Made by a program: the position numbers and the translations under genes. The notes under the pieces are model-generated. The model was given only the letters and a program-made list of their open reading frames with translations. It did no database searches and was not told the DNA's origin. Shown here one piece after another: positions 1 to 64,000 of a DNA stretch of 64,000 nt. Within the stretch, counting starts at the first letter, position 1. Each line of letters opens with the position of its first letter. Source of the stretch: Tolumonas osonensis (GTDB lineage: Bacteria > Pseudomonadota > Gammaproteobacteria > Enterobacterales > Aeromonadaceae). The stretch is taken from contig NZ_JACHGR010000002.1 of the NCBI RefSeq assembly GCF_014202415.1, forward strand, positions 1-64,000, given 5' to 3'.

Positions 1-324
1 TATACGTTGTTATGTGAATTACCGGAGCTTGGTAGCCTGAACAGTAGGGAGATCGCAGCCTTAGTCGGATTAGCCCCATTCAACAAAGAAAGTGGTCGAA
101 TGAAAGGCAAACGAAGTATCCGGGGAGGAAGACCCCGGATCCGAACAATCATGTTTATGGCGATGATGTCATCAATCCAATGTAACCCGGTATTCAAACA
201 AAAATATGAGCATCTAAAAGCTGCTGGGAAGTTACCAAAAGTTGCGTTGATAGCCTGTATGAGAAAGCTGATTGTGATCTTAAATACGATGGTAAAAAAC
301 CAGCAGCAATGGCAGTTAAATTAG
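1..324 (+). CDS. IS110-family transposase, C-terminal part (cut by window edge)
   Basis: The frame is open from the first base, so the gene continues to the left of the window. The visible ~107 residues are the C-terminal transposase_20 (IS116/IS110/IS902) region: a run like ELGSLNSREIAALVGLAPFN followed by SGRMKGKRSIRGGRPRIR and a helix ending in a short basic tail. In this family the segment follows the DEDD catalytic domain and carries the conserved serine-containing part. Whether the full element is intact cannot be judged. IS110 elements usually lack long terminal inverted repeats, and I see none downstream. The neighbouring AT-rich DUF2971 gene fits a mobile or acquired patch. Confidence 0.85.
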   Translation, partial: YTLLCELPELGSLNSREIAALVGLAPFNKESGRMKGKRSIRGGRPRIRTIMFMAMMSSIQCNPVFKQKYEHLKAAGKLPKVALIACMRKLIVILNTMVKNQQQWQLN

Positions 325-358
325 TCGAAAACAGTTGACGAAGAACCACAGTCACTTG

Positions 359-1093
359 TTATATGATTTTATTTAGTTTGAGACCAAAGTCGCCGCTTTT
401 TAAAGATGCCTTAAATAGTGGAATGTTTCGATCAGCGACGATTTTACGGATGATGTCAATATCTGAATTACTTGCTCTGTTACCAAATATTATTGATTTT
501 ATACGACCAGGTATTCTTTCAACAGTACCTCCATTAATTATAAAGCTTCGCCATTCATATTCATAAGACCATTGTTCTGATTTTGTATACAGAACCCTCA
601 GCTGAGCTTCAGACATAAGGCTCTTTGAATTAAAGATATTGGGTGTTAATGAAGGATATGCTTTCGTATAGTTTACTTTTTTGGTTTTTGTATCATCTCC
701 GAGCACACATGATTCAGTACGTTCAAATTCAATACACAAACCCTTATGATCATCAGCATAGTGAGACCACATTAAAATGTCTTTACAATTTTCAGAAAGA
801 GACAAAATACCATATGATTTCAGTTTTTCCTCAAATTCATTTATATCTTGAGTGTGGTCGTTTAATGAATAAGCCGTTATTCCGTCTCTTATACCATTAG
901 GGAAGTGTTTTTTAGTCTGTGCTGTTGTGGCAGGAGTTGTGCTGGTCTGTCTTTTAAATGAGCATTTAGCATCAAAAGGATCATTAAATGATTCTGGAAG
1001 CGCATAAAAAATTCTTTCATTAGCAATGATATCCAGAGTAAATAAATTGATAGGTTTATATTTGTATAGGCTTTTTATTTCTGGATTTTTCAT
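359..1093 (-). CDS. DUF2971 domain protein
   Basis: About 244 residues from the ATG at 1093; an ATG at 1156 in the same frame would add 21 residues. Neither has a clear ribosome site, and I prefer 1093 because the domain starts with LYKYKP just after it. Family marks are FYALPESFNDPFDAKCSF near the N-terminus and ILSLSENCKDILMWSHYADD followed by KGLCIEFE in the middle, the usual DUF2971 signature. The function of the family is unknown; members often sit beside mobile or defence genes. Base composition is clearly more AT-rich than the flanking aspC region and it lies next to a transposase, so lateral acquisition is likely. Transcribed away from the next gene. Confidence 0.75.
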   Translation of the reverse strand: MKNPEIKSLYKYKPINLFTLDIIANERIFYALPESFNDPFDAKCSFKRQTSTTPATTAQTKKHFPNGIRDGITAYSLNDHTQDINEFEEKLKSYGILSLSENCKDILMWSHYADDHKGLCIEFERTESCVLGDDTKTKKVNYTKAYPSLTPNIFNSKSLMSEAQLRVLYTKSEQWSYEYEWRSFIINGGTVERIPGRIKSIIFGNRASNSDIDIIRKIVADRNIPLFKASLKSGDFGLKLNKII

Positions 1094-1370
1094 CTTGTGA
1101 TGCCTAAGTATGGGATCATATAACAATTTATTATAAAGAATTATTCCATAATTCATGCGAATCCAGCGCTGTTATACGGAATTCTTCCATGTTTCATTTT
1201 TAGACCGGCAAAGCTACCGCAGGACCGCATAAGTGCGATCTGGGTTTGTTCCTGTCAGATAAGACAGATATGTTCTATCCTAGTCTCGTTCGGGGTTGGT
1301 TTCAATCAGAGCGCTTGATCAAGGTCAGTTTTTGGTAGGTTATAGTAACAGGCAGAAGGTGGAGGAATGC

Positions 1371-2294
1371 ATGATGAAAACTGAACCCCTGAATACGGCT
1401 ACTGCCACGCTGATGGCGCGTTTACTGGATAAGCAGCGGATCCGGGTGCACAAGCGGTGGGCGATTATCCAACTGAATGTCTGGCTGCAACACGGCTGGG
1501 TTACCGCACAGGGCGACGGGATTTATCAGCTTACAGCCGAAGGGGAGCAGTATTTCCGGCAGCATCTGCTGGCACACGGTGATGTTTCGCTGGAGTCACT
1601 GCTGCATCAGCTGGATATCCAGTTACCGGAGAAGTGCAATAGCCGTATTCTCTCTTTCCTGCTGAATCAGGAACGTAAAATCTCTGAAGCACAGATGCGT
1701 GAGCACGAGATAACGTTGCTCCGGGATAGTTATCTACTGTTACGCTGCAATTTGCCCTGCAGTATTTTTATGCAGTCCGGCGAGCTGATTGATGTCAGCA
1801 CCCTATTCAGCGTATGGGGGGAGGTGGTCATACCGGAACGCGTTATTCCCGATATCAAAAAGGTGCTCTGGAAGACAGTGCCGCCGCAGTATGTGATCAC
1901 GGTTGATAACCGGGATGCGTTTGTCAGTATGCCGTTACCGGCGAATACACTGCTGATTCATGCGCCTGCCAGTGATACCCGGATGGCGGAACAGCTACTG
2001 TGCGCGCTGACAACGGATATTCCCTGGAGCCATCTGGGCGATCTTTCTCCGGAAGGGATTAAAAAAACCGCCGGATTCGCCGAACGGCTCCAGCGTCCGC
2101 TTTCACTTTATCTCCCTGAAAACTGGCCTGATTATTTGAAGCTGCTAGGGACACCGTTGCCGCCTGATGAGCAGTGGCCACTCAATCTGATTCCCCGTCC
2201 GTTGCAGATTAAGCTGAGGTATTTGCTCGAAAACCGGCGAAAAATACCGCAGCAGGCCATGGTATACGCAAAAAAATGGGTTCATGAATTATAG
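1371..2294 (+). CDS. Hypothetical protein, possible Toprim/JetD-like C-terminal region
   Basis: About 307 residues. I chose the ATG ATG at 1371 because a GGAGG lies at the right distance before it; the frame runs further upstream without a signal. The N-terminal ~60 residues look like a winged helix (a helical stretch around VHKRWAIIQLNVWLQHGWV, then YQLTAEGEQYF). The C-terminal part has VITVDNRDAFVSMPLP, later WSHLGDLSPEGIKKTAG. This resembles the Toprim-like fold at the end of DUF2220/JetD proteins, where a G-D-L/I-D-x-x-G segment follows an ITVDN-like strand, but the resemblance is loose. No JetA, B or C neighbour exists here. It sits 107 bp upstream of aspC. The function is not established. 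Confidence 0.55.
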   Translation: MMKTEPLNTATATLMARLLDKQRIRVHKRWAIIQLNVWLQHGWVTAQGDGIYQLTAEGEQYFRQHLLAHGDVSLESLLHQLDIQLPEKCNSRILSFLLNQERKISEAQMREHEITLLRDSYLLLRCNLPCSIFMQSGELIDVSTLFSVWGEVVIPERVIPDIKKVLWKTVPPQYVITVDNRDAFVSMPLPANTLLIHAPASDTRMAEQLLCALTTDIPWSHLGDLSPEGIKKTAGFAERLQRPLSLYLPENWPDYLKLLGTPLPPDEQWPLNLIPRPLQIKLRYLLENRRKIPQQAMVYAKKWVHEL

Positions 2295-2401
2295 TTTTTT
2301 AATTTGCTATAGTGGCTTTATCCGCGCAGTGCTATAAATAGCAGTACTCAGAGACTCCGGTCTCATCCCCCCAACTAGCCAAACAGAAAACAGGACGAAT
2401 C

Positions 2402-3592
2402 ATGTTTGAGAAGGTGACACAGGCTCCGGCCGACCCGATTCTGGGTTTAACTGAAGAATTCCGCAATGACCCACGTACCAACAAAATCAATCTGGGTGTC
2501 GGCATTTACAAAGATGAAGCGGGTGCTACGCCAATCCTGAACTGTGTGAAAAAGGCAGAAAAAATTCTGCTGGAAACCGAAACCACCAAAAACTACCTGA
2601 GCATTGAAGGTAATGCCGAGTATGGTCAGCTGGTGCAGGAACTGCTGTTTGGCGCAGATCATGAAATCGTCACCAGTAAACGGGCTAAAACAGCTCAGGC
2701 ACCAGGTGGTACCGGCGCGCTGCGTATTGGTGCCGAATTCCTGTTTCGTCAGGGTATCTCGAAAAAGGTCTGGATCTCTAATCCGACCTGGGTAAACCAT
2801 TTCCAGGTATTTGGTGTTGCCGGCATGGAAACCGCCGAATATCGTTACTACGATCCGGCGAACAAGAATCTGGATTTCGATGGCATGCTGGAATCACTGT
2901 CTGCTGCCGCACCAGGCGATGTGGTATTGCTGCATGGCTGCTGCCATAACCCGACCGGTGTTGATCCATCGCTGGAACAATGGGAAGTGCTGGCAAAATT
3001 CTGTGCTGAACGTCAATTACTGCCATTCTTCGATTTCGCGTATCAGGGCTTTGGCCGTGGCGTAGATGAAGACGCTGCTGGTCTGCGCACATTTGCCAAA
3101 TACAACAAAGAGTTGCTGGTAGCCAGTTCCTTCTCTAAAAACTTTGGTCTGTACAATGAGCGTGTTGGTGCGATCACCGTGGTCACTCCGGACAGCGAAA
3201 TTGCTCTGCGTTCTTTCAGCCAGGTTAAAACCACAATCCGTGCAAACTACTCCAACCCGCCATCACACGGCGCGTCAGTGGTCGCGACTGTACTGAAAGA
3301 TCCTGCGCTGCGTGCCGAATGGATCGAAGAAGTGAAAACCATGCGCGACCGTATCTGGGAAATGCGCGAGCTGTTTGTGCAGAAACTGAAAGACAAAGGC
3401 ATCGAGCAGGATTTCAGCTTCATTACAGAGCAAAACGGCATGTTCTCCTTCTCTGGTCTGAATAAAGATCAGGTGGCTCGTCTGAAGAATGAATTCGCGA
3501 TCTATATCGTCGGTTCTGGCCGTATCAGCGTAGCAGGTATGACCAAGAACAATATCGACGCGCTGATCGATGGGATTGCTGCAGTAATCTGA
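2402..3592 (+). CDS. aspC: Aspartate/aromatic aminotransferase
   Basis: 396 residues, the normal length for AspC/TyrB. A PLP-dependent class I aminotransferase exchanging the amino group between aspartate (or aromatic amino acids) and 2-oxoglutarate in the cytoplasm. Visible marks: GNAEYGQL, the SNPTWVNH stretch, [18 protein letters not shown] and the PLP lysine in [15 protein letters not shown]; near the C-terminus FSFSGL and GRISVAGM with the arginine that binds the substrate carboxylate. Starts with [16 protein letters not shown], typical of the family, behind AGGACG. Monocistronic: preceded by a 107-bp gap and followed by a hairpin with a T run. Distinguishing AspC from TyrB by sequence alone is not certain. 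Confidence 0.93.
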
Positions 3593-3622
3593 TTGTCGCT
3601 GCTTCCGGAAGAATGATAAAAG

Positions 3623-3649
3623 CCCTCTGAAAATTCAGGGGGTTTTTTT
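3623..3649 (+). terminator. Rho-independent terminator of aspC
   Basis: CCCTCTG pairs with CAGGGGG (one G-T wobble) around a short AT loop and is followed at once by a run of seven T. It lies 30 bp after the aspC stop. Confidence 0.8.
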
Positions 3650-3670
3650 ATGGGGAAGCCGAAAAAACAA

Positions 3671-3704
3671 CGAAAAAAACAAAAGGGAGCCGAAGCTCCC
3701 TTTT
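3671..3704 (-). terminator. Rho-independent terminator of the BMP ABC operon
   Basis: On the minus strand GGGAGC-TTCG-GCTCCC forms a six-pair stem with a stable UUCG tetraloop, followed by TTTTGTTTTTTT. It lies just after the stop of the substrate-binding protein gene. The A-rich left side also lets it act on the plus strand. Confidence 0.85.
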
Positions 3705-3726
3705 CTGTTTGAATCACTGAGGCTGA

Positions 3727-4803
3727 TTATTTGGCGACAGTGGCATCAATACCTTCAACAAACCAGTTGATCTGAGCCAGTTCTGCGTCGGTCAGAGAGT
3801 GACCAGCCGGAACGACTTCTTTACCGGTGTTGTCTTTGATTGGACCAGTAAATGGCTTGAACTCACCGGTTTTGATCTTGGTGTAGGTAGTGTTGATCGC
3901 ATCTTTGACGTTCTGTGGCAGATTGTCATTGATAGAACCCAGTTTCACTACGTCTTCAGCAAAACCACCCCAGTAGTCCTGTGGCTTCCAACTGCCGTCT
4001 TTAACTGCCTGAACAGTTTTCAGGTAATGCGGTTCCCAGTTATCAACGATAGAGAAGATATGCGCTTTCGGACCGTAGTGAGATACGTCAGAAGCCTGAC
4101 CAACTGCACGGATACCGCGTTTTTCAGCTACCATCATTGGCGCCGGGCTGTCAGTGTGCTGCATCAGAACGTCAACGCCCTGATCGATCAGCGTATTGGC
4201 GGCATCGGTTTCTTTACCCGGATCGTACCAGGAGTTCACCCAAACGATTTTGATTTTTACATTCGGATTAACGGATTTCGCGCCCAGGAATACAGCGTCG
4301 ATATCACGATATACTTCCGGAATAGGGAAGGAAGCGATGTAACCGATGGTGTTAGATTTGCTCAGCAGACCTGCGGCAACACCGGCAACATAACGGCCTT
4401 CATAGGCGCGCTGAATGTAGGTGCCTACGTTTTTGGTGCGTTTATAACCGGTCGCGTGCTCAAAAACCACATTAGGGAATTTTTTCGCAACTTTCAGAGT
4501 CGGGTTCATGAAGCCGAAAGAAGTGGTAAAGATAATCTTGTTGCCACTTTTCGCCAGCTGAGTAATAACGCGCTCTGCATCGGCACCTTCAGCCACGTTT
4601 TCCACGAAAGTGGTTTTAACCTGACCTGGCAGTGCTTTTTCCAGTTCTTTACGTGCGCGGTCGTGCTCATAGCTCCAGCCATGATCGCCAACAGGGCCAA
4701 CGTAAACAAAACCAACTTTCATAGGTTCTTCTGCGGCGGCTGCAAGAGAGCAACCTGCAGTTAACGCGGCGACAGCCAGTAAGCGGAAAATCCTTGTCTT
4801 CAT
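3727..4803 (-). CDS. BMP-family ABC transporter substrate-binding protein
   Basis: 358 residues from the ATG at 4803, which has GGAGAAA seven bases before it; an upstream ATG in frame has no such site. Exported: a basic start MKTRIFR, a hydrophobic core and AAAAEE as a likely cleavage site. A cysteine in LTAGCS could be lipid-modified, but its -3 position is T, so this is uncertain. The mature part is a BMP/Med/PnrA-type receptor (KVGFVYVGPVGDHGWS near the start, AEGADAERVITQLA, VEGIDATVAK at the end). Family members bind nucleosides or related ligands in the periplasm. It is the last gene of a four-gene minus-strand import operon with two permeases and a double ATPase. The ligand is inferred. 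Confidence 0.88.
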   Translation of the reverse strand: MKTRIFRLLAVAALTAGCSLAAAAEEPMKVGFVYVGPVGDHGWSYEHDRARKELEKALPGQVKTTFVENVAEGADAERVITQLAKSGNKIIFTTSFGFMNPTLKVAKKFPNVVFEHATGYKRTKNVGTYIQRAYEGRYVAGVAAGLLSKSNTIGYIASFPIPEVYRDIDAVFLGAKSVNPNVKIKIVWVNSWYDPGKETDAANTLIDQGVDVLMQHTDSPAPMMVAEKRGIRAVGQASDVSHYGPKAHIFSIVDNWEPHYLKTVQAVKDGSWKPQDYWGGFAEDVVKLGSINDNLPQNVKDAINTTYTKIKTGEFKPFTGPIKDNTGKEVVPAGHSLTDAELAQINWFVEGIDATVAK

Positions 4804-4885
4804 GTGTTTTTCTCCGATCATTTTAAGAAACACAAGCTAAAGCTTGCGGCTCATCAATCACACAGCAAAAGTAATAGATGAAAAA

Positions 4886-5812
4886 TTATACTCTGGAATC
4901 AAAGGTCTGGCCCAGTGACATCGGGGCAGACAGTTTTTCTTTCATCCGGTTCGAACCGATAAAAATCATCACAATCAGTGTTGCCAGATACGGCAACATC
5001 GCCAGCAGGTTAGGGGAGATCTTCATGCCCAGACCCTGCAGGACCAGATGCATGATGCTGGCAATACCGAACAGGTAAGCGCCCAGCACCAGATTCTTGG
5101 TTTTCCATGAGGCGAATACAACCAGTGCCAGTGCGATCCAGCCGCGGCCACCGGTCATGTTTTCCATCCACATCGGTGTATAGGCCAGTGACATGTATGA
5201 ACCGGCCAGACCCGCCATCGCGCCGCCAAACAGAATGGCCAGGTAACGGACTTTCAGTACCGGCAAGCCAATCGCGTTCGCATTATGCGGATTTTCGCCA
5301 ACGGCACGCAGAGTCAGGCCGCCACGGGTTTTAACACAGAACCAGCCGACAACGATAACCAGCAGCCAGCTCAGATAAATCAGCGGATCATGTTTAAACA
5401 GCAGGGCACCGATAAACGGAATATCAGACAACCCCGGGATCACAACAGCCTGAAAGCCTTTAACGGTTTGACCGACATATGCCGAACCCACAAAAGCACT
5501 CAGACCGGTACCAAAAATCGTCAGCGCCAGACCGGTTGCCACCTGGTTGGCCCGCAGGTGCATACTGATCACGCCAAACAGCAGTGACATCAGGGTGCCG
5601 GCCAGCATGGCCATCATGACGCCAAACATCAGGGAGCCGGAACTGGAAGCAGCGATAAAGCCACATACCGCGCCCATCAGCATCATGCCTTCCTGACCGA
5701 GGTTCAGTACGCCTGATTTTTCACAAATCATTTCACCCAAGGCAACCAGCAGCAACGGCGTTCCGGTTTTAATGGCTGCCGTCAGAATTTGCAGAAGCAG
5801 TTCATTATCCAT
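4886..5812 (-). CDS. ABC transporter permease (nucleoside-type, second subunit)
   Basis: 308 residues, strongly hydrophobic with about eight to ten membrane helices; belongs to the branched-chain-type BPD_transp_2 permeases. Typical are GEMICEKSGVLNLGQEGMML near the N-terminus and ENPHNANAIGLPVLKVR, the cytoplasmic loop that contacts the ATPase. It begins inside the end of the preceding permease gene (8-bp overlap), which suggests translational coupling. With the partner permease, the double ATPase and the BMP-type receptor it matches the layout of NupNOPQ/YufNOPQ importers. Substrate specificity (purine or other nucleosides) is inferred from that family. Confidence 0.88.
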   Translation of the reverse strand: MDNELLLQILTAAIKTGTPLLLVALGEMICEKSGVLNLGQEGMMLMGAVCGFIAASSSGSLMFGVMMAMLAGTLMSLLFGVISMHLRANQVATGLALTIFGTGLSAFVGSAYVGQTVKGFQAVVIPGLSDIPFIGALLFKHDPLIYLSWLLVIVVGWFCVKTRGGLTLRAVGENPHNANAIGLPVLKVRYLAILFGGAMAGLAGSYMSLAYTPMWMENMTGGRGWIALALVVFASWKTKNLVLGAYLFGIASIMHLVLQGLGMKISPNLLAMLPYLATLIVMIFIGSNRMKEKLSAPMSLGQTFDSRV

Positions 5813-6875
5813 TCTGAGTTTCCTTAGATTTCACTTTAACCAGGCGATAACGCAGCAGGAAATCGCTTGCCAGTAACAGGAACAGTAATGAGCCCTGGAA
5901 CAAACCGGTAATGGCGGTTGGTACGCCCAGTTCGATCTGTGCCATATCGCCGCCCATGTAGATCAATCCCAGGAACAGACCTGAAACGCACATGCCCAGC
6001 GGATGTAGACGACCCAGCCACGCCACGATAATTGCGGCATAGCCGTAGCCTGGTGATACCGCCGGAATCAACTGACCAATCGGACCGGATACTTCACTGG
6101 CACCGGCCAGACCGGCCAATGCGCCGGAGAACAACATGATGCCCCAGCGTAAACGGCGGATTGAGAATCCGGCATAATGCGCGGAGGACTCATCGTGACC
6201 CAATACCCGGATCTGGAAACCCAGCCAGCTGAAACGCAGTAATACCCAGGAGAGGATCGCTGCCAGCAAGGCGAAGAGAACACCCAGATGGACGCGGGTA
6301 TTTTCAATCAGAATAGGCAGTAACTGTGTATCGGCAAACAAGGCGGATTCCGGGAAGCCCATGCCTTCCGGATCCTTGAGCGGGCCATGTACCGCCCATT
6401 GCAGCGTATACAGCGCGATGTAGTTCAGCATGATGGTGGTCAGGATGATATTGCTGTTGAACCATTGCCGCAGGGCAATCGCAATACCTGACCAGGCCAT
6501 GCCAGCCAGAATACCGGCAATCATGGCCAGCCAGACACTCATCGAGCTGTCGGCAAATTGCAGACTGACCGCACTACCGACGACCGCACCCAGTAACAGC
6601 TGGCCTTCAGCGCCGATGTTCCACAAGTTTGCCTGGTAGCAAAGCGCCAGACCGATGGCACAAAGCAGCATCGGTGCGGTTTTTACTAATAACTCGCCGA
6701 TGTTGTAACCATCGGAAAGCGGGCTGATGAAGAACACATGCATGGCATGGAACGGATCTTTGCCCAGAAAACTAAATAATCCCATTCCCAGCAGGATAGT
6801 CAGACACACCGCAATTAACGGTGAGACCAGCTGCAGATACCATGGAATAAAGGTACGAGGTTGAAATTGCCACAT
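5805..6875 (-). CDS. ABC transporter permease (nucleoside-type, first subunit)
   Basis: 356 residues with a short cytoplasmic N-terminus (MWQFQPRTFIPWYL) and about ten hydrophobic segments; BPD_transp_2 fold. The AEGQLLLGAVVGS stretch and the EA-loop-like region LGHDESSAHYAGF mark the family. It lies 6 bp after the ATPase gene and overlaps the next permease by 8 bp, so the operon is tightly coupled. It forms the heterodimeric membrane channel of the BMP-type importer with the following permease. Confidence 0.88.
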   Translation of the reverse strand: MWQFQPRTFIPWYLQLVSPLIAVCLTILLGMGLFSFLGKDPFHAMHVFFISPLSDGYNIGELLVKTAPMLLCAIGLALCYQANLWNIGAEGQLLLGAVVGSAVSLQFADSSMSVWLAMIAGILAGMAWSGIAIALRQWFNSNIILTTIMLNYIALYTLQWAVHGPLKDPEGMGFPESALFADTQLLPILIENTRVHLGVLFALLAAILSWVLLRFSWLGFQIRVLGHDESSAHYAGFSIRRLRWGIMLFSGALAGLAGASEVSGPIGQLIPAVSPGYGYAAIIVAWLGRLHPLGMCVSGLFLGLIYMGGDMAQIELGVPTAITGLFQGSLLFLLLASDFLLRYRLVKVKSKETQNG

Positions 6876-6881
6876 GGTGGT

Positions 6882-8402
6882 TTATTCCTGCTCCAGAAAT
6901 TGTCCGGCCATCCACTGACCGATCTGATTCGTGCTGGTTTCCTGTGTTTTGACGACAGGCGAGAGGTGACCATCAAATAAAGCCGCAATACGGTCACTGA
7001 TCAGGAACAGTTCATCCAGATCTTCGGAGATCACAACGATAGCTGCGCCCCGATCGCGCAATTCCATCAGTTCACGATAGATCGCATTGGCTGCACCGAT
7101 ATCAACCCCCCAGGTCGGGTGAGCGCAGACAAACACATTCGGTTCCAGCGCCAGTTCACGACCAATGATGAATTTCTGCAGGTTGCCGCCAGACAGCGAT
7201 TGCGCCGGTGCATGCTCGTTATGGCATTTCACCTGATGCTGCTCAATCACATCGCGGGTCCGGGCGGACACTTTGTTCCATTTCACCCAGCCCCAGCGTT
7301 TTAACCCCAGCGTTGCGTTGGTCAGCAGCAGGTTTTCACGCAGACTCATTTTCGGCGCGGCACCGTGTCCCAGACGTTCTGCCGGAACATAAGCCATACC
7401 GAGCTGACGACGACGGCCCACCTTCAGACGACCCACCGGTTTTCCGTTCATAATGATCTGATCACTATGCGGACTCTGCCATTCACCACTCAGTGCACTC
7501 AGCAATTCTTCCTGCCCGTTACCGGCCACACCGGCAATACCGAGGATCTCGCCGCCACGCAGAGAGAAGTTCAGTTTTTTCAACGCGCAGGCGAAAGGAT
7601 TAGGTGCCGGCAGAGACAGGTCTTTTACCGCAAGATTGATGGTCTTGCTGGAGCGACGCTCATACGTTTCCGCGATGGCACTGTCACCCACCATCATGCG
7701 GGCAATGCTTTCCGGTGTTTCATTAGCCGGTATGCAGGAACCGGTAACCCGTCCGCCACGCAGGATGGTTGCGTTATGACAGAGTGCGGTCACTTCCTTC
7801 AGTTTATGGCTGATAAACAGGATTGTGCAGCCGTCAGCCGCCAGTTGGCGTAAAACCACAAACAGACTGTCCACTTCCTGCGGTGTCAGCACGGAGGTAG
7901 GTTCATCAAGAATAAGCAGTTTTACTTGCTGGATCAGACAGCGAAGAATTTCGACTCGTTGGCGTTCGCCCATGGACAAGCTAAACACATAACGATCTGG
8001 ATCTATATTCAGTCCGTAATTTCCCGACAGCTCACGGATGCGTCCTGCCAGATCACCGATTTGTTCCCGCATTGAAGGGGTTAAGCATAAATCGATGTTT
8101 TCCGTGACGGTTAATGTTTCAAACAGCGAGAAGTGCTGAAACACCATACCGATGCCCAGTTCACGGGCATGAGAAGGAGAGCGGATTTGCAGCTCCTGCC
8201 CATCCCATATGATGGAACCACTGTCCGGGGTCACCAAACCATAAATGATTTTGACCAAGGTTGACTTTCCTGCACCATTTTCGCCCAATAGTGCATGGAT
8301 TTCACCACGTTCGAGCTTCAAATTGATCTTGTTATTCGCAAGACAGCCAGGATATTGCTTAGTAATATCCCACAATTCAAGCTGGTAATGATGTGTTGTC
8401 AT
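6882..8402 (-). CDS. ABC transporter ATP-binding protein, two nucleotide-binding domains
   Basis: 506 residues from the ATG at 8402 (MTTHHYQLELWDI); an in-frame ATG at 8498 would add a non-homologous 32-residue leader. Two ABC domains in tandem: the first with Walker A GENGAGKST, Q-loop VFQHFSLF, signature LSMGERQRVEILR and Walker B LLILDEPTS; the second with a degenerate Walker A region (GVAGNGQEELL) and signature LSGGNLQKFIIGREL. This pattern of one canonical and one degenerate site is usual for the simple sugar/nucleoside class (RbsA, YufO). First gene of the BMP importer operon; AAGAGG directly abuts the ATG, unusually close for a ribosome site. Confidence 0.9.
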   Translation of the reverse strand: MTTHHYQLELWDITKQYPGCLANNKINLKLERGEIHALLGENGAGKSTLVKIIYGLVTPDSGSIIWDGQELQIRSPSHARELGIGMVFQHFSLFETLTVTENIDLCLTPSMREQIGDLAGRIRELSGNYGLNIDPDRYVFSLSMGERQRVEILRCLIQQVKLLILDEPTSVLTPQEVDSLFVVLRQLAADGCTILFISHKLKEVTALCHNATILRGGRVTGSCIPANETPESIARMMVGDSAIAETYERRSSKTINLAVKDLSLPAPNPFACALKKLNFSLRGGEILGIAGVAGNGQEELLSALSGEWQSPHSDQIIMNGKPVGRLKVGRRRQLGMAYVPAERLGHGAAPKMSLRENLLLTNATLGLKRWGWVKWNKVSARTRDVIEQHQVKCHNEHAPAQSLSGGNLQKFIIGRELALEPNVFVCAHPTWGVDIGAANAIYRELMELRDRGAAIVVISEDLDELFLISDRIAALFDGHLSPVVKTQETSTNQIGQWMAGQFLEQE

Positions 8403-8685
8403 CCTCTTTACGACACTCCGTTTGCGGGTGTAAAAAATTGATGTGCGAGTTAAGCAAAAAATCGTCCAATTTGCCATTTTTTCTGCATGTAAATTCACTG
8501 ATCAGCGAAAAAATCACCATGCAGGGGCACAATCACCCGAATAATGTACCGTATGCAATATCGGAGCCGGGTATCCGGGCTGAATTCAGACTGAAAGCGG
8601 TACTTAAGTATTTTAGTCAATCAGGCTGAATGTTCATCTTTTCATCGTGATATCTTTAAATGCAGAATTAATGCTGAACAATTAA

Positions 8686-10764
8686 ATGAATACTTTCGAA
8701 ATCAGAAATAACTGGCTGACCAACCTTCTTTTCGGCCATCCGCCATCGATTCTGACTTTACATAGCAAAGGGTTGCAGATCTCGGATGGCAAGAAAAAGG
8801 TGATATTGCCGTTTAGCCGGATGAGTTCACTGCCGCAAATCCGGCGCCGGTTATTCTGGTCGCATTTGTCTGTGTCTACGGCCAAAAAGTCCTATCTGTA
8901 TAAAGGCTTTTCTGTTTCTCAGCTGCGTCAGTTTTCGCTGGCGCTGAATGACGCGTTAAAGAGTCACGTTCAGCCACTATTACAGGCTGAATACAAAGAA
9001 GCCAAACAGCTTAAAACCGAAATCAGAAATTTTCTTGATGCGTCTGCGTATCGGCGACATTCTCAGGGCCGGGCATTAATCACGCGCTGTCGTCAGCTGG
9101 TCGCGAAGACATCTGTCCCGCTGCGGGAGCATTTTGCAACTTCTGCGCATTTATCCGCTATAAAGTCCCTGGCGGATTTTGTGGCGACGGCAGAGGAAAA
9201 AAGGAAACGGGCGAACGCCAAATTCCTCCGGCAGGAATTGCAACGCTGCCAGTCGTTCTTTGATCAGCTTGAGCGGAACCCGCTGACTGCGGCGCAGCGC
9301 CGGGCCTGCGTTATCAGTGAAGATAATAATCTGGTACTGGCAGGTGCTGGTACCGGGAAAACCAGTACGATGACCGGAAGGGCCGGATATCTGCTAATGA
9401 GCGGACAAACACAGCCGGCGCAGATCCTGATGCTGGCGTATGCCAGAAAAGCGGCAGAAGAGATGCAGGAGCGGCAGGATAAATGTTTGCGGCCACTGCT
9501 ACAGCAATCAACCCCGGTCATTAAAACCTTTCATGCGCTCGGGCTGGAAATTATCGGGAAGGTTGAAGGCAAATGGCCGGTGATTACGCCGTTTGCGGAA
9601 AACAATACGGCCTATCTGCAATTCATCGAGGATGTCATTCGTCATCTGATGTCCGATCCTGCATATAAGAAGAAGCTGAATCAGTTTTGCGCTGCGTCCG
9701 GTTATCAGAAACCAGTGGCGGACGTTGCCAGGTTAATGGCTGATTTTCTGATGTTATTCAAACAGTCCCGTCAGACATTCAAAGCGTTAACCTCGGCTGT
9801 GAAAAAACAGGCGGATACCGCACGATTCTCCTTGTTCCTGTCGATTTTTGAGCCGGTTCTGAATGCTTATGAACAGCATCTGGCAGAGAAAAATGAAATC
9901 GATTTTACGGACATGATTGTCAAGGCCACCGGTTATGTTGAATCCGGCCGCTATTTCTCGCCTTATCAGCATATTCTGGTAGATGAGTTTCAGGATATCA
10001 GTCAGGAGCGGGCGCTTTTAATCAAGGCACTGCTGGCTCAAAGGGAAGCTGCCGTACTCTTCGCGGTCGGTGATGACTGGCAGTCCATTTACCGGTTTAC
10101 GGGAAGCGATATCCGCCTTACCCGGGAATTTGACGCGTTATTTGGTGCGACGACTACGACGGCACTGGACACCACGTTCCGGTTTAACAACAAGATCGGT
10201 GAAGTTGCCTCGGCGTTTGTCTTGAAAAACCCGGAACAGATGACAAAAACGATCAATGCGGTTTCTGTGGTGCCGGATCCGGCAATTCATCTTATCCGTA
10301 CTTCCGCCACGGAATCTGGTTTGCATCAGGCACTGAACCGGATTCAACAGGAGGCTTCGGAACAACAAACAGAGAGGAAAACGACGGTAGCGGTACTGGC
10401 CCGGTTTAATTTTCTGTTTGGTCATGATAATCCGGTAATGCAGAGACAACAGATGGGGGAAAAATATCCGCAGCTGGAAATCGAGTTGATGTCTGTGCAT
10501 GCCTCTAAAGGAAAAGAGGCGGATTACGTCATTATCCTGGGGATGAATAAGGGGAAATACGGTTTTCCTTCGCAGAAGGCGACTGACCCGATACTTGAAT
10601 TTTTGTTACCCGGCAAAGAAACCTTTCCTGACGCCGAAGAACGCCGGCTGTTTTATGTGGCATTAACCCGTGCCCGGCACCGGGTTTATCTGATATCGGA
10701 TCCGAGGGATGAATCCCCGTTTATTACGGAGCTTATTGAACAAAAATATCCGATATGTACATAA
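8686..10764 (+). CDS. helD: DNA helicase IV
   Basis: 692 residues, close to E. coli HelD. A 3'-5' superfamily 1 UvrD/Rep-like helicase. Visible motifs: the N-terminal HelD domain beginning with a WLTNLLFGHPPS run, Walker A GAGTGKTST near residue 218, ILVDEFQDIS (motif II) near residue 432, GDDWQSIYRFTGSD (motif III), MSVHASKGKEADYVI (motif V) and LFYVALTRARHRVYL (motif VI). All helicase motifs look intact. Divergent from the BMP operon with a 283-bp gap. The chosen ATG lacks an obvious ribosome site, but the N-terminus matches the family. Expected roles in recombination and repair are from the family. Confidence 0.94.
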   Translation: MNTFEIRNNWLTNLLFGHPPSILTLHSKGLQISDGKKKVILPFSRMSSLPQIRRRLFWSHLSVSTAKKSYLYKGFSVSQLRQFSLALNDALKSHVQPLLQAEYKEAKQLKTEIRNFLDASAYRRHSQGRALITRCRQLVAKTSVPLREHFATSAHLSAIKSLADFVATAEEKRKRANAKFLRQELQRCQSFFDQLERNPLTAAQRRACVISEDNNLVLAGAGTGKTSTMTGRAGYLLMSGQTQPAQILMLAYARKAAEEMQERQDKCLRPLLQQSTPVIKTFHALGLEIIGKVEGKWPVITPFAENNTAYLQFIEDVIRHLMSDPAYKKKLNQFCAASGYQKPVADVARLMADFLMLFKQSRQTFKALTSAVKKQADTARFSLFLSIFEPVLNAYEQHLAEKNEIDFTDMIVKATGYVESGRYFSPYQHILVDEFQDISQERALLIKALLAQREAAVLFAVGDDWQSIYRFTGSDIRLTREFDALFGATTTTALDTTFRFNNKIGEVASAFVLKNPEQMTKTINAVSVVPDPAIHLIRTSATESGLHQALNRIQQEASEQQTERKTTVAVLARFNFLFGHDNPVMQRQQMGEKYPQLEIELMSVHASKGKEADYVIILGMNKGKYGFPSQKATDPILEFLLPGKETFPDAEERRLFYVALTRARHRVYLISDPRDESPFITELIEQKYPICT

Positions 10765-10838
10765 CAAAATCCGGTGATGTGATCTGTTTCACGGTAGAAT
10801 GTTTCATTCCGGCATTCCTGATCCAGCAATAATTTCTT

Positions 10839-12032
10839 ATGGAAAATACACAGTCTCTTGCTCAGACGAAAAACAGCGATACCCGTTTTCGTGTTCTTGG
10901 TGCTATCAGTGCGTCTCATTTTCTGAATGACATGCTGCAGTCACTGATTTTTGCTATCTATCCATTGCTGAAAGGCAATTTCGCGCTGAATTTTACCCAG
11001 ATTGGCCTGCTGACACTGACATACCAGCTGACCGCCTCTGTGTTACAGCCAATGGTTGGTTTGTATACCGACAAGCATCCGAAACCTTATTCGCTGGTGG
11101 TGGGAATGGGGTCAACCTGTTCCGGATTGTTATTATTGAGTCAGGCAAATACCTTTCCGCTTTTATTGCTGGCTGCGGCAATGGTGGGACTAGGCTCCTC
11201 GGTTTTTCATCCGGAATCGTCACGTGTTGCCCGCATGGCGTCCGGTGGCCGGCACGGGCTGGCACAATCCATTTTTCAGGTCGGCGGGAATGCGGGAACT
11301 GCAACCGGACCGCTATTGGCGGCGGCCATTATTTTCCCGCTGGGACAAGGGAGTCTGGCCTGGTTTTCGCTGGCAGCGCTACTGGCGATGTTCATTTTAT
11401 GGCACGTGGGTAACTGGTATCGTCAGCAGCACCGCAGCAATAAAATGACGCCGGTACACCGGGAGACCGGCTTGTCACGTAACAGCATTATTCTGGCGCT
11501 GGGTGTGCTGCTTCTGCTCATTACCTCCAAGTACCTCTATATGGCGAGTCTGACAAACTACTACACCTTTTATCTGATGCATCGGTTCGGGCTGGATGCG
11601 CAGAATGCACAGTATCATCTGTTCATTTTCCTGTTTGCCGTTGCTGCCGGGACGGTATTGGGCGGACCGATTGGTGACAGAGTTGGCCGTAAGCGGGTGA
11701 TCTGGTTTTCTATTCTGGGTGTGGCGCCATTTACGCTGGCGTTACCGTATGCCGATCTGTTCTGGACGTCGGTACTATCCTTCATCATCGGGTTTATTCT
11801 GGCATCTGCGTTTTCAGCAATACTGGTTTATGCGCAGGAACTGGTGCCGGGGCGGGTAGGGACAATCTCCGGACTGTTCTTTGGTTTCGCCTTTGGGATT
11901 GCTGGTATTGGTGCCGCGCTGATTGGTCAGCTGGCCGATCATTACGGCATTGAGTATGTCTATCAGCTCTGTGGCTGGTTGCCTTTGATGGGAGTTATTA
12001 CCGCGTTGCTGCCAACATTAAAGAAACGCTAA
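10839..12032 (+). CDS. fsr: Fosmidomycin resistance-type MFS efflux protein
   Basis: 397 residues with twelve hydrophobic segments. Matches Fsr: SHFLNDMLQSLIFAIYPLLK in the first helix region, FHPESSRVARMASGGRHGLA, GGNAGTATGPLLAA and a central loop followed by the second six-helix half (GGPIGDRVGRKRVIW carries the MFS A-motif-like sequence). The family exports fosmidomycin and possibly other compounds from the cytoplasm across the inner membrane; the natural substrate is unknown. It stands 74 bp after helD and ends at a clear terminator, so it may be co-transcribed with helD or have its own promoter. Confidence 0.9.
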   Translation: MENTQSLAQTKNSDTRFRVLGAISASHFLNDMLQSLIFAIYPLLKGNFALNFTQIGLLTLTYQLTASVLQPMVGLYTDKHPKPYSLVVGMGSTCSGLLLLSQANTFPLLLLAAAMVGLGSSVFHPESSRVARMASGGRHGLAQSIFQVGGNAGTATGPLLAAAIIFPLGQGSLAWFSLAALLAMFILWHVGNWYRQQHRSNKMTPVHRETGLSRNSIILALGVLLLLITSKYLYMASLTNYYTFYLMHRFGLDAQNAQYHLFIFLFAVAAGTVLGGPIGDRVGRKRVIWFSILGVAPFTLALPYADLFWTSVLSFIIGFILASAFSAILVYAQELVPGRVGTISGLFFGFAFGIAGIGAALIGQLADHYGIEYVYQLCGWLPLMGVITALLPTLKKR

Positions 12033-12040
12033 CGGATTGA

Positions 12041-12068
12041 AAGCCTGGTCAGAACAACCAGGCTTTTT
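12041..12068. terminator. Terminator between fsr and yqhA
   Basis: AAGCCTGGT pairs perfectly with ACCAGGCTT around a seven-base loop, flanked by A and T runs. It lies between two converging genes and can serve both. Confidence 0.85.
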
Positions 12069-12073
12069 CATTT

Positions 12074-12577
12074 CTAGTGCGTCGAATCTTTATCCCGTAA
12101 GAGTTTGTCCAGATAGCCCATGGCAAACGCAGACATAACAAACGTGATGTGAATCAGCAGATACCATTTGATCTTGTCATCCGCGATGTTCTCGGTGTTC
12201 ATGAACACTTTCAGCAGATGGATCGATGAGATGGCGACGATCGAGGCGGCGACCTTGTTTTTCAGCGAACCGGCATCAAGCTTTCCCAACCAGCTCAGTT
12301 TGTCATCATGATCATCAAGGTCCAGACGGGAAACGAAGTTCTCATATCCGGAATACATGACCATGACAATCAGGCCACCCACCAGTGAAATGTCAATCAG
12401 CGACAGAATGATGAGGATCAGCTCTACTTCTTTCATGGAAAAAATCACCGTGAAAAGATGAAAAATTTCCTGAAAGAACTTAATACCCAATGCAAGCAAA
12501 GCAAGGCTCAGGCCCAGATAAATGGGAGCCATGATCCAACGGGCAGAATACATCAAGCGTTCAATAAAGCGTTCCAT
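12074..12577 (-). CDS. yqhA: YqhA family (UPF0114) membrane protein
   Basis: 167 residues with about four hydrophobic helices. Starts [20 protein letters not shown] and contains [20 protein letters not shown] and [20 protein letters not shown], all conserved in the UPF0114/TIGR00645 family. Inner-membrane protein of unknown function. The gene is monocistronic, converging on fsr with a shared terminator. Confidence 0.9.
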
Positions 12578-12696
12578 GATAACTTGTAATCAAAATGTTA
12601 ATGATGATATTAGTTTCGTCGATGAAAGTAGGTGCGGTCAACCCTCATCCTGCAATCACCCATCAATTCATGGACTGTCACTGATAGATATGTTGT

Positions 12697-13257
12697 TCAG
12701 GTTGTTGATCTGAGCACCCGGCACGGATTCCCGACAGCAATGGAATAGGGCGGAATATCCTTGGTTACCACGCTACCCGCACCAATCACGCAACCTTCGC
12801 CGATGGTAACGCCCGGACAGACGATAACACCGGCGCCCAGCCATGCTTTTGAACCGATGGTGATGGGTTTTGCGTATTCAACCCCGCTGATACGTGTTGC
12901 CGAATCCAGCGGGTGGGTAGCGGTGACTATCTGAACGGATGGACCAAACATCACATCGTCACCAATAGTGACAGGTGCTACATCCAGGATTGTGCAGCCA
13001 AAATTGGCATAGAATCGTTCGCCAAGGTGAATATTAAAGCCGTAATCGCAATGAAACGGGGGAGTAATGTAGAACTGTTCGCCATAAGAACCGATCAGTT
13101 TCTGGAATAGTTCTTTGCGGGTTTCTTTATCAGACGGACGCAGATTGTTGATTTCGAATTGCAGGTCAGCAGAAGCGTGTCTGGCGGCTGAAAGCTCCGG
13201 ATCCCCGGCATCGTAAAATTCGCCCGCCGTCATTAATTCACGTTGTGTTTTTGCCAT
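12697..13257 (-). CDS. maa: Maltose/galactoside O-acetyltransferase family protein
   Basis: 186 residues from the ATG at 13257, preceded by AGGAGT; upstream in-frame codons have no signal. N-terminal Mac domain (MTAGEFYDAGDPELSAAR), then the left-handed beta-helix of hexapeptide repeats, with the catalytic histidine expected in the TATHPLDS segment and IGEGCVIGAGSVVTKDIPP at the C-terminus. These enzymes move acetyl from acetyl-CoA to a hydroxyl of maltose, glucose or galactosides; the true acceptor is not known. The product ends GNPCRVLRSTT, a normal end for the family. The 119-bp gap to yqhA holds nothing I can name. Confidence 0.88.
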   Translation of the reverse strand: MAKTQRELMTAGEFYDAGDPELSAARHASADLQFEINNLRPSDKETRKELFQKLIGSYGEQFYITPPFHCDYGFNIHLGERFYANFGCTILDVAPVTIGDDVMFGPSVQIVTATHPLDSATRISGVEYAKPITIGSKAWLGAGVIVCPGVTIGEGCVIGAGSVVTKDIPPYSIAVGNPCRVLRSTT

Positions 13258-13435
13258 TGCGTTACTCCTGATCTTATAGGCATTGGAAACATCGATGTGA
13301 TACAGACTATCAAGGAAACCGGTTACATTTGTTGTTACAATCACGCTCTGTGACTTTACTCACAATCAGCAATTTGCCGGAGCAATCCCGATCTATACTT
13401 AATATGCACCTGTTTCCGATCAAAGGAGCAATATC

Positions 13436-13537
13436 ATGGGCAAGATTTGGCAAAGCAATAAAGAACCGAAAAAGAAACCAGCCATGACTCATAAGGAAAA
13501 GAAAGCCATTAAACGCGAGAAAAAACATCCTCAATAA
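13436..13537 (+). CDS. Small, very basic 33-residue protein
   Basis: ATG at 13436 sits behind AAAGGAG with good spacing and the frame closes with TAA at 13535. The product is only 33 residues, a third of them lysine (e.g. NKEPKKKPAMTHKEKKAIK). No known domain. A good ribosome site, a promoter-like stretch upstream and a strong terminator directly downstream make it a real transcription unit, not a chance frame. The high charge suggests binding to nucleic acid or ribosomes, but that is only a guess. It is divergent from the maa gene. Confidence 0.65.
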   Translation: MGKIWQSNKEPKKKPAMTHKEKKAIKREKKHPQ

Positions 13538-13574
13538 CGTTTTTTGTTTCTGTAGCTGGTTCGTTTGATTTATT

Positions 13575-13612
13575 AACCCGGCGCTGGTGGATATCAGCGC
13601 CGGGTTTCTTTT
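13575..13612 (+). terminator. Terminator after the small basic protein
   Basis: AACCCGGCGCTG pairs with CAGCGCCGGGTT (12 perfect pairs, 8-base loop), followed by TCTTTTT. It is the strongest hairpin of this stretch. Confidence 0.88.
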
Positions 13613-13649
13613 TGCCTGCAAAAACCGATACGAGGGAATGGCAAACTAC

Positions 13650-13675
13650 ATAATATTCGCCGTCGCAAATATTAT
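13650..13675. repeat. Short inverted repeat ATAATATT / AATATTAT
   Basis: An 8-bp perfect inverted repeat with a 10-bp GC-rich centre in the otherwise gene-free stretch between the small protein and the GGDEF gene. It could be an operator; no partner site is seen. Confidence 0.3.
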
Positions 13676-13809
13676 GTTCAATATTGTATCCCTGTTCAAT
13701 CTAGGGTGGTTGATTCAATCCAGGAGGGGAAGGTCAGAGTCTGTAGCTTGTTGCTCATTTCTCTTGTGTGCTCAGCGACACAGAACCAGCAGAACGCCAA
13801 TCGCCATGA

Positions 13810-13838
13810 TTGATTGGTTTCTCGATATTTTTTATGAT
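13810..13838 (+). promoter_or_regulatory. Sigma-70-like promoter ahead of the riboswitch
   Basis: TTGATT at 13810 and TATGAT at 13833 with an exact 17-bp spacer. A start about seven bases later would place the 5' end just before the c-di-GMP aptamer, as expected. Confidence 0.55.
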
Positions 13839-13865
13839 GTATCTCAAGTAAATATTAGTAAATGC

Positions 13866-13951
13866 TAATAGCAAACTGAACCGAAAGGTCAGGACGCAAA
13901 GCTTCCGGTCTAAAATCAACGTGAGTGGATCATGATAGCGGAGTTGCCATT
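13866..13951 (+). ncRNA. Cyclic di-GMP-I riboswitch (GEMM-I)
   Basis: The stretch carries the aptamer's conserved elements in order: GCAAAC, a P1b helix closed by a GAAA tetraloop (ACCGAAAGGT), the invariant GGACGCAAAGC at 13892-13902, the short TTCC hairpin with GG-CT, and after a variable second arm CATGATAGCGGAGTTGCC, whose last bases pair back to the 5' side. Promoter-like boxes lie just upstream and the next gene encodes a GGDEF-EAL protein, the classic context. A weaker hairpin (AACCAG/CTGGTT, 13966-13988) follows and could belong to the expression platform, but it has no good T run, so the ON/OFF sense is undecided. Confidence 0.88.
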
Positions 13952-14164
13952 TATCTCAGCAAAAAACCAGCTTTGTGCCTGGTTATTTAGTCGTGTTCCA
14001 ATGGCAATATTTGTGTCGCCTGTCCTTGTACTACTATCTCTGGATCGGACTTGTTTTGAACCAATAATTCTCAAACGGATTATACTTTAGACATTGGTCT
14101 TGATTTCATTGAATATCTTCATATCGGTATCTGTTTGTCTGGAATTATAGACAGGGAGTGCATT

Positions 14165-16480
14165 ATGTCTTTTGAAATTTTTCCATGGAACGACAATCTG
14201 GAAACTGGTATTGAGGCTATTGATGAACAGCATAAAAAACTGGTTCAGCTCCTTAACCGATTAGCTGCGCATCTGGCTGACTGTTCTCATTTGGTGACAT
14301 TGAATGCCATTTTTGATGAACTGGCGGATTATGCCGACTACCACTTTAATGCCGAAGAACAACTCTGGAAAAATTATTTGGGAGAAACAAATAGTTGTCT
14401 GATCGCACACGAACAGGAGCATGCTGATTTTTTCCGTGAAGTTCAGCAATTGAAAAACAATCAGGATGAAAACTCTGATGATACCATCCGGAGTGTTGTT
14501 TCTTTTTTAGCCAAGTGGCTGGCATATCATATTCTGGATTCTGATAAAAAGATGGCTGCCATTTGTCTTGGGCTTCAATCGGGCATGTCTGCTGAAAATG
14601 CTAAATTGAATGCAGAACAGCAGATGTCTGGCGCAGCCAAAGTTCTGGTCGAAACTGTATTGCATATGTATGACAGTCTGTTTAACCGCACGTTAGACAT
14701 GATGAGGGAATCTGCCTTACGCCGGCAGGCAGAAGAAGCACTTAAAGCCAGTGAAGAATTATATTCTGGTCAATCAGCCTTCATTTCAAATTTGTTAAGC
14801 AATAGCAATATCAGTGAACGTGAACTTGCTGATCTGGTTTATCATAACAGTAGCCAGGGGATGTTTGTAACGGACTCCGATAATCAGATTATTAGCATTA
14901 ATCCTGCATTTACGCAGATCACGGGTTATGCTGAAGCGGATGTTATTGGAAAACTGCCGACCGTTCTGCTGCCTGATATGCATAGTCATTATTCATTTCT
15001 TATTTCGCTGCATGATAAGCTTAATTCCTTAGGTCATTGGGAAGGTGAATACTGGAATAAACGCAAAAATGGCGAAGTTTATCCGGAAATGATGAACTTG
15101 ATGCTGATAAAAAATGACGGAAATACAGAAAAATACATGGTTGGCATGTTTTCTGATGTTTCAAAAATAAAAAATACAGAAAAGCAGCTATGGATAAATG
15201 AGAATTACGACTCTCTCACCAAGTTGCCAAACCGGCATATGTTTAACCGGAGTCTTAAAAGAGAAATAGAAAAGGCAACTTTTTCTGGTGTGCCATTATC
15301 TCTATTGTTAATTGACCTTGATTTATTTAAGCATGTCAATGATAGCTATGGTCACGCGGTGGGAGACAGCCTGCTGAAGATGGCCGCGCAGCGAATTTCA
15401 AACATAGTGAGCAACTATGGTGAAGTGGCGCGAATTGGCGGTGATGAATTTACGGTTATTCTTCCAGCAATAGGCGATGGCCGTTGGCTGGATGATATTG
15501 TTGAGCTGATTATTACTGATTTATCGAGACCATTTGTACTGGGTGAAGGCAGGAAAACATATATTTCTGCTTCAGTCGGGATCACGGTTTATCCTAAAGA
15601 TGCAACTGAAGCAGATGTCTTGTTGAAAAATGCTGATCAAGCGATGTATTGCGCAAAAAGACAGGGACGGAACCGGTATTGTTATTTTACGTATTCAATG
15701 CAGGAAACGGCAAAAATGCGGCAACGCCTCATTGTCGACTTGCATCAGGCATTGAAAGAAAATCAGTTTGTTCTTTATTATCAGCCTATTGTTGATCTTG
15801 GTAAAAACACGATAAGTAAGGCGGAATCGCTCATTCGCTGGCACCATCCTGATCACGGCATGATCAGTCCGGCAGACTTTATTCCTGTGGCAGAAGAAAC
15901 AGGGTTGATTGTTCCATTAGGTGATTGGGTTTTTAATGAGGCAATTGGTCAGGGAAACCGCTGGAATTTATTATTTGGTCCTGATTTTCAGATCAGTATT
16001 AATAAATCTCCTGCTCAATTCACACAGAAATCAGAACATCATGATTGGCTGGACGATCTAGATGTTAATGGTAGTAATTTTGTTATTGAAATCACCGAAG
16101 GTATGCTGATAGAAAATACCAGTACGGTAGAAAAACGGATACAGAAATATAAAAACAAAAAAATCGAAGTGGCGATTGATGATTTTGGTACTGGCTATTC
16201 ATCGCTATCATATCTGAATAAGTTTGATATTGATTACATTAAAATTGATCGGTCTTTTATCAATAATTTATCTCAGGGAAAACAATATCAGACCTTATGT
16301 GAAGCGATGATTCTGATGGCGCATAAACTGAATATCAAAGTGATTGCGGAAGGCGTTGAAACTGAAGAGCAGAAAAACATGTTGATCGCCATGGGATGTG
16401 ATTACGGGCAAGGATACCTGTTTTCACCACCGGTTCCGGCGGACGTTTTTGAACAATTTATGGTTCAATGGCAAAAATGA
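14165..16480 (+). CDS. Hemerythrin-PAS-GGDEF-EAL c-di-GMP signalling protein
   Basis: 771 residues from the ATG at 14165 behind AGGGAG. Order: bacteriohemerythrin (1-~135; FPWNDNLETGIEAIDEQHKK, YHFNAEEQLW and HEQEHADFF supply the di-iron histidines and acids), a helical linker, PAS (~235-345), GGDEF with intact RIGGDEF near 425, and EAL from ~540. The EAL motif reads ESL, but the metal and substrate motifs around it are kept (EITEGML, IDDFGTGYSS, KIDRSFI, AEGVET), so both cyclase and phosphodiesterase activity are possible. The hemerythrin module suggests O2 or redox sensing in the cytoplasm. The gene lies behind a c-di-GMP-I riboswitch, giving a feedback loop. Confidence 0.93.
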   Translation: MSFEIFPWNDNLETGIEAIDEQHKKLVQLLNRLAAHLADCSHLVTLNAIFDELADYADYHFNAEEQLWKNYLGETNSCLIAHEQEHADFFREVQQLKNNQDENSDDTIRSVVSFLAKWLAYHILDSDKKMAAICLGLQSGMSAENAKLNAEQQMSGAAKVLVETVLHMYDSLFNRTLDMMRESALRRQAEEALKASEELYSGQSAFISNLLSNSNISERELADLVYHNSSQGMFVTDSDNQIISINPAFTQITGYAEADVIGKLPTVLLPDMHSHYSFLISLHDKLNSLGHWEGEYWNKRKNGEVYPEMMNLMLIKNDGNTEKYMVGMFSDVSKIKNTEKQLWINENYDSLTKLPNRHMFNRSLKREIEKATFSGVPLSLLLIDLDLFKHVNDSYGHAVGDSLLKMAAQRISNIVSNYGEVARIGGDEFTVILPAIGDGRWLDDIVELIITDLSRPFVLGEGRKTYISASVGITVYPKDATEADVLLKNADQAMYCAKRQGRNRYCYFTYSMQETAKMRQRLIVDLHQALKENQFVLYYQPIVDLGKNTISKAESLIRWHHPDHGMISPADFIPVAEETGLIVPLGDWVFNEAIGQGNRWNLLFGPDFQISINKSPAQFTQKSEHHDWLDDLDVNGSNFVIEITEGMLIENTSTVEKRIQKYKNKKIEVAIDDFGTGYSSLSYLNKFDIDYIKIDRSFINNLSQGKQYQTLCEAMILMAHKLNIKVIAEGVETEEQKNMLIAMGCDYGQGYLFSPPVPADVFEQFMVQWQK

Positions 16481-16481
16481 A

Positions 16482-16521
16482 ATGATGGGTTAAACAGGTA
16501 AAAATCTGTTTAACCCATCAT
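16482..16521. terminator. Long perfect hairpin between converging genes
   Basis: ATGATGGGTTAAACAG pairs with its exact complement over 16 bp around an 8-base A-rich loop. No T run follows on the plus strand, so its role as terminator is inferred from its position between two converging genes. Confidence 0.6.
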
Positions 16522-16547
16522 GTGTGCGTGTATTGATTCTTCCGGTA

Positions 16548-17255
16548 TTAACCGAATTTCAGGAATAATCGGGAATAGGGCTGTTTCAGTTTACTTATCG
16601 CGGCCTGAATGGCTTGTTTGTCTTTCGTGGACAATGCGGCTTGCAGCGCATCGACAGCCATATTCTGGTTCTCAATGAGTTTGGCGAATTCGGCCTGATT
16701 GCGATATTGCTCTGGCGCTTCCGCCCGGAGTTTTTCGCTGAGATATGTCAGCACACCGGCTTTAGCAATCAGTTGTTCGATACCGTCTGGTTTTGTCAAT
16801 ATCGCCTTGTTTTCCTCCAGAAGTTGTTCCATCACCGCATGATACGCATTCATATGATCGCTGTAAGTGATGACCTGATTACGGTGGCGCAAATCAGCCA
16901 GCGTGTTCCGGATTTTTTCCAGCGTCTCGTGTGATTGAACGAGCTGTTTCTGCGTCACCTGACTTTCTGCCTGATCATAAATCTGCATTACCTGCTTTAA
17001 GGTTGCTGCAAAATTTTCATCACGATCATAGGGGGCAGGAGCCTGAGCTGAAAATTGATCTGTGATTTTCGTCCATGCGAGTTTTGCCTGCTGAACGCTC
17101 TTAAGCGCTTCGTCCGGTGTTCCGTTATTGGTTTTAAACAGTGCTACCCGATACGGTACATAAGCTTGTTGCATGGCATCGGTAAAAGCGTCTGCCGCAG
17201 AGGCAGTTGCAGATAAAAATAGTGTCAAAACACCAGCTATAATTACTCTTTGCAT
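16548..17255 (-). CDS. Exported helical protein of unknown function
   Basis: 235 residues with a clear signal peptide (MQRVIIAGVLTLFLSATASA, cleavage after ASA). The mature part is predicted almost entirely helical (A/Q/E/K-rich, e.g. QQAKLAWTKITDQFSAQAPA, IQAAISKLKQPYSRLFLKFG at the end). There is no CxxCH, so it is not a c-type cytochrome, and I see no metal motif I would trust, though HRN and a YSDH-MNAYH histidine cluster in the middle could bind a ligand. Likely periplasmic helical bundle. Divergent from the flavoprotein gene at 17393 with 137 bp between them. Confidence 0.7.
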   Translation of the reverse strand: MQRVIIAGVLTLFLSATASAADAFTDAMQQAYVPYRVALFKTNNGTPDEALKSVQQAKLAWTKITDQFSAQAPAPYDRDENFAATLKQVMQIYDQAESQVTQKQLVQSHETLEKIRNTLADLRHRNQVITYSDHMNAYHAVMEQLLEENKAILTKPDGIEQLIAKAGVLTYLSEKLRAEAPEQYRNQAEFAKLIENQNMAVDALQAALSTKDKQAIQAAISKLKQPYSRLFLKFG

Positions 17256-17392
17256 AAAGTACTCTCAGTACAGTCAATAATGACATATCAACTATAGCAG
17301 TGATTAATGAATATATATTATATAATTCTAATATAGTGTAGTGCATTTGCTGATCGCCCGAGTGCACAAAGACAGTAGCCGGAGGAAGTAAT

Positions 17393-18811
17393 ATGACTGC
17401 CGACATTATTACTGACGTTGCAATTATTGGTGCCGGGACCGCAGGGCTTTATGCATTACGCGAGGTTCGCCGGGCCCGTAAATCCTTTGTTCTGATCGAT
17501 ACTGGTCCGCTCGGTACAACCTGTGCGAGGGTAGGTTGTATGCCATCCAAAGTGGCACTGCATGCCGGAAAGCTCTGGGCGTCACGTAATGAACTGAAGG
17601 CAATCGGGGTAGCGGGAACCGATTCTTTAACCATCGATCTTGCCGCGACCTGGGATGCGTTGCGGCAGCAACGGGATAAATTCACTAAAGGGGCTGCCGC
17701 GAAAGCGCTGGCGGTGGGCGAACACCTCATCAGGGGAAAGGCCCGCTTTCTGGAACCTGCCGTTATTGAAGTAACGAATGGCGGAGATAAACAAACCATC
17801 CGCGCCACTTCCGTGGTGATCGCTACGGGTTCACGACCGGTTATTCCGGCCTGGCTGGATTCGGTAAAAGACAGACTGGTAACCACTGATGAATTCTTTG
17901 AACTGACCTCTTTACCGAAGCGGGTAGGTATTCTTGGTCTGGGCGCTATTGGTCTGGAGATGGGGATGGCGTTATCCCGGCTGGGTGTCACCGTGTTCGG
18001 AGCGGATCTGGCACCGGTGGTTGCGGGTATTTCAGATCCTGATGTGGCTCAGCGTGTAATTGAGCAATTTGGTTCTGAGATGACGATGTGGCTGAACAAC
18101 CCCGTGAGTGTGGAACGGACAGAGCAAGGTGTTCTGTTGCGTAGTGGTGATAATCAGGCAGAAGTGGATCTGCTGCTCTGTGCATTAGGCCGTCGTCCCA
18201 ACATCGACACGCTGGGTTTGGCTGAAGCGGGATTTCCGATCGGTGATCGGGGCATGCCGGTATTTGATCATGCGACCTTGCAGATCGGCAATTTACCGGT
18301 ATTTATTACCGGGGACGCCAATGGTTTTCGTCCGCTGATGCATGAAGCTTCCGAGGAAGGTGCGGTTGCCGGCTATAACGCTGTCCGGGAATCCGTAACC
18401 CGGTTTCGCCGCAAAATTTCAGTGGGTATCGCATTCACTGATCCGGATATTTGCTCCGTAGGTGCTCGTTTTGATGAGTTGGATCTGAACAATACAGTTA
18501 TTGCCGGTGCTTCCGGCGAAAGTAATGGTCGAGCCCGCATTCTGGGGGCGGAGGGTAGTCTGTTGCGTGTCTATGCCGATGCCCGGAACGGACAGTTATT
18601 GGGCGCTTCAATTTTTGCTGCCGATGGCGAACATCTGGCGCACCTGCTTGCCTGGGCAATACAGCGAAGGGAAACGGCTGAAAGTTTACTGGAACTGCCT
18701 TTTTATCATCCGACCATGGAAGAAATGTTACAGAGCGTTTTACAGGATATTACGCGAAAGCTGGTCATAAAAGAGGGTGTTCCTGCTGGATTATTGGTCG
18801 ATTACAATTGA
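17393..18811 (+). CDS. Dihydrolipoyl dehydrogenase-like flavoprotein
   Basis: 472 residues; FAD- and NAD(P)-dependent class I pyridine nucleotide-disulfide oxidoreductase. Seen: FAD-binding AIIGAGTAGLYALREV, the redox disulfide in GTTCARVGCMPSK, the NAD site GILGLGAIGLEMGMALSRLG, the second FAD contact FITGDANG, and the C-terminal active base pair in FYHPTMEEML. GGAGG eight bases before the ATG supports the start. No pyruvate or oxoglutarate dehydrogenase E1/E2 gene is near, so this is a solitary paralogue; the electron acceptor (lipoyl, another disulfide or a quinone) is unknown. Confidence 0.85.
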   Translation: MTADIITDVAIIGAGTAGLYALREVRRARKSFVLIDTGPLGTTCARVGCMPSKVALHAGKLWASRNELKAIGVAGTDSLTIDLAATWDALRQQRDKFTKGAAAKALAVGEHLIRGKARFLEPAVIEVTNGGDKQTIRATSVVIATGSRPVIPAWLDSVKDRLVTTDEFFELTSLPKRVGILGLGAIGLEMGMALSRLGVTVFGADLAPVVAGISDPDVAQRVIEQFGSEMTMWLNNPVSVERTEQGVLLRSGDNQAEVDLLLCALGRRPNIDTLGLAEAGFPIGDRGMPVFDHATLQIGNLPVFITGDANGFRPLMHEASEEGAVAGYNAVRESVTRFRRKISVGIAFTDPDICSVGARFDELDLNNTVIAGASGESNGRARILGAEGSLLRVYADARNGQLLGASIFAADGEHLAHLLAWAIQRRETAESLLELPFYHPTMEEMLQSVLQDITRKLVIKEGVPAGLLVDYN

Positions 18812-18928
18812 TTTCAGCGAATTATCCTGGTTGATTTTTTGAGTCCGTTGACAGATTGCAAAGTGCAACTAGATTGTATTATATGTGTAGTTGTATTTTT
18901 TTCGATCAGAAATGGAGGCGCTTTGCAA

Positions 18929-19129
18929 ATGAGAGACTCACATCTAACCGAAATCAATAATGCTCATCTTTTCATGGAATATCTGAGGTGTTCAGGTTTT
19001 AAGCTACCAGGTTCGCGATGCAATAACTGGGAACTGGTCATGCATGAAGAGGTCATTGCCCGGATCAAAAAAGACAGTAACGGCCAGAAAAAATTTTTTA
19101 TCTGCGCCGCATTGATTGGGCGCAAATAA
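18929..19129 (+). CDS. Small hypothetical protein
   Basis: About 66 residues from the ATG at 18929, behind GGAGG ten bases away; the frame extends upstream to a TTG but without support. Sequence begins MRDSHLTEINNAHLFMEYL and ends FFICAALIGRK; no recognised domain. The upstream region has a TTGACA and a short palindrome TTGCA-AAG-TGCAA but no -10 box at a proper distance. Moderately supported as a gene by its ribosome site and the absence of anything else in this stretch. Confidence 0.45.
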   Translation: MRDSHLTEINNAHLFMEYLRCSGFKLPGSRCNNWELVMHEEVIARIKKDSNGQKKFFICAALIGRK

Positions 19130-19226
19130 CAGGCTCAAGAGTATCCGCTACCACTCAATCGTCACCCATCCTTATCTTCACGCCGGATGCATAAATCACG
19201 ATTCCTGAGATCTTCATCAAAAAAAA

Positions 19227-19253
19227 TGAAACCGGTTGCTGAAACCGGTTTCT
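19227..19253 (+). promoter_or_regulatory. Tandem AscG/LacI-type operators
   Basis: TGAAACCGGTTGCT and TGAAACCGGTTTCT follow each other without a gap. The second contains the perfect palindrome GAAACCGGTTTC, the consensus I know for AscG, the LacI-family repressor of beta-glucoside genes in E. coli. They lie just upstream of a TATAGT at 19262 that can act as -10 of the PTS IIB gene, so a bound repressor would block it. No such repressor gene is in the window. Confidence 0.65.
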
Positions 19254-19311
19254 GGTTGTTGTATAGTCTCTCTCAGACACACCATCACGGAACATATAAG
19301 AGGGCTTTACT

Positions 19312-19617
19312 ATGAAGAAAATTTTTCTCTGCTGCGCTGCAGGCATGTCTACCAGTATGGTTGTAAACAAAATGAAGCAAGCAGCTGCTCAGAAAGGCGT
19401 GGAAGTCGAGATCATTGCGGTAGCCATGGAAGAGTTTGATACTACCTTGCCTAAATATGACTGCTGTCTGTTAGGGCCTCAAATCAAATACAAATTTGAA
19501 GAATTCAAGAAAAAAGCCGATGCCGCAGGTAAACCAATCGCGGTGATCAACAGCATGGATTACGGCATGATGCGTGGTGATAAAATCCTCGCAGATGCGC
19601 TGGCCATGATGGGCTAA
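19312..19617 (+). CDS. PTS lactose/cellobiose-family IIB component
   Basis: 101 residues, the normal size of a stand-alone IIB of the Lac/Chb family. MKKIFLCCAAGMSTSMVVNK holds the phosphorylatable cysteine (C7 or C8) in the CxAGMSTS P-loop. It takes phosphate from IIA and passes it to the sugar in IIC (cellobiose, chitobiose or other beta-glucosides). AGAGGG precedes the ATG. Followed 66 bp later by a 6-phospho-beta-glucosidase, so one operon. IIA and IIC are not in the window and must be supplied from elsewhere. Confidence 0.9.
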   Translation: MKKIFLCCAAGMSTSMVVNKMKQAAAQKGVEVEIIAVAMEEFDTTLPKYDCCLLGPQIKYKFEEFKKKADAAGKPIAVINSMDYGMMRGDKILADALAMMG

Positions 19618-19671
19618 TACGCTGTTAGCTAACGAATTTAATAGTAAAAATTATCAGCAAATGTCATTTAG

Positions 19672-21117
<1,446 letters not shown>

Positions 21118-21142
21118 AATTTTGTTATCCCGTGCTCATGTT

Positions 21143-21173
21143 CATCCCCTTTCTCTGGAAGGGGATGTTTTTT
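21143..21173 (+). terminator. Terminator after the phospho-beta-glucosidase gene
   Basis: CATCCCCTT pairs with AAGGGGATG around TCTCTGG and is followed by six T. The next gene begins only 24 bp later, so read-through or a promoter inside this region is needed to express it. Confidence 0.82.
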
Positions 21174-21196
21174 ATGGCAATTTCTGGAGTCAAATC

Positions 21197-21457
21197 ATGG
21201 ATGCATCTGTCACAGAACTGATCGGGCTGGTTGCTGGGTGTTTAACCACCGGATCGTTTATCCCGCAAGTTTTTAAAATTCTGAAAACCCGCGATGTATC
21301 GGGTATTTCACTGGTGATGTATGTTGCTTTTACTATCGGTGTCTTGCTGTGGTGTATTTACGGTTTCAGCCATGGTCAGATCTCGATTATCGCCTCCAAC
21401 GGTATCACGCTGGCACTGGCGTCTGTGATCCTAGGGATGAAGCTTCGTTACCGTTAG
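21197..21457 (+). CDS. SemiSWEET sugar transporter
   Basis: 86 residues with three membrane helices, the standard SemiSWEET size. The PQ-loop motif is visible in GSFIPQVFKILKTRDVSGIS and the third helix ends KLRYR. These proteins dimerise to form a passive channel for sucrose, glucose or other sugars. I chose the ATG at 21197, behind CTGGAG; upstream frame extension runs through the terminator and is not credible. Its place directly after the beta-glucoside genes suggests a role with the same sugars, perhaps overflow of glucose, but this is inferred. Confidence 0.88.
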   Translation: MDASVTELIGLVAGCLTTGSFIPQVFKILKTRDVSGISLVMYVAFTIGVLLWCIYGFSHGQISIIASNGITLALASVILGMKLRYR

Positions 21458-21496
21458 GGCAGGTAACAGGCGTGTTGCACTGAATATCGGAAATTA

Positions 21497-21530
21497 AAAA
21501 AGGGGCATTGTTTTTCAATGCCCCTTTTTA
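21497..21530. terminator. Terminator after the SemiSWEET gene
   Basis: AAAAAGGGGCATTG and CAATGCCCCTTTTT pair perfectly around TTTTT. Symmetrical A and T runs allow use from both sides. Confidence 0.9.
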
Positions 21531-21536
21531 CTATCT

Positions 21537-21564
21537 TTTAAAAACCACCCCGGCAAGGGGTGGT
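21537..21564 (-). terminator. Terminator of argG
   Basis: On the minus strand ACCACCCC-TTGCC-GGGGTGGT is followed by TTTTAAAAG. It lies 11 bp after the argG stop. Confidence 0.7.
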
Positions 21565-21574
21565 AAACGCAGAA

Positions 21575-22927
<1,353 letters not shown>

Positions 22928-22997
22928 CTATGGAACAACGCACTACCACGCCGGGTCTGTGCATTGCTCCCCGTAATCTGTTGCTGTCATTTTAATC

Positions 22998-23013
22998 ATG
23001 CATATTTATGCAT
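22998..23013 (-). promoter_or_regulatory. ARG box (ArgR operator) upstream of argG
   Basis: ATGCATATTTATGCAT: arms ATGCATA and TATGCAT around TT, close to the ArgR half-site pattern (TGAAT-A/T-ATTCA). It is 95 bp before the argG start, in the promoter region. The usual second box 3 bp away is weak here. Confidence 0.6.
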
Positions 23014-23099
23014 AATAAGTGAGTGGGAATTTAAACATCTTTTCCCGCTTTCGGGAAGAGATAAGCACCGATTTATTCGAAAATTTTATAATAGTTCAT

Positions 23100-23741
23100 T
23101 TACCGGAACTGGAGCAGCGAGATAAAGAAATGGATGATTCCCTTGATCAACGGCGCCAGAGGCAGGATTTGAATATCCGTGTTGGCCTGGATCAGGATAA
23201 TCAGCAGTAAACCTAAAGTGCCATATCGGTAGATAGTGTTTAGCAGCTGAGGATTGGTTTTCTGCAAAAACGTGGTGTAAAGATGTGAGCCATCAAGCGG
23301 CGGGATCGGGATCAGGTTAAAGACAAACAAGCCGACGTTGATGAGACTCCACACAATCAGCAGGTTGATGACCGCAAATCCGGAAGGCGCTTCAAAGTAA
23401 GGGAAAATGAATAAAATCCGGGCAATCACCAGAAACAGGATTGCTAGCAAGAGATTGGAAAAGGGGCCCGCCAGTGAAATCAGGATCTCATCCCGGTGTC
23501 TTTTTTTCAGGTTATCCGGATTAAAACTCACCGGTTTTGCCCAGCCGAAGCCGGCAATGATAATTAGCAGAAAACCCAGCGGGTCGATGTGTTTCAGCGG
23601 ATTTAATGTCAGACGGCCATCATTCCGTGCGGTCATATCGCCCAGCTTGTACGCCGTGTATGCATGAGCCAGTTCGTGAACAGTCAGTCCGATGATGACC
23701 GCAGGCATCGCCTTGAGTAGCCAGAAGAGATCAAAATTCAT
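23100..23741 (-). CDS. Site-2 protease family (M50) membrane metalloprotease
   Basis: 213 residues from the ATG at 23741 (MNFDLFWLLKAMP); the frame can be opened six codons earlier at a TTG but ATG with GGGA before it is better. HELAHA near residue 23 is the zinc-binding site; NLIPIPPLDGSHL gives the third ligand (aspartate). Five to six hydrophobic helices. It belongs to the short YwhC/YdiL-like M50 group without a PDZ domain, unlike RseP. Substrate unknown. Stand-alone between argG and the FAH gene. Confidence 0.87.
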   Translation of the reverse strand: MNFDLFWLLKAMPAVIIGLTVHELAHAYTAYKLGDMTARNDGRLTLNPLKHIDPLGFLLIIIAGFGWAKPVSFNPDNLKKRHRDEILISLAGPFSNLLLAILFLVIARILFIFPYFEAPSGFAVINLLIVWSLINVGLFVFNLIPIPPLDGSHLYTTFLQKTNPQLLNTIYRYGTLGLLLIILIQANTDIQILPLAPLIKGIIHFFISLLQFR

Positions 23742-23853
23742 AAATAATTCCCGATTCAATCAGTTATCCCATTTTACATGGGTACTTTATCATTTAGATA
23801 TACGAATCTGGGCAGACAAATGATGATCTCTGGCCGGGAAAAGAATTTCTGGC

Positions 23854-24471
23854 CTATCGGGCAATCCATTCGCCACGGGTAACGATTTTATCATCAACCA
23901 TGACATTTGCTGTAAACAGGTCATGCTGATGTATCACGCCAACACCTTTGGGTGATCCGGTCATGACGATATCGCCATCATTCAGCGTTATAAACGAGCG
24001 TATTTCTTGCAATATCTGTTCGGGTTTATGGATCATGAGGTCTATCTGACCGTATTGTGTCCGTTTGCCATTAATATCCAATGAAAATGACAGGTTTTTA
24101 TCGTGATCTGATATTTCGGTAAAGTTGCTGAATACGGCGGAACCATCAAAAGATTTTGCTCGTTCCCAGGGCAGGCCTTTTTTTTTCAGTGTCGTCTGAA
24201 GTTGCCGTTTAGTGAGATCCAGGCCAAAACCAATCGCGGAAAATCTGTTTTTTTCATAAAGAAAACAGAGTTCGCCTTCATAACTGAGTGGTTCCTGATG
24301 ATATGAAAGGAGTTCATTGCTGATGGCGGAATTATGTTTCATGAATATCAGGATTTCATCCGGAATTTCATTTTCCAGTTCCATGATATGTTCAACATAA
24401 TTTCTGCCGACACAGACAATTTTAGAGGGGATTATTTTTCTGTCATTGATAGTGATGCTTTTCATTGCCAT
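23854..24471 (-). CDS. Fumarylacetoacetate hydrolase family protein
   Basis: 205 residues. FAH-fold: SKIVCVGRNYVEHIMELENE at the N-terminus, metal-binding acids in YEGELCFLYEK, the KSFDGSAVF segment and DIVMTGSPKGVGVI near the end. Family members hydrolyse or decarboxylate beta-keto acids such as acylpyruvates or oxaloacetate. The start may be the ATG at 24465, since AAGAG is better spaced to it than to 24471. It lies 93 bp after pduX in the same direction, possibly as a tail of the pdu operon, but FAH proteins are not normal pdu members. The substrate is unknown. Confidence 0.8.
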   Translation of the reverse strand: MAMKSITINDRKIIPSKIVCVGRNYVEHIMELENEIPDEILIFMKHNSAISNELLSYHQEPLSYEGELCFLYEKNRFSAIGFGLDLTKRQLQTTLKKKGLPWERAKSFDGSAVFSNFTEISDHDKNLSFSLDINGKRTQYGQIDLMIHKPEQILQEIRSFITLNDGDIVMTGSPKGVGVIHQHDLFTANVMVDDKIVTRGEWIAR

Positions 24472-24564
24472 CGCTCTTTTTATAAGAAAGTGCTATTGGT
24501 TATATCGCTAAAAGCAATTCCGTAGAATATAAATTTAATGACCTTTATTTGCTTTACTGTTCGA

Positions 24565-25425
24565 CTAACGGACACCGCCTGTAATCATATGTGAACAATG
24601 GCGATACGGATAAAGCTTGTTTAGCCCCATTTCATTGATTTCTCTGGAGATCCGTTCAATATCATGCCTATTTTCATTAAAAAACAGACCCACTACGGTG
24701 CCGCTGTGTGCGACATTCAATCCATAAAGATCATGGGTTTCGATCAATTTAAGCAATTTATCAAATGCGGGTTTGGGTAATATATTCTGGCTGGCTTCGG
24801 CGCTGAGCGTTGCGGCTTGTCCTAATTTATAAATATCATTATTTCGGGCTGCTTCCTGAAAATAAATCCAGGATTGTTCCAGTTTACCGGCATTTGCCAG
24901 TAATGCGTGCCGGCGATCAAGCCGGTGATAGTCGGCGGTAATCAGTTGTTGTTCACTTTCCAGGATCAGAATATTTAATTCTGGCGACCAGTTGTGGCCA
25001 ATTTGAGTCTGACCGGTATTATGATCAAATAATGTGAGATCGCTGAAAATCGTACTGTCGGTGGGCTCTATCTGCAAGCAGATATCCGCGATTTCCTGTT
25101 CTGTCAGACGCTGATTCAGATGGCGGGCGGTTGCCACGGCGGTTGCCGCAATATCGGCGGTACTGCTGGCCATGCCTTTGGCCACCGGAATGGTGGAATC
25201 AAAACGGATCCGCAGCATCTGGTGCAGTTCTTCCGGTAGATCAAAATGCCGGAGAACCCGTTTCAGCATGTCGCGCATTCGCGGGCGTTCACGGGCATCC
25301 GGGGCACCGTCACATACTTCAACGGTGCTGAACCAGTTGATGGGGCAGGAAATCAGTTTCTCGCTGCCCAGCACCCAGCCCTGGATCAGTTCACCGCAGG
25401 AGGCCGGACAACGCGCTTCAGCCAT
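24565..25425 (-). CDS. pduX: L-threonine kinase PduX
   Basis: 286 residues (Salmonella PduX about 300). GHMP-family kinase making L-threonine O-3-phosphate from threonine and ATP, the first step toward the aminopropanol arm of cobalamin. Seen: MAEARCPASCGELIQGWVLG, the glycine/serine-rich ATP loop VAKGMASSTADIAATAVA, and the C-terminal NVAHSGTVVGLFF. It overlaps the cobD start by 8 bp, and CobD uses its product. It is the last recognised gene of the pdu operon, as in Salmonella. Confidence 0.93.
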   Translation of the reverse strand: MAEARCPASCGELIQGWVLGSEKLISCPINWFSTVEVCDGAPDARERPRMRDMLKRVLRHFDLPEELHQMLRIRFDSTIPVAKGMASSTADIAATAVATARHLNQRLTEQEIADICLQIEPTDSTIFSDLTLFDHNTGQTQIGHNWSPELNILILESEQQLITADYHRLDRRHALLANAGKLEQSWIYFQEAARNNDIYKLGQAATLSAEASQNILPKPAFDKLLKLIETHDLYGLNVAHSGTVVGLFFNENRHDIERISREINEMGLNKLYPYRHCSHMITGGVR

Positions 25426-26497
25426 GTCCGAATACCTGTTTCAGAGCGGCAACCAGCTGTTGGTTATTTTCGTGGCTTTTAATGGCAACCCGGTAATGTT
25501 GATCGCTGAGGCCGGGATAATTGGCGCAGTGACGGATCAGCAGATGATGTCTGAGCAGTTCATCCTGCAGGTTTAATTCAGTTTGTTGATTTCTGATGAA
25601 AATGTAATTGGCGGCAGGACGCCAGACTTTCAATTCGCTGAACTGACTTAATGCCTGATAAAGATATTCCTGTTCGGCCTGTAGCCAGTGGTGCGTTTGC
25701 TGAATATATCCCCGATCATCCAAAACCGTTTCACCGGCAAGGGCGGCGAAGGCGTTGATCGTCCATGGCTCACGCTGATCGCGCATGGTGTCGATAGCCT
25801 GCATATCTGAGCTGAGCAGATAGCCCAAACGTAAGCCCGGAATAGCGAAAAACTTGGTGAGTGAACGCAGGATGAACAGATTCGGATAGTCGTTCAGGCT
25901 GGCCGTCAGCCCGGTCTGGCCGGGCAGAAAATCAATAAACGATTCATCGACAATCAGAGTGATCTGCAATTCACGACACCGGTCAAGGATCTGCAGCAGC
26001 AGTGCCTGCGGTGGTTGTTGCCCGGTCGGGTTGTTGGGCGTGCATAAAAACAGACAATCGAGATCCGGCGTCAGTGCATCCAGCAACGCGGCGGTTGGCT
26101 GATAATCATCAGCCTCATGCAGCGTGTAATTCACGATGTCACAGGATTCCCGCTCCAGCGCCCGCCGGTATTCGGCAAACCCCGGAACGGGCAGCATGGC
26201 TTTTTTGGGGCGCAGATAATGCGTGAGCGCGAAAATCAGCTCGGTGGCACCATTACCGGCCAGAACGGCGCGGGGGCTGCATCCGATATGGCGGGCGAGC
26301 GCAGCATGCAGCCGCTGATAATCGATGTCCGGGTAGTGTTCCGCCAGCGTCAGATTATCCACGATGGCCTGTTTCAGCGATGCCGGCATGCCGAGCGGAT
26401 TGATGTTGGCGCTGAAATCCAGAATCGAATCCGGCGCCAGCCCGTACCGCTCTGCCATTTGCAGCACATTCCCGCCATGCTGACCGCTTTTTGCCAT
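25418..26497 (-). CDS. cobD: L-threonine-O-3-phosphate decarboxylase CobD
   Basis: 359 residues. Class I/II aminotransferase fold, but the enzyme decarboxylates threonine phosphate to (R)-1-aminopropan-2-ol phosphate for the B12 nucleotide loop. LDFSANINPLGMPASLKQAI at the N-terminus is characteristic; CTPNNPTGQ, the PLP aspartate in VDESFIDF and the PLP lysine in SLTKFFAIPGLRLGY follow. It sits between cobA and pduX and uses PduX's product. In Salmonella cobD lies elsewhere, so this arrangement is different. Confidence 0.92.
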   Translation of the reverse strand: MAKSGQHGGNVLQMAERYGLAPDSILDFSANINPLGMPASLKQAIVDNLTLAEHYPDIDYQRLHAALARHIGCSPRAVLAGNGATELIFALTHYLRPKKAMLPVPGFAEYRRALERESCDIVNYTLHEADDYQPTAALLDALTPDLDCLFLCTPNNPTGQQPPQALLLQILDRCRELQITLIVDESFIDFLPGQTGLTASLNDYPNLFILRSLTKFFAIPGLRLGYLLSSDMQAIDTMRDQREPWTINAFAALAGETVLDDRGYIQQTHHWLQAEQEYLYQALSQFSELKVWRPAANYIFIRNQQTELNLQDELLRHHLLIRHCANYPGLSDQHYRVAIKSHENNQQLVAALKQVFGHG

Positions 26498-26515
26498 GCT
26501 TATCTTCCTGAGTAA

Positions 26516-27307
26516 TTAAAACGCTTCCGCCAGTGTGGAGAGATCAATCATTTCATCCAGTTGCATGACGGTCGGCGTAAATTGTAACAGCTTCTGCAGT
26601 TGGACCACATTGCCAATCACAATCAGCGCCGGTGATTTGATCCCTTCGCGGAGCACATCCTGCGGCAAGGTGGCGAGCGTACCCTGTGCAATTTTCTGAA
26701 CCTGATGGCTGGCGCACATTACGGCAGCGGCTGGCGTAGAAGCGGCTTTGCCATGTTCAATCAGTTGCTGGCAGATGGTTTCAATCTGACTCATCCCCAT
26801 CAGAATGACCAATGTGCCCTGCAACTTGGCCAGCGTCGGCCAGTCCTGCGGATCTTTACCCTGCTGCAAATGCCCGGTAATGACGTGGAAGGAAGAGGCA
26901 TGGTCCCGGTGCGTGACTGGAATACCGGCGTAGGCCAGGCCGCCAATTGCCGAGGTGATACCGGGGATCACTTCAAACGGAATACCGGATTGCGCCAGGG
27001 TTTCGACCTCTTCACCACCGCGGCCAAACACATAAGGATCGCCGCCTTTCAGCCGTACGACATTGCGTCCCATCAGGGCTTGGGCAACCAGGATCTGATT
27101 GATTTCGTCCTGCGGGATCGGGTGGTTGTTCGGGGTTTTTCCGACATTGATCATCTCGCAGCCGGCCGGTACTTCCGCCAGCAGTTCTTTACAGACCAGA
27201 CGATCATAAACCAGCACATCGGCATGTCGAATACAGTGCAGACCTTTTACCGTGATTAAGGAGGGGTCACCGGGACCCGCGCCAACCAGCCATACTTTTC
27301 CGTTCAT
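26516..27307 (-). CDS. cobA: Uroporphyrinogen-III C-methyltransferase (SUMT)
   Basis: 263 residues, a stand-alone SUMT of the CobA/CysG-C type: it methylates uroporphyrinogen III twice to precorrin-2 for cobalamin and siroheme. KVWLVGAGPGDPSLITVKGL is the N-terminal SAM-binding P-loop; RLKGGDPYVFGRGGEE and PGITSAIGGLAYAGIPVTHR are strictly typical. The name cobA here means SUMT, not the Salmonella adenosyltransferase. It lies 4 bp after pduW and before cobD, tying B12 synthesis to propanediol use. No dehydrogenase/chelatase domain is attached. Confidence 0.92.
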   Translation of the reverse strand: MNGKVWLVGAGPGDPSLITVKGLHCIRHADVLVYDRLVCKELLAEVPAGCEMINVGKTPNNHPIPQDEINQILVAQALMGRNVVRLKGGDPYVFGRGGEEVETLAQSGIPFEVIPGITSAIGGLAYAGIPVTHRDHASSFHVITGHLQQGKDPQDWPTLAKLQGTLVILMGMSQIETICQQLIEHGKAASTPAAAVMCASHQVQKIAQGTLATLPQDVLREGIKSPALIVIGNVVQLQKLLQFTPTVMQLDEMIDLSTLAEAF

Positions 27308-27310
27308 AGT

Positions 27311-28504
<1,194 letters not shown>

Positions 28505-28511
28505 TTACGGC

Positions 28512-28940
28512 TTAGTTGAGATATTCCAGAAGTGGTGAGAGACCCTCTCCGGTAACGGAAGAGGTAATAAACAGAGACTGCGCTCCTGCCTGCATCAGTT
28601 GCTGACGGGCAAAATCGAGGTCATGGCCGTCAGTCGTGGTGTCGGCTTTGGTGATGATGCCGATCACGGGTTTGTTGAACGCGGTGGCAAACATCGGTGC
28701 AAAAAAGCATTGCGGACTGTCAGCACTCTGCACCAGCGCCACCACATCGGCATCGCAGGACGTGGTAATCAATGCGCTGTAAAGACAGCGGTTTTCCAGA
28801 TATTCGCCCGGTGTATCGATAGCGTAGTCGCAATAATCGAGCGCCTGGGTTTTATGGTAAGCCATAGGGTCGCCCTGCAGGCGCTGGACTAACGAGGTTT
28901 TGCCGCACTGGCTTTGTCCGATCAGCATGATTCGTTTCAT
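28512..28940 (-). CDS. pduV: PduV, small GTPase-like protein
   Basis: 142 residues (Salmonella 150). EutP/PduV family with Walker A GQSQCGKTSL at the N-terminus, a switch-like DTPGEYLEN and a base-recognition ITKADTTT. In Salmonella PduV associates with the outside of the microcompartment and its movement. It lies 5 bp downstream of pduU. Confidence 0.92.
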   Translation of the reverse strand: MKRIMLIGQSQCGKTSLVQRLQGDPMAYHKTQALDYCDYAIDTPGEYLENRCLYSALITTSCDADVVALVQSADSPQCFFAPMFATAFNKPVIGIITKADTTTDGHDLDFARQQLMQAGAQSLFITSSVTGEGLSPLLEYLN

Positions 28941-28945
28941 GATGG

Positions 28946-29299
28946 TTACGTCCGGGTCAGTTCGCAGGCGCTGAATTTCATCATGTCGCCCAGCGTATGG
29001 ATGACCTGACGTAGCGCATATTCGATGGCTGAAACATCGCCGGTGATGATGACGGCGCCGGTGAAACGATCAATAAAACCGATGGTGACTGCGCCGGATT
29101 TGGTGGCGATATCGCTGGCGATGATGGCGCCTTCACTCGGGGTAATCGTCAGAATGCCGATGGCACTGGCTGCTTCATTCAGGCCAAGTTTTTTGTAGAG
29201 TTCTTTATTCGGGTTGGCGATCAGATGCGCCAGTGTGATCTGCTTACCCGGTACGTATTCCTGTATGACACGTTCTTTGGCTTGAAATTGTTCCAGCAT
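28946..29299 (-). CDS. pduU: PduU, circularly permuted BMC shell protein
   Basis: 117 residues with one permuted BMC domain. The N-terminal strand segment ([20 protein letters not shown]) builds the small beta-barrel cap known for PduU hexamers, followed by [20 protein letters not shown] and [19 protein letters not shown]. Minor hexameric shell component with a closed pore. Position after pduT matches Salmonella. Confidence 0.93.
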
Positions 29300-29312
29300 A
29301 AAATCACCTTGA

Positions 29313-29861
29313 TTAGACTAATTGTTGCCAGAGGGCATCGTGAGGTTTGGCAATGACCGCACTGTGTACCAGCAATCCTTTTTCACCGGCACTCTGACTG
29401 GCAGCTTTGACGGCGGTCGCGGCATCAGCGATATCACCATTCACCACCAGATAGCATTTGCCACCGATACCGAAGGCCATATGAATGCGCACCAGCGTGA
29501 CATTGGCCGCTTTTACGGCACTGTCGGCGGCGGCAATACAGGCGGCGACGCTGTAGGTTTCGACCACGCCCAGTGCCTGACGTTTTTCGACCGGGGTGAC
29601 ACCGCTGATGGCGGGTAACACAGACGCATGCACATTCGGCAGCACAAAACTGTCGACTTTCATATGTCCGCCTTCGCGTTCACCGTTTTGCACCGCTTGC
29701 TGTACCGCCGTTATTTCACCGCCAACCATGACGATGTATTTGCCGGGGCAGATGGTTTTGGCACTGAGCAGATCCACGTTCGCGCTTTTCAGCATCACGT
29801 CGGTGACCTGAATGCCTTTGGCGATACTGTTCAATTCAACCAATCCGATTGCGTGATACAT
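29313..29861 (-). CDS. pduT: PduT, tandem-BMC iron-sulfur shell protein
   Basis: 182 residues from the ATG at 29861 ([17 protein letters not shown]) with AGAGG before it; the frame extends 69 residues into pduS but this is not real. Two BMC domains. Cysteine 108 in [11 protein letters not shown] sits at the same number as the residue that holds the 4Fe-4S cluster at the trimer pore in Salmonella PduT. It forms a pseudohexameric trimer in the shell and may pass electrons to PduS, whose gene ends 2 bp before. Confidence 0.94.
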
Positions 29862-29863
29862 GG

Positions 29864-31243
29864 TTATCCTCTTCTTATAGTGATGCAGCCTGGTGAGACC
29901 TGCGTGATCTGACCGGAAATGCTGGCGTGGATGCCGACACTCAGCGCATCGGCTTTGGGCTGCGCAATACACTGGCCAGCCATGACCTGATCGCCAACCT
30001 GTACGCAGGCTTCTGCCGGAGCGCCGATATGTTGTTGCAGCGGAATAGTGACGCTTTCCGGTTGCCATGACAGAACTGTGAACGGTGCTTCGTGGTAATA
30101 CGGCTCGAGACCCAGACGTGAAACCAGTCGTTTGATCGGCACCATACGGTATTCCGCCATTGCATCCTGTGGACGTAATTCCCCCTGATAGCGGGCGCCC
30201 TGAGCACGCAGCTGTTTCTTCAGTAACTGGTTAATGCGCATCGGCGAAATTTCGACCGGACAGGCATAGCTTTCACAGACGCTGCATTCGGAGCAGGTGA
30301 GTGCCGATAACAAAATGGAAGGTGTCGCGACCTGCTGGTAGTTCATCGCCCGTACCAGCAGATGCGGTGGCAGCTCGTGACCAATGATGTGTCGCGGACA
30401 GAGTTCGGTGCACAAACCGCACTGTTCGCACACCGTTTTCGCCATATTCAGAATGGCGTCATCACTGCGCTTGCGGCGCTGAATGATCAGATGGTTCTCT
30501 GGTAGCACCAGCAGACCGCCGGTGGTTTTGGTGACCGGCGCATCAAGGTCAGTCACCAGTTTGCCCATCATCGGGCCGCCATTGATAAAGGCCGGATTGG
30601 GAATCGTGGCGCCACCTGCCAGTGCCAGTACATCGCGCAGGCTGACACCCAGCGGCACGGTGATGGTCATTGGATTTCTGACCGCGCCGTTGATGGTCAG
30701 TGTGCGCTGAGTAACGGTCTGATTGTCTTCCAGTGCAGCAGCCAGATTCAGCAAGGTCTGCACATTATTGACGACCACACCGATACTGATCGGCAGTGCG
30801 GCGGGTGGCACACGGCGACCGGTGGCCTGCCAGATGGTGATCACTTCATCACCGGCCGGGTAAACATCCGGCAGAATATGAATGCGGATATTGGCGGGCA
30901 GTTGCGGGTCTAACGCGGCAATCGCAGTCTTATATTTGGCTTTCAGCGCGATGATGCCTTCTTTGGCGCCGGTGGCGGCCATGCCGTAACGCAAACCGCG
31001 GACGAGTTGTGCAGCATGCTGCGCCATCAGCTGTTGATCGACCTTCAGCATCGGCTCGCATTCGGCGGCATTCACCAGATAAATTTCAGCCTGCGCCTGC
31101 AATTTCACGTAGGTCGGAAATCCGGCGCCACCGGCACCGACGATGCCTGCCTGACGAACCCGTTCCGGGATTTGTGCTGCCGGGATCGCGGCCAGCGTTT
31201 GCTGAACCCGTTGTTCCTGCGCGTTTAAAAGGTTTTCACTCAT
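29864..31243 (-). CDS. pduS: PduS, cobalamin reductase (RnfC-like)
   Basis: 459 residues. Flavin and 4Fe-4S protein reducing cob(III)alamin for Pdu[21 protein letters not shown] near the N-terminus is the NADH/FMN (Complex1_51K-like) site; [20 protein letters not shown] follows; two ferredoxin motifs are clear: [12 protein letters not shown] and [13 protein letters not shown]. The stop lies 2 bp before the pduT start, and the pduS start overlaps the end of pduQ by 4 bp. Confidence 0.94.
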
Positions 31244-32355
31244 AAAATGGCCTCAACAATCCGGGCAATATCCTGATCGGCAATCGGACTCGGATTGGTT
31301 TTTAAGGTGCTGTCCGCCTGTGCGGCACGAATGATTTCGGGTAAACAATCGCGGACCTGTTTCCCGGTGATTTTCAGCGTGTGCAGCGCGGTGGGAATGG
31401 CGATGGTTTTCTGTAACTGGCGGATGTGATTGAGTAGCTGGTTAAGCGCGGCTTTATCTCCGGCATCCTGTGCACAGAACAGGCAATGTTTGGCCATGCG
31501 CGCGTAGCGTTTCAGCGCTCGGGCATCACTGGCAGCATTAAAACTGATTACCTGTGTCAGCAATAATGAGTTCGCCAGACCATGAGCGATGTGAAACTGG
31601 CCGCCCAGTTGATGCGCGATGGCGTGGTTTAAGCCCAGCCCAGCCTGACTAAATGCCATGCCCGCCATGGCGGAAGCGTTGTGCATTTTGCTGCGGGTTT
31701 GCAGACAATCGCCTTTAACACAGGCCGTTGGCAGATATTGAAACACCAACTGTACGGCTTTTTCAGCCAGCGCATCGGTAAAATCGCTCGCGCCTTTCGA
31801 TACATAGGCTTCCAGCGCGTGTGTCAGCACGTCCATGCCGGTATTGGCAGTAATGGCCGGTGGTACGGTGACCACCAGGGACGGATCCAGAATGGCGATG
31901 TCCGGATAGATGCTGTCTTCAAATATCGGATATTTAATGCTTTTTTCCGGATCGCTGATCACGGTAGCGCTGGTGACCTCCGAGCCGGTACCGCTGGTCG
32001 TCGGAATGGCAATACAAGTTTCGATATCACGCCCTTGCTGGCGAGCGAAATAAACAATGGCCTTGGCGGCATCAATGGCGGAACCGCCGCCAAAGCCGAT
32101 GACGATATCGGGTGTGACGACATTGAATTGGGTGATCCCAGCCACCACGATGGCAATGCTGGGATCGGGGGTGATATCACTGAATAAATGAACCTCGTTT
32201 TGTGGTGCCAACAGGGCTTCGAGCCGGGTATATGCCGGACTTTTCGCTAAGAAGCTGTCGCAGACGACCCAGATCTTTTTCCCGTTAAACCGTTTCAGTA
32301 CATCCAGACTGTTAATACCGCTGTAGATTTTTGTACTGACTAAAAACTTGTTCAT
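31240..32355 (-). CDS. pduQ: 1-propanol dehydrogenase PduQ
   Basis: 371 residues, iron-dependent (group III) alcohol dehydrogenase reducing propionaldehyde to 1-propanol and regenerating NAD+ inside the compartment. Seen: GFGGGSAIDAAKAIVYF (NAD binding), PTTSGTGSEVTSATVISD, and metal histidines in GLGLNHAIAHQLGGQFHIAHG. Overlaps pduS by 4 bp and follows pduP closely, as in Salmonella. Confidence 0.94.
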   Translation of the reverse strand: MNKFLVSTKIYSGINSLDVLKRFNGKKIWVVCDSFLAKSPAYTRLEALLAPQNEVHLFSDITPDPSIAIVVAGITQFNVVTPDIVIGFGGGSAIDAAKAIVYFARQQGRDIETCIAIPTTSGTGSEVTSATVISDPEKSIKYPIFEDSIYPDIAILDPSLVVTVPPAITANTGMDVLTHALEAYVSKGASDFTDALAEKAVQLVFQYLPTACVKGDCLQTRSKMHNASAMAGMAFSQAGLGLNHAIAHQLGGQFHIAHGLANSLLLTQVISFNAASDARALKRYARMAKHCLFCAQDAGDKAALNQLLNHIRQLQKTIAIPTALHTLKITGKQVRDCLPEIIRAAQADSTLKTNPSPIADQDIARIVEAIL

Positions 32356-32376
32356 TTATTCCAGCCTCATCAGAAC

Positions 32377-33780
32377 TTAGCGAATTGAAAAACCATTGGT
32401 CAGTACACAGCGACGCAGACGGCCGAACGTACGCGCCGAGGTTGTACCTTCACCGGTTGGGGTCGCGATAGTGAAGGTGGTAAAGCCTTCGGCGCCGACC
32501 CCGATACCGGCGTAAGACGGACCATTTTTGACAAAAATCGAGGTTTGCATCAGATGTGCGGCCTTGTTCAGACGTGAGACGTTCTGAGAGTGCATCATGG
32601 CGGTATGGTGCAGAGCATCTTCGACTTTCAGCGCCAGCTGCAGGCCCTGCTCAAAGTTATCGACACGCACAATCGGCAGCACCGGCATCAGCTGTTCGAC
32701 GACCACAAACGGATCATCTGCCGGTACTTCCACAATGATCAGACGTGGTGCTTTAGCCGGGCAGGGTAGACCAGCTGCTTCCAAAATGGTTGCCGGGCTT
32801 TTGCCGACCAGAGCCTTGTTGGCCGCGCCTTTCTGGATGCAGACTTCACGTAACTGGGCGATCTGTTGCGGATCGGTAATCTGATAGGCACCGAATTCAC
32901 GCATCTGCTGAATGAGCTGATCGGCGATGCAATCCACGGCAATCACGCTTTTTTCCGCAATGCAGGGCAGGTTGTAGTCGAAAGAAGCGCCTGCCACGAT
33001 GTCTTCTGCCGCTTTGACAATTTCAGCGGTTTCATCGACCAGACAAGGCGGATTTCCGGCACCGGCACCAATCACTTTCTTCCCGCTTTTCAGCCCCATA
33101 TTGACGATACCGGGGCCGCCGGTGATGGCTAACACCGCGATTTTGTTGTGTGCCATCATCTGCTGGGTGGCTTCAAAAGTTGGTTCTTTGACTGTGACCA
33201 CCAGATTGCGGATGCCACAGGTTTTGAAGGCGATCTCTTCGATTTTGCTGATCAGCCATAGCGAGACATTTTTCGCACCGGGATGCGGGCTGAAATAGAT
33301 GGCATTACCGGCGGCCAGCATACTGATGCTGTTATTGATGATGGTTTCAGTCGGATTAGTGCTGGGCGCGACAGAGCCGATCACACCAAATGGTGAATAT
33401 TCAAACAAGACCATGCCTTCGTCGCCGGTCAGTGCGGTGGTTTTCAGATCTTCGATACCGGGGGTGTTTTCTAATGCAGCCTTGTTTTTCAATATCTTAT
33501 CGGCAGTATTTCCCATCCCGGTTTCTGTTGCTGCGCGCTCTGCCAGTTCGGGAATGCAAGGGGCTATTTCGGCCCGGATAGCGGCAATGATGGCGCTACG
33601 GGTTTTTAATGGTGCATCCTGATAACGCAGAAAGGCGGCATGAGCCGCACAGATGGCGCTGTCTACGTCATTAAACAGTGCCACCGGTGTACTGGTACAG
33701 GCCGATGTTTCTGTTGCCGCCGGTGTCAGTTGTTCAGTCAGAATAGTACGGATTAAGCTTTCTAACTCTGTGTTATTCAT
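32377..33780 (-). CDS. pduP: CoA-acylating propionaldehyde dehydrogenase PduP
   Basis: 467 residues. Converts propionaldehyde, NAD+ and CoA to propionyl-CoA. The N-terminal helix MNNTELESLIRTILTEQL is the encapsulation peptide that directs it into the microcompartment. The catalytic cysteine is expected in NLPCIAEKS; ITGGPGIVNMGLKSGKKVI is the cofactor region. Overlaps pduO by 4 bp. Confidence 0.95.
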   Translation of the reverse strand: MNNTELESLIRTILTEQLTPAATETSACTSTPVALFNDVDSAICAAHAAFLRYQDAPLKTRSAIIAAIRAEIAPCIPELAERAATETGMGNTADKILKNKAALENTPGIEDLKTTALTGDEGMVLFEYSPFGVIGSVAPSTNPTETIINNSISMLAAGNAIYFSPHPGAKNVSLWLISKIEEIAFKTCGIRNLVVTVKEPTFEATQQMMAHNKIAVLAITGGPGIVNMGLKSGKKVIGAGAGNPPCLVDETAEIVKAAEDIVAGASFDYNLPCIAEKSVIAVDCIADQLIQQMREFGAYQITDPQQIAQLREVCIQKGAANKALVGKSPATILEAAGLPCPAKAPRLIIVEVPADDPFVVVEQLMPVLPIVRVDNFEQGLQLALKVEDALHHTAMMHSQNVSRLNKAAHLMQTSIFVKNGPSYAGIGVGAEGFTTFTIATPTGEGTTSARTFGRLRRCVLTNGFSIR

Positions 33781-34820
33781 TCTTCTTTCCCCAGATGTAA
33801 TCCATGAATTGCGGCTTGTGCAATCTTCATATCTTGTTCAACGGAGCCACCGCTGATCCCTAATCCACCTACCAGATAACCGTCGCGATAAAGCGGATAA
33901 CCGCCACCGAACGTCACCACTTTGCCGCCAGTGCTGGCTTCAAGCTGGAACAGATTGGCACCGGGCTGGATCGCGGCGCTTAATTCGTGCGTTGCGGCTT
34001 TCAGCGCCACGGCGGTGTAGGCCTTTTTCGGTGCCAGCTCAAGACTGACCAGCAAGGCATCCGGCATCCGGTAAGTCAGGATGGTATTGCCATGCCGGTC
34101 TGCCAGCGAAATCACCACTGGCACCTTTAATTCATTTGCTGCGCCGATGGCCTGTTGCAGCAGACGATGTGCAAGCGAGAAGTCCAGCGCTAACGGTCTG
34201 CTGGTAACGGGTTGAGTGTCAGTCACCGCCGGCAGTGCTTGCTGTTGCTGCGTGGTTGCAGACAGATAACGCTGGATAACGGTATCGACGATCTGATGGG
34301 TTTGTGCCAGCTGGTCTTCAAACCGGGCGAGGGCATACAGACAATCAGATAGTCGGTTTAAATATTTCAGGAGTTCCGGCCGGATTGTGGCGGTATCAGC
34401 CAACTCGACCAACCGGCGTTCTGCGCGACGGGCGAGAGTACGCGCGACATGCAATCGGCTACCGGCTTCTGAGGTGCCGGGCAGCACAAAACTGTGTACT
34501 GGCGGCAGCGCTGCCATACAGCGGTCAATCGCCTGTTCCATCGCAGTAATGTCTTCCGCGGTGACCACACGCTGATTGGGCTTGGTGGCAGTTGCATCTG
34601 CTGTTGCTAATTCTGCACCCAGATAAAACAGCTGATATTGCAGCGCTTCCAGCAGTGACTGGTTTGCATCGTCTTTCACTTCTTTGCTGGCCAGACTCAG
34701 CATGGCATTCAGTTCATCGACGGTGCCATAGGTCTCGACACGGATATCGGTTTTCTTCACGCGGGCGCCGCCGACCAACGAGGTTGTGCCTTTATCACCG
34801 GTTTTGGTGTAAATACTCAT
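33777..34820 (-). CDS. pduO: PduO, ATP:cob(I)alamin adenosyltransferase with HbpS-like domain
   Basis: 347 residues from the ATG at 34820 (MSIYTKTGDKGTTSLVGGAR) behind GAGGAG; the longer frame runs into pduN. The N-terminal ~190 residues are the PduO-type adenosyltransferase, with the P-loop-like TKTGDKGTTSL and RRAERRLVELA. The C-terminal ~140 residues are a GlcG/HbpS (DUF336) domain (IGAANELKVPVVISLADRHG, GGLGISGGSVEQD), which in Salmonella PduO binds heme. It provides adenosyl-B12 for PduCDE with PduS. Confidence 0.95.
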   Translation of the reverse strand: MSIYTKTGDKGTTSLVGGARVKKTDIRVETYGTVDELNAMLSLASKEVKDDANQSLLEALQYQLFYLGAELATADATATKPNQRVVTAEDITAMEQAIDRCMAALPPVHSFVLPGTSEAGSRLHVARTLARRAERRLVELADTATIRPELLKYLNRLSDCLYALARFEDQLAQTHQIVDTVIQRYLSATTQQQQALPAVTDTQPVTSRPLALDFSLAHRLLQQAIGAANELKVPVVISLADRHGNTILTYRMPDALLVSLELAPKKAYTAVALKAATHELSAAIQPGANLFQLEASTGGKVVTFGGGYPLYRDGYLVGGLGISGGSVEQDMKIAQAAIHGLHLGKEE

Positions 34821-34830
34821 GGCTTGCTCC

Positions 34831-35118
34831 TCAGGCTGACAGGTTTTGTGAGACGGAATCGACGATCCCGACCACTGCCATGTCAATGGCGTCATTGGGT
34901 TCAGGAAAGACCCGGCGAGCTGATGAGCCGCAGGTAACCAGCACAATTTCGCCCTCACCGGCACCGACAGAATCGACGGCGATCTCTGTTCGTATTTGAT
35001 CTTGGGCGGGCAATGAACCGTCGGCATTCACCCACTGGATCAGCAGCAATTTTTTGCCGGTCAGCGACGGTGATTTTTGTGTTGATACGACGGAACCAAT
35101 GACTTTCGCTAATAGCAT
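34831..35118 (-). CDS. pduN: PduN, pentameric vertex protein (BMV)
   Basis: 95 residues of the EutN/CcmL family. [19 protein letters not shown] and the end [14 protein letters not shown] are typical; VSAGEGE-like loop appears as [18 protein letters not shown]. Pentamers cap the twelve vertices of the polyhedral shell. Lies between pduM and pduO as in Salmonella. Confidence 0.94.
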
Positions 35119-35121
35119 GAT

Positions 35122-35622
35122 TTACTCCGGTCGGATCCATTGAATATGTCGCTGCGTCAGAAGGTCTGAGGCCAGCGGAGTTAACAGCGAACGCGGTGCG
35201 ATGAGCAGGATCCCGGATTTAAACCCGATGACATCGCTGTAGCCGATCACCGGTTTGGCACATAACCGGATGTCCTGCCCCAGATGATTACTGAATGTCA
35301 GTGGCAAACGGTTCAGGCCGGTGACAGGTAACGCTTTCAGTAACTGGCTATGCAGACTGATGTGGATCTGCACGCCATAGGACATGGCATCCAGCGTTGT
35401 TGCGACTGCCGGGTGCTGAACATCGTTCAGAGCCAACTGCGCGAGAAAGCCCGGATCTGGTTGTTGAATGTGCAGATGGGCATGGCGAACATACACAGAA
35501 GGTGACAGCCCTTTCACTAAATCTGACTGGCGAGTAGCAAATACGGCCCGTTCACGTTGCTGTAGCAGGGCAACGATCGCGTTGACGATTTGCTCAGTTT
35601 GATCCGGAGAAAGGACTGTCAT
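35122..35622 (-). CDS. pduM: PduM, microcompartment structural protein
   Basis: 166 residues (Salmonella 163). Needed in Salmonella for normal shell assembly; biochemical role unknown. MTVLSPDQTEQIVNAIVALL looks like an amphipathic targeting helix, followed by SPSVYVRHAHLHI and a conserved end LLTPLASDLL. Position between pduL and pduN supports the name as strongly as the sequence does. Confidence 0.88.
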   Translation of the reverse strand: MTVLSPDQTEQIVNAIVALLQQRERAVFATRQSDLVKGLSPSVYVRHAHLHIQQPDPGFLAQLALNDVQHPAVATTLDAMSYGVQIHISLHSQLLKALPVTGLNRLPLTFSNHLGQDIRLCAKPVIGYSDVIGFKSGILLIAPRSLLTPLASDLLTQRHIQWIRPE

Positions 35623-35625
35623 GGT

Positions 35626-36258
35626 CTATTCCTTCACCAGCACGGCATAGGCTGCCGGGTTATCGATATCTGCCGCGTTCGCTTCATCGGTGTCGATGTG
35701 CATTTCCAGCGTCATCTCCGGAGATACCCGGATCGCGACATCGTCGAAAATGGTTTTTCGGCTGCTGCCATGAATCGCGACTTTGACCGAGTCACCGTGT
35801 TGTACGCCGTAGATCAGCGCATCCAGCGGCGACATATGGATGTGACGCAGCGCGACAATGACGCCCTGGTTCAGCGTGATTTCGCCGAACGGACTGATCA
35901 GTTTGATGCCCGGTGTATCACCTAATTTGCCGGATAAACGCAGCGGGGCAGTGACGCCTAATGTGCGGGCATCAGTGCGTGAAACTTCGATTTGGCTCTG
36001 ACTGCGTAGCGGTCCGAGGATGCGCACGTTTTTCAGATGGCCTTTCGGACCGGCAATGGTAACTGTTTGCTCGGCGGCGTATTGTCCCGGCTGCTTCAGT
36101 TCTTTTTTGACTGCTAACGGTTGATCAGGAAACAAGACCTGATAGTCCGCCTGAGATAAATGCACATGACGATTGGAGACGCCCAGCGGGATCGGGCGCT
36201 GACGCAGTTCATCCAGGACATGGCAGACGGCAGTTCTGACGAGTTCTTTTTCCATCAT
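35626..36258 (-). CDS. pduL: Phosphate propanoyltransferase PduL
   Basis: 210 residues from the ATG at 36258, equal to Salmonella PduL; an adjacent ATG at 36255 is also possible. Its start overlaps the pduK stop (ATGA). Converts propionyl-CoA + Pi to propionyl-phosphate + CoA. The N-terminal helix (MMEKELVRTAVCHVLDELRQ) is the encapsulation peptide. The zinc site uses IPLGVSNRHVHLS and ALRHIHMSPLDA histidines. Not related to Pta. Confidence 0.95.
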   Translation of the reverse strand: MMEKELVRTAVCHVLDELRQRPIPLGVSNRHVHLSQADYQVLFPDQPLAVKKELKQPGQYAAEQTVTIAGPKGHLKNVRILGPLRSQSQIEVSRTDARTLGVTAPLRLSGKLGDTPGIKLISPFGEITLNQGVIVALRHIHMSPLDALIYGVQHGDSVKVAIHGSSRKTIFDDVAIRVSPEMTLEMHIDTDEANAADIDNPAAYAVLVKE

Positions 36259-36803
36259 GCGTGACCTCTTGCATGAATACATTTATTCCGTGGTTCGCCT
36301 TTCTGGCGCGGGCAAAGCGGGTCCTGACAAAGATTGCAGGTCGCCTGGCCTTCATAAGGAGCGGCTTCCGGTTCGGTCTCCTGCACCCCGGACTCACTGA
36401 CTTCAGAAGCGGATTCAACCACTTCGGTGACAGTAAATGATGTCGCAGGCTGCACTTCAGCTTCTGGTTCAGATGCTGTAACGGGTTCAGCTACGGCTGC
36501 TGGTTCAGCCTGTGGTTGTTTGACAGGCGTAGTCGGTACCACCTGTTGCAGTAACTGTTCATTCGGACGGGCTAACAGTGCTTTGGCGACCAGTCCGCTA
36601 TGTTTTTCAGCCAAAGCCGCGCCAGTACTCAGCGCAGCATTGACGGCAGCGACATCACCGGTGATTTTGATTGTCATCCAACCACCGCCTTTGGCTGTAT
36701 CAATGCCAACCAACGTGACGGCCGCGGACTTCACCATGGCATCGGCGGTGTTGATCGCTAATGCCAGGCCGCTGACTTCTAATAATCCGAGTGATATTTT
36801 CAC
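36255..36803 (-). CDS. pduK: PduK, BMC shell protein with Cys-rich tail
   Basis: 182 residues from a GTG at 36803 (MKISLGLLEVSGLALAINTA): AGAGG lies eight bases before it, while the GTG at 36812 is too close to that site. One BMC domain (~1-90), then a low-complexity P/E/V-rich linker and a C-terminal motif CNLCQDPLCPRQKGEPRNKC with four cysteines that could hold an iron-sulfur cluster. Minor hexameric shell protein. The stop overlaps pduL. Confidence 0.93.
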   Translation of the reverse strand: MKISLGLLEVSGLALAINTADAMVKSAAVTLVGIDTAKGGGWMTIKITGDVAAVNAALSTGAALAEKHSGLVAKALLARPNEQLLQQVVPTTPVKQPQAEPAAVAEPVTASEPEAEVQPATSFTVTEVVESASEVSESGVQETEPEAAPYEGQATCNLCQDPLCPRQKGEPRNKCIHARGHA

Positions 36804-36836
36804 GTTGCACACCTCTTACTGGCTTGGCTCTTGGAG

Positions 36837-37112
36837 TTACAGGGATTTCGGTAAAATCGTTTCCACGTCGCTGTGCGGGCGAGGGATCACATGGCAGGAC
36901 TGAACCTGACCCACGTTCTTCGCTGCGGCTGAACCGGCTTCTACCGCCGCTTTGACCGCACCGACATCACCCCGCACCATCACGGTGACCAGACCCGAAC
37001 CGATTTTTTCGTATCCAACCAACTGTACGTTGGCCGATTTGACCATGGCATCAGCGGCTTCAATAGCAGCCACCAACCCCTTGGTTTCGACTAGTCCTAA
37101 CGCGTTGTTCAT
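36837..37112 (-). CDS. pduJ: PduJ, major BMC shell hexamer
   Basis: 91 residues from the ATG at 37112, with AGGAGA before it. A single BMC domain: [40 protein letters not shown]. Nearly identical in sequence to the product of the gene at 43199-43483 (PduA), as in Salmonella. Forms flat hexameric tiles with a central pore for substrates. Confidence 0.96.
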
Positions 37113-37160
37113 TGCTTGCTCTCCTGTTTTGCTTGTTTCGCTTTGTGTTAACACATTGAA

Positions 37161-37517
37161 TTACAATGATTTAAATGGTAATCCTTTCACCAGCCGGGCA
37201 GCGTTGTTGCCCAGACTCCGCAAGACATCCGTTTTTTGCTGCAGCGGCTGTGATAAACGGAATAACGGTGCTTCCGGCCGTAGATTTTTAAAGTGCACCA
37301 CGATGTCATTGCGGGTGCAGGCCATACCGACCAGTAACGGGGAACGTTGCGCAGCGTCATAGGCCGCAGTGACTACGTCGCCGGACTCAGTCGGTTGCAG
37401 CAGAAACGGAATGCCTTCTTCTTCGATACCGTAAAACACCTGCTGCCAGAGTCCGGCATCACAGCCGGCCAGCAGGTGTACTAAAACGACGGGCAGCTCT
37501 TCATGCAGTGATTTCAT
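37161..37517 (-). CDS. pduH: Diol dehydratase reactivase, small subunit PduH
   Basis: 118 residues (Salmonella 116). DdrB-type beta subunit that swaps damaged cobalamin out of PduCDE together with PduG. PVVLVHLLAGCDAGLWQQVF, GIEEEGIPFLLQ and LGNNAARLVKGLPF are typical. Its start overlaps the pduG stop by 4 bp, which suggests coupled translation of the two subunits. Confidence 0.94.
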   Translation of the reverse strand: MKSLHEELPVVLVHLLAGCDAGLWQQVFYGIEEEGIPFLLQPTESGDVVTAAYDAAQRSPLLVGMACTRNDIVVHFKNLRPEAPLFRLSQPLQQKTDVLRSLGNNAARLVKGLPFKSL

Positions 37518-39340
37518 GCTGGCAGCTCCCGCAGATAAGAGAGGATCAACCCGGTCGCTACGGCGTTACGCGGGCCTTCACAACCGCGGATATTGCCGCG
37601 GCCTGCTACCAGGTTGTAATGCGACAGGGCATCGGTCACCAGTTGCGGCACTTCAAAATCAAGGGCGGAACCACCGACCAGCACCACGAACGGGATATCG
37701 CGGATATTGCCGGTCGGGCTGACAAACTGCAGCGCGCGCAACGAGTTGGTGACAAATACGCGTTCTTTGGCGGAACGGCGAATATTGCGTACTTTTTCCA
37801 GCGCAAATTCGCCGGGCAGCGGGATAAATTTGCCTTCTTTCACCACCACCACGCGCGCGAATACGGCGGCGGGCAGGGGGCTATCAAAAAATTGCACTGT
37901 GCCGTCTTCATGGCGGATGTGGAACAGGCTTTCTACTTTCGCCAGTGGATATTTCTTGATGTCTTCCGCCAGATAGCGATCTTCCAGCCCCAGTTCGGAG
38001 GCGATGATCATGGTCACCATATCGCCGGCACCCGCGAGATGCGTGGCAACAATTTCCCCCTGCGGATTGATGATCGACGCATCGGTGGAACCGGCGCCCA
38101 GATCGAGAATCGCCATCGGTTTGGTGGTGCCGGGGGTGGTGAGGGCACCCAAAATCGCGGCTTCGGCTTCGGCGCCGCCGATCTGCACATTGATATGCAG
38201 TGTGTTATGGATCTCTTCGGCAATACGCGCCATCTGCAGATGATCGGATTTCACCATCGACGCGATGCCAACTGCCTGTTCCAGTGAGAATTCGCCGGCC
38301 AGACCGCCCTGAACATTGACCGGGACAAAGGTATCGACGGCCAGCAGATCCTGAATAAAGATCTCGCCGGAAGGCTTGTTGGTCAGCTCCGCCATAGTCT
38401 GACGCACGTTTTCCAACATACCGCCGATATTGGAGCCGGATTCGCCGGTGACGTTATCCAGCTGACGGCAGGTTTTTACCGCGAGCATGATTTTTTCGCT
38501 GCCTGATGCAACATCGACAGTCGTGGTGCGGCCATTGGCAAACAGCATCAGATGACCGGCCGGAATGGTACGGGCTTTGACATCGCCTTTCGGTGTTTTC
38601 ACCACCACGGCAGAGCGGGTGCCGATCAGTGCGCGGGCCACCGGGACGATGTTGCGGGTTTCATCGGCAGATAAATTGAAGACAGTGGCAATGCCGTAGG
38701 GGTTGGACAGGGTACTGATCACCTGTCCGGGCATGGCGACTTCAACGGCGGCCAGCATACCCATTGGAATTCGGTCGATGTAACTGACTTCATCGACAAT
38801 CGGAATTGGTTTTTCGAGACGGTTATTGACCAGAACACCGTCATCGCGTTGCAGGATCGCGGCTTCAATCTGATAACCGGCTTTCACTGCTGCGTTGATC
38901 ATGCCGGCAATATCAGCAAAATCGAGCTGAGCCGGTGCAATAATAATGTAAGGTTCACTATTACTGCGGGAAAGCAGTTCATCGAAGGTAATGGTGATGC
39001 CGACACCTAACCCTAAACCGCCAGGGGTTTTCGGGTTGTGCCCAATCATGGTGGATTCGGTGATGATGGTTTCTGTAATAGTTTCCATCGCCACATCACC
39101 GATCACCGGGGTGGCCTCGTTAATGCGGATCAGACTCAGATCGCTTAACGAGAGCCCCGCGTTTTCCACCAGCAGGTTCAGTGCCTTGTAGATACCGAAC
39201 AAATTGCGTTTGGTGCCCTTGATACCTGTGGTCTCCGTCAATGCACTGGCGATAAAGCGAAAATCACCGTTGGATTCCCGCCGTCCCAATGCCACTTCGG
39301 TTGAAGAGTTACCGATATCAACGCCTACAATGTATTCCAT
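37514..39340 (-). CDS. pduG: Diol dehydratase reactivase, large subunit PduG
   Basis: 608 residues from the ATG at 39340 (MEYIVGVDIGNSSTEVALG) with AAGGTG before it; the frame extends 25 codons into the palindromic repeat upstream, which is not part of the normal protein. DdrA-type ATPase with an Hsp70/actin-like fold: VDIGNSSTEVA (phosphate 1), LDLGAGSTDASI (phosphate 2), VLVGGSALDFEVP (adenosine). With PduH it releases inactive B12 from the dehydratase. Confidence 0.95.
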   Translation of the reverse strand: MEYIVGVDIGNSSTEVALGRRESNGDFRFIASALTETTGIKGTKRNLFGIYKALNLLVENAGLSLSDLSLIRINEATPVIGDVAMETITETIITESTMIGHNPKTPGGLGLGVGITITFDELLSRSNSEPYIIIAPAQLDFADIAGMINAAVKAGYQIEAAILQRDDGVLVNNRLEKPIPIVDEVSYIDRIPMGMLAAVEVAMPGQVISTLSNPYGIATVFNLSADETRNIVPVARALIGTRSAVVVKTPKGDVKARTIPAGHLMLFANGRTTTVDVASGSEKIMLAVKTCRQLDNVTGESGSNIGGMLENVRQTMAELTNKPSGEIFIQDLLAVDTFVPVNVQGGLAGEFSLEQAVGIASMVKSDHLQMARIAEEIHNTLHINVQIGGAEAEAAILGALTTPGTTKPMAILDLGAGSTDASIINPQGEIVATHLAGAGDMVTMIIASELGLEDRYLAEDIKKYPLAKVESLFHIRHEDGTVQFFDSPLPAAVFARVVVVKEGKFIPLPGEFALEKVRNIRRSAKERVFVTNSLRALQFVSPTGNIRDIPFVVLVGGSALDFEVPQLVTDALSHYNLVAGRGNIRGCEGPRNAVATGLILSYLRELPA

Positions 39341-39352
39341 CACCTTACCCCG

Positions 39353-39486
39353 ATTCGTTATCCCCGTCCCACTTGAAGTTGCAGCGGCGTTGGCTGCGTT
39401 CTTCGCCCCAATCACATAGTTTATCTATGCTCATGGGGTCTCATTCACTTGCCGCCTACCTGCAATTTCAATTGGTTAGGGTATAA
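39353..39486. repeat. Intergenic palindromic repeat (ERIC-like)
   Basis: About 130 bp forming one long imperfect palindrome in the pduE-pduG gap. Ends: CACTTGAAGTTGCAGCGGCG on the left and CTGCAATTTCAATTGGTTAG on the right, complementary over TGAA-TTGCAG. Centre: CCCCA...CATAG-TTTAT-CTATG...TGGGG. Inner blocks GCGTTGGCTGCGTTC and CACTTGCCGCCTACCTGCAA resemble the 125-bp palindromic elements common between genes in Yersinia, Serratia and Pectobacterium. I know that family from memory, so its membership here is an inference. It would fold into a large RNA hairpin inside the pdu transcript. Confidence 0.75.
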
Positions 39487-39501
39487 GCATGCTAAAGATA
39501 T

Positions 39502-40023
39502 TTAGTCATCGCCTTTGAGTTTCTTCCGCGACAGGTAGAGCTCGGCAGCTTCGCGCACGAATCCGGCACAGATTTTTGCGTTATATTTCTGTTCCAGTTC
39601 ACTGGCGATCGTCATCAACTCGTCTTTGGAAGAACGGTAAGGGCGCAGTGCGTTATAGATCTCCAGCACACGCTCATCCGGTACCGCGGTCAGTTCTGCT
39701 GCACGTTCAAAATTGAGCGCCAGCAGTTCACGACCCGCGCTGCGGGCAATGTCGGCCTGAATGCGTAAAATCTCAGGAGTGATACGCATATCCTGCGGTG
39801 CAACCTTGCCGTTCAGCACGTTGTCCAGCGTGATGTCTTCCAGTGTTTTGTTGGTTGCCGTTTTTACCCAGTCAGGATGTTTATTCGCTAATGGATAATC
39901 GTGCACCGTAGCACCGCTTTTCGAGGCCGCAGCTGGCGCTGAAACCACAGGTGACGCACCTTGCAGGCTGTTCATCTTGCTCAACACATCACGAACCATG
40001 GATTCAATAGCTTCTGAATTCAT
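39502..40023 (-). CDS. pduE: Propanediol dehydratase small subunit PduE
   Basis: 173 residues, the same as Salmonella PduE. Gamma subunit of the coenzyme B12-dependent diol dehydratase. N-terminal helix MNSEAIESMVRDVLSKMNSL is the encapsulation-like peptide; then LANKHPDWVKTATNKTLEDI and the C-terminal LYLSRKKLKGDD. Follows pduD by 14 bp. A palindromic repeat separates it from pduG. Confidence 0.95.
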   Translation of the reverse strand: MNSEAIESMVRDVLSKMNSLQGASPVVSAPAAASKSGATVHDYPLANKHPDWVKTATNKTLEDITLDNVLNGKVAPQDMRITPEILRIQADIARSAGRELLALNFERAAELTAVPDERVLEIYNALRPYRSSKDELMTIASELEQKYNAKICAGFVREAAELYLSRKKLKGDD

Positions 40024-40037
40024 TGTGTTTTCCTTTA

Positions 40038-40697
40038 TTAAAGTGCGATCTGTAATTCCTGCGCGTTCTTACCGATCACCACGTGTTTGGTTTCCTTGAT
40101 ATGCAGTACCGCTGATTTGGCCTGATATTTCGGACGCGCCATCTGATCGTTCAGTGTTGGCACGGGTTGTGGTGATTCACCCTTGGCATATTTCGCCGCG
40201 TTCTTGCCGATCTGGCGGTAGGTTTCCAGCGTGATCAGCGGTGCCTGCGGGAACAGCTCCAGGTTGGACAATGGCGGTAAACCACGTTGATGGATCACGG
40301 TGGTACCTTTGGACTGAATGCCAATCGAGATACCGGAACCGCTCAGACGGTTACCTTCCACCGCAACAAACGCGACGTCGGAAGATTTGAAACTGCGGAT
40401 CACCCGCGCTTTCAGACCTTCTTCTTCGATGCCGGCGATCACTTCGCGCAGAATGTTTTTATGCGGCACACCCACAATGTTGGTGGTCTGAGACAGACCG
40501 AAAGCAGGGCCGACAGCAATCACCACTTCATCGCGGCTGGTACCGGGTTTGGCTTCACCCACTTCTTTCAGAAAGCATTCACCGGAAACAGGCGCCGCAG
40601 CGGTTTGCTTAAAGGAGACGCTTTTGTCCTGTGTCTGCATGCCTTGCAGCACTTCTTCGATGATCTGACGTAATAGCTTTTCGTTAATATCAACCAT
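40038..40697 (-). CDS. pduD: Propanediol dehydratase medium subunit PduD
   Basis: 219 residues (Salmonella 224). Beta subunit binding cobalamin with PduC. N-terminal [20 protein letters not shown] is the encapsulation peptide. [20 protein letters not shown] and [20 protein letters not shown] are typical of the beta chain. 12 bp after pduC. Confidence 0.95.
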
Positions 40698-40709
40698 GAC
40701 ACGTCTTCC

Positions 40710-42374
40710 TTATCCCAATTCGTTAGGGTCAAGCGCATTCGGGATGTTTTTGATTTCTTCCCAGCGTTCGCCTTCCAGACGGTAACCTGTGCCCGGACCG
40801 GCATAGTCATTGACATCGTTCACCGCAGACAGCACCTGGTTGTCACCGACGATAATGGCGGAGGTATGCAGGTAGTCGCCGGAGATCTTGGCTTTCTGGA
40901 TGTTGAGCATGTCCTGCGCGACATCGGCAAAGCCGCCTTGCGCCAGCGCTTTCACTACTTCCAGACCGGTGCGGTTACGCTCAATGATTTCCTGCGCCGC
41001 TTTCAGATCTTCAACGATGTTGCGCTCCGGCATGTCTTTCGAGCCGTGTGCATAGGTTGCCGCTGTGACTTCTTCATCGGTGATCGCAGGTAAGCCCATA
41101 CCGGCAAACACTGCCTGCAGGGCGCGTGCTGCCTTGTTACGCACTGCAACCACGTCTTCTTCACGCACCGGACGCAGACCACCGTCTACTTTCAGGTCGC
41201 GCTGAATGACGTTGTAATCGTCAAAGTCTTCGGCATCTTCGTTGGAACCCGCGAACATGTTGTCGTAGTTCGGCACGGCGGAATAACCGGACGAAATGAA
41301 GTCAGTACCCGGCAGGAACTGCATCAGCAGACGTGCGGTACGACGCATATCGGAGTGGGTGAAGGTCTGGTCGTTACTGGACGCACATTCCAAATCGATG
41401 GAAGAGCAGATCAGGTTTTCAGCCAGCACGGCACGGATACCAGACGGCACGGCAGAAGGAACGCCGATGCAGCTGACAGAACCGTTTTGCAGACCCTGTA
41501 CACCCGCCGCTTTGGTGATGTAGATGCAACGTGCTTCCAGATACAGCATGGATTTGCCTTCGGCATAGCCCATCTGCACTTCAGAACCGGAGCCGGAGGT
41601 GAAACGCATTTTCAGACCGCGGGAAGCGTAAGAGGAAGCGAGGAAGCCTTTCGACCAAGGCGTATCGTCACCGTCGGTGAAGACAGGTTCAGTGCCGTAC
41701 ACAGAAATGGTTTCTGCGTAGCAGGTATGACCCAGCATCCCCAGTTTCAGTTCGGTGGCTTCTTCCAGCGAGCATTGGGTCAGTACGCCAGGGCGGCCAA
41801 CCTGTGAACCTACCAGCAGCGCGATGGCGTTGAATGGCGCGTAACGGGCTACCGCAACGGTAGTTTCCTGTTCGTCAAAACCACGGAAAGCACCTTCGGC
41901 TGCATCAGCAGCGATCTGCACCGGGTTATCACGCACGTTGGTGACGTGAGCCTGCTGGGATGGGGTGCGGCGGGCGCGCATTTTCTGCATCGCCATCATC
42001 ATTTCCACTACGTTCATGTGGGTCATGACTTCCACGATTTTGGCCGGCGTCATCGCGGTAGTGAGCGGGATGATGTCTTTGCGTGATACGTTCGGATCAC
42101 ACAGCATGTTCGCCAGTTTTTTGGAGTCCATGGCCATGACTTCTTCCGCACGTTTCAGATTGATACCGTAGCGGGCGATGAAATGGTCAATCAGATCAAA
42201 CTGGGCTTTGGGTTTGCTATCCAGCTCAACGACTTCACCATTCACGATCTTGATGGATGGTTTCGGGTCGTTCGGGCTTTCCATGGCGATGAAGCCTTCT
42301 TCGATCCACTCTTTGACAAAGCCGTCCTGGTTAACCGGACGTTTTGCCAGTGCCTCAAATCTTTTCGATCTCAT
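40710..42374 (-). CDS. pduC: Propanediol dehydratase large subunit PduC
   Basis: 554 residues, the exact Salmonella length. TIM-barrel alpha chain carrying the radical active site that turns 1,2-propanediol into propionaldehyde. MRSKRFEALAKRPVNQDGFV, EVMTHMNVVEMMMAMQKMRA, SGSGSEVQMGYAEGKSMLYL and SYASRGLKMRFTSG are typical. Glycerol can be an alternate substrate in this family. 21 bp after pduB. Confidence 0.97.
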   Translation of the reverse strand: MRSKRFEALAKRPVNQDGFVKEWIEEGFIAMESPNDPKPSIKIVNGEVVELDSKPKAQFDLIDHFIARYGINLKRAEEVMAMDSKKLANMLCDPNVSRKDIIPLTTAMTPAKIVEVMTHMNVVEMMMAMQKMRARRTPSQQAHVTNVRDNPVQIAADAAEGAFRGFDEQETTVAVARYAPFNAIALLVGSQVGRPGVLTQCSLEEATELKLGMLGHTCYAETISVYGTEPVFTDGDDTPWSKGFLASSYASRGLKMRFTSGSGSEVQMGYAEGKSMLYLEARCIYITKAAGVQGLQNGSVSCIGVPSAVPSGIRAVLAENLICSSIDLECASSNDQTFTHSDMRRTARLLMQFLPGTDFISSGYSAVPNYDNMFAGSNEDAEDFDDYNVIQRDLKVDGGLRPVREEDVVAVRNKAARALQAVFAGMGLPAITDEEVTAATYAHGSKDMPERNIVEDLKAAQEIIERNRTGLEVVKALAQGGFADVAQDMLNIQKAKISGDYLHTSAIIVGDNQVLSAVNDVNDYAGPGTGYRLEGERWEEIKNIPNALDPNELG

Positions 42375-42395
42375 GAAAGAACCTCACTCACGTGC

Positions 42396-43202
42396 TCAGA
42401 TGTAGGAAGGGCGGGTATTGGTCGGTTCATCACCCAGCGCGCCGAGTAAGGTCTTACCGATTTCACGGGCAGAAATCACTGCCTGACGTACCGCACCTGA
42501 ATCACCGGAGACGATCAGAATGACTTCGTTACTGAAGCTGGTGCCATGAGCCGGAGAGCTGTAAGCCACGACATCGACATTGGCGGATTTCACCGCGGTA
42601 TCGGCCATCAGCACACCGACAGAAGCGGGGGCTCCGACGATCACGCCGCAGGCTTTGCCGAGTGGGGCTCCGAAGGCTTTTTCCAGCGCATAACTGGCAC
42701 GGGCACTGTATTGCAGTTCGATATGGCCCGCGTCGTTGGCATAGACATCACCAAAGGTGCGATCCAGTTCTTTCAGGGCGACTTCCACCGCGCGTTTCAC
42801 GTCAGACACGTCTTCGCCACCGAAAACGATCAGAGAACCGTGACCGGCGCCGCCTTTGGTGTCGCGTGGCAGTTCGATGCTGACCACTTCGGTATTGGTA
42901 CCTTTGACTGCTTCATCGGCCGCCATGATATGAGGGCCAGCACCGGTGCGGGCACCGAGAATACCGATGGAGCGATAACGTTTTTCCAGTTTCATTGCGT
43001 CGAGCAGTTGTTGATCAACGTTTGCGATAACCAGTCCGATGGTGTCGCCGATTGCGGTGCCCACGAATTCAGTTAAGCTGCAGGATTTTTCAGCCATTGT
43101 TGTGCCTCGTTGTGTTGTTTGCGGAGTCTTGGCCGCAGTTTGATCGCTGACTTTCGCCATCACCTGGGCCATGATTTGTTCGACCAGGTTGTCCTGACTC
43201 AT
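42396..43202 (-). CDS. pduB: PduB/PduB', tandem-BMC shell trimer
   Basis: 268 residues, two BMC domains. As in Salmonella, a second in-frame start lies at codon 36 (ATG at 43097, [20 protein letters not shown]) and gives the shorter PduB'; a CGAGG precedes it. The extra N-terminus of the long form ([19 protein letters not shown]) is the segment that links shell to cargo in Salmonella. Overlaps the pduA stop by 4 bp (ATGA). Confidence 0.95.
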
Positions 43203-43483
43203 TGGCTAATTCCTTTTGGCAGAATTTTTTCAACATCAGTGTGAGGGCGTGGAATAACGTGCGTCGCAACCACTTCACCGACATTCGCGGCGGCTGAGGC
43301 ACCTGCGTCTGTCGCTGCTTTTACGGCACCGACATCGCCCCGAACGATCACGGTCACCAGACCGGAACCAATTTTTTCGTAACCCACCAACATGACATTG
43401 GCGGACTTGACCATGGTGTCTGCGGCTTCAATCGCCGCGGTTAATCCACGGGTTTCGACCATACCTAACGCTTCTTGTTGCAT
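43199..43483 (-). CDS. pduA: PduA, BMC shell hexamer
   Basis: 94 residues from the ATG at 43483 ([20 protein letters not shown]) with GAGG seven bases before; the upstream 48 codons of open frame are not coding. One BMC domain with [20 protein letters not shown]. The pore loop KIGSG matches the propanediol-conducting pore of PduA. First gene of the 23-gene minus-strand pdu operon. Confidence 0.96.
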
Positions 43484-43522
43484 GTGATACCTCGACTTAA
43501 TTTCTGGGAGAGCTGCAAAACG

Positions 43523-43629
43523 ACTATACGAAGAAGCGATAAAAAAGAATGGCTGTCTTGAATTCTTAAATAAGGAAAAAATTAAGCTGTCATATAAAAA
43601 AATTGCTGTGCATATAACGAAAAGCACAG
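43523..43629 (-). promoter_or_regulatory. Putative pduA promoter and upstream inverted repeat
   Basis: On the minus strand TATAGT (43523-43528) can serve as -10, with no good -35 at 17 bp, as expected for an activator-dependent promoter. Upstream lies a perfect inverted repeat CTGTGC-N12-GCACAG (43606-43629). It does not have CRP spacing. PocR or another activator could bind here; this is an inference. Confidence 0.4.
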
Positions 43630-44108
43630 TAATGGCCTGGGTTTGGCGGGATATGACAATATGAATTTTTTAGAAAATGCATTTGCAACTTCAAAAAAAA
43701 CAAGATGACAAATTATATTGAGATGTGTTATTCGCGAGAGTTTTGAAGCCCGGAAATAATGACCAAAAATAAGGAAAAACTGGCAATATTTTCAAGGAAA
43801 AGAACAGGAGAACATATAAGGTAATAAAAATGCGATGCCCATAGCAATATTTGCAGATGAAAAAGACAAAAAAGTCATATCGCCCAATTCGTCATAACCA
43901 GATGTCTTTATTAGAAAAAGGAAAATATTACTTCTGAAAAAGAACAATATTTTAATATCCCTCAACGATTTTTTACCTTCCGCCTGAACCAACACAACAA
44001 TTATTTCCTCCGGTGCCTCTATATATTTATCTGGCATAAATCATGGCTTGTCGCGCGCTGTACCACGACCCCCATGACGACCATCTTAGGCTACGGAAAG
44101 GGACTGTT
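43630..44108. other. Divergent regulatory region between pduA and pduF
   Basis: About 480 further bases without a supported gene, strongly AT-rich (A runs near 43690, 43800 and 43930). An 81-codon frame on the minus strand has no ribosome site and no homology I recognise. The length suggests binding sites for PocR, CRP/ArcA or IHF, as in Salmonella, but I cannot point to a convincing consensus. Confidence 0.4.
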
Positions 44109-44942
44109 ATGAATGATTCATTGAGAGCGCAATGTGTGGCCGAGTTTCTCGGAACCGGTTTGTTTATCTTTTTTGGTGCCAGTTGTTTATGTGCAGTGAA
44201 ACTGGCTGGTGCAAGTTTTGGGTTATGGGAGATCTGTATTGTATGGGGGCTGGGGATCGCGCTGGCTGTTTATTTGACCGCTGCGGTATCTGGCGCGCAT
44301 CTTAACCCGGCGGTGACGATCGCGCTTTGGCTGTTTGCCTGCTTTGATCGCAGCAAAGTTGTTCCCTATATCATTTCTCAGGTTGCCGGCGCCTTCTGCG
44401 GAGCGGCATTAACCTACGGCTTGTATCATAATCTGTTCGCTGATTACGAACAGGCGCATCAATTGGTGCGGGGGAGCGTGGATAGCCTGTATCTGGCCAG
44501 TATTTTCAGTACCTATCCATATCCGTCCATATCCGTACTCCAGGCATCACTGGTCGAAATCGTGATCACGTCGGTGCTGATGTGTCTGATCATGGCGCTG
44601 ACCGATGATGGCAACGGTGTTCCGAAAGGTCCGCTGGCACCGTTGCTGATTGGGGTGCTTGTGGCGGTAATCGGTGCGGCGACAGCGCCGTTAACCGGAT
44701 TCGCCATGAACCCTGCCCGTGATTTTGGTCCTAAATTGTTCACCTTTTTCGCAGGCTGGGGCAATGTCGCGCTGACAGGTGCCCGGGATATCCCTTATTT
44801 CCTGGTTCCTGTCCTGGCTCCGGTAGTTGGAGCCTGTCTGGGGGCGGCCGGTTATCGCTTCCTGATCGGGAAAAACCTGCCGTGTAATGTCTGTAGTGTA
44901 AACACAGATACTGCCACAGAAACAGACACGCCGACGATCTGA
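44109..44942 (+). CDS. pduF: Propanediol diffusion facilitator PduF
   Basis: 277 residues from the ATG at 44109, behind AAAGGGA. MIP/aquaglyceroporin family: six helices and both NPA half-helices, SGAHLNPAVTIAL and GFAMNPARDFGPKLF; the glycine/aspartate after the second NPA is typical of glycerol-type channels. It carries 1,2-propanediol into the cell across the inner membrane. Divergent from pduA, upstream of pocR, with its own terminator, as in Salmonella. Confidence 0.94.
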   Translation: MNDSLRAQCVAEFLGTGLFIFFGASCLCAVKLAGASFGLWEICIVWGLGIALAVYLTAAVSGAHLNPAVTIALWLFACFDRSKVVPYIISQVAGAFCGAALTYGLYHNLFADYEQAHQLVRGSVDSLYLASIFSTYPYPSISVLQASLVEIVITSVLMCLIMALTDDGNGVPKGPLAPLLIGVLVAVIGAATAPLTGFAMNPARDFGPKLFTFFAGWGNVALTGARDIPYFLVPVLAPVVGACLGAAGYRFLIGKNLPCNVCSVNTDTATETDTPTI

Positions 44943-44976
44943 TATCACTTCGTTTGAATCTGTATTTTTAAGGCTT

Positions 44977-45010
44977 TCAGGCAACTCTATCAACGAGTTG
45001 CCTGATTTTT
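44977..45010 (+). terminator. Terminator of pduF
   Basis: TCAGGCAACTC pairs with GAGTTGCCTGA over 11 bp around TATCAAC, followed by five T and an AT-rich tail. It separates pduF from pocR, so pocR likely has its own promoter in the 170 bp that follow. Confidence 0.88.
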
Positions 45011-45180
45011 ATAATTATTGCCAATCAGATCACCGTTATAAAATTCGAACCATGATAGAAACTACCTCTGAAATTTTGAGATTAGAGTGAATCTCAGGTA
45101 ATCCTGCCGGTGTTTTTGTATACACACGGATGAGATGCTACTCATCTTTCCCTTTAGAAAAACAAGCTGAGAGCTTTTTC

Positions 45181-46083
45181 ATGACTTCTGCAAGTTCATT
45201 AGATTCCGAGCTGATCAACAAAATTGCCCTGGATTTTGCTAATGCCACCAGTCTTGCTGTCGTTATCGTAAATATCCATGGCGAAGAGATCTCGGAGCGT
45301 TTTAATTTCACCTCGTTCTGTCAGAAAATGCGGCAGGATCCGGAGCATTACTCCCGCTGCCGGATGAGTGATCGATGTGGCGGATTAGAAGCTTCCAAAG
45401 GCAATAAACCCTGCATCTACCGTTGTCATGCCGGACTGACCGATTTTTCCATTCCGCTCGTGATCACCGGCCATCTGGTGGGCTTTGTGCTGTGCGGACA
45501 GGTGAGGGTCATTAATGATCTGTCGCTGGAAAACATCCAGCAGGTTGATCAGCAATGGCAGGCAGATCAGGAACTGATGCAGGAATATCAGAATATTCCT
45601 CTGGTGGATTATTCAAAGGTGATGGCCTCTGCCGACCTGTTAAAACTCATTGTCGATAACTGTATTAAAAAGAATCTGAATTTTATTGTTATTAATGATG
45701 CCAAAGAGACACCGGTTGCGTCGAAAAACCGGATTCAGCAGCCCCACGACAACAAGATCAAAAAAGCGTTGCGTTACATTGATACGCATTTCTCTGAAGA
45801 TCTGAGACTGGAAGATGTTGCCGCGCATGTATATCTCAGCCCGTATTACTTCAGTAAATTATTCAAAAAATATCAGGGAATTGGTTTTAACGCCTATCTG
45901 AATCAGCAGCGGATGATTAATGCCAAACAAATGCTGCAGCACAGCGACTGGTCAATTGCCAGTATTGCGAAAAATCTGGGTTATTCGCAGACCAGTTATT
46001 TCTGCAAGGTTTTCCGGCAGACCTATCAGGTAACACCACAGATGTACCGCGATACATTAATGAGTGATGATCTGGTGGGTTAA
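45181..46083 (+). CDS. pocR: PocR, AraC-family activator of pdu/cob genes
   Basis: 300 residues (Salmonella 303) from the ATG at 45181. N-terminal PocR sensory domain (~10-170), with cysteines in HYSRCRMSDRCGGLE and KPCIYRCHAGLTDFSIPLVI, thought to sense propanediol. C-terminal AraC helix-turn-helix (IKKALRYIDTHFSEDLRLED, YFSKLFKKYQG, QTSYFCKVFRQTYQVTPQMY). In Salmonella it activates pduF, pduA-X and cob with propanediol. Adjacent to pduF as in Salmonella. Confidence 0.94.
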   Translation: MTSASSLDSELINKIALDFANATSLAVVIVNIHGEEISERFNFTSFCQKMRQDPEHYSRCRMSDRCGGLEASKGNKPCIYRCHAGLTDFSIPLVITGHLVGFVLCGQVRVINDLSLENIQQVDQQWQADQELMQEYQNIPLVDYSKVMASADLLKLIVDNCIKKNLNFIVINDAKETPVASKNRIQQPHDNKIKKALRYIDTHFSEDLRLEDVAAHVYLSPYYFSKLFKKYQGIGFNAYLNQQRMINAKQMLQHSDWSIASIAKNLGYSQTSYFCKVFRQTYQVTPQMYRDTLMSDDLVG

Positions 46084-46087
46084 GTGG

Positions 46088-46124
46088 TTCATGCTCCGCT
46101 CATCATGACTGAACGGAGCATGAA
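46088..46124. terminator. Hairpin between pocR and the converging ABC gene
   Basis: TTCATGCTCCG pairs perfectly with CGGAGCATGAA around a 15-base loop. No clear T run, but its place between converging genes suggests a terminator. Confidence 0.5.
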
Positions 46125-46132
46125 TTGGAGAG

Positions 46133-47248
46133 TTACAGATTATCCTTCACGCCCAGCATAAAAGTGCCATGCGGACGGATCGGCAGGTATTGTTCGTAAA
46201 ACTTCAGATAGGTTGCTTGCGGATCCAGATCCTGGAATAAATCCGGATAGAGTGTCTTGGCGACATACTGAATCAGCGCGGCATCCATGATGCTACGGGT
46301 TGCGCCATGATAAACCGCATAGACCCGCTGATTCTTCACTGCAGGCAAGTCAGACCAGCCGGCACGCTGAATAAAGCCCTGCAAGCGTTGTTGCACATTA
46401 GCTACGGTGATGTCCTGACCAACCTGCATCGCCGTTGGGCTGACCACACTTTCATACCCGGCAATCAGAATCACTTCAGGTTTGCTGGCCAGTAATTGCT
46501 CCGGATGAATGGTTCCCCAGCTTTCGACGAAGGGGGCGGCTACGTTATTGCCACCGGCCAGCTCCGCCATCGCGCCCCACATATTTTTGCCGTAGGTGTA
46601 GCTGTATTCTGCCGGGCCTTTATCACCGAGTTCGATATAAATGCGCGGTTTGGGAAGATTGGCGGCTGTGATCCGTTCGGTGATGGTATGAATAACGTGC
46701 TCATAGGCATGAGCAATTTTATTTGCCCGTTCATTTTCTCCGGTAACCTGACCGAGAATGCGAGTGCTGGCCAAGTGACGTTCCAGCGTCTGCGCGTTGT
46801 AATCAATGACCACCATCGGGATTTTGGCCTGTTCCAGACGAGCTAATTCTGAGCCAAGCGCTTTGTATTGCCAGTCAGCCAGAACGACGACATCCGGTTT
46901 GCTGGCTAAGACTTTTTCCATCGAGAAAGTTTGATCCTGGACGTTACCAACATTCGGGATCTGCGCCAGTTGCGGTTTGCTGGCCACATACATATCCCAA
47001 ATGGCCGGACGGGATTTCATAAACCATCCGCTGGAAATACCGGCGAGCCGATCAAAGGATTTTTCACCGCCGATCGCAAAATAATCTTCAATATAAAAGC
47101 CGAGCAATACCCGTTTTGCCGGAGCATCAATAGTTACTTTTCGCCCCAGAACATCTTCTATTTCTACCTGTTTTGCCATGGCGATCTTGGTAGTCAAAGC
47201 CAGTAGTACGATAGCCGTGAATTTTGTGTAACGACCTAACCAGTTCAT
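46133..47248 (-). CDS. Iron-complex ABC transporter substrate-binding protein
   Basis: 371 residues from the ATG at 47248 behind AAGGAA. Signal peptide with cleavage after TKIAMA. Class III (TroA/FepB/BtuF-like) binding fold: VEIEDVLGRKVTIDAPAKRV at the start, KPDVVVLADW and ASKPEVILIAGY near the lobes. It binds a siderophore, heme or corrinoid in the periplasm. A Fur-like box in its promoter favours iron. It is split off and divergent from the permease and ATPase genes that presumably belong to it. BtuF-type binding of B12 is an alternative, considering the pdu neighbourhood. Confidence 0.85.
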   Translation of the reverse strand: MNWLGRYTKFTAIVLLALTTKIAMAKQVEIEDVLGRKVTIDAPAKRVLLGFYIEDYFAIGGEKSFDRLAGISSGWFMKSRPAIWDMYVASKPQLAQIPNVGNVQDQTFSMEKVLASKPDVVVLADWQYKALGSELARLEQAKIPMVVIDYNAQTLERHLASTRILGQVTGENERANKIAHAYEHVIHTITERITAANLPKPRIYIELGDKGPAEYSYTYGKNMWGAMAELAGGNNVAAPFVESWGTIHPEQLLASKPEVILIAGYESVVSPTAMQVGQDITVANVQQRLQGFIQRAGWSDLPAVKNQRVYAVYHGATRSIMDAALIQYVAKTLYPDLFQDLDPQATYLKFYEQYLPIRPHGTFMLGVKDNL

Positions 47249-47272
47249 AACATTCCTTTTTCGTTCAACTTT

Positions 47273-47291
47273 AATAATGGTAACCATTATC
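47273..47291. promoter_or_regulatory. Fur box between divergent iron-transport genes
   Basis: On the minus strand GATAATGGTTACCATTATT matches the 19-bp Fur consensus (GATAATGATAATCATTATC) at about 15 positions; the core AATGGTAACCATT is a perfect palindrome. It lies 25 bp before the binding-protein start and 70 bp before the permease start, so it can repress both. Confidence 0.72.
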
Positions 47292-47361
47292 AATATCATC
47301 ATCAAGGTATATACTGCGTCATCTCATCCGTTACAGAAATTCAGATCTACGGGGTTTTTTC

Positions 47362-48417
47362 ATGTTAAATGCAGCTGCACATGAGGCAGTAGTAGTTCGG
47401 CAGCGTCAGCGAGAGGCGCGCCGGTGGCAGTTTTTGATGATTTTTATTGTCCTGATCGCGTGCAGTATTTTGTTCGATATTGCCACCGGTCCTTCCTTGT
47501 TGCCGGTTTCGGATGTTGTACATGCGCTTTTTCAGCCGGGCACCGCCGAGCCAATGACCAAAACCATTGTGTATGAAATGCGTCTGCCGATAGCTTTGAT
47601 GGCGCTGGTTGTCGGCGCTGCGTTGGGGTTAGGCGGTGTGCAAATGCAAACCTTGCTGGATAACCCGCTGGCGAGCCCTTTTACACTGGGGCTGGCTGCG
47701 GCTGCCGGATTTGGCGCGGCATTGGCTTTAGTGACCAGCAGTTCGTTCGGTATTGTCTCGCTGCTGGCAATTCCTGCCGGTGCCTTTATTTTCAGTATGC
47801 TGGCGGCCAGTTTGTTGTTTGGTCTTGCGCTGATGCGTCGCATCAACAGCCAGACCATCATCTTGGCTGGTATTGCATTACTGTTCCTGTTTCAGTCGCT
47901 GTTGTCACTGCTGCAGTTCATTTCGTCACCGGAGTTAAACCAACAGATTGTCTTCTGGCTGTTTGGTAGCTTGATGCGCACCACATGGGATTCGTTGCTC
48001 ATTACGGCCGTCGTGACACTGGTGTGTGCGGTGCTTTTATATCGTGATGCCTGGAAGCTGACGTGTTTACGTTTAGGGGAGGCAAGAGCCCTCAGTCTGG
48101 GGGTGAATATCAATCGGTTGCGGATAAAAACATTGGTGCTGGTTGCACTGATGACCTCCACGGCGATCAGTTTTGTCGGTGTTATCGGTTTTGTCGGTTT
48201 GGTTGCTCCGCATATCGGTCGGATGCTGATTGGTGAAGATCAGCGCTATCTGATCCCGTTATCGGCACTGTGTGGCGCGTTGCTGCTGTCGGTTTCGTCG
48301 GTCATTTCAAAATCCATTATTCCCGGCGCGTTATTTCCGATAGGGATTGTCACGGCGATTATCGGTGTCCCGTTTTTCATCTGGTTGATTCTGGGGCGAG
48401 GGCGCAGACATGCTTGA
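47362..48417 (+). CDS. FecCD-family ABC permease
   Basis: 351 residues with about ten hydrophobic helices. FecCD/BtuC type: EMRLPIALMALVVGAALGLG, QTLLDNPLASPFTLGLAAAA and, near the end, GVIGFVGLVAPHIGRMLIGE, the segment that meets the ATPase. A single permease, so the channel would be a homodimer. Overlaps the ATPase gene by 8 bp. Confidence 0.92.
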   Translation: MLNAAAHEAVVVRQRQREARRWQFLMIFIVLIACSILFDIATGPSLLPVSDVVHALFQPGTAEPMTKTIVYEMRLPIALMALVVGAALGLGGVQMQTLLDNPLASPFTLGLAAAAGFGAALALVTSSSFGIVSLLAIPAGAFIFSMLAASLLFGLALMRRINSQTIILAGIALLFLFQSLLSLLQFISSPELNQQIVFWLFGSLMRTTWDSLLITAVVTLVCAVLLYRDAWKLTCLRLGEARALSLGVNINRLRIKTLVLVALMTSTAISFVGVIGFVGLVAPHIGRMLIGEDQRYLIPLSALCGALLLSVSSVISKSIIPGALFPIGIVTAIIGVPFFIWLILGRGRRHA

Positions 48418-49189
48418 ATTGCATCAACTATCGGTGACGATTGGCTCGCAGCCATTAGTGAGGGATCTCAGTTTGCAACTGAAGCCCGGACAGTTGCATG
48501 TCATCATCGGCCCGAACGGCACTGGCAAAACCAGTCTGCTGCGCACCTTGTTTGGCGAATTGCCGTTACAGAGTGGCGATCTTCGATTTAACCAAAAAAG
48601 TCGCGCGGAAATGCCAATAACACAGTGGCGCCAGCTATTTGGTTATATGCCGCAGAACACACAATCTGATCTGGAACTCAGCGTTCTGGAAGTGGTGGTG
48701 CTTGGCCGGCTGGAGCGGCTGAAACTACGTTTATCCGATGAAGATCTACGGGCTGCACTTGCAGCATTGGCTGATTTGGGCATTACGCATCTGGCCGATC
48801 GTCCGATGAATTCCCTGAGTGGCGGACAACGCCAGATGGTGTTGTTTGCGCAGGTGTTACTGCGTGAGCCGAAAATGATGATGCTGGATGAGCCGGTCAG
48901 TGCGCTCGATCTGCAACATCAAATGCAATTAATGGAACATCTGCATGCCAAAACCCGCGCGAATGATTGGGTCACTCTCGTGGTATTACACGATTTGAAT
49001 CTGGCGGCGCAGTTTGCAGATCAGTTGATCGTGTTGGCCGACGGGCAGCTACAGGCTTTTGGTCATCCCAGGGAAGTACTGGATGCCGCGCTGATTTCCC
49101 GACTCTATCAGGTACCTGTCGAACTTTATCATGACCGTGACGGGTTACCTTATATCCGCACAGTCAGACGAGCCGGCCAGATAGCCTGA
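48410..49189 (+). CDS. FecE/FepC-family ABC ATPase
   Basis: 259 residues. Walker A GPNGTGKTSL, Q-loop GYMPQNTQ, signature NSLSGGQRQMVLFAQ, Walker B MMMLDEPVSALD and switch histidine VVLHDLNLAAQFAD. Powers import of the iron complex with the FecCD permease. Followed after 3 bp by an MFS gene, so one transcript. Confidence 0.93.
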   Translation: MLELHQLSVTIGSQPLVRDLSLQLKPGQLHVIIGPNGTGKTSLLRTLFGELPLQSGDLRFNQKSRAEMPITQWRQLFGYMPQNTQSDLELSVLEVVVLGRLERLKLRLSDEDLRAALAALADLGITHLADRPMNSLSGGQRQMVLFAQVLLREPKMMMLDEPVSALDLQHQMQLMEHLHAKTRANDWVTLVVLHDLNLAAQFADQLIVLADGQLQAFGHPREVLDAALISRLYQVPVELYHDRDGLPYIRTVRRAGQIA

Positions 49190-49192
49190 CCG

Positions 49193-50443
49193 ATGCTCTC
49201 ATTCAAATTAGCGATACCACTCAAATCAGTGATTAATAGCTGGTGTAGTTTAAGCCCTGCGGCGCGGCTGTTAGTGACCAATGGCCTTGCGTTCAATCTG
49301 GGCTTCTACATGATGTTGCCTTATCTGGCGCATCATCTGGGTAGCACGCTGGGCCTAACCGGTTGGATCACGGGCCTGATCCTGGGAATACGGGTATTCA
49401 GCCAGCAAGGGTTGTTTTTGCTGGGCGGAACGCTGGGTGATCGGCTTGGCTACCGTCCGGCGATCCTTGGCGGCTGCCTGATCCGTGCATTTGGTTTTGC
49501 CTTGCTCGGCTGGGCCGATTCGGTGCCGGTGCTGATTGTGGCGGCATTCCTGACCGGCTTTGCCGGGGCGTTGTTTACGCCCTGTGCACAGGCTTATCTG
49601 GCCGCGGAGTGTCGAGACGCCGAACAAAGGCATCAGGCGTTTGCGTTACATAATCTGGCGAGTGAAGCCGGCATGTTGCTGGGGCCGCTGGCGGGTTTAT
49701 GGCTGACGAACCTGAGCTATGCGGCGACAGGGTGCATCTCCGGCAGCATTTTTTTACTGCTGACCGTATTGCAGTGGCGTTATCTGCCCAAAGCGGTGTT
49801 AGCCAGCAAATCAGCGCCCATCAGCGTGCTGACGCAATGGCATTCGATCTGGCTGAACCGTCCGTTTTTGCGTTTTACCCTGTGTGCGGCAGCATACCCC
49901 ATCCTGTTCCATCAACTCTATCTGGCGATCCCGGCCTATATCCAGAGTGCACATCAACCCGCCAGCCTGCTCAGTTCGGTATTTGTCATCACCGCACTGA
50001 TTGGCGTGGTGTTGCAGTTGTCTGTAACGCATTGGGTAAAAACGAAGCTAGGCACTCCGCGCGCGATCGGAATCGGTCTTGTCTGCATGGGTGGCAGCTA
50101 TGTGACGATGCTCTATTTAGCGGAAATGCCAGTGATGGCGGTAACGTTACAGGCGGTGCTGTTTTCTTTCGGTTCGATTCTCTGTTATCCGCTGTTTTCT
50201 GTTCGGCTACCGCATTATGCCGGCGACGGACAACTCGGCTGCTATTACGGCTTTTACGCCAGTTTTGGCGGTTGCGTGGCTTTGCTGAGCAATATTGTGG
50301 TCGGCCGGATGCTGGGCAATGTCGGCACTAAGCCGCCGGAAATACTCTGGTATGTGTTGATTGGCGTCGGCGTTTTGTCCGGCTGGTTGTTATACCGTCA
50401 ATTATTGTCTGAAGATAAGCAATATGAATCGAGGGCTGGTTGA
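49193..50443 (+). CDS. MFS transporter in the iron ABC operon
   Basis: 416 residues with twelve hydrophobic segments. MFS marks: FLLGGTLGDRLGYRPAILGG (A-motif between helices 2 and 3), HNLASEAGMLLGPLAG. Resembles the MdtH/YceL branch of drug-efflux-type carriers. It follows the ATPase gene by 3 bp, and such MFS genes occur in siderophore loci as exporters of the siderophore or of the imported, deferrated ligand. The substrate is unknown. There is no siderophore synthase in the window. The start has only a weak ribosome site, fitting translational coupling. Confidence 0.85.
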   Translation: MLSFKLAIPLKSVINSWCSLSPAARLLVTNGLAFNLGFYMMLPYLAHHLGSTLGLTGWITGLILGIRVFSQQGLFLLGGTLGDRLGYRPAILGGCLIRAFGFALLGWADSVPVLIVAAFLTGFAGALFTPCAQAYLAAECRDAEQRHQAFALHNLASEAGMLLGPLAGLWLTNLSYAATGCISGSIFLLLTVLQWRYLPKAVLASKSAPISVLTQWHSIWLNRPFLRFTLCAAAYPILFHQLYLAIPAYIQSAHQPASLLSSVFVITALIGVVLQLSVTHWVKTKLGTPRAIGIGLVCMGGSYVTMLYLAEMPVMAVTLQAVLFSFGSILCYPLFSVRLPHYAGDGQLGCYYGFYASFGGCVALLSNIVVGRMLGNVGTKPPEILWYVLIGVGVLSGWLLYRQLLSEDKQYESRAG

Positions 50444-50627
50444 ATTCATTTGTGGGAGAGGAATAAAGTCTCACATGGGGCTTTTATTTTGCTGTCACAT
50501 TTGACACCATAAGTTCAAGCAAATCTCTACTGTAGATTAAGGGGCAAGGTAGTAGTTTTGACAATACAATTTCCTTTATTGTGCCTGAAACAGACGGGTT
50601 ATACGGAATATATCCGTTTAATGAATT

Positions 50628-50634
50628 GTTAGAC
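50628..50634 (+). other. Integron core site at the left end of cassette 1
   Basis: GTTAGAC fits the GTTRRRY recombination core. It is the exact complement of GTCTAAC in the attC at the other end of cassette 1, as required if the cassette was once a circle closed at this point. A small hairpin ACGGA-ATATA-TCCGT lies just upstream (50603-50617), but I find no full attC there. Confidence 0.7.
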
Positions 50635-50642
50635 TAAAGAAA

Positions 50643-50695
50643 TTCACCACTTGTGAACATAACAAATTACTGCTAAAGTTTACATATAGTGAACT
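50643..50695 (+). promoter_or_regulatory. HigA-type operator and promoter
   Basis: Inverted repeat AGTTTAC-ATATA-GTGAACT (50677-50695) overlaps the -10-like TATAGT; a second TTCAC-N5-GTGAA lies at 50643-50657. The antitoxin, with its HTH, would bind here and repress the pair. Confidence 0.5.
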
Positions 50696-50709
50696 TATGA
50701 GATCTGCTT

Positions 50710-51024
50710 GTGCATGTAATTTCCAGAAAGCCGTTTAATGATGCGGTTAAACTTTATCCTAACGATGCAACCGCCATTGAAGCTGCTTATAAAGTGCTGC
50801 GAAATGGTAACTTTGACGACCCACTTGAGTTAAAAGCTGTTTTCCCAAGCCTTGATAACTTCAAATACAAGAAAAAATGGTGGGTAATTGACATCGGTGG
50901 CAATAACCTGCGCATGATCGCTTTCATTGAGTTCCGAGATAACCGCATGTACGTCAAACACATCGTGACGCATGCTGAATACGATAAACTTTGCAAAAAA
51001 TACGCTAAGGAGTCTGAACAATGA
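50710..51024 (+). CDS. higB: HigB-type mRNA interferase toxin
   Basis: 104 residues from a GTG at 50710. HigB/RelE-fold type II toxin: MHVISRKPFNDAVKLYPNDA, KKKWWVIDIGGNNLRMIAFI and the end YVKHIVTHAEYDKLCKKY are typical of the HigB_toxin family, which cuts mRNA on the ribosome. Here the toxin gene precedes the antitoxin gene, normal for hig. The antitoxin start overlaps its stop by 4 bp. It lies in integron cassette 1. Confidence 0.9.
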   Translation: MHVISRKPFNDAVKLYPNDATAIEAAYKVLRNGNFDDPLELKAVFPSLDNFKYKKKWWVIDIGGNNLRMIAFIEFRDNRMYVKHIVTHAEYDKLCKKYAKESEQ

Positions 51025-51449
51025 GCTTCTTACAAGTGAAAGAACAGGCCCGGTCATTATTCTCCAATGCCAGTTTCCTTGTTCACATCAGCAACAATGA
51101 AGAATACGAACAAGCCCTCTCCTTTATGGAGGAGCTAATTGAAGAATACGATCTCTATGAGCCGCTCATTGAGTTACTTTCTGCGTCAATTGAACGCTGG
51201 GAAAATAATGCACCTGAATTTGCCGAGTTCAATCGCAAGGTGGCAGCGCTGGACAGCAGCGCAGCGGTATTGCGAATACTAATGGATCAATACGATTTAA
51301 AAACCGATGATTTTAAAAATGAAATTGGTGGTAAAAGCATGGTCTCGATGATCCTCGGTGGCACACGAAAACTTTCTAAAGACCATATTCAGGCGTTATG
51401 CGATCGTTTCAAAATCAGTCCTGCGCTATTTTTCAATCGGCCAAACTGA
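51021..51449 (+). CDS. higA: HigA-type antitoxin
   Basis: 142 residues. N-terminal helical part rich in acids (EEYEQALSFMEELIEEYDLY) that would wrap the toxin; C-terminal helix-turn-helix of XRE type (DDFKNEIGGKSMVSMILGG, LSKDHIQALCDRFKISPALF). Binds HigB and represses the operon. Overlaps higB by 4 bp, giving coupled translation. The attC of cassette 1 follows 18 bp after its stop. Confidence 0.9.
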   Translation: MSFLQVKEQARSLFSNASFLVHISNNEEYEQALSFMEELIEEYDLYEPLIELLSASIERWENNAPEFAEFNRKVAALDSSAAVLRILMDQYDLKTDDFKNEIGGKSMVSMILGGTRKLSKDHIQALCDRFKISPALFFNRPN

Positions 51450-51467
51450 CAAGTCAAAAGCAAAAGC

Positions 51468-51526
51468 GTCTAACAAATTTTAATGTCGGATGGCACTACG
51501 TGCCACCGCATAAAACGAAGTTATGC
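51468..51526 (+). other. attC site of cassette 1
   Basis: 59 bp: R'' GTCTAAC, R' GTTATGC. Between them ATG-T-CGG-A-TGGCAC, TAC loop, GTGCCA-CCG-CAT forms a hairpin in which one strand carries two unpaired bases, the extrahelical bases that set the strand used by IntI. This is the canonical imperfect palindrome of integron cassettes. Confidence 0.82.
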
Positions 51527-51547
51527 TCCTTTCAAACTAGATTTTGT

Positions 51548-51579
51548 TTGTTCATTGTACTAACATTAAGTTGTTCATT
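51548..51579 (+). promoter_or_regulatory. Direct repeats before the DUF1778 antitoxin gene
   Basis: TTGTTCATT occurs twice, 23 bp apart (51548 and 51571), immediately upstream of the antitoxin start. A likely operator for the ribbon-helix-helix antitoxin. Confidence 0.45.
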
Positions 51580-51599
51580 TTTTGTTAATTGAGATAATC

Positions 51600-51896
51600 A
51601 TGGCCAGCTCTGCATCTTCTGTTTCACGAACTTCACGTTCTGCTCGTCTCGGGCTTCGGGCTACGCCTGAGCAAGAAGCAGTGCTACGTCGTGCAGCGGA
51701 TATTTCGCACAAATCATTAACTGATTTCATTCTTGATAGTGCATGTCATGCTGCTGAACAGACGCTACTTGATCAACGTTTGTTCGTAGTTTCTGGTGAA
51801 CAATATCAAGACTTGCTGGATATGCTTGATCAACCGGCTCAAGAAAATCAGGGGTTACAAGACCTTTTCTCCCGCACAGCTCCTTGGGATAAATAA
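51600..51896 (+). CDS. DUF1778 (TacA-type) antitoxin
   Basis: 98 residues from the ATG at 51600. Ribbon-helix-helix N-terminus (SARLGLRATPEQEAVLRRAA, then SLTDFILDSACHAAEQTL) and a C-terminal tail (DLLDMLDQPAQENQGLQDLF) that binds and blocks the acetyltransferase. The TAA stop and the toxin ATG share a base (TAATG). Lies in cassette 2. Confidence 0.9.
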   Translation: MASSASSVSRTSRSARLGLRATPEQEAVLRRAADISHKSLTDFILDSACHAAEQTLLDQRLFVVSGEQYQDLLDMLDQPAQENQGLQDLFSRTAPWDK

Positions 51897-52393
51897 TGTC
51901 TATTTCGAAACCAGAGGTGTTACATGAAAAACACCTTCTTGAACAATTTGATTGTGGCACTCCTGCACTGAATGAATGGCTTTTACGTCATGCCAGACAA
52001 GCCCAATCCAGCGGTTCGGCTAAAACTTTTGTCGTTTGCGAAGGCAATGTGGTTGTGGGTTATTTTAGTCTCACTGTAGGACAAGTAGAAACCTATGATG
52101 CGCCTGAGCGAATTCGCCGTGGCATGGGACAATATCCTATTCCTGTCGTTATTCTGGCTCGGTTGGCGGTATCAAAAATGCACCAAGGCTCAGGGATTGG
52201 CATCGGTATGCTGCAAGATGCCATCCGACGCACCATGATGATTTCGGAGCAAGTCGGCATCAGAGCTTTATTGACTCATCCTATTGATGAACTGGCATCT
52301 AAATTTTACGAGCGATTTGGCTTTATTTCATCGCCAGTGAGAGAAAGACAACTGGTGTTATTGCTTAAAGACGCACGAAAGCTAATTCGTTAA
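51896..52393 (+). CDS. GNAT-family toxin (TacT-type)
   Basis: 165 residues. GNAT acetyltransferase of the kind that acetylates charged tRNA and stops translation. Acetyl-CoA loop in ILARLAVSKMHQGSGIGIGM, catalytic tyrosine in KFYERFGFISSP. N-terminal FDCGTPALNEWLLRHARQAQ is typical of TacT. Its start overlaps the DUF1778 antitoxin stop by one base. The attC follows 20 bp after the stop. Confidence 0.92.
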   Translation: MSISKPEVLHEKHLLEQFDCGTPALNEWLLRHARQAQSSGSAKTFVVCEGNVVVGYFSLTVGQVETYDAPERIRRGMGQYPIPVVILARLAVSKMHQGSGIGIGMLQDAIRRTMMISEQVGIRALLTHPIDELASKFYERFGFISSPVRERQLVLLLKDARKLIR

Positions 52394-52413
52394 TCATTCA
52401 AGATCTGCGTTTG

Positions 52414-52467
52414 GCATAACAAAAACTTAAATTTGGACGGCGCAGGCCAAGAGCCATACTGTTATCC
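52414..52467 (+). other. attC site of cassette 2
   Basis: 54 bp with R'' GCATAAC and R' GTTATCC. The centre folds less cleanly than that of cassette 1 (TTGG...CCAA, with GGC and GCC inside). An additional AATTTGGA...TCCAAATT pairing spans R'. Core-site complementarity with the cassette start supports it. Confidence 0.62.
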
Positions 52468-52559
52468 AAATTCCGACATTCTCATCAGTTCTCTGAATAA
52501 TCATCAGCCATGCAGTGCACCACTGATGATTATCCGCATAAAAGACAAACCGCTTCGTA

Positions 52560-53321
52560 TTAATAAAGCGATGTACCGTGGTCGACATATAGAATTTGCC
52601 CGGTGATCGCTTTTGACGCATCGCTGGCAAAAAACAGAATGGCTTCCGCTTGGTCTTCTGCCGATGCCGTAGGTAACGTCACGTCGATATGTTTAGCACA
52701 TAAACTCGCAAATTCACCGTGGAAGGTTTTTATTTGTTCCGGTGTATTCAGGGGGGTGGGGGTTGGCCCCGGAGCGACGGCGTTACAGCGGATTGCGGTC
52801 GAGGCGTATTGTAAGGCGATGTTTTTGGTCATGGCATTGACGGCTGATTTTGCGGCACTATAGGCGATGCCTGCAACACCCTGACTGCCGATGGACGATA
52901 TATTCACGATTGAGCCGGCACCACGGTGTTCCATATATTTCAGTGCGTATTTGGTCATGTAATAGACAGAATACTGGTCTATTTTACACACGGTGTCATA
53001 CCAGGTTTCGCTGCATTCCGTAATGGGCATGTGTTTGTCTGCAATGCCCGCATTGTTTACCAACACATCGATCCGGTCATATTTCTTGATCGTTTCGGCA
53101 ATGACTTTTTCACACTCCTGCGCAACCGACACGTCGGCCTGAATGGCAATAATTTCGCCTCCTTTGGCGGTAATTTCATCGACAACTTTCTGGTTTTCCT
53201 CGGCTCTTCGGCCGGAAATAATAACTTTAGCGCCTTCGCGGCAGAATAATTCAGCGGTTGCCTTTCCGATGCCTGAGTTACCCCCAGTGATAATGATTAC
53301 TTTATTTTCTAATCTTTTCAT
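52560..53321 (-). CDS. Short-chain dehydrogenase/reductase (SDR)
   Basis: 253 residues from the ATG at 53321 with GGAG before it. Classical SDR: cofactor loop TGGNSGIGKATAEL, NNAG at ~88, and catalytic Ser-Tyr-Lys in NISSIGSQGVAGIAYSAAKSA. SGRRAEEN after strand 2 has a basic pair that suggests NADP(H), though D is absent, so this is only likely. Divergent from the LysR gene. Given the cluster, it could oxidise a hydroxy-keto acid or reduce a phenolic ring such as phloroglucinol. Its function is inferred only from context. Confidence 0.85.
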   Translation of the reverse strand: MKRLENKVIIITGGNSGIGKATAELFCREGAKVIISGRRAEENQKVVDEITAKGGEIIAIQADVSVAQECEKVIAETIKKYDRIDVLVNNAGIADKHMPITECSETWYDTVCKIDQYSVYYMTKYALKYMEHRGAGSIVNISSIGSQGVAGIAYSAAKSAVNAMTKNIALQYASTAIRCNAVAPGPTPTPLNTPEQIKTFHGEFASLCAKHIDVTLPTASAEDQAEAILFFASDASKAITGQILYVDHGTSLY

Positions 53322-53519
53322 TTTGATTCTCCAGACAATAAAAATTACGAGACTTAGAAAAAGTAACATCGGTATTTTTACGCCGGAAATTCCTTTTTTA
53401 TTTTTGGTTATACAATTTGGGCATGACCAAATCTGTCGCTTCTCTTTGAAGGCATTCACAAATTGATTTTTCTTGCTTTGATATAGTGCATATCGTTTCT
53501 CACCGCATCGGGTTTTGAT

Positions 53520-54479
53520 ATGAAGCTACAGTTGTTATATGAGTTCGTGACGCTCTGTGAAATGCTGAATTTCACGAAGGCAGCCCAGAGGATGAACATT
53601 ACACAGCCTGTATTAAGTCGTCATATGAAAACCCTGGAAGAGCATTTTGGTGCCGAGTTATTTAAACGGGATACGCATGTCGTTGACTTGACCAGCAGTG
53701 GTCATCTCCTGCTGGATGAAGCCAGAAAGATCATTCTGCAATATGAAAACTCGCTCGATGTGATGAGCAAATTTACGGGTAAGAGTAAGAAAAAGCTGAA
53801 GATTGCCTTTTTGGGCGAGGCGGTTCAGCAGGTGCTGGTCGACTTTTTAGCTGAATTTAATGTGGATTTTCCGGAGGTCGTCATTGATTGCCGCGATAGT
53901 GAGCTGGATGAGGCGTTAAGTTATCTGGAAGATCTGAGCTATGATTTTGGCTTTTTAATCCGGCCTAATTTTGTCGAAAACGAGTTATTTGAAGATTTAT
54001 ATATCCAATCGGACACCATCGGTGTCGCGGTAAATAAACGTCATCCGCTGGCGCAACAAAAAGTCGTTTCATTAAATGAAGTTGAAAACTGGCCTATCAT
54101 TCGTGTCGATCCAGGCAGCTTTGTTTTATCGCACCAATTCAGTACCGAGTTTCTCGACCGCTACCAAATTCCTTATCGTGTAGAAAAAGAATATCCGAAC
54201 CTGAAAACCTGTTGTTTTAATCTTGAATTTAATCATCGTGCCGTGCTGTTAATGCCAAGACACCGGAGTTATCTGTTGAGTGAAAATTGTGTTCTCTTAG
54301 ATATTAAAGAAGATAAATATTGGTTTGATCTGGAACTGGTCTGGGACGCTAAAAACAGAAATCCTTGTGTGCCATTATTTCTGCGGCAATTTAGAAAATT
54401 TTTACAACACAGAAATGCTAATTATGCTGTCTCATTCAAATCAAAAGACAGTATAACCAGCACTCTGGATTATGCTTAA
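53520..54479 (+). CDS. LysR-family transcription regulator
   Basis: 319 residues. N-terminal HTH ([40 protein letters not shown]) and a C-terminal effector domain ([20 protein letters not shown]). Divergent from the SDR gene and converging on a thiolase gene (4-bp overlap of ends), so it sits inside the catabolic cluster and is its probable regulator. The ligand is unknown. Confidence 0.9.
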
Positions 54480-55654
54480 ATTCTTTCTACGATCATCGCG
54501 ACGCCCTGACCGCCACCGACACACAATGTGGCCAGACCCAGCGTTTTGTTTTTCGCACTCAGGGCATGTAACAGCGTCACGAGAATGCGAGTGCCGGAAG
54601 CGCCGATTGGATGGCCCAGTGCAATGGCGCCGCCGTTGATGTTTGTTTTTTCCAAATCGAACTTGAGCTCACGCCCAACCGCGATAAATTGCGAGGCAAA
54701 CGCTTCATTGGCTTCGATCAGATCAATATCCGCCATGGATAAACCGGCTCGTTTCAAGGCAATTTGTGTTGCTGGAACCGGGCCGATGCCCATCAAGGCC
54801 GGATCGACACCGCTGGTTGCAAAGCTGCGAATTCTGGCAAGTATTGGAACCGCCAAGGCTTTTGCCCGTTCTTCCGTCATGATCACAAGTGCCGCAGCAC
54901 CATCGTTGATGCCGGATGCATTCCCGGCGGTGACGGTACCATCTTCAGAAAAAGCAGGATTCAGCTTGGCCAATTGCGCCATTGATGCATCCTGACGCAC
55001 AAACTCATCCGTCGAAAAGACCGAATCGCCTTTTTTGCTGCGCAGGGTAACGGGCAAAATTTCTTTTTCAAACGCATGTGATTGAATCGCAGCCTGGGCC
55101 CGTTGCTGAGAGAGCAGGGCTATTTCATCTTGCTCACTTCTGCTGATACCGTATTTCTGCGCCACATTTTCTGCCGTAATGCCCATGTGATAATGGTTTA
55201 CGGCACAAAACAAACCGTCATGAATCAGACAGTCCTTCACGTTTTGCTCGCCCATACGGTAGCCCCAACGCGCTTTATCCAATACATAAGGCGCAGCAGA
55301 CATATTTTCCATGCCACCCGCCAGCACAATATTGGCATTACCGGCGGCAATACTTTGCGCGGAGTAAATAATACTTTGCAGTCCGGAGCCACACACCATA
55401 TTGACGGTGGTGGCCGGTGTGGAATCAGGAATGCTGGCTTTCAGTAATGCCTGCCGTGCCGGATTCTGGCCCAGACCGGCTTGTAAAACGTTGCCGAAAT
55501 TGACTTCGTTAATATCGTCTGCGGATATTTGCGCACGACGGATGGCTTCTTGCATCACCAAAGCACCTAGTTCAGTGGCTGGAATACTGCCAAGACTGCC
55601 ACCGAATTTCCCGATTGCAGTACGAACAGCACTCGTAATCACAAGTGATGACAT
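54476..55654 (-). CDS. Acetyl-CoA C-acetyltransferase (thiolase 2)
   Basis: 392 residues, AtoB/PhaA type biosynthetic-degradative thiolase. Acylation cysteine in [12 protein letters not shown] (~88), [17 protein letters not shown], the histidine in [17 protein letters not shown] and the second cysteine in [13 protein letters not shown]. Splits acetoacetyl-CoA into two acetyl-CoA. Last gene of the minus-strand catabolic run. Its end overlaps the LysR end by 4 bp. Confidence 0.94.
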
Positions 55655-55687
55655 ATAAAACTCCTTTTTATAAGTTGAGTGATCCCA

Positions 55688-55710
55688 AAGCCGACGGAAT
55701 CCGACGGCTT
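55688..55710 (-). terminator. Hairpin between the channel and thiolase 2 genes
   Basis: AAGCCG and CGGCTT pair with an inner CGG/CCG. No T run on the minus strand. It may attenuate read-through from the outer-membrane channel gene into the thiolase gene, or stabilise the mRNA end. Confidence 0.4.
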
Positions 55711-55747
55711 CAGGTTTTGCTAGTAATGGAATATCCGGAGCAGGTCG

Positions 55748-56731
55748 TCAGCGAAGCGGCATGCTGATACCCAGGTGGATGAATGACACATCCGCGTCGT
55801 TTCTGGCCCGCAGAGAAACCAGCAGGCGACTGGTTAACGAAAATGAACCGAAGTCATAGCCGAGGAGAGGGCCGGCAAGAATGTGTTCGCTCTTGTTGCC
55901 AGAACCAGATAACCCATCCACAGCGGCGACCGAGACACCGTTCACCTCATCATCCGTAATTTGCTTGGTGTAATTGCCGATCAAACCCACGGTGAAGTGA
56001 TCGATGCGCCGGGTCGCGCTGGCATCGAGGTAATAAGTCATACCGGATTGATAATCCGTGGTGTGATTGGTCGTGTTGTAGTCGAGCATATTATTGAGCG
56101 TTAATGTCCATTGCTCACCCATGCGCGTCACGGCGAAAGCCGGCTCGAATGTCCAGTAATCATTGCCGATGGCTTTTGCGTTTTTCACATTACGACCGGC
56201 TGCCGCGTTGTAGTCGTAACTGAAATCACCGTTATCCGCGTAGATGGTCAGCCCGGTCGAGATGAAATAACCATTCTTGAGATCCCAGGAAAGGATCACC
56301 GGTGTGATCGCGGTATTGACTATGCCCTGACTATCGACTGTGGTTGAGCCGTCCGTCGTCGTGAATTCGGTGCTGGCCCATTTATAGGGTTGGGCAATGG
56401 CCGCCGCATAACGCGCACCGAACAGTTCTTTATCGGTTACCCAGGTGAGTGCGATGACACTACTGACATTGGATGCTTCGATCTGTTTGCCATCCGGTGT
56501 AGTTGCTGTGTCTCCTTCATTATTTTTAAGTTTGCCGCCTTCATAATCGGCATCCATCATGAGATAGAAACCAGGGGGTGGCAGCGCCCCGGCCGGCGCC
56601 CCGGTAGTTGCGCCGGGCTGGAGGGGACTGATCCCCTCCGCAGCATAAACCTGTGGTGCCAGACAACAGCAAGCCAATGCCACAAGGCTGTACGACGGTG
56701 TTTTACATACTGTTTTGATAAATGAAGCCAT
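55748..56731 (-). CDS. Outer-membrane channel, Phenol_MetA_deg/SphA family
   Basis: 327 residues with a signal peptide (cleavage near QVYA-AEG). LPPPGFYLMMDADYEGGKLK is typical of the SphA-like/MetA-pathway phenol degradation family, followed by alternating hydrophobic strands of a beta-barrel and a C-terminal aromatic-hydrophobic strand (VSFIHLGISMPLR). Such proteins accompany catabolic operons for aromatic or hydrophobic compounds and are thought to let them through the outer membrane. Located between the MFS gene and a thiolase gene. Confidence 0.82.
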   Translation of the reverse strand: MASFIKTVCKTPSYSLVALACCCLAPQVYAAEGISPLQPGATTGAPAGALPPPGFYLMMDADYEGGKLKNNEGDTATTPDGKQIEASNVSSVIALTWVTDKELFGARYAAAIAQPYKWASTEFTTTDGSTTVDSQGIVNTAITPVILSWDLKNGYFISTGLTIYADNGDFSYDYNAAAGRNVKNAKAIGNDYWTFEPAFAVTRMGEQWTLTLNNMLDYNTTNHTTDYQSGMTYYLDASATRRIDHFTVGLIGNYTKQITDDEVNGVSVAAVDGLSGSGNKSEHILAGPLLGYDFGSFSLTSRLLVSLRARNDADVSFIHLGISMPLR

Positions 56732-56752
56732 GTTTTATTCCTCCTGGTTTAT

Positions 56753-58057
56753 TTAAAGGTTGTGTTCATCGACAGGCGTGACATCTGTGATGAGAAACAG
56801 GAGGAGGGTGACGACACCGACCGCTGCCAATAAGAGATAGGCGCCGGTATATCCGCCCAGATAGGCCAATCCGAAAGCGAGGATTGAGAATGAGAAGCAG
56901 CGGATAATGGATTGGATCGGATGGACAATACCAATCGCACGGATATAGAGACGACGGGGGAATTTGGTAGCAATCAGTGCGGTACTTAAGTTCGTCGCGC
57001 CTGGCAGGCTGAAGCCAATCATCAGCAGCGAGATCCAGAGCATATAGACGTTATCTGCAAACAGATTGACCACGATGGCGACGATCCACCAGACGGTGTA
57101 AGTCATGATGGCTTTTTTGACGCCGATCCGCTGATTGAGCCAACCCCAGCCGAAGGCGCCAAAGGTTCCGAACAGCGCAGAAGCAGACATGTAGAAGATC
57201 GCGGTTTCCAGAGAGTAACCGGATGACATCAGGCGGGGTACAATCTGACTTACCACACCAACCAGCATGACGTAGATGGCGCCGGTCGCGATCCCCATCA
57301 GCCACACATCTTTCATGCGTAATATTTGTGCTACGGTCAGCGGGCATTGATAGGCGTCATGTTGTTTCTGTCGTTCAGCTAACTGCGCCGGCGTGATCCG
57401 TTCGTTGTCGGGCGCTAATCCGATATCTTCCGGTTTGTTATGAATAAACAGCGTGGTGACGATTGCCAGGACAAACATCATGCTGGCGATCCCCCAGAAC
57501 CCGTGCTGAACGCCCATAATGGCAAATGAAGCGGCCAGAGCAGGGACGAAAAACGCACTGGAGAAGGTTTGACCCACGGTGCACCAGCCCAGCGCCAGAC
57601 CGGCTTTTCTGACGAACCAGCTAGTGACGATGGAGGTACCGCCGACATACGCAAAGCCGGTACCGAAAAAGCAGACACCGGCGAACAGAAGGGAGAAGCT
57701 GAGGAGCGAGCTGGCATAGCCGAGCAGGCCGAAACATAATCCACACGCAAGCAGACAGAGGATGATGTTGAACTTCGCGCCTTTTTTCTCGCACAACCAG
57801 GCGGTAACTGGCCCGGCAGGAATGGAAGCCCATGACGCCGGGGTTGCCAGCGCCAGGAGCGTGTTGTAGTCAAGGTTATACGTTTTGGACAATGCGGGAA
57901 GCGTAACATTCAGGCCGTGTGTGATGGCACCTGCTGCCACCCAGAACATGACGGCCTGGAATGCAATGATTGACCAGCCTCTGACGCCGAATCCGGTCTT
58001 CTGGGTTTCGAAGTCAGCATATTCCGCTGTTTTATCGAGCGTAGCGTTGTTTGTCAT
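56753..58057 (-). CDS. MFS transporter of the catabolic cluster
   Basis: 434 residues, twelve hydrophobic segments. N-terminal cytoplasmic leader of ~25 residues, then GWSIIAFQAVMFWVAAGAIT. The YVGGTSIVTSWFVRKAGLAL stretch looks like the OFA/monocarboxylate-type MFS branch. It probably brings the growth substrate (an organic acid or cyclic ketone) across the inner membrane. It is 21 bp upstream of the outer-membrane channel gene. 145 bp separate it from the CoA-transferase genes, so an extra promoter may lie there. Confidence 0.85.
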   Translation of the reverse strand: MTNNATLDKTAEYADFETQKTGFGVRGWSIIAFQAVMFWVAAGAITHGLNVTLPALSKTYNLDYNTLLALATPASWASIPAGPVTAWLCEKKGAKFNIILCLLACGLCFGLLGYASSLLSFSLLFAGVCFFGTGFAYVGGTSIVTSWFVRKAGLALGWCTVGQTFSSAFFVPALAASFAIMGVQHGFWGIASMMFVLAIVTTLFIHNKPEDIGLAPDNERITPAQLAERQKQHDAYQCPLTVAQILRMKDVWLMGIATGAIYVMLVGVVSQIVPRLMSSGYSLETAIFYMSASALFGTFGAFGWGWLNQRIGVKKAIMTYTVWWIVAIVVNLFADNVYMLWISLLMIGFSLPGATNLSTALIATKFPRRLYIRAIGIVHPIQSIIRCFSFSILAFGLAYLGGYTGAYLLLAAVGVVTLLLFLITDVTPVDEHNL

Positions 58058-58202
58058 AAGGTTTACCCCTTAGAGAGCGCGCTTTCATCAAGGACTCATT
58101 GCTGGAGTCGTAACCCGTACAACAGCACTACACTGCAGTTACGCCTTTCACATCTGCCGTGACTATCTCGCCATAATGATTAATTCCGTGTTGTCGTTCG
58201 TG

Positions 58203-58847
58203 TTAAACCGGGATTGTGGCCAGATGATCAGCAACAATTAACCGTGGTTCGATCTGCTTCTGAATGTCTTCGGGCGTGAGTCCTTCTAACAGGGCAACCA
58301 GCACCAGACCGTCACGTGTCACGTCGATCACGCACTGTTCGGTGACGATATGGTCAACGCAGGCTTTTCCGGTCAAAGGGAAATCGCAGGACTTCACAAT
58401 CTTGGGTTTGCCCTGTTTGCTCGTTAACTCCATCGCGATAATGACTTTGCGGGCACCGTTGACGAGATCCATGGCGCCGCCCATGCCGAAGACGCGTCCG
58501 GGCTGAGCCCAGTTGGCAAGATCGCCATTTTCTGCGACCTGCAGTGCGCCCAGCACCGTGGCGGCCAGCTTGCCGGAGCGAACCAAACCAAAGGATTCGG
58601 CGCTATCAAAGGCGCTGGCACCGGGAACCGGGATGAAGCGCATCGCGGTAGCATTCGAAAATCCTTCCACCGCCAACATGCCATCACACAGGGAACCGAC
58701 ACCGACCAGCCCGTTTTCGGTATGAAACATCACACCGGGGGCCGCGTAATCGCCGCAAAGACTGGGAATACCAATGCCGAGATTGACCACATCGCCGGGT
58801 GAAAAATAAGCGGCGGCTTGTTTTGCAATACGATCACGCGCGTTCAT
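58203..58847 (-). CDS. 3-oxoacid CoA-transferase, subunit B (AtoA-like)
   Basis: 214 residues from the ATG at 58847, behind GAGGAG. Family I CoA-transferase beta chain: the catalytic glutamate lies in MFHTENGLVGVG, with ANWAQPGRVFGMGGAMDLVN downstream. Its start lies inside the end of subunit A (14-bp overlap). Together they move CoA from succinyl- or acetyl-CoA to acetoacetate or a related acid. Confidence 0.93.
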   Translation of the reverse strand: MNARDRIAKQAAAYFSPGDVVNLGIGIPSLCGDYAAPGVMFHTENGLVGVGSLCDGMLAVEGFSNATAMRFIPVPGASAFDSAESFGLVRSGKLAATVLGALQVAENGDLANWAQPGRVFGMGGAMDLVNGARKVIIAMELTSKQGKPKIVKSCDFPLTGKACVDHIVTEQCVIDVTRDGLVLVALLEGLTPEDIQKQIEPRLIVADHLATIPV

Positions 58848-59508
58848 GATCTGACTCCTCTGCTGCCAGTACGAAATCGACATATGCACCGGGGGTGACG
58901 ATGCTATCAATCGAGAGCTCGCCAATGTCGACATGCATATCTGCATCAACAAGGGTGATGGCACTGGCTTTAGCGACCAGCGGATTGAAATTTTGCATGG
59001 TGCCGTGATAGGTCAGGTTACCCAGCGGATCGCTGGTTCTGGCCCGTACCAGGCCGATGTCAGCACGTAACGCGGTTTCCAGCAGGTATTCTTCGTTATC
59101 AACCGAAATGACCTGTTTGCCTTTCTCAACCACGGTTCCCAGACCGGTTTTGGTCAAAACGCCGCCCAGACCTGAACCGCCACAGCGGATCCGCTCGGCG
59201 AGGCTGCCTTGCGGCACCAGTTCGAGATCGATTTTCCCTTCTTCAACCAGTTGGATCGTGTCGGTATTCCGGCCGATGTGTGATGCAATCAGCTTATCGA
59301 CAACGCCGTTGCGGATAAGGCGTCCGATGGTAAGATCGGCATCACCTGAGTCATTTGAAATGAGCGTCAGATGACGTGCGCCGCTTTCAAGGATGCAATC
59401 AATGAGCTTGTTCGGAACGCCGTGATTGGCAAATCCGCCGCACATGATGGTTTGTCCATCTTTAAACAGACGGACGATCTGTTCTTTGCTGGTGTATTTA
59501 TCTGCCAT
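58834..59508 (-). CDS. 3-oxoacid CoA-transferase, subunit A (AtoD-like)
   Basis: 224 residues. Glycine-rich CoA site GQTIMCGGFANHGVPNKLID near the start, PQGSLAERIRCGGSGLGGVL in the middle. With subunit B activates the beta-keto acid formed by the BKACE enzyme or upstream steps. 2 bp after thiolase 1; same operon. Confidence 0.93.
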   Translation of the reverse strand: MADKYTSKEQIVRLFKDGQTIMCGGFANHGVPNKLIDCILESGARHLTLISNDSGDADLTIGRLIRNGVVDKLIASHIGRNTDTIQLVEEGKIDLELVPQGSLAERIRCGGSGLGGVLTKTGLGTVVEKGKQVISVDNEEYLLETALRADIGLVRARTSDPLGNLTYHGTMQNFNPLVAKASAITLVDADMHVDIGELSIDSIVTPGAYVDFVLAAEESDHERA

Positions 59509-59510
59509 GA

Positions 59511-60680
59511 TTAATCCCTCGACAGTAAGACGGCGACACCCTGACCACCACCGACACAGAACGTGATCACGGCATTGTTCAGTTTGCTGCGCTGCATTTC
59601 ATAAACTGCCTTGGTCGCCAGAATGGCGCCGCTGCCTGCCAGTGGATGTCCCAGTGCAATCGCGCCGCCATTCGGATTGACGCGCGCCGGATCCATACCG
59701 ATATCCCGCATACAGGCAATCGACTGTGCTGCGAACGCTTCGTTGAGCTCCCACAGGTCGATGTCATCGACTGTCAAACCAGTCTGCTTCAGAAGTTTTT
59801 GCGTAGCCGGTATCGGCCCAAGCCCCATGTAGTTCGGATCAACGCCAGCAACCGAGTAACCGCGGAATACCGCCAGAATCGGTAAACGCATGGTTTCGGC
59901 CTGAGAGCGTTCCATCAGAACCAGAGCGCCTGCGCCATCACTCATTGGCGAGCTGTTCCCGGCGGTCACGATGCCATCTTTAAGAAAGCAGGGACGTAAA
60001 GCCGCGAGGCTTTCTATCGTGCAATCCGGGCGAACCGATTCATCCCGCTCAATCACGATGTCCTGCTGTTTTCTGTCTTTGTAAGAAACAGGAATTAGCT
60101 GTTCATCAAAGCGTCTGGCATCCCATGCTTTGGTCGCGAAGTGATGGCTTCTGACCGAAAAGGAGTCGAGTTCATCCCGGGTTAAGGAATAACGTTTGGC
60201 AATATTCTCAGCCGTGATCCCCATGGATGGATTACCCAAGCGGTCAGGGGAGGTGTGAATATCCACGAATTTGGGTGGCTGTACGGAATAGGCCGAATCG
60301 GTTTTTTCCAGGCACCATGTCCGGCGGGAGTCACTTTCAACGCCTCCGACAACAATGGTTTGAGCAAACCCGGCCATGATTTGAATGGCACCATACGCCA
60401 GTGCATTTAGCGAGGCGGCGCACTGGCGATCAAGCGTGATGCCTGGAACAGAAACAGGAAGCCCTGCCTCTAATGACACCATTCTGCCCATGTTATTGAT
60501 TTCGCTGTTCATTAAATTAGCGAAAATAACGTCGTCGATCATTTCCGGATCAATTTGTGCGCGTTTTACGGCTTCTTTGACTGCGGTAGCGCCCAAAATA
60601 TGGGCCGGCACCGGGGCAAGCAAACCCCGGCACTTACCAATCGGCGTACGGGCAGCCGATACGATAACTGCTTCTTTCAT
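59511..60680 (-). CDS. Acetyl-CoA acyltransferase (thiolase 1)
   Basis: 389 residues. Cysteine in [68 protein letters not shown]. More distant from AtoB than thiolase 2, nearer FadA/PcaF-like thiolases, so it may prefer a longer 3-oxoacyl-CoA. Two thiolases in one cluster suggest two successive C2 removals. Confidence 0.92.
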   Translation of the reverse strand: MKEAVIVSAARTPIGKCRGLLAPVPAHILGATAVKEAVKRAQIDPEMIDDVIFANLMNSEINNMGRMVSLEAGLPVSVPGITLDRQCAASLNALAYGAIQIMAGFAQTIVVGGVESDSRRTWCLEKTDSAYSVQPPKFVDIHTSPDRLGNPSMGITAENIAKRYSLTRDELDSFSVRSHHFATKAWDARRFDEQLIPVSYKDRKQQDIVIERDESVRPDCTIESLAALRPCFLKDGIVTAGNSSPMSDGAGALVLMERSQAETMRLPILAVFRGYSVAGVDPNYMGLGPIPATQKLLKQTGLTVDDIDLWELNEAFAAQSIACMRDIGMDPARVNPNGGAIALGHPLAGSGAILATKAVYEMQRSKLNNAVITFCVGGGQGVAVLLSRD

Positions 60681-60721
60681 AGTCTTTTCCTGAATGGGTT
60701 TCGGTTTGAGCGATCAGCCGG

Positions 60722-61600
60722 TTAATGCGACATGGCCAGAGCAGGGGATGGCACTGGTATTTTCAGCGGCGGTAAGTTCAGCAAACGGCGAGCCTCAGCC
60801 GGTGTTGCAACCTTTTTACCTTGTAAGGTGATAGCTTCCGCTGCACGGGCAACCAGTTGCGGATTCGTGGCCGGTACGCCTTTACTGAAGTAAACGTTGT
60901 CTTCCAGCCCGACACGGATGTGTCCACCCAACGCCAGCGCCGCATACATGATAGGCAGGTGGTGTTTCCCGATCCCGAATGCAGACCATGTCGCATCGGC
61001 AGGAATGTGATTCACCAGATATAAAAGATTTTCAACCGTTGCCGCCATACCGCCAGGTACGCCCAGACAGAATTGGAAATGCATCGGTGTTTTGATGACG
61101 CCTTTTTCGGCAAAATAATTCGCCACACCTAACATGCCGCTATCGAAGATTTCAATTTCCGGCTTAATGTCGCGGTTCAGGAATGTTTCGGCCAGTTTGC
61201 CGAGAAATTGCGGTGAGTTCATGAAAACACCGCCCGGCATCCAGTTAAACGAACCGGCATCCCAGGAGGCTATTTCGATGCCATTGAGTGTGGATACGTG
61301 TTCCATCCGTTGTTGGTCGGAGGCACGATGATCGCCGGAAGTAGTGCAGTTGATAATGACATCGCAGTCTTCATGGCTGCGGATCAAGCGGATGGTTTCT
61401 TCAAATTTACGCTTATCCATGGTGCCCATACCCTCATCATCGCGCATATGCAGATGAACAACCGCTGCGCCTTTTTTCCAGCAGGCATAGGCATCCGCCG
61501 CAATTTCTTCAGGTGTCAGGGGAATGTGTTCATTAATATCTTTCGGTGTTACAGCGCCGGTAAGTGCTGCGGAGATGATAACGTTGTCGCCTGTATTCAT
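60722..61600 (-). CDS. Beta-keto acid cleavage enzyme (BKACE, DUF849)
   Basis: 292 residues. Zinc TIM barrel transferring a keto acid's acyl part to acetyl-CoA, giving acetoacetate and a new acyl-CoA. AALTGAVTPKDINEHIPLTP at the start; zinc histidines in GAAVVHLHMRDDEG; the third ligand region is HIRVGLEDNVYF. Known members act on 3-keto-5-aminohexanoate, dehydrocarnitine or 3,5-dioxohexanoate (triacetate). The substrate here is not readable from sequence; neighbours hint at a dioxo acid. 42 bp upstream of thiolase 1. Confidence 0.92.
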   Translation of the reverse strand: MNTGDNVIISAALTGAVTPKDINEHIPLTPEEIAADAYACWKKGAAVVHLHMRDDEGMGTMDKRKFEETIRLIRSHEDCDVIINCTTSGDHRASDQQRMEHVSTLNGIEIASWDAGSFNWMPGGVFMNSPQFLGKLAETFLNRDIKPEIEIFDSGMLGVANYFAEKGVIKTPMHFQFCLGVPGGMAATVENLLYLVNHIPADATWSAFGIGKHHLPIMYAALALGGHIRVGLEDNVYFSKGVPATNPQLVARAAEAITLQGKKVATPAEARRLLNLPPLKIPVPSPALAMSH

Positions 61601-61703
61601 GGTGATGACCCTCGCTCAGACTTTTGGTCTCTAAGTTCGGGTCAGGCGATAGCCGTCAACATCGCCTGACCCGGAAGAAAAATCAAACAAACGTGGCAGT
61701 CGT

Positions 61704-62699
61704 TTATTTAATTTCGTCTTCAAACTGGCCGCCGCCAATGCGTGGGCGAACTACTTTTCCTTGTTTTTCAGCTGCTTTAACCAATTCAGCTTCTGCGTGT
61801 GCATCTTGCCAGAAACTAATTTCGTGCGGAGAGTGCTCGGTTGCGGTGACATACATTTCTGTCGAGAACGCATTGCGCAATTCATTGGCGATGTCTTCTT
61901 TCCATGGTTTACGCAGTTGTTGAACGGTTAAACGACGGGTAACTCGGGTACCGGTGCGGATAATCAGTTCTGCGATTTCCTGGGCACGCGCATAGGCTGC
62001 TTCGGTGTCTTCACAGATTTCATTGACCATCCCTAAGTCCAGTGCCTTACGCGCAGTGATGATTTCACCGGTTAATTCAGCATAGGCATAACGTTTACGG
62101 CCCATCAGTTCACGCCATGCGATTTGGATACCGTCACCGGGAACCATATTGGTTCTGAAGTGCATTTCAGTGGTCCATGCATCTTCGGTACATAGAGTAA
62201 TATCGCTGAACAGCACTAAATCTGTATGGAATGCAGCACCGTTCCAAACACCGATGGTAGGAACCTGAATATCAAATACCTGGCCTTCAATATCTTTGGT
62301 GCCGTCTAAGTATTGATACTCGTACATACGCCAGGCGATATCAGGCGCTGAACCAAATTCAGTGGCTGGTTGCCATTCACCTTTTTTATCAACACGGCCG
62401 ATGCCTTTGAATAAATCCTTGCCGGTGCCACCTAAAATGATGACTTCGTTTTCCGGATCGCGACCTGCCCAGTCAAAGAAGTAGTGAAGGCCCTGGTGAG
62501 CTTGTGCACACCATTGCAGGCTGTCGCCGTTCGTGTGCAGACGGGCTTCCAAAATGCCGTTTTTACGAGTCATGGTGAGAAAATCTTTACATTTCTCTTT
62601 GTATTCTTCAAAAGGCATATGAGGGATAGTGCCCAGTTCTTCGTGAGACATTGATTTTCTTGTGCCGGCATCGTTTTCATAATTAGCTTTAAGAACCAT
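61704..62699 (-). CDS. Crotonase-family beta-diketone hydrolase (6-oxocamphor hydrolase-like)
   Basis: 331 residues, crotonase fold with a ~45-residue N-terminal extension and a long C-terminus. Against my memory of 6-oxocamphor hydrolase, Trp63 and His68 (SLQWCAQAH, same spacing as Trp40/His45), His158 (WNGAAFHTD), His180 (EMHFRTN) and Asp189 (VPGDGIQIAW) match that enzyme's Trp40, His45, His122, His145 and Asp154. The usual CoA-hydratase glutamates are not in the expected places. It would hydrolyse a ring C-C bond between two carbonyls (retro-Claisen). First gene of the catabolic run. A broader enoyl-CoA hydratase label is the safe alternative. Confidence 0.8.
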   Translation of the reverse strand: MVLKANYENDAGTRKSMSHEELGTIPHMPFEEYKEKCKDFLTMTRKNGILEARLHTNGDSLQWCAQAHQGLHYFFDWAGRDPENEVIILGGTGKDLFKGIGRVDKKGEWQPATEFGSAPDIAWRMYEYQYLDGTKDIEGQVFDIQVPTIGVWNGAAFHTDLVLFSDITLCTEDAWTTEMHFRTNMVPGDGIQIAWRELMGRKRYAYAELTGEIITARKALDLGMVNEICEDTEAAYARAQEIAELIIRTGTRVTRRLTVQQLRKPWKEDIANELRNAFSTEMYVTATEHSPHEISFWQDAHAEAELVKAAEKQGKVVRPRIGGGQFEDEIK

Positions 62700-63098
62700 G
62701 TTATTTACCTTCTGCTTATGTGTGTTGTGGAGATGTATGTTTTCGTTGTTAAAAAATTAGCAGTGGTATCTAACTGATTGAAATTCTATTTATTTTTTTT
62801 GTTATGTTATAAATGCATAAATAATTGAAGCTTGATTTATTTCAATAAATTCAATTGGTTAATTGTGTTTTGAAAATAAATTTAATTTTGAACGGAAGTG
62901 TCAGTGTGATATGGATCACGCATGTTTGAGGGTTATTTGAAAAAGAATTACATGGGTGAAATGTTATTCTGAAAGATAAAGCCTGATGCATAACCAGCAC
63001 CATTTTTCCCAGATAAATATTCATGATTCATGAATAACATTCAATTGTTCTATGAAATATCTCTGCATAATTATTTCATGCTGCATCTGTAAGTCTTC
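62700..63098. other. AT-rich regulatory region of the catabolic operon
   Basis: About 400 bp without a gene, very AT-rich, with TTTATTTTTTTTGTT-like tracts near 62790. It contains the CRP site listed separately; no other clear consensus is seen. Likely promoter region of the minus-strand operon. Confidence 0.5.
62905..62920. promoter_or_regulatory. CRP-binding site
   Basis: TGTGA-TATGGA-TCACG fits the CRP consensus (TGTGA-N6-TCACA) at nine of ten core positions. It lies 206 bp before the start codon of the crotonase gene; catabolite control of the cluster is likely. Confidence 0.6.
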
Positions 63099-63242
63099 GC
63101 ATTAGGTCTTGGATGCATGCGAATGAGCTTTGGTGATAAGCCTGCTGATAAAAATGAAATGATCTCTTTTATGCATCAGGCCGTTGACCGTGGCGTGGGC
63201 CACATCCGGGCGCTGGTTCAACAGCCTCTGGCATTTGATTAG
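63099..63242 (+). pseudogene. Remnant of an aldo/keto reductase gene
   Basis: A 47-codon stretch from 63099 reads ALGLGCMRMSFGDKPADKNE followed by MISFMHQAVDRGVG, which matches the N-terminal region of YakC/IolS-type aldo/keto reductases (LGLGCMGMSFGYG..., ...ALIRAAVERGV). An in-frame TAA precedes it and after VDRGVG the match is lost before a TAG. No start or catalytic tyrosine remains. It is a decayed fragment, probably left by a deletion. Confidence 0.65.
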
Positions 63243-63272
63243 CCAAATACTAGGGGCTGCATAAAACCGGCT

Positions 63273-63821
63273 TTAGATTTTCTCAATGTAGAGAACGACT
63301 TCACCGACTTTAAAGCCAAATTTGGTAATTTCAGCGTGGTTGATCAAACGCCGTTCATCAAGCAAATACATCCAGTCGTTAAATTTCACCTTCACGGTTG
63401 AGCCATCTTTGAGTTTGAGGTTCATACGATAGTGCCAATTCAAGGTAAAACCTTGTTGATTGCCAATTGCTTCACCATCGATATCAGCAGCGGTACCAAT
63501 ATAATAATTGCCGGCTTTCTGCAGATACCAGGTTCTTTGTTCTTTACGACCATCCGCATAGACGAAGTGTTCAATCAAAGTGCCTGTCGCATCCTTTGTC
63601 CATGTACCGCTCATGTCGACGTGAAAGCGTTCGGTAACTTTCCCACTGTAGTCTTTCACTAATCCGTAAGCTTTGAGTGGACCACTGAAGAACTGTTGAA
63701 CGTCGATTTGCGGTTGGGTATTCGCATAATCTTCCGTTGTTTGTGAACATCCGGCCAGTAATGAACCACAGGCAATCAGAATCGTGCCGGAGACACGACA
63801 AACATTGTGAATCAGTTTCAT
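63273..63821 (-). CDS. DUF3833 lipoprotein
   Basis: 182 residues from the ATG at 63821, spaced 8 bases from AAGGAG; an ATG at 63827 is too close to it. Lipoprotein signal with lipobox LLAGC near residue 25. DUF3833 marks: IDVQQFFSGPLKAYGLVKDY, TWYLQKAGNYYIGTAADIDG, LNWHYRMNLKLKDGSTVKVK. Function unknown; it is often next to cyclopropane-fatty-acid synthase-like genes, as here (the upstream gene ends within 4 bp of it). Confidence 0.9.
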   Translation of the reverse strand: MKLIHNVCRVSGTILIACGSLLAGCSQTTEDYANTQPQIDVQQFFSGPLKAYGLVKDYSGKVTERFHVDMSGTWTKDATGTLIEHFVYADGRKEQRTWYLQKAGNYYIGTAADIDGEAIGNQQGFTLNWHYRMNLKLKDGSTVKVKFNDWMYLLDERRLINHAEITKFGFKVGEVVLYIEKI

Positions 63822-63823
63822 CT

Positions 63824-64000
63824 TCATGCTCCTTCAGGTGAGAACGATAGCGGTTGTAACGCATCAAGCTGAATTACACTGATCGTGCGTTGTTTAAAAC
63901 CAGCTTCGCAGTAGCAAAAATAAAATAGCCACAGGCGATAAAAAACATCATCAAAACCGAGTGATTGGATCTGCGACCATCGCTGTTCAAAGCGACTCCG
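63824..64000 (-). CDS. Cyclopropane-fatty-acyl-phospholipid synthase family protein (C-terminal end)
   Basis: Only the last 58 residues are in the window; the gene continues past the right edge. IQSLGFDDVFYRLWLFYFCY followed by CEAGFKQRTISVIQL is the conserved C-terminus of Cfa-type SAM-dependent methyltransferases. The stop overlaps the DUF3833 start region (ATGA), so the two genes are one transcript. Confidence 0.82.
   Translation of the reverse strand, partial: RSRFEQRWSQIQSLGFDDVFYRLWLFYFCYCEAGFKQRTISVIQLDALQPLSFSPEGA

Follow-up and report, generated by a model that had tools for sequence, protein, structure and literature searches.

A crotonase with an OCH-like active site heads a BKACE operon in Tolumonas osonensis and may open phloroglucinol-type rings

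Introduction

The window, that is the whole stretch of 64,000 nucleotides of Tolumonas osonensis DNA analysed here, contains on its minus strand an open frame of 331 residues (61704–62699, confirmed) that codes for a protein of the crotonase family, hereafter CRO. A preliminary description made from the sequence had assigned to it the C–C hydrolase active site of 6-oxocamphor hydrolase (OCH) and had warned that a routine pipeline would call it an enoyl-CoA hydratase. The warning is a fair one: Pfam recognises CRO by the general ECH_1 family only, and no NCBIfam model is reached at its cut-off among the best 25 of 40 matches. The question raised by this locus is which reaction CRO catalyses, and on which substrate. 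The best overall explanation, for and against which we see the evidence as about evenly balanced, is that CRO opens a cyclic β-diketone, probably of the phloroglucinol type, and so feeds a route to acetyl-CoA through a β-keto acid cleavage enzyme (BKACE).

Results and discussion

Organization of the operon

The features of the locus are collected in Table 1. A ribosome-site-like AGAAGG precedes the ATG of CRO, and on its 5' side a gap of 573 bases separates it from an unrelated DUF3833 gene. Downstream, the intervals amount to 103 bases from CRO to BKACE, 41 from there to THL1 and 2 to CoA-transferase subunit A, followed by an overlap of 14 with subunit B and by 145, 21 and 93 bases to the MFS, porin and THL2 genes, respectively; the LysR-type and short-chain dehydrogenase (SDR) genes lie beyond THL2. 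A second species of the genus (locus L010) has its genes in the same arrangement, with a CRO that is 96% identical.

Table 1. Genes of the CRO operon and its surroundings, and codons of the putative active-site residues of CRO (window positions)
Feature	Position	Strand	Basis
OCH/ABDH-type crotonase (CRO), 331 aa, first gene of the operon, proposed C–C hydrolase	61704..62699	-	sequence, model, alignments
Trp63 codon (OCH Trp40 position)	62511..62513	-	alignments; codon place computed
His68 codon (OCH His45 / ABDH His43)	62496..62498	-	alignments, PMC3584854 (available part)
His158 codon (OCH His122 position)	62226..62228	-	alignments
His180 codon (OCH His145 / ABDH His144; hydratase Glu164 replaced)	62160..62162	-	alignments, PMC3584854 (available part)
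Asp189 codon (OCH Asp154 / ABDH Asp153)	62133..62135	-	alignments, PMC3584854 (available part)
Glu281 codon (OCH Glu244 / ABDH Glu243)	61857..61859	-	alignments, PMC3584854 (available part)
BKACE (DUF849), 292 aa; Val17 at the Kce Glu14 / triacetate-lyase Trp16 position	60722..61600	-	
Divergent thiolase (THL1), 389 aa	59511..60680	-	
3-oxoacid/acetate CoA-transferase subunit A	58834..59508	-	
3-oxoacid CoA-transferase subunit B; start taken as the ATG overlapping subunit A, listed frame longer	58203..58847	-	
MFS transporter	56753..58057	-	
Porin-like protein, Phenol_MetA_deg family	55748..56731	-	
Acetyl-CoA C-acetyltransferase-like thiolase (THL2)	54476..55654	-	
LysR-type regulator, opposite strand to the operon	53520..54479	+	
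Short-chain dehydrogenase (SDR), pathway membership uncertain; start chosen by comparison with L010	52560..53321	-	

The active site is of the OCH type

HMMER alignments place Trp63, His68, His158, His180 and Asp189 of CRO, the five residues that the preliminary description had matched to OCH, all on OCH columns, and the profile alignment adds a sixth, absent from that description, Glu281, which aligns with a Glu near the OCH C-terminus. In OCH numbering, the active site comprises W40, H45, H122, H145, D154 and E244; H122 is also named in the title of PDB entry 1szo, an H122A mutant of OCH. The catalytic residues given for ABDH, a crotonase from Anabaena reported as a β-diketone hydrolase, are D153, H144, E243 and H43 in the available part of PMC3584854, and these align with D189, H180, E281 and H68 of CRO. 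The catalytic residues are thus the same in ABDH (alr4455; 2j5g, 2j5s), which differs from CRO in being shorter, in having Phe at the Trp63 position and in an identity of about 31%.

Conservation was followed in an alignment of the window protein with 27 of the 28 close relatives and 18 of the 52 distant ones described below, to which the second crotonase of locus L025 was added and from which the partial L040 sequence was left out. All six residues are invariant in the 28 close-clade rows. In the 19 distant rows His158, His180 and Asp189 are kept throughout, His68 in 18 and Trp63 in 10, and the Glu281 position holds Glu in 10 and Gln in 8.

Glu144 and Glu164 are the catalytic glutamates of enoyl-CoA hydratase in the rat numbering; both are absent from CRO, which has Asp160 and His180 at these positions. 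On the aligned sequences the first of them is without discriminating value, being Glu in 17 of the 19 distant rows, and Asp189 taken alone is not diagnostic, as the PGDG found there also occurs in the hydratase-annotated entry 7mcm. When the alignment was inspected for hydratase glutamates combined with the lack of a His/Asp pair, the opposite was seen, with His at the Glu164 position and the pair present, and the active site is accordingly OCH-like rather than hydratase-like, as originally proposed.

Both sequence and structure searches rank the same proteins first. With phmmer against the PDB, CRO retrieves OCH (1o8u, E 2.4e-30; 1szo, 1.6e-29) and ABDH (2j5g, 3.5e-27) before the next match, 7mcm, at 6.1e-12; the ranking is unchanged with a profile built from 47 relatives (OCH 1.5e-62, ABDH 7.2e-57, then 3.5e-31). 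The AlphaFold model of CRO (pLDDT 90.7, pTM 0.91) superposes best on OCH, in line with the overlay suggested at the outset, with Z 33.8 and 1.4 Å over 246 residues, ahead of ABDH (Z 32.2, 1.6 Å over 244 residues) and of 3rrv, the best hydratase-annotated entry (Z 29.5, 2.0 Å over 246 residues). Foldseek ranks 1–12 are OCH or ABDH chains, and the structure matches below them are annotated hydratases and isomerases, labels that can be wrong; for 3q1t a mis-annotation is argued in the part of PMC3584854 available.

These comparisons bear on the reading of CRO as an ordinary enoyl-CoA hydratase or isomerase of β-oxidation, which we regard as highly improbable. The ECH_1 match and the thiolases and CoA transferase adjoining CRO would suit it, but His180 takes the place of Glu164 in all 28 clade rows, OCH and ABDH outrank the hydratases by sequence and by structure, and no acyl-CoA dehydrogenase or hydroxyacyl-CoA dehydrogenase was found in the ten window proteins scanned. 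A hydratase identity was rejected on His180, fold and sequence rank.

CRO and OCH have in common the crotonase fold and the W/H/H/H/D/E active-site set, and differ in several respects. The structural alignment begins at CRO residue 27, equivalent to OCH residue 5, so that the N-terminal extension amounts to about 22 residues instead of the 45 initially stated, whereas the C-terminal one, put at about 40, is indeed of 37–42 residues. Identity in the structural alignments (29–32%) is below orthologue level, CRO is highly conserved across phyla (75–95%), and its operon carries BKACE and thiolases, not camphor genes. 6-Oxocamphor hydrolase proper was rejected on the same identity and on the lack of camphor genes among the window neighbours. 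By sequence and model, CRO is OCH-like in its active site and not an OCH orthologue, and its gene neighbours suggest that the substrate is not camphor. Considering homology, residues, fold and operon together, CRO is very likely a CoA-independent retro-Claisen C–C hydrolase.

Distribution and gene context of the close clade

A contig scan with two peptide patterns yielded 104 related loci, of which the best 80 were analysed, so that the distribution is a lower bound. Among these 80, at least 28 loci encode proteins 75–95% identical to CRO (the L040 match covers CRO residues 126–331 only), after which a gap leads to 52 loci at 41% or less. The close clade involves gammaproteobacteria (Tolumonas and enterobacteria), alphaproteobacteria, deltaproteobacteria, spirochaetes, actinobacteria, a Chloroflexi bin and a Proteobacteria bin; several members are contigs of metagenome-assembled genomes (MAGs), in which binning errors are possible. 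Genome samples gave few further relatives: CRO was matched in its own genome only in a class-wide sample of 274 genomes (E 1e-40), 6 times including its own in a phylum sample of 398 genomes (E 1e-15; best other match 35% identity), and in 3 of 75 genomes of the family, all of the window's genus, and the 39 records from a plasmid search were all below 60% identity.

The distant loci served as controls for the gene neighbourhood. One of them, L069 from Enterobacter sp. EA-1, has the same operon with its crotonase stretch interrupted by stop codons and was excluded from the counts, leaving 51 control loci of 17.5 kb on average, against 16.5 kb for the 28 clade loci. With window proteins as queries, and within the best 80 of 104 loci, BKACE is found in 22/28 clade and 2/51 control loci, THL1 and THL2 each in 22/28 and 0/51 (the two queries partly match the same genes), CoA-transferase subunits A and B in 19/28 and 18/28, each with 1/51 among controls, the MFS transporter in 14/28 and 0/51, the porin in 5/28 and 0/51 and the LysR homologue in 16/28 and 2/51. 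Neither the SDR (7/28 vs. 10/51) nor, with a query from the clade, an OYE-type reductase (5/28 vs. 4/51) shows enrichment; the SDR is an uncertain member of the pathway, and the reductase was dropped. Nor was an aromatic-sensing regulator counted as a hint: the XylR-type gene adjoining CRO in L034 comes after what appears, read by eye, to be a toluene-monooxygenase cluster.

CRO and BKACE are not always in one operon. Among 29 clade crotonase genes, BKACE is the direct downstream neighbour on the same strand in 12, lies directly upstream in one and in 16 is not a direct same-strand neighbour, lying further off or beyond the available DNA, and no BKACE was found in the available DNA of six of the 28 loci (L025, L028, L032, L033, L034, L035). 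Downstream of the clade crotonase, L025 has a second OCH-type crotonase and, beyond two other genes, one for an acetoacetate-CoA ligase (864.6 bits, cut-off 520.9), so that acetoacetate would seem to be formed as an end product in this case as well; we infer that in this locus a linear β-diketone may be hydrolysed rather than handed to BKACE.

The BKACE of the operon and the published phloroglucinol pathway

The window BKACE belongs to Pfam PF05853 (326.6 bits, cut-off 24.8) and is a clear homologue of Kce (E 3.3e-59), from which it differs by Val17 in place of Glu14. Its NCBIfam scores fall short of the cut-offs of the Kce (300 of 382), 3-oxoadipate (200.6 of 350) and 3,5-dioxohexanoate (193 of 430) types. 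The last score is no argument against a triacetate lyase (TAL), since TALs taken from clusters with dihydrophloroglucinol cyclohydrolase (DPGC) miss the same cut-off (238 and 215 of 430).

The published phloroglucinol pathway of Clostridium scatologenes proceeds through phloroglucinol reductase (PGR), DPGC, TfD and TAL, and its tail is likewise built from a BKACE, here the TAL, together with thiolase and CoA transferase; according to the available text of PMC10470551, DPGC is Mn-dependent and related to isatin hydrolase, not to crotonases, and its TAL is described as having changed Glu14 to Trp16. The two systems would have in common a ring opening of the retro-Claisen kind and the three enzymes acting after it; at the Trp16 position the BKACE of the CRO operon is unlike TAL. 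It is 46–53% identical to three TALs from DPGC clusters, in which the residue corresponding to Kce Glu14 is Trp, Trp and Phe, as against Val or Met in 22 of 24 CRO-linked BKACE rows, window included; the other two, L031 and L040, belong to another BKACE subfamily (34–40%). An identity of the window BKACE as TAL was rejected on Val17, with Trp or Phe in all three TALs. The BKACE tree weakly supports the same separation: 18 rows (17 proteobacterial ones including the window and L010, and spirochaete L030) group apart from the TALs at 100/98, spirochaete L029 and the actinobacterial rows arise from an open fork, and support for the TAL clade is only 90/86.

Searched with DPGC-cluster queries, DPGC occurs in 0/28 clade and 5/51 control loci and TfD in 0/28 and 7/51, and the Tolumonas genomes G000 and G347 gave no DPGC at E 1e-30. 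A DPGC-type cyclohydrolase of at least 71% identity is nevertheless encoded elsewhere in four of 28 genomes searched (G732, G738, G745 at 71%, and G751, the source of the query), and two more have a partial match at 44–46%; the search covered the genomes other than that of L016. In Brenneria izbisi a complete-looking set (L109) of MFS, CoA transferase, SDR, TfD, DPGC, thiolase and TAL shares a contig of 298,067 bases with the CRO operon, far apart from it. Because DPGC is also there, the CRO operon is not a simple replacement of the phloroglucinol pathway in these four genomes; and because the two systems co-occur and BKACE and TAL differ at the specificity position, the CRO operon probably has a substrate of its own, perhaps a bulkier one.

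Proposed reaction

In the reaction that we propose by analogy with OCH and ABDH, His180 and Asp189 would activate a water molecule for attack on one ring ketone, the ring C–C bond would break and the resulting enolate would be protonated, while His158, Trp63, His68 and Glu281 would bind the substrate and polarise it; this assignment carries over the roles of the equivalent residues in OCH and ABDH. When a six-membered cyclic 1,3-diketone is hydrolysed, a δ-keto acid results, which is a β-keto acid as well only if a third ring carbonyl is present at position 5 or a carboxylate between the ketones. BKACEs convert a β-keto acid and acetyl-CoA into acetoacetate and an acyl-CoA. Since BKACE needs a β-keto acid and a third carbonyl provides one, we propose a phloroglucinol-type keto ring: the keto tautomer of a 1,3,5-trioxygenated ring would be opened by CRO, at the step where the published pathway employs its Mn cyclohydrolase, to a 3,5-dioxo acid. 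BKACE would then move the acyl part of this acid to CoA with acetyl-CoA, yielding acetoacetate and a 3-oxoacyl-CoA to be cleaved by THL1, while the CoA transferase would activate acetoacetate and THL2 would split acetoacetyl-CoA to acetyl-CoA. Two thiolases are expected if the 3-oxoacyl-CoA is not acetoacetyl-CoA. Quinate/shikimate and gallate, tried as substrates on paper, were dropped, as their ring-opened products gave no drawable β-keto acid. Delivery of the CRO product to BKACE is likely; that the substrate is a ring of the phloroglucinol type could equally well prove right or wrong, and we suggest only tentatively, and with some doubt, that this ring is substituted rather than free.

It counts against the proposal that the OCH-branch enzymes known so far cleave non-aromatic diketones and that no crotonase acting on an aromatic tautomer is known to us. 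The enzyme type itself is familiar; the pathway is without description in the literature searched, which was open-access with few subscription journals and contained no account of a crotonase-led phloroglucinol pathway. In the available part of PMC10470551 the sole 'crotonase' is in the title of a reference.

Free phloroglucinol and dihydrophloroglucinol

The simplest reading for Tolumonas is that CRO opens phloroglucinol itself, as its trione tautomer, to triacetate, in a redox-neutral short cut in which BKACE would be the triacetate lyase. It needs only genes present in Tolumonas, where the DPGC search was negative, it is complete to acetyl-CoA via BKACE, the thiolases and the CoA transferase, and the NCBIfam scores are compatible with it, true DPGC-cluster TALs also falling below the model cut-off. 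Several observations count against it: the BKACE is without the Trp/Phe of TALs, the two groups separate in the tree (with TAL support of only 90/86), four of 28 genomes also carry DPGC, and a second, divergent thiolase would be superfluous. On balance we judge free phloroglucinol an unlikely substrate.

Reduction before ring opening is distinctly unlikely. Here CRO would act as the crotonase analogue of DPGC on dihydrophloroglucinol supplied by the neighbouring SDR, with oxidation and BKACE to follow. The SDR adjoins the operon in Tolumonas and lies near CRO in L027, L029 and L032 at 67–75% identity, and the report of the crotonase ABDH as a β-diketone hydrolase (PMC3584854, available part) would agree with such a step. 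Against this stand the lack of enrichment in clade loci counted above, an identity of only 34% between this SDR and the one in the L110 DPGC cluster, presumed from its position there to be the PGR, and the occurrence of a second dehydrogenase of the TfD type in 0/28 loci.

Ring-opened flavan-3-ols as possible substrates

A substituted ring would be provided by the diarylpropan-2-ols that arise from catechin and epicatechin on ring opening. If the operon degrades these, CRO would open the 2-substituted phloroglucinol A-ring, BKACE would release acetoacetate, and THL1 would yield acetyl-CoA and 4-hydroxy-5-arylvaleryl-CoA. Carbon accounting for a ring bearing CH2-CH(OH)-CH2-aryl thus leads to the CoA form of a known gut metabolite, 4-hydroxy-5-arylvalerate or the aryl-γ-valerolactone. 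The portion of PMC11887054 available gives 4-hydroxy-5-(3',4'-dihydroxyphenyl)valerate as a known end product and credits A-ring breakdown to Flavonifractor plautii without naming an enzyme; no paper on catechin A-ring genes was found in the open-access literature searched. The Val or Met of BKACE, where TALs have Trp or Phe, could admit a longer acyl group.

Accessory genes in some clade loci would be suited to γ-hydroxy acids. A homologue of 4-hydroxybutyryl-CoA dehydratase (1u8v, E 1.2e-84) is found in 4/28 loci vs. 0/51 (in L031 at only 31%), a dehydratase of this type being encoded in spirochaete loci; a phosphotriesterase-family (lactonase-like) gene, a butyrate kinase and a phosphotransacylase occur together in three of the four actinobacterial loci (each 3/28 vs. 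0/51), although the kinase and the transacylase there could serve butyrate. Flavoenzymes of the FAD_binding_2 family are encoded in 11/28 loci vs. 0/51, and in Kosakonia an FMN_bind/FAD_binding_2 enzyme lies with NrfD and ApbE genes inside the same 21 kb; OprB porins (6/28 vs. 0/51) and NuoG-like proteins (2/28 vs. 0/51) were also recorded. The benzyl ether reductases of E. lenta have the FAD_binding_2 fold. The catechin benzyl ether reductase Cber is described simply as flavin-dependent in the available text of PMC11887054. The accessory queries came from clade loci (L016, L017, L020, L027, L029, L036) and so favour the clade; with the query loci removed the counts become 7/24 for FAD_binding_2 (p 0.00017), 5/27 for the OprB porin, 3/27 for the dehydratase (p 0.038) and 2/27 for the phosphotriesterase family (p 0.12), where the p values are a guide only, the loci being kin to each other. 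The phloretin-hydrolase family is present in 4/27 CRO genomes and in 8/398 genomes of the phylum sample (Fisher p 0.0045, the two sets differing in their mix of phyla).

A link to tannin-exposed soil is suggested by two loci. L033 stems from the MAG CTSoil_107, named in the style of a condensed-tannin soil study (PMC8084988), and the operon is present in Kosakonia sacchari (L021); as far as its available text goes, that study reports a Kosakonia MAG that dominates a condensed-tannin microcosm and has no known phenolic pathways. On the other hand, CTSoil_107 does not appear in the available main text of PMC8084988, where phloroglucinol and phenolic acids, produced by different taxa, are given as the products of C-ring fission. 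Furthermore, three Tolumonas genomes, one of them 70% complete, contain no Enterobacterales-like flavoenzyme at E 1e-60, and none of the frames listed at 52–64 kb of the window codes for such a dehydratase, lactonase or kinase. Because Tolumonas is without the accessories looked for, we consider degradation of ring-opened flavan-3-ols by this operon rather unlikely.

Implications

Should CRO open a phloroglucinol-type ring, a crotonase would take the place of the Mn cyclohydrolase as ring opener in an anaerobic pathway of this kind, one that would span proteobacteria, spirochaetes, actinobacteria and a Chloroflexi bin, and polyphenol ring cleavage would join the reactions of a family whose members pipelines annotate as enoyl-CoA hydratases. 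Marker genes for anoxic tannin degradation would then be available (compare the dominant Kosakonia in the available part of PMC8084988), and cleavage of the catechin A-ring would be directly testable with three purified enzymes. If flavan-3-ols are the substrates, the operon would belong to a widespread anaerobic route for catechin units, the building blocks of condensed tannins; it would supply enzymes for an A-ring step to which no genes are assigned in the literature searched, and would explain how enterobacteria exposed to tannin could degrade it. Even with another substrate, the operon marks out a separate subgroup of BKACEs that goes with a predicted C–C hydrolase. The operon headed by CRO possibly serves distantly related bacteria to break down plant polyphenol rings without oxygen.

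Neighbourhoods of clade and distant crotonases

Among the loci carrying clade crotonases, that of L036 also holds a putative cyclase (PF04199), and two unrelated ring-opener families may act there together. Locus L032, a spirochaete bin, contains two clade crotonases, and within the same 21-kb stretch lie two 4-hydroxybutyryl-CoA dehydratase-like family genes and a 4HBT_3-type thioesterase. In the operon copy of Enterobacter sp. EA-1 (L069) the crotonase stretch is interrupted by stop codons, which could reflect poor assembly or decay; this locus was left out of the counts. Within the window itself, a long gene run, judged by eye, seems to include diol dehydratase subunits.

Features and loci discussed
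Feature	Locus	Position	Strand	Remark
Propanediol-utilisation type microcompartment operon-like long gene run	window	30000-43200	minus	judged by eye
Clade crotonases (74-75% and 77%)	L032	6339 and 10001
Putative cyclase (PF04199)	L036	15886-16665		flavoenzyme on one side, MFS/BKACE pair on other
Adjacent OCH-like crotonase pair	L059-L061, L063, L065-L067, L070-L076, L079, L082-L084

Crotonases resembling 6-oxocamphor hydrolase (OCH) are found two side by side in Paenibacillus, Lacrimispora and related Firmicutes loci, each member being 35-43% identical to the query crotonase, and such a pair may make up a C-C hydrolase that has two subunits or works in two steps. The OCH-like crotonases (35-39%) of L058, L062, L077, L078 and L085, which come from three or more named marine genera or bins, have a different gene neighbourhood. 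Near them lie matches to the dihydrophloroglucinol cyclohydrolase DPGC (27-35%, two pieces per locus) and dehydrogenases resembling TfD (36-45%), both of the published phloroglucinol pathway; this neighbourhood possibly represents another cyclic-diketone pathway.
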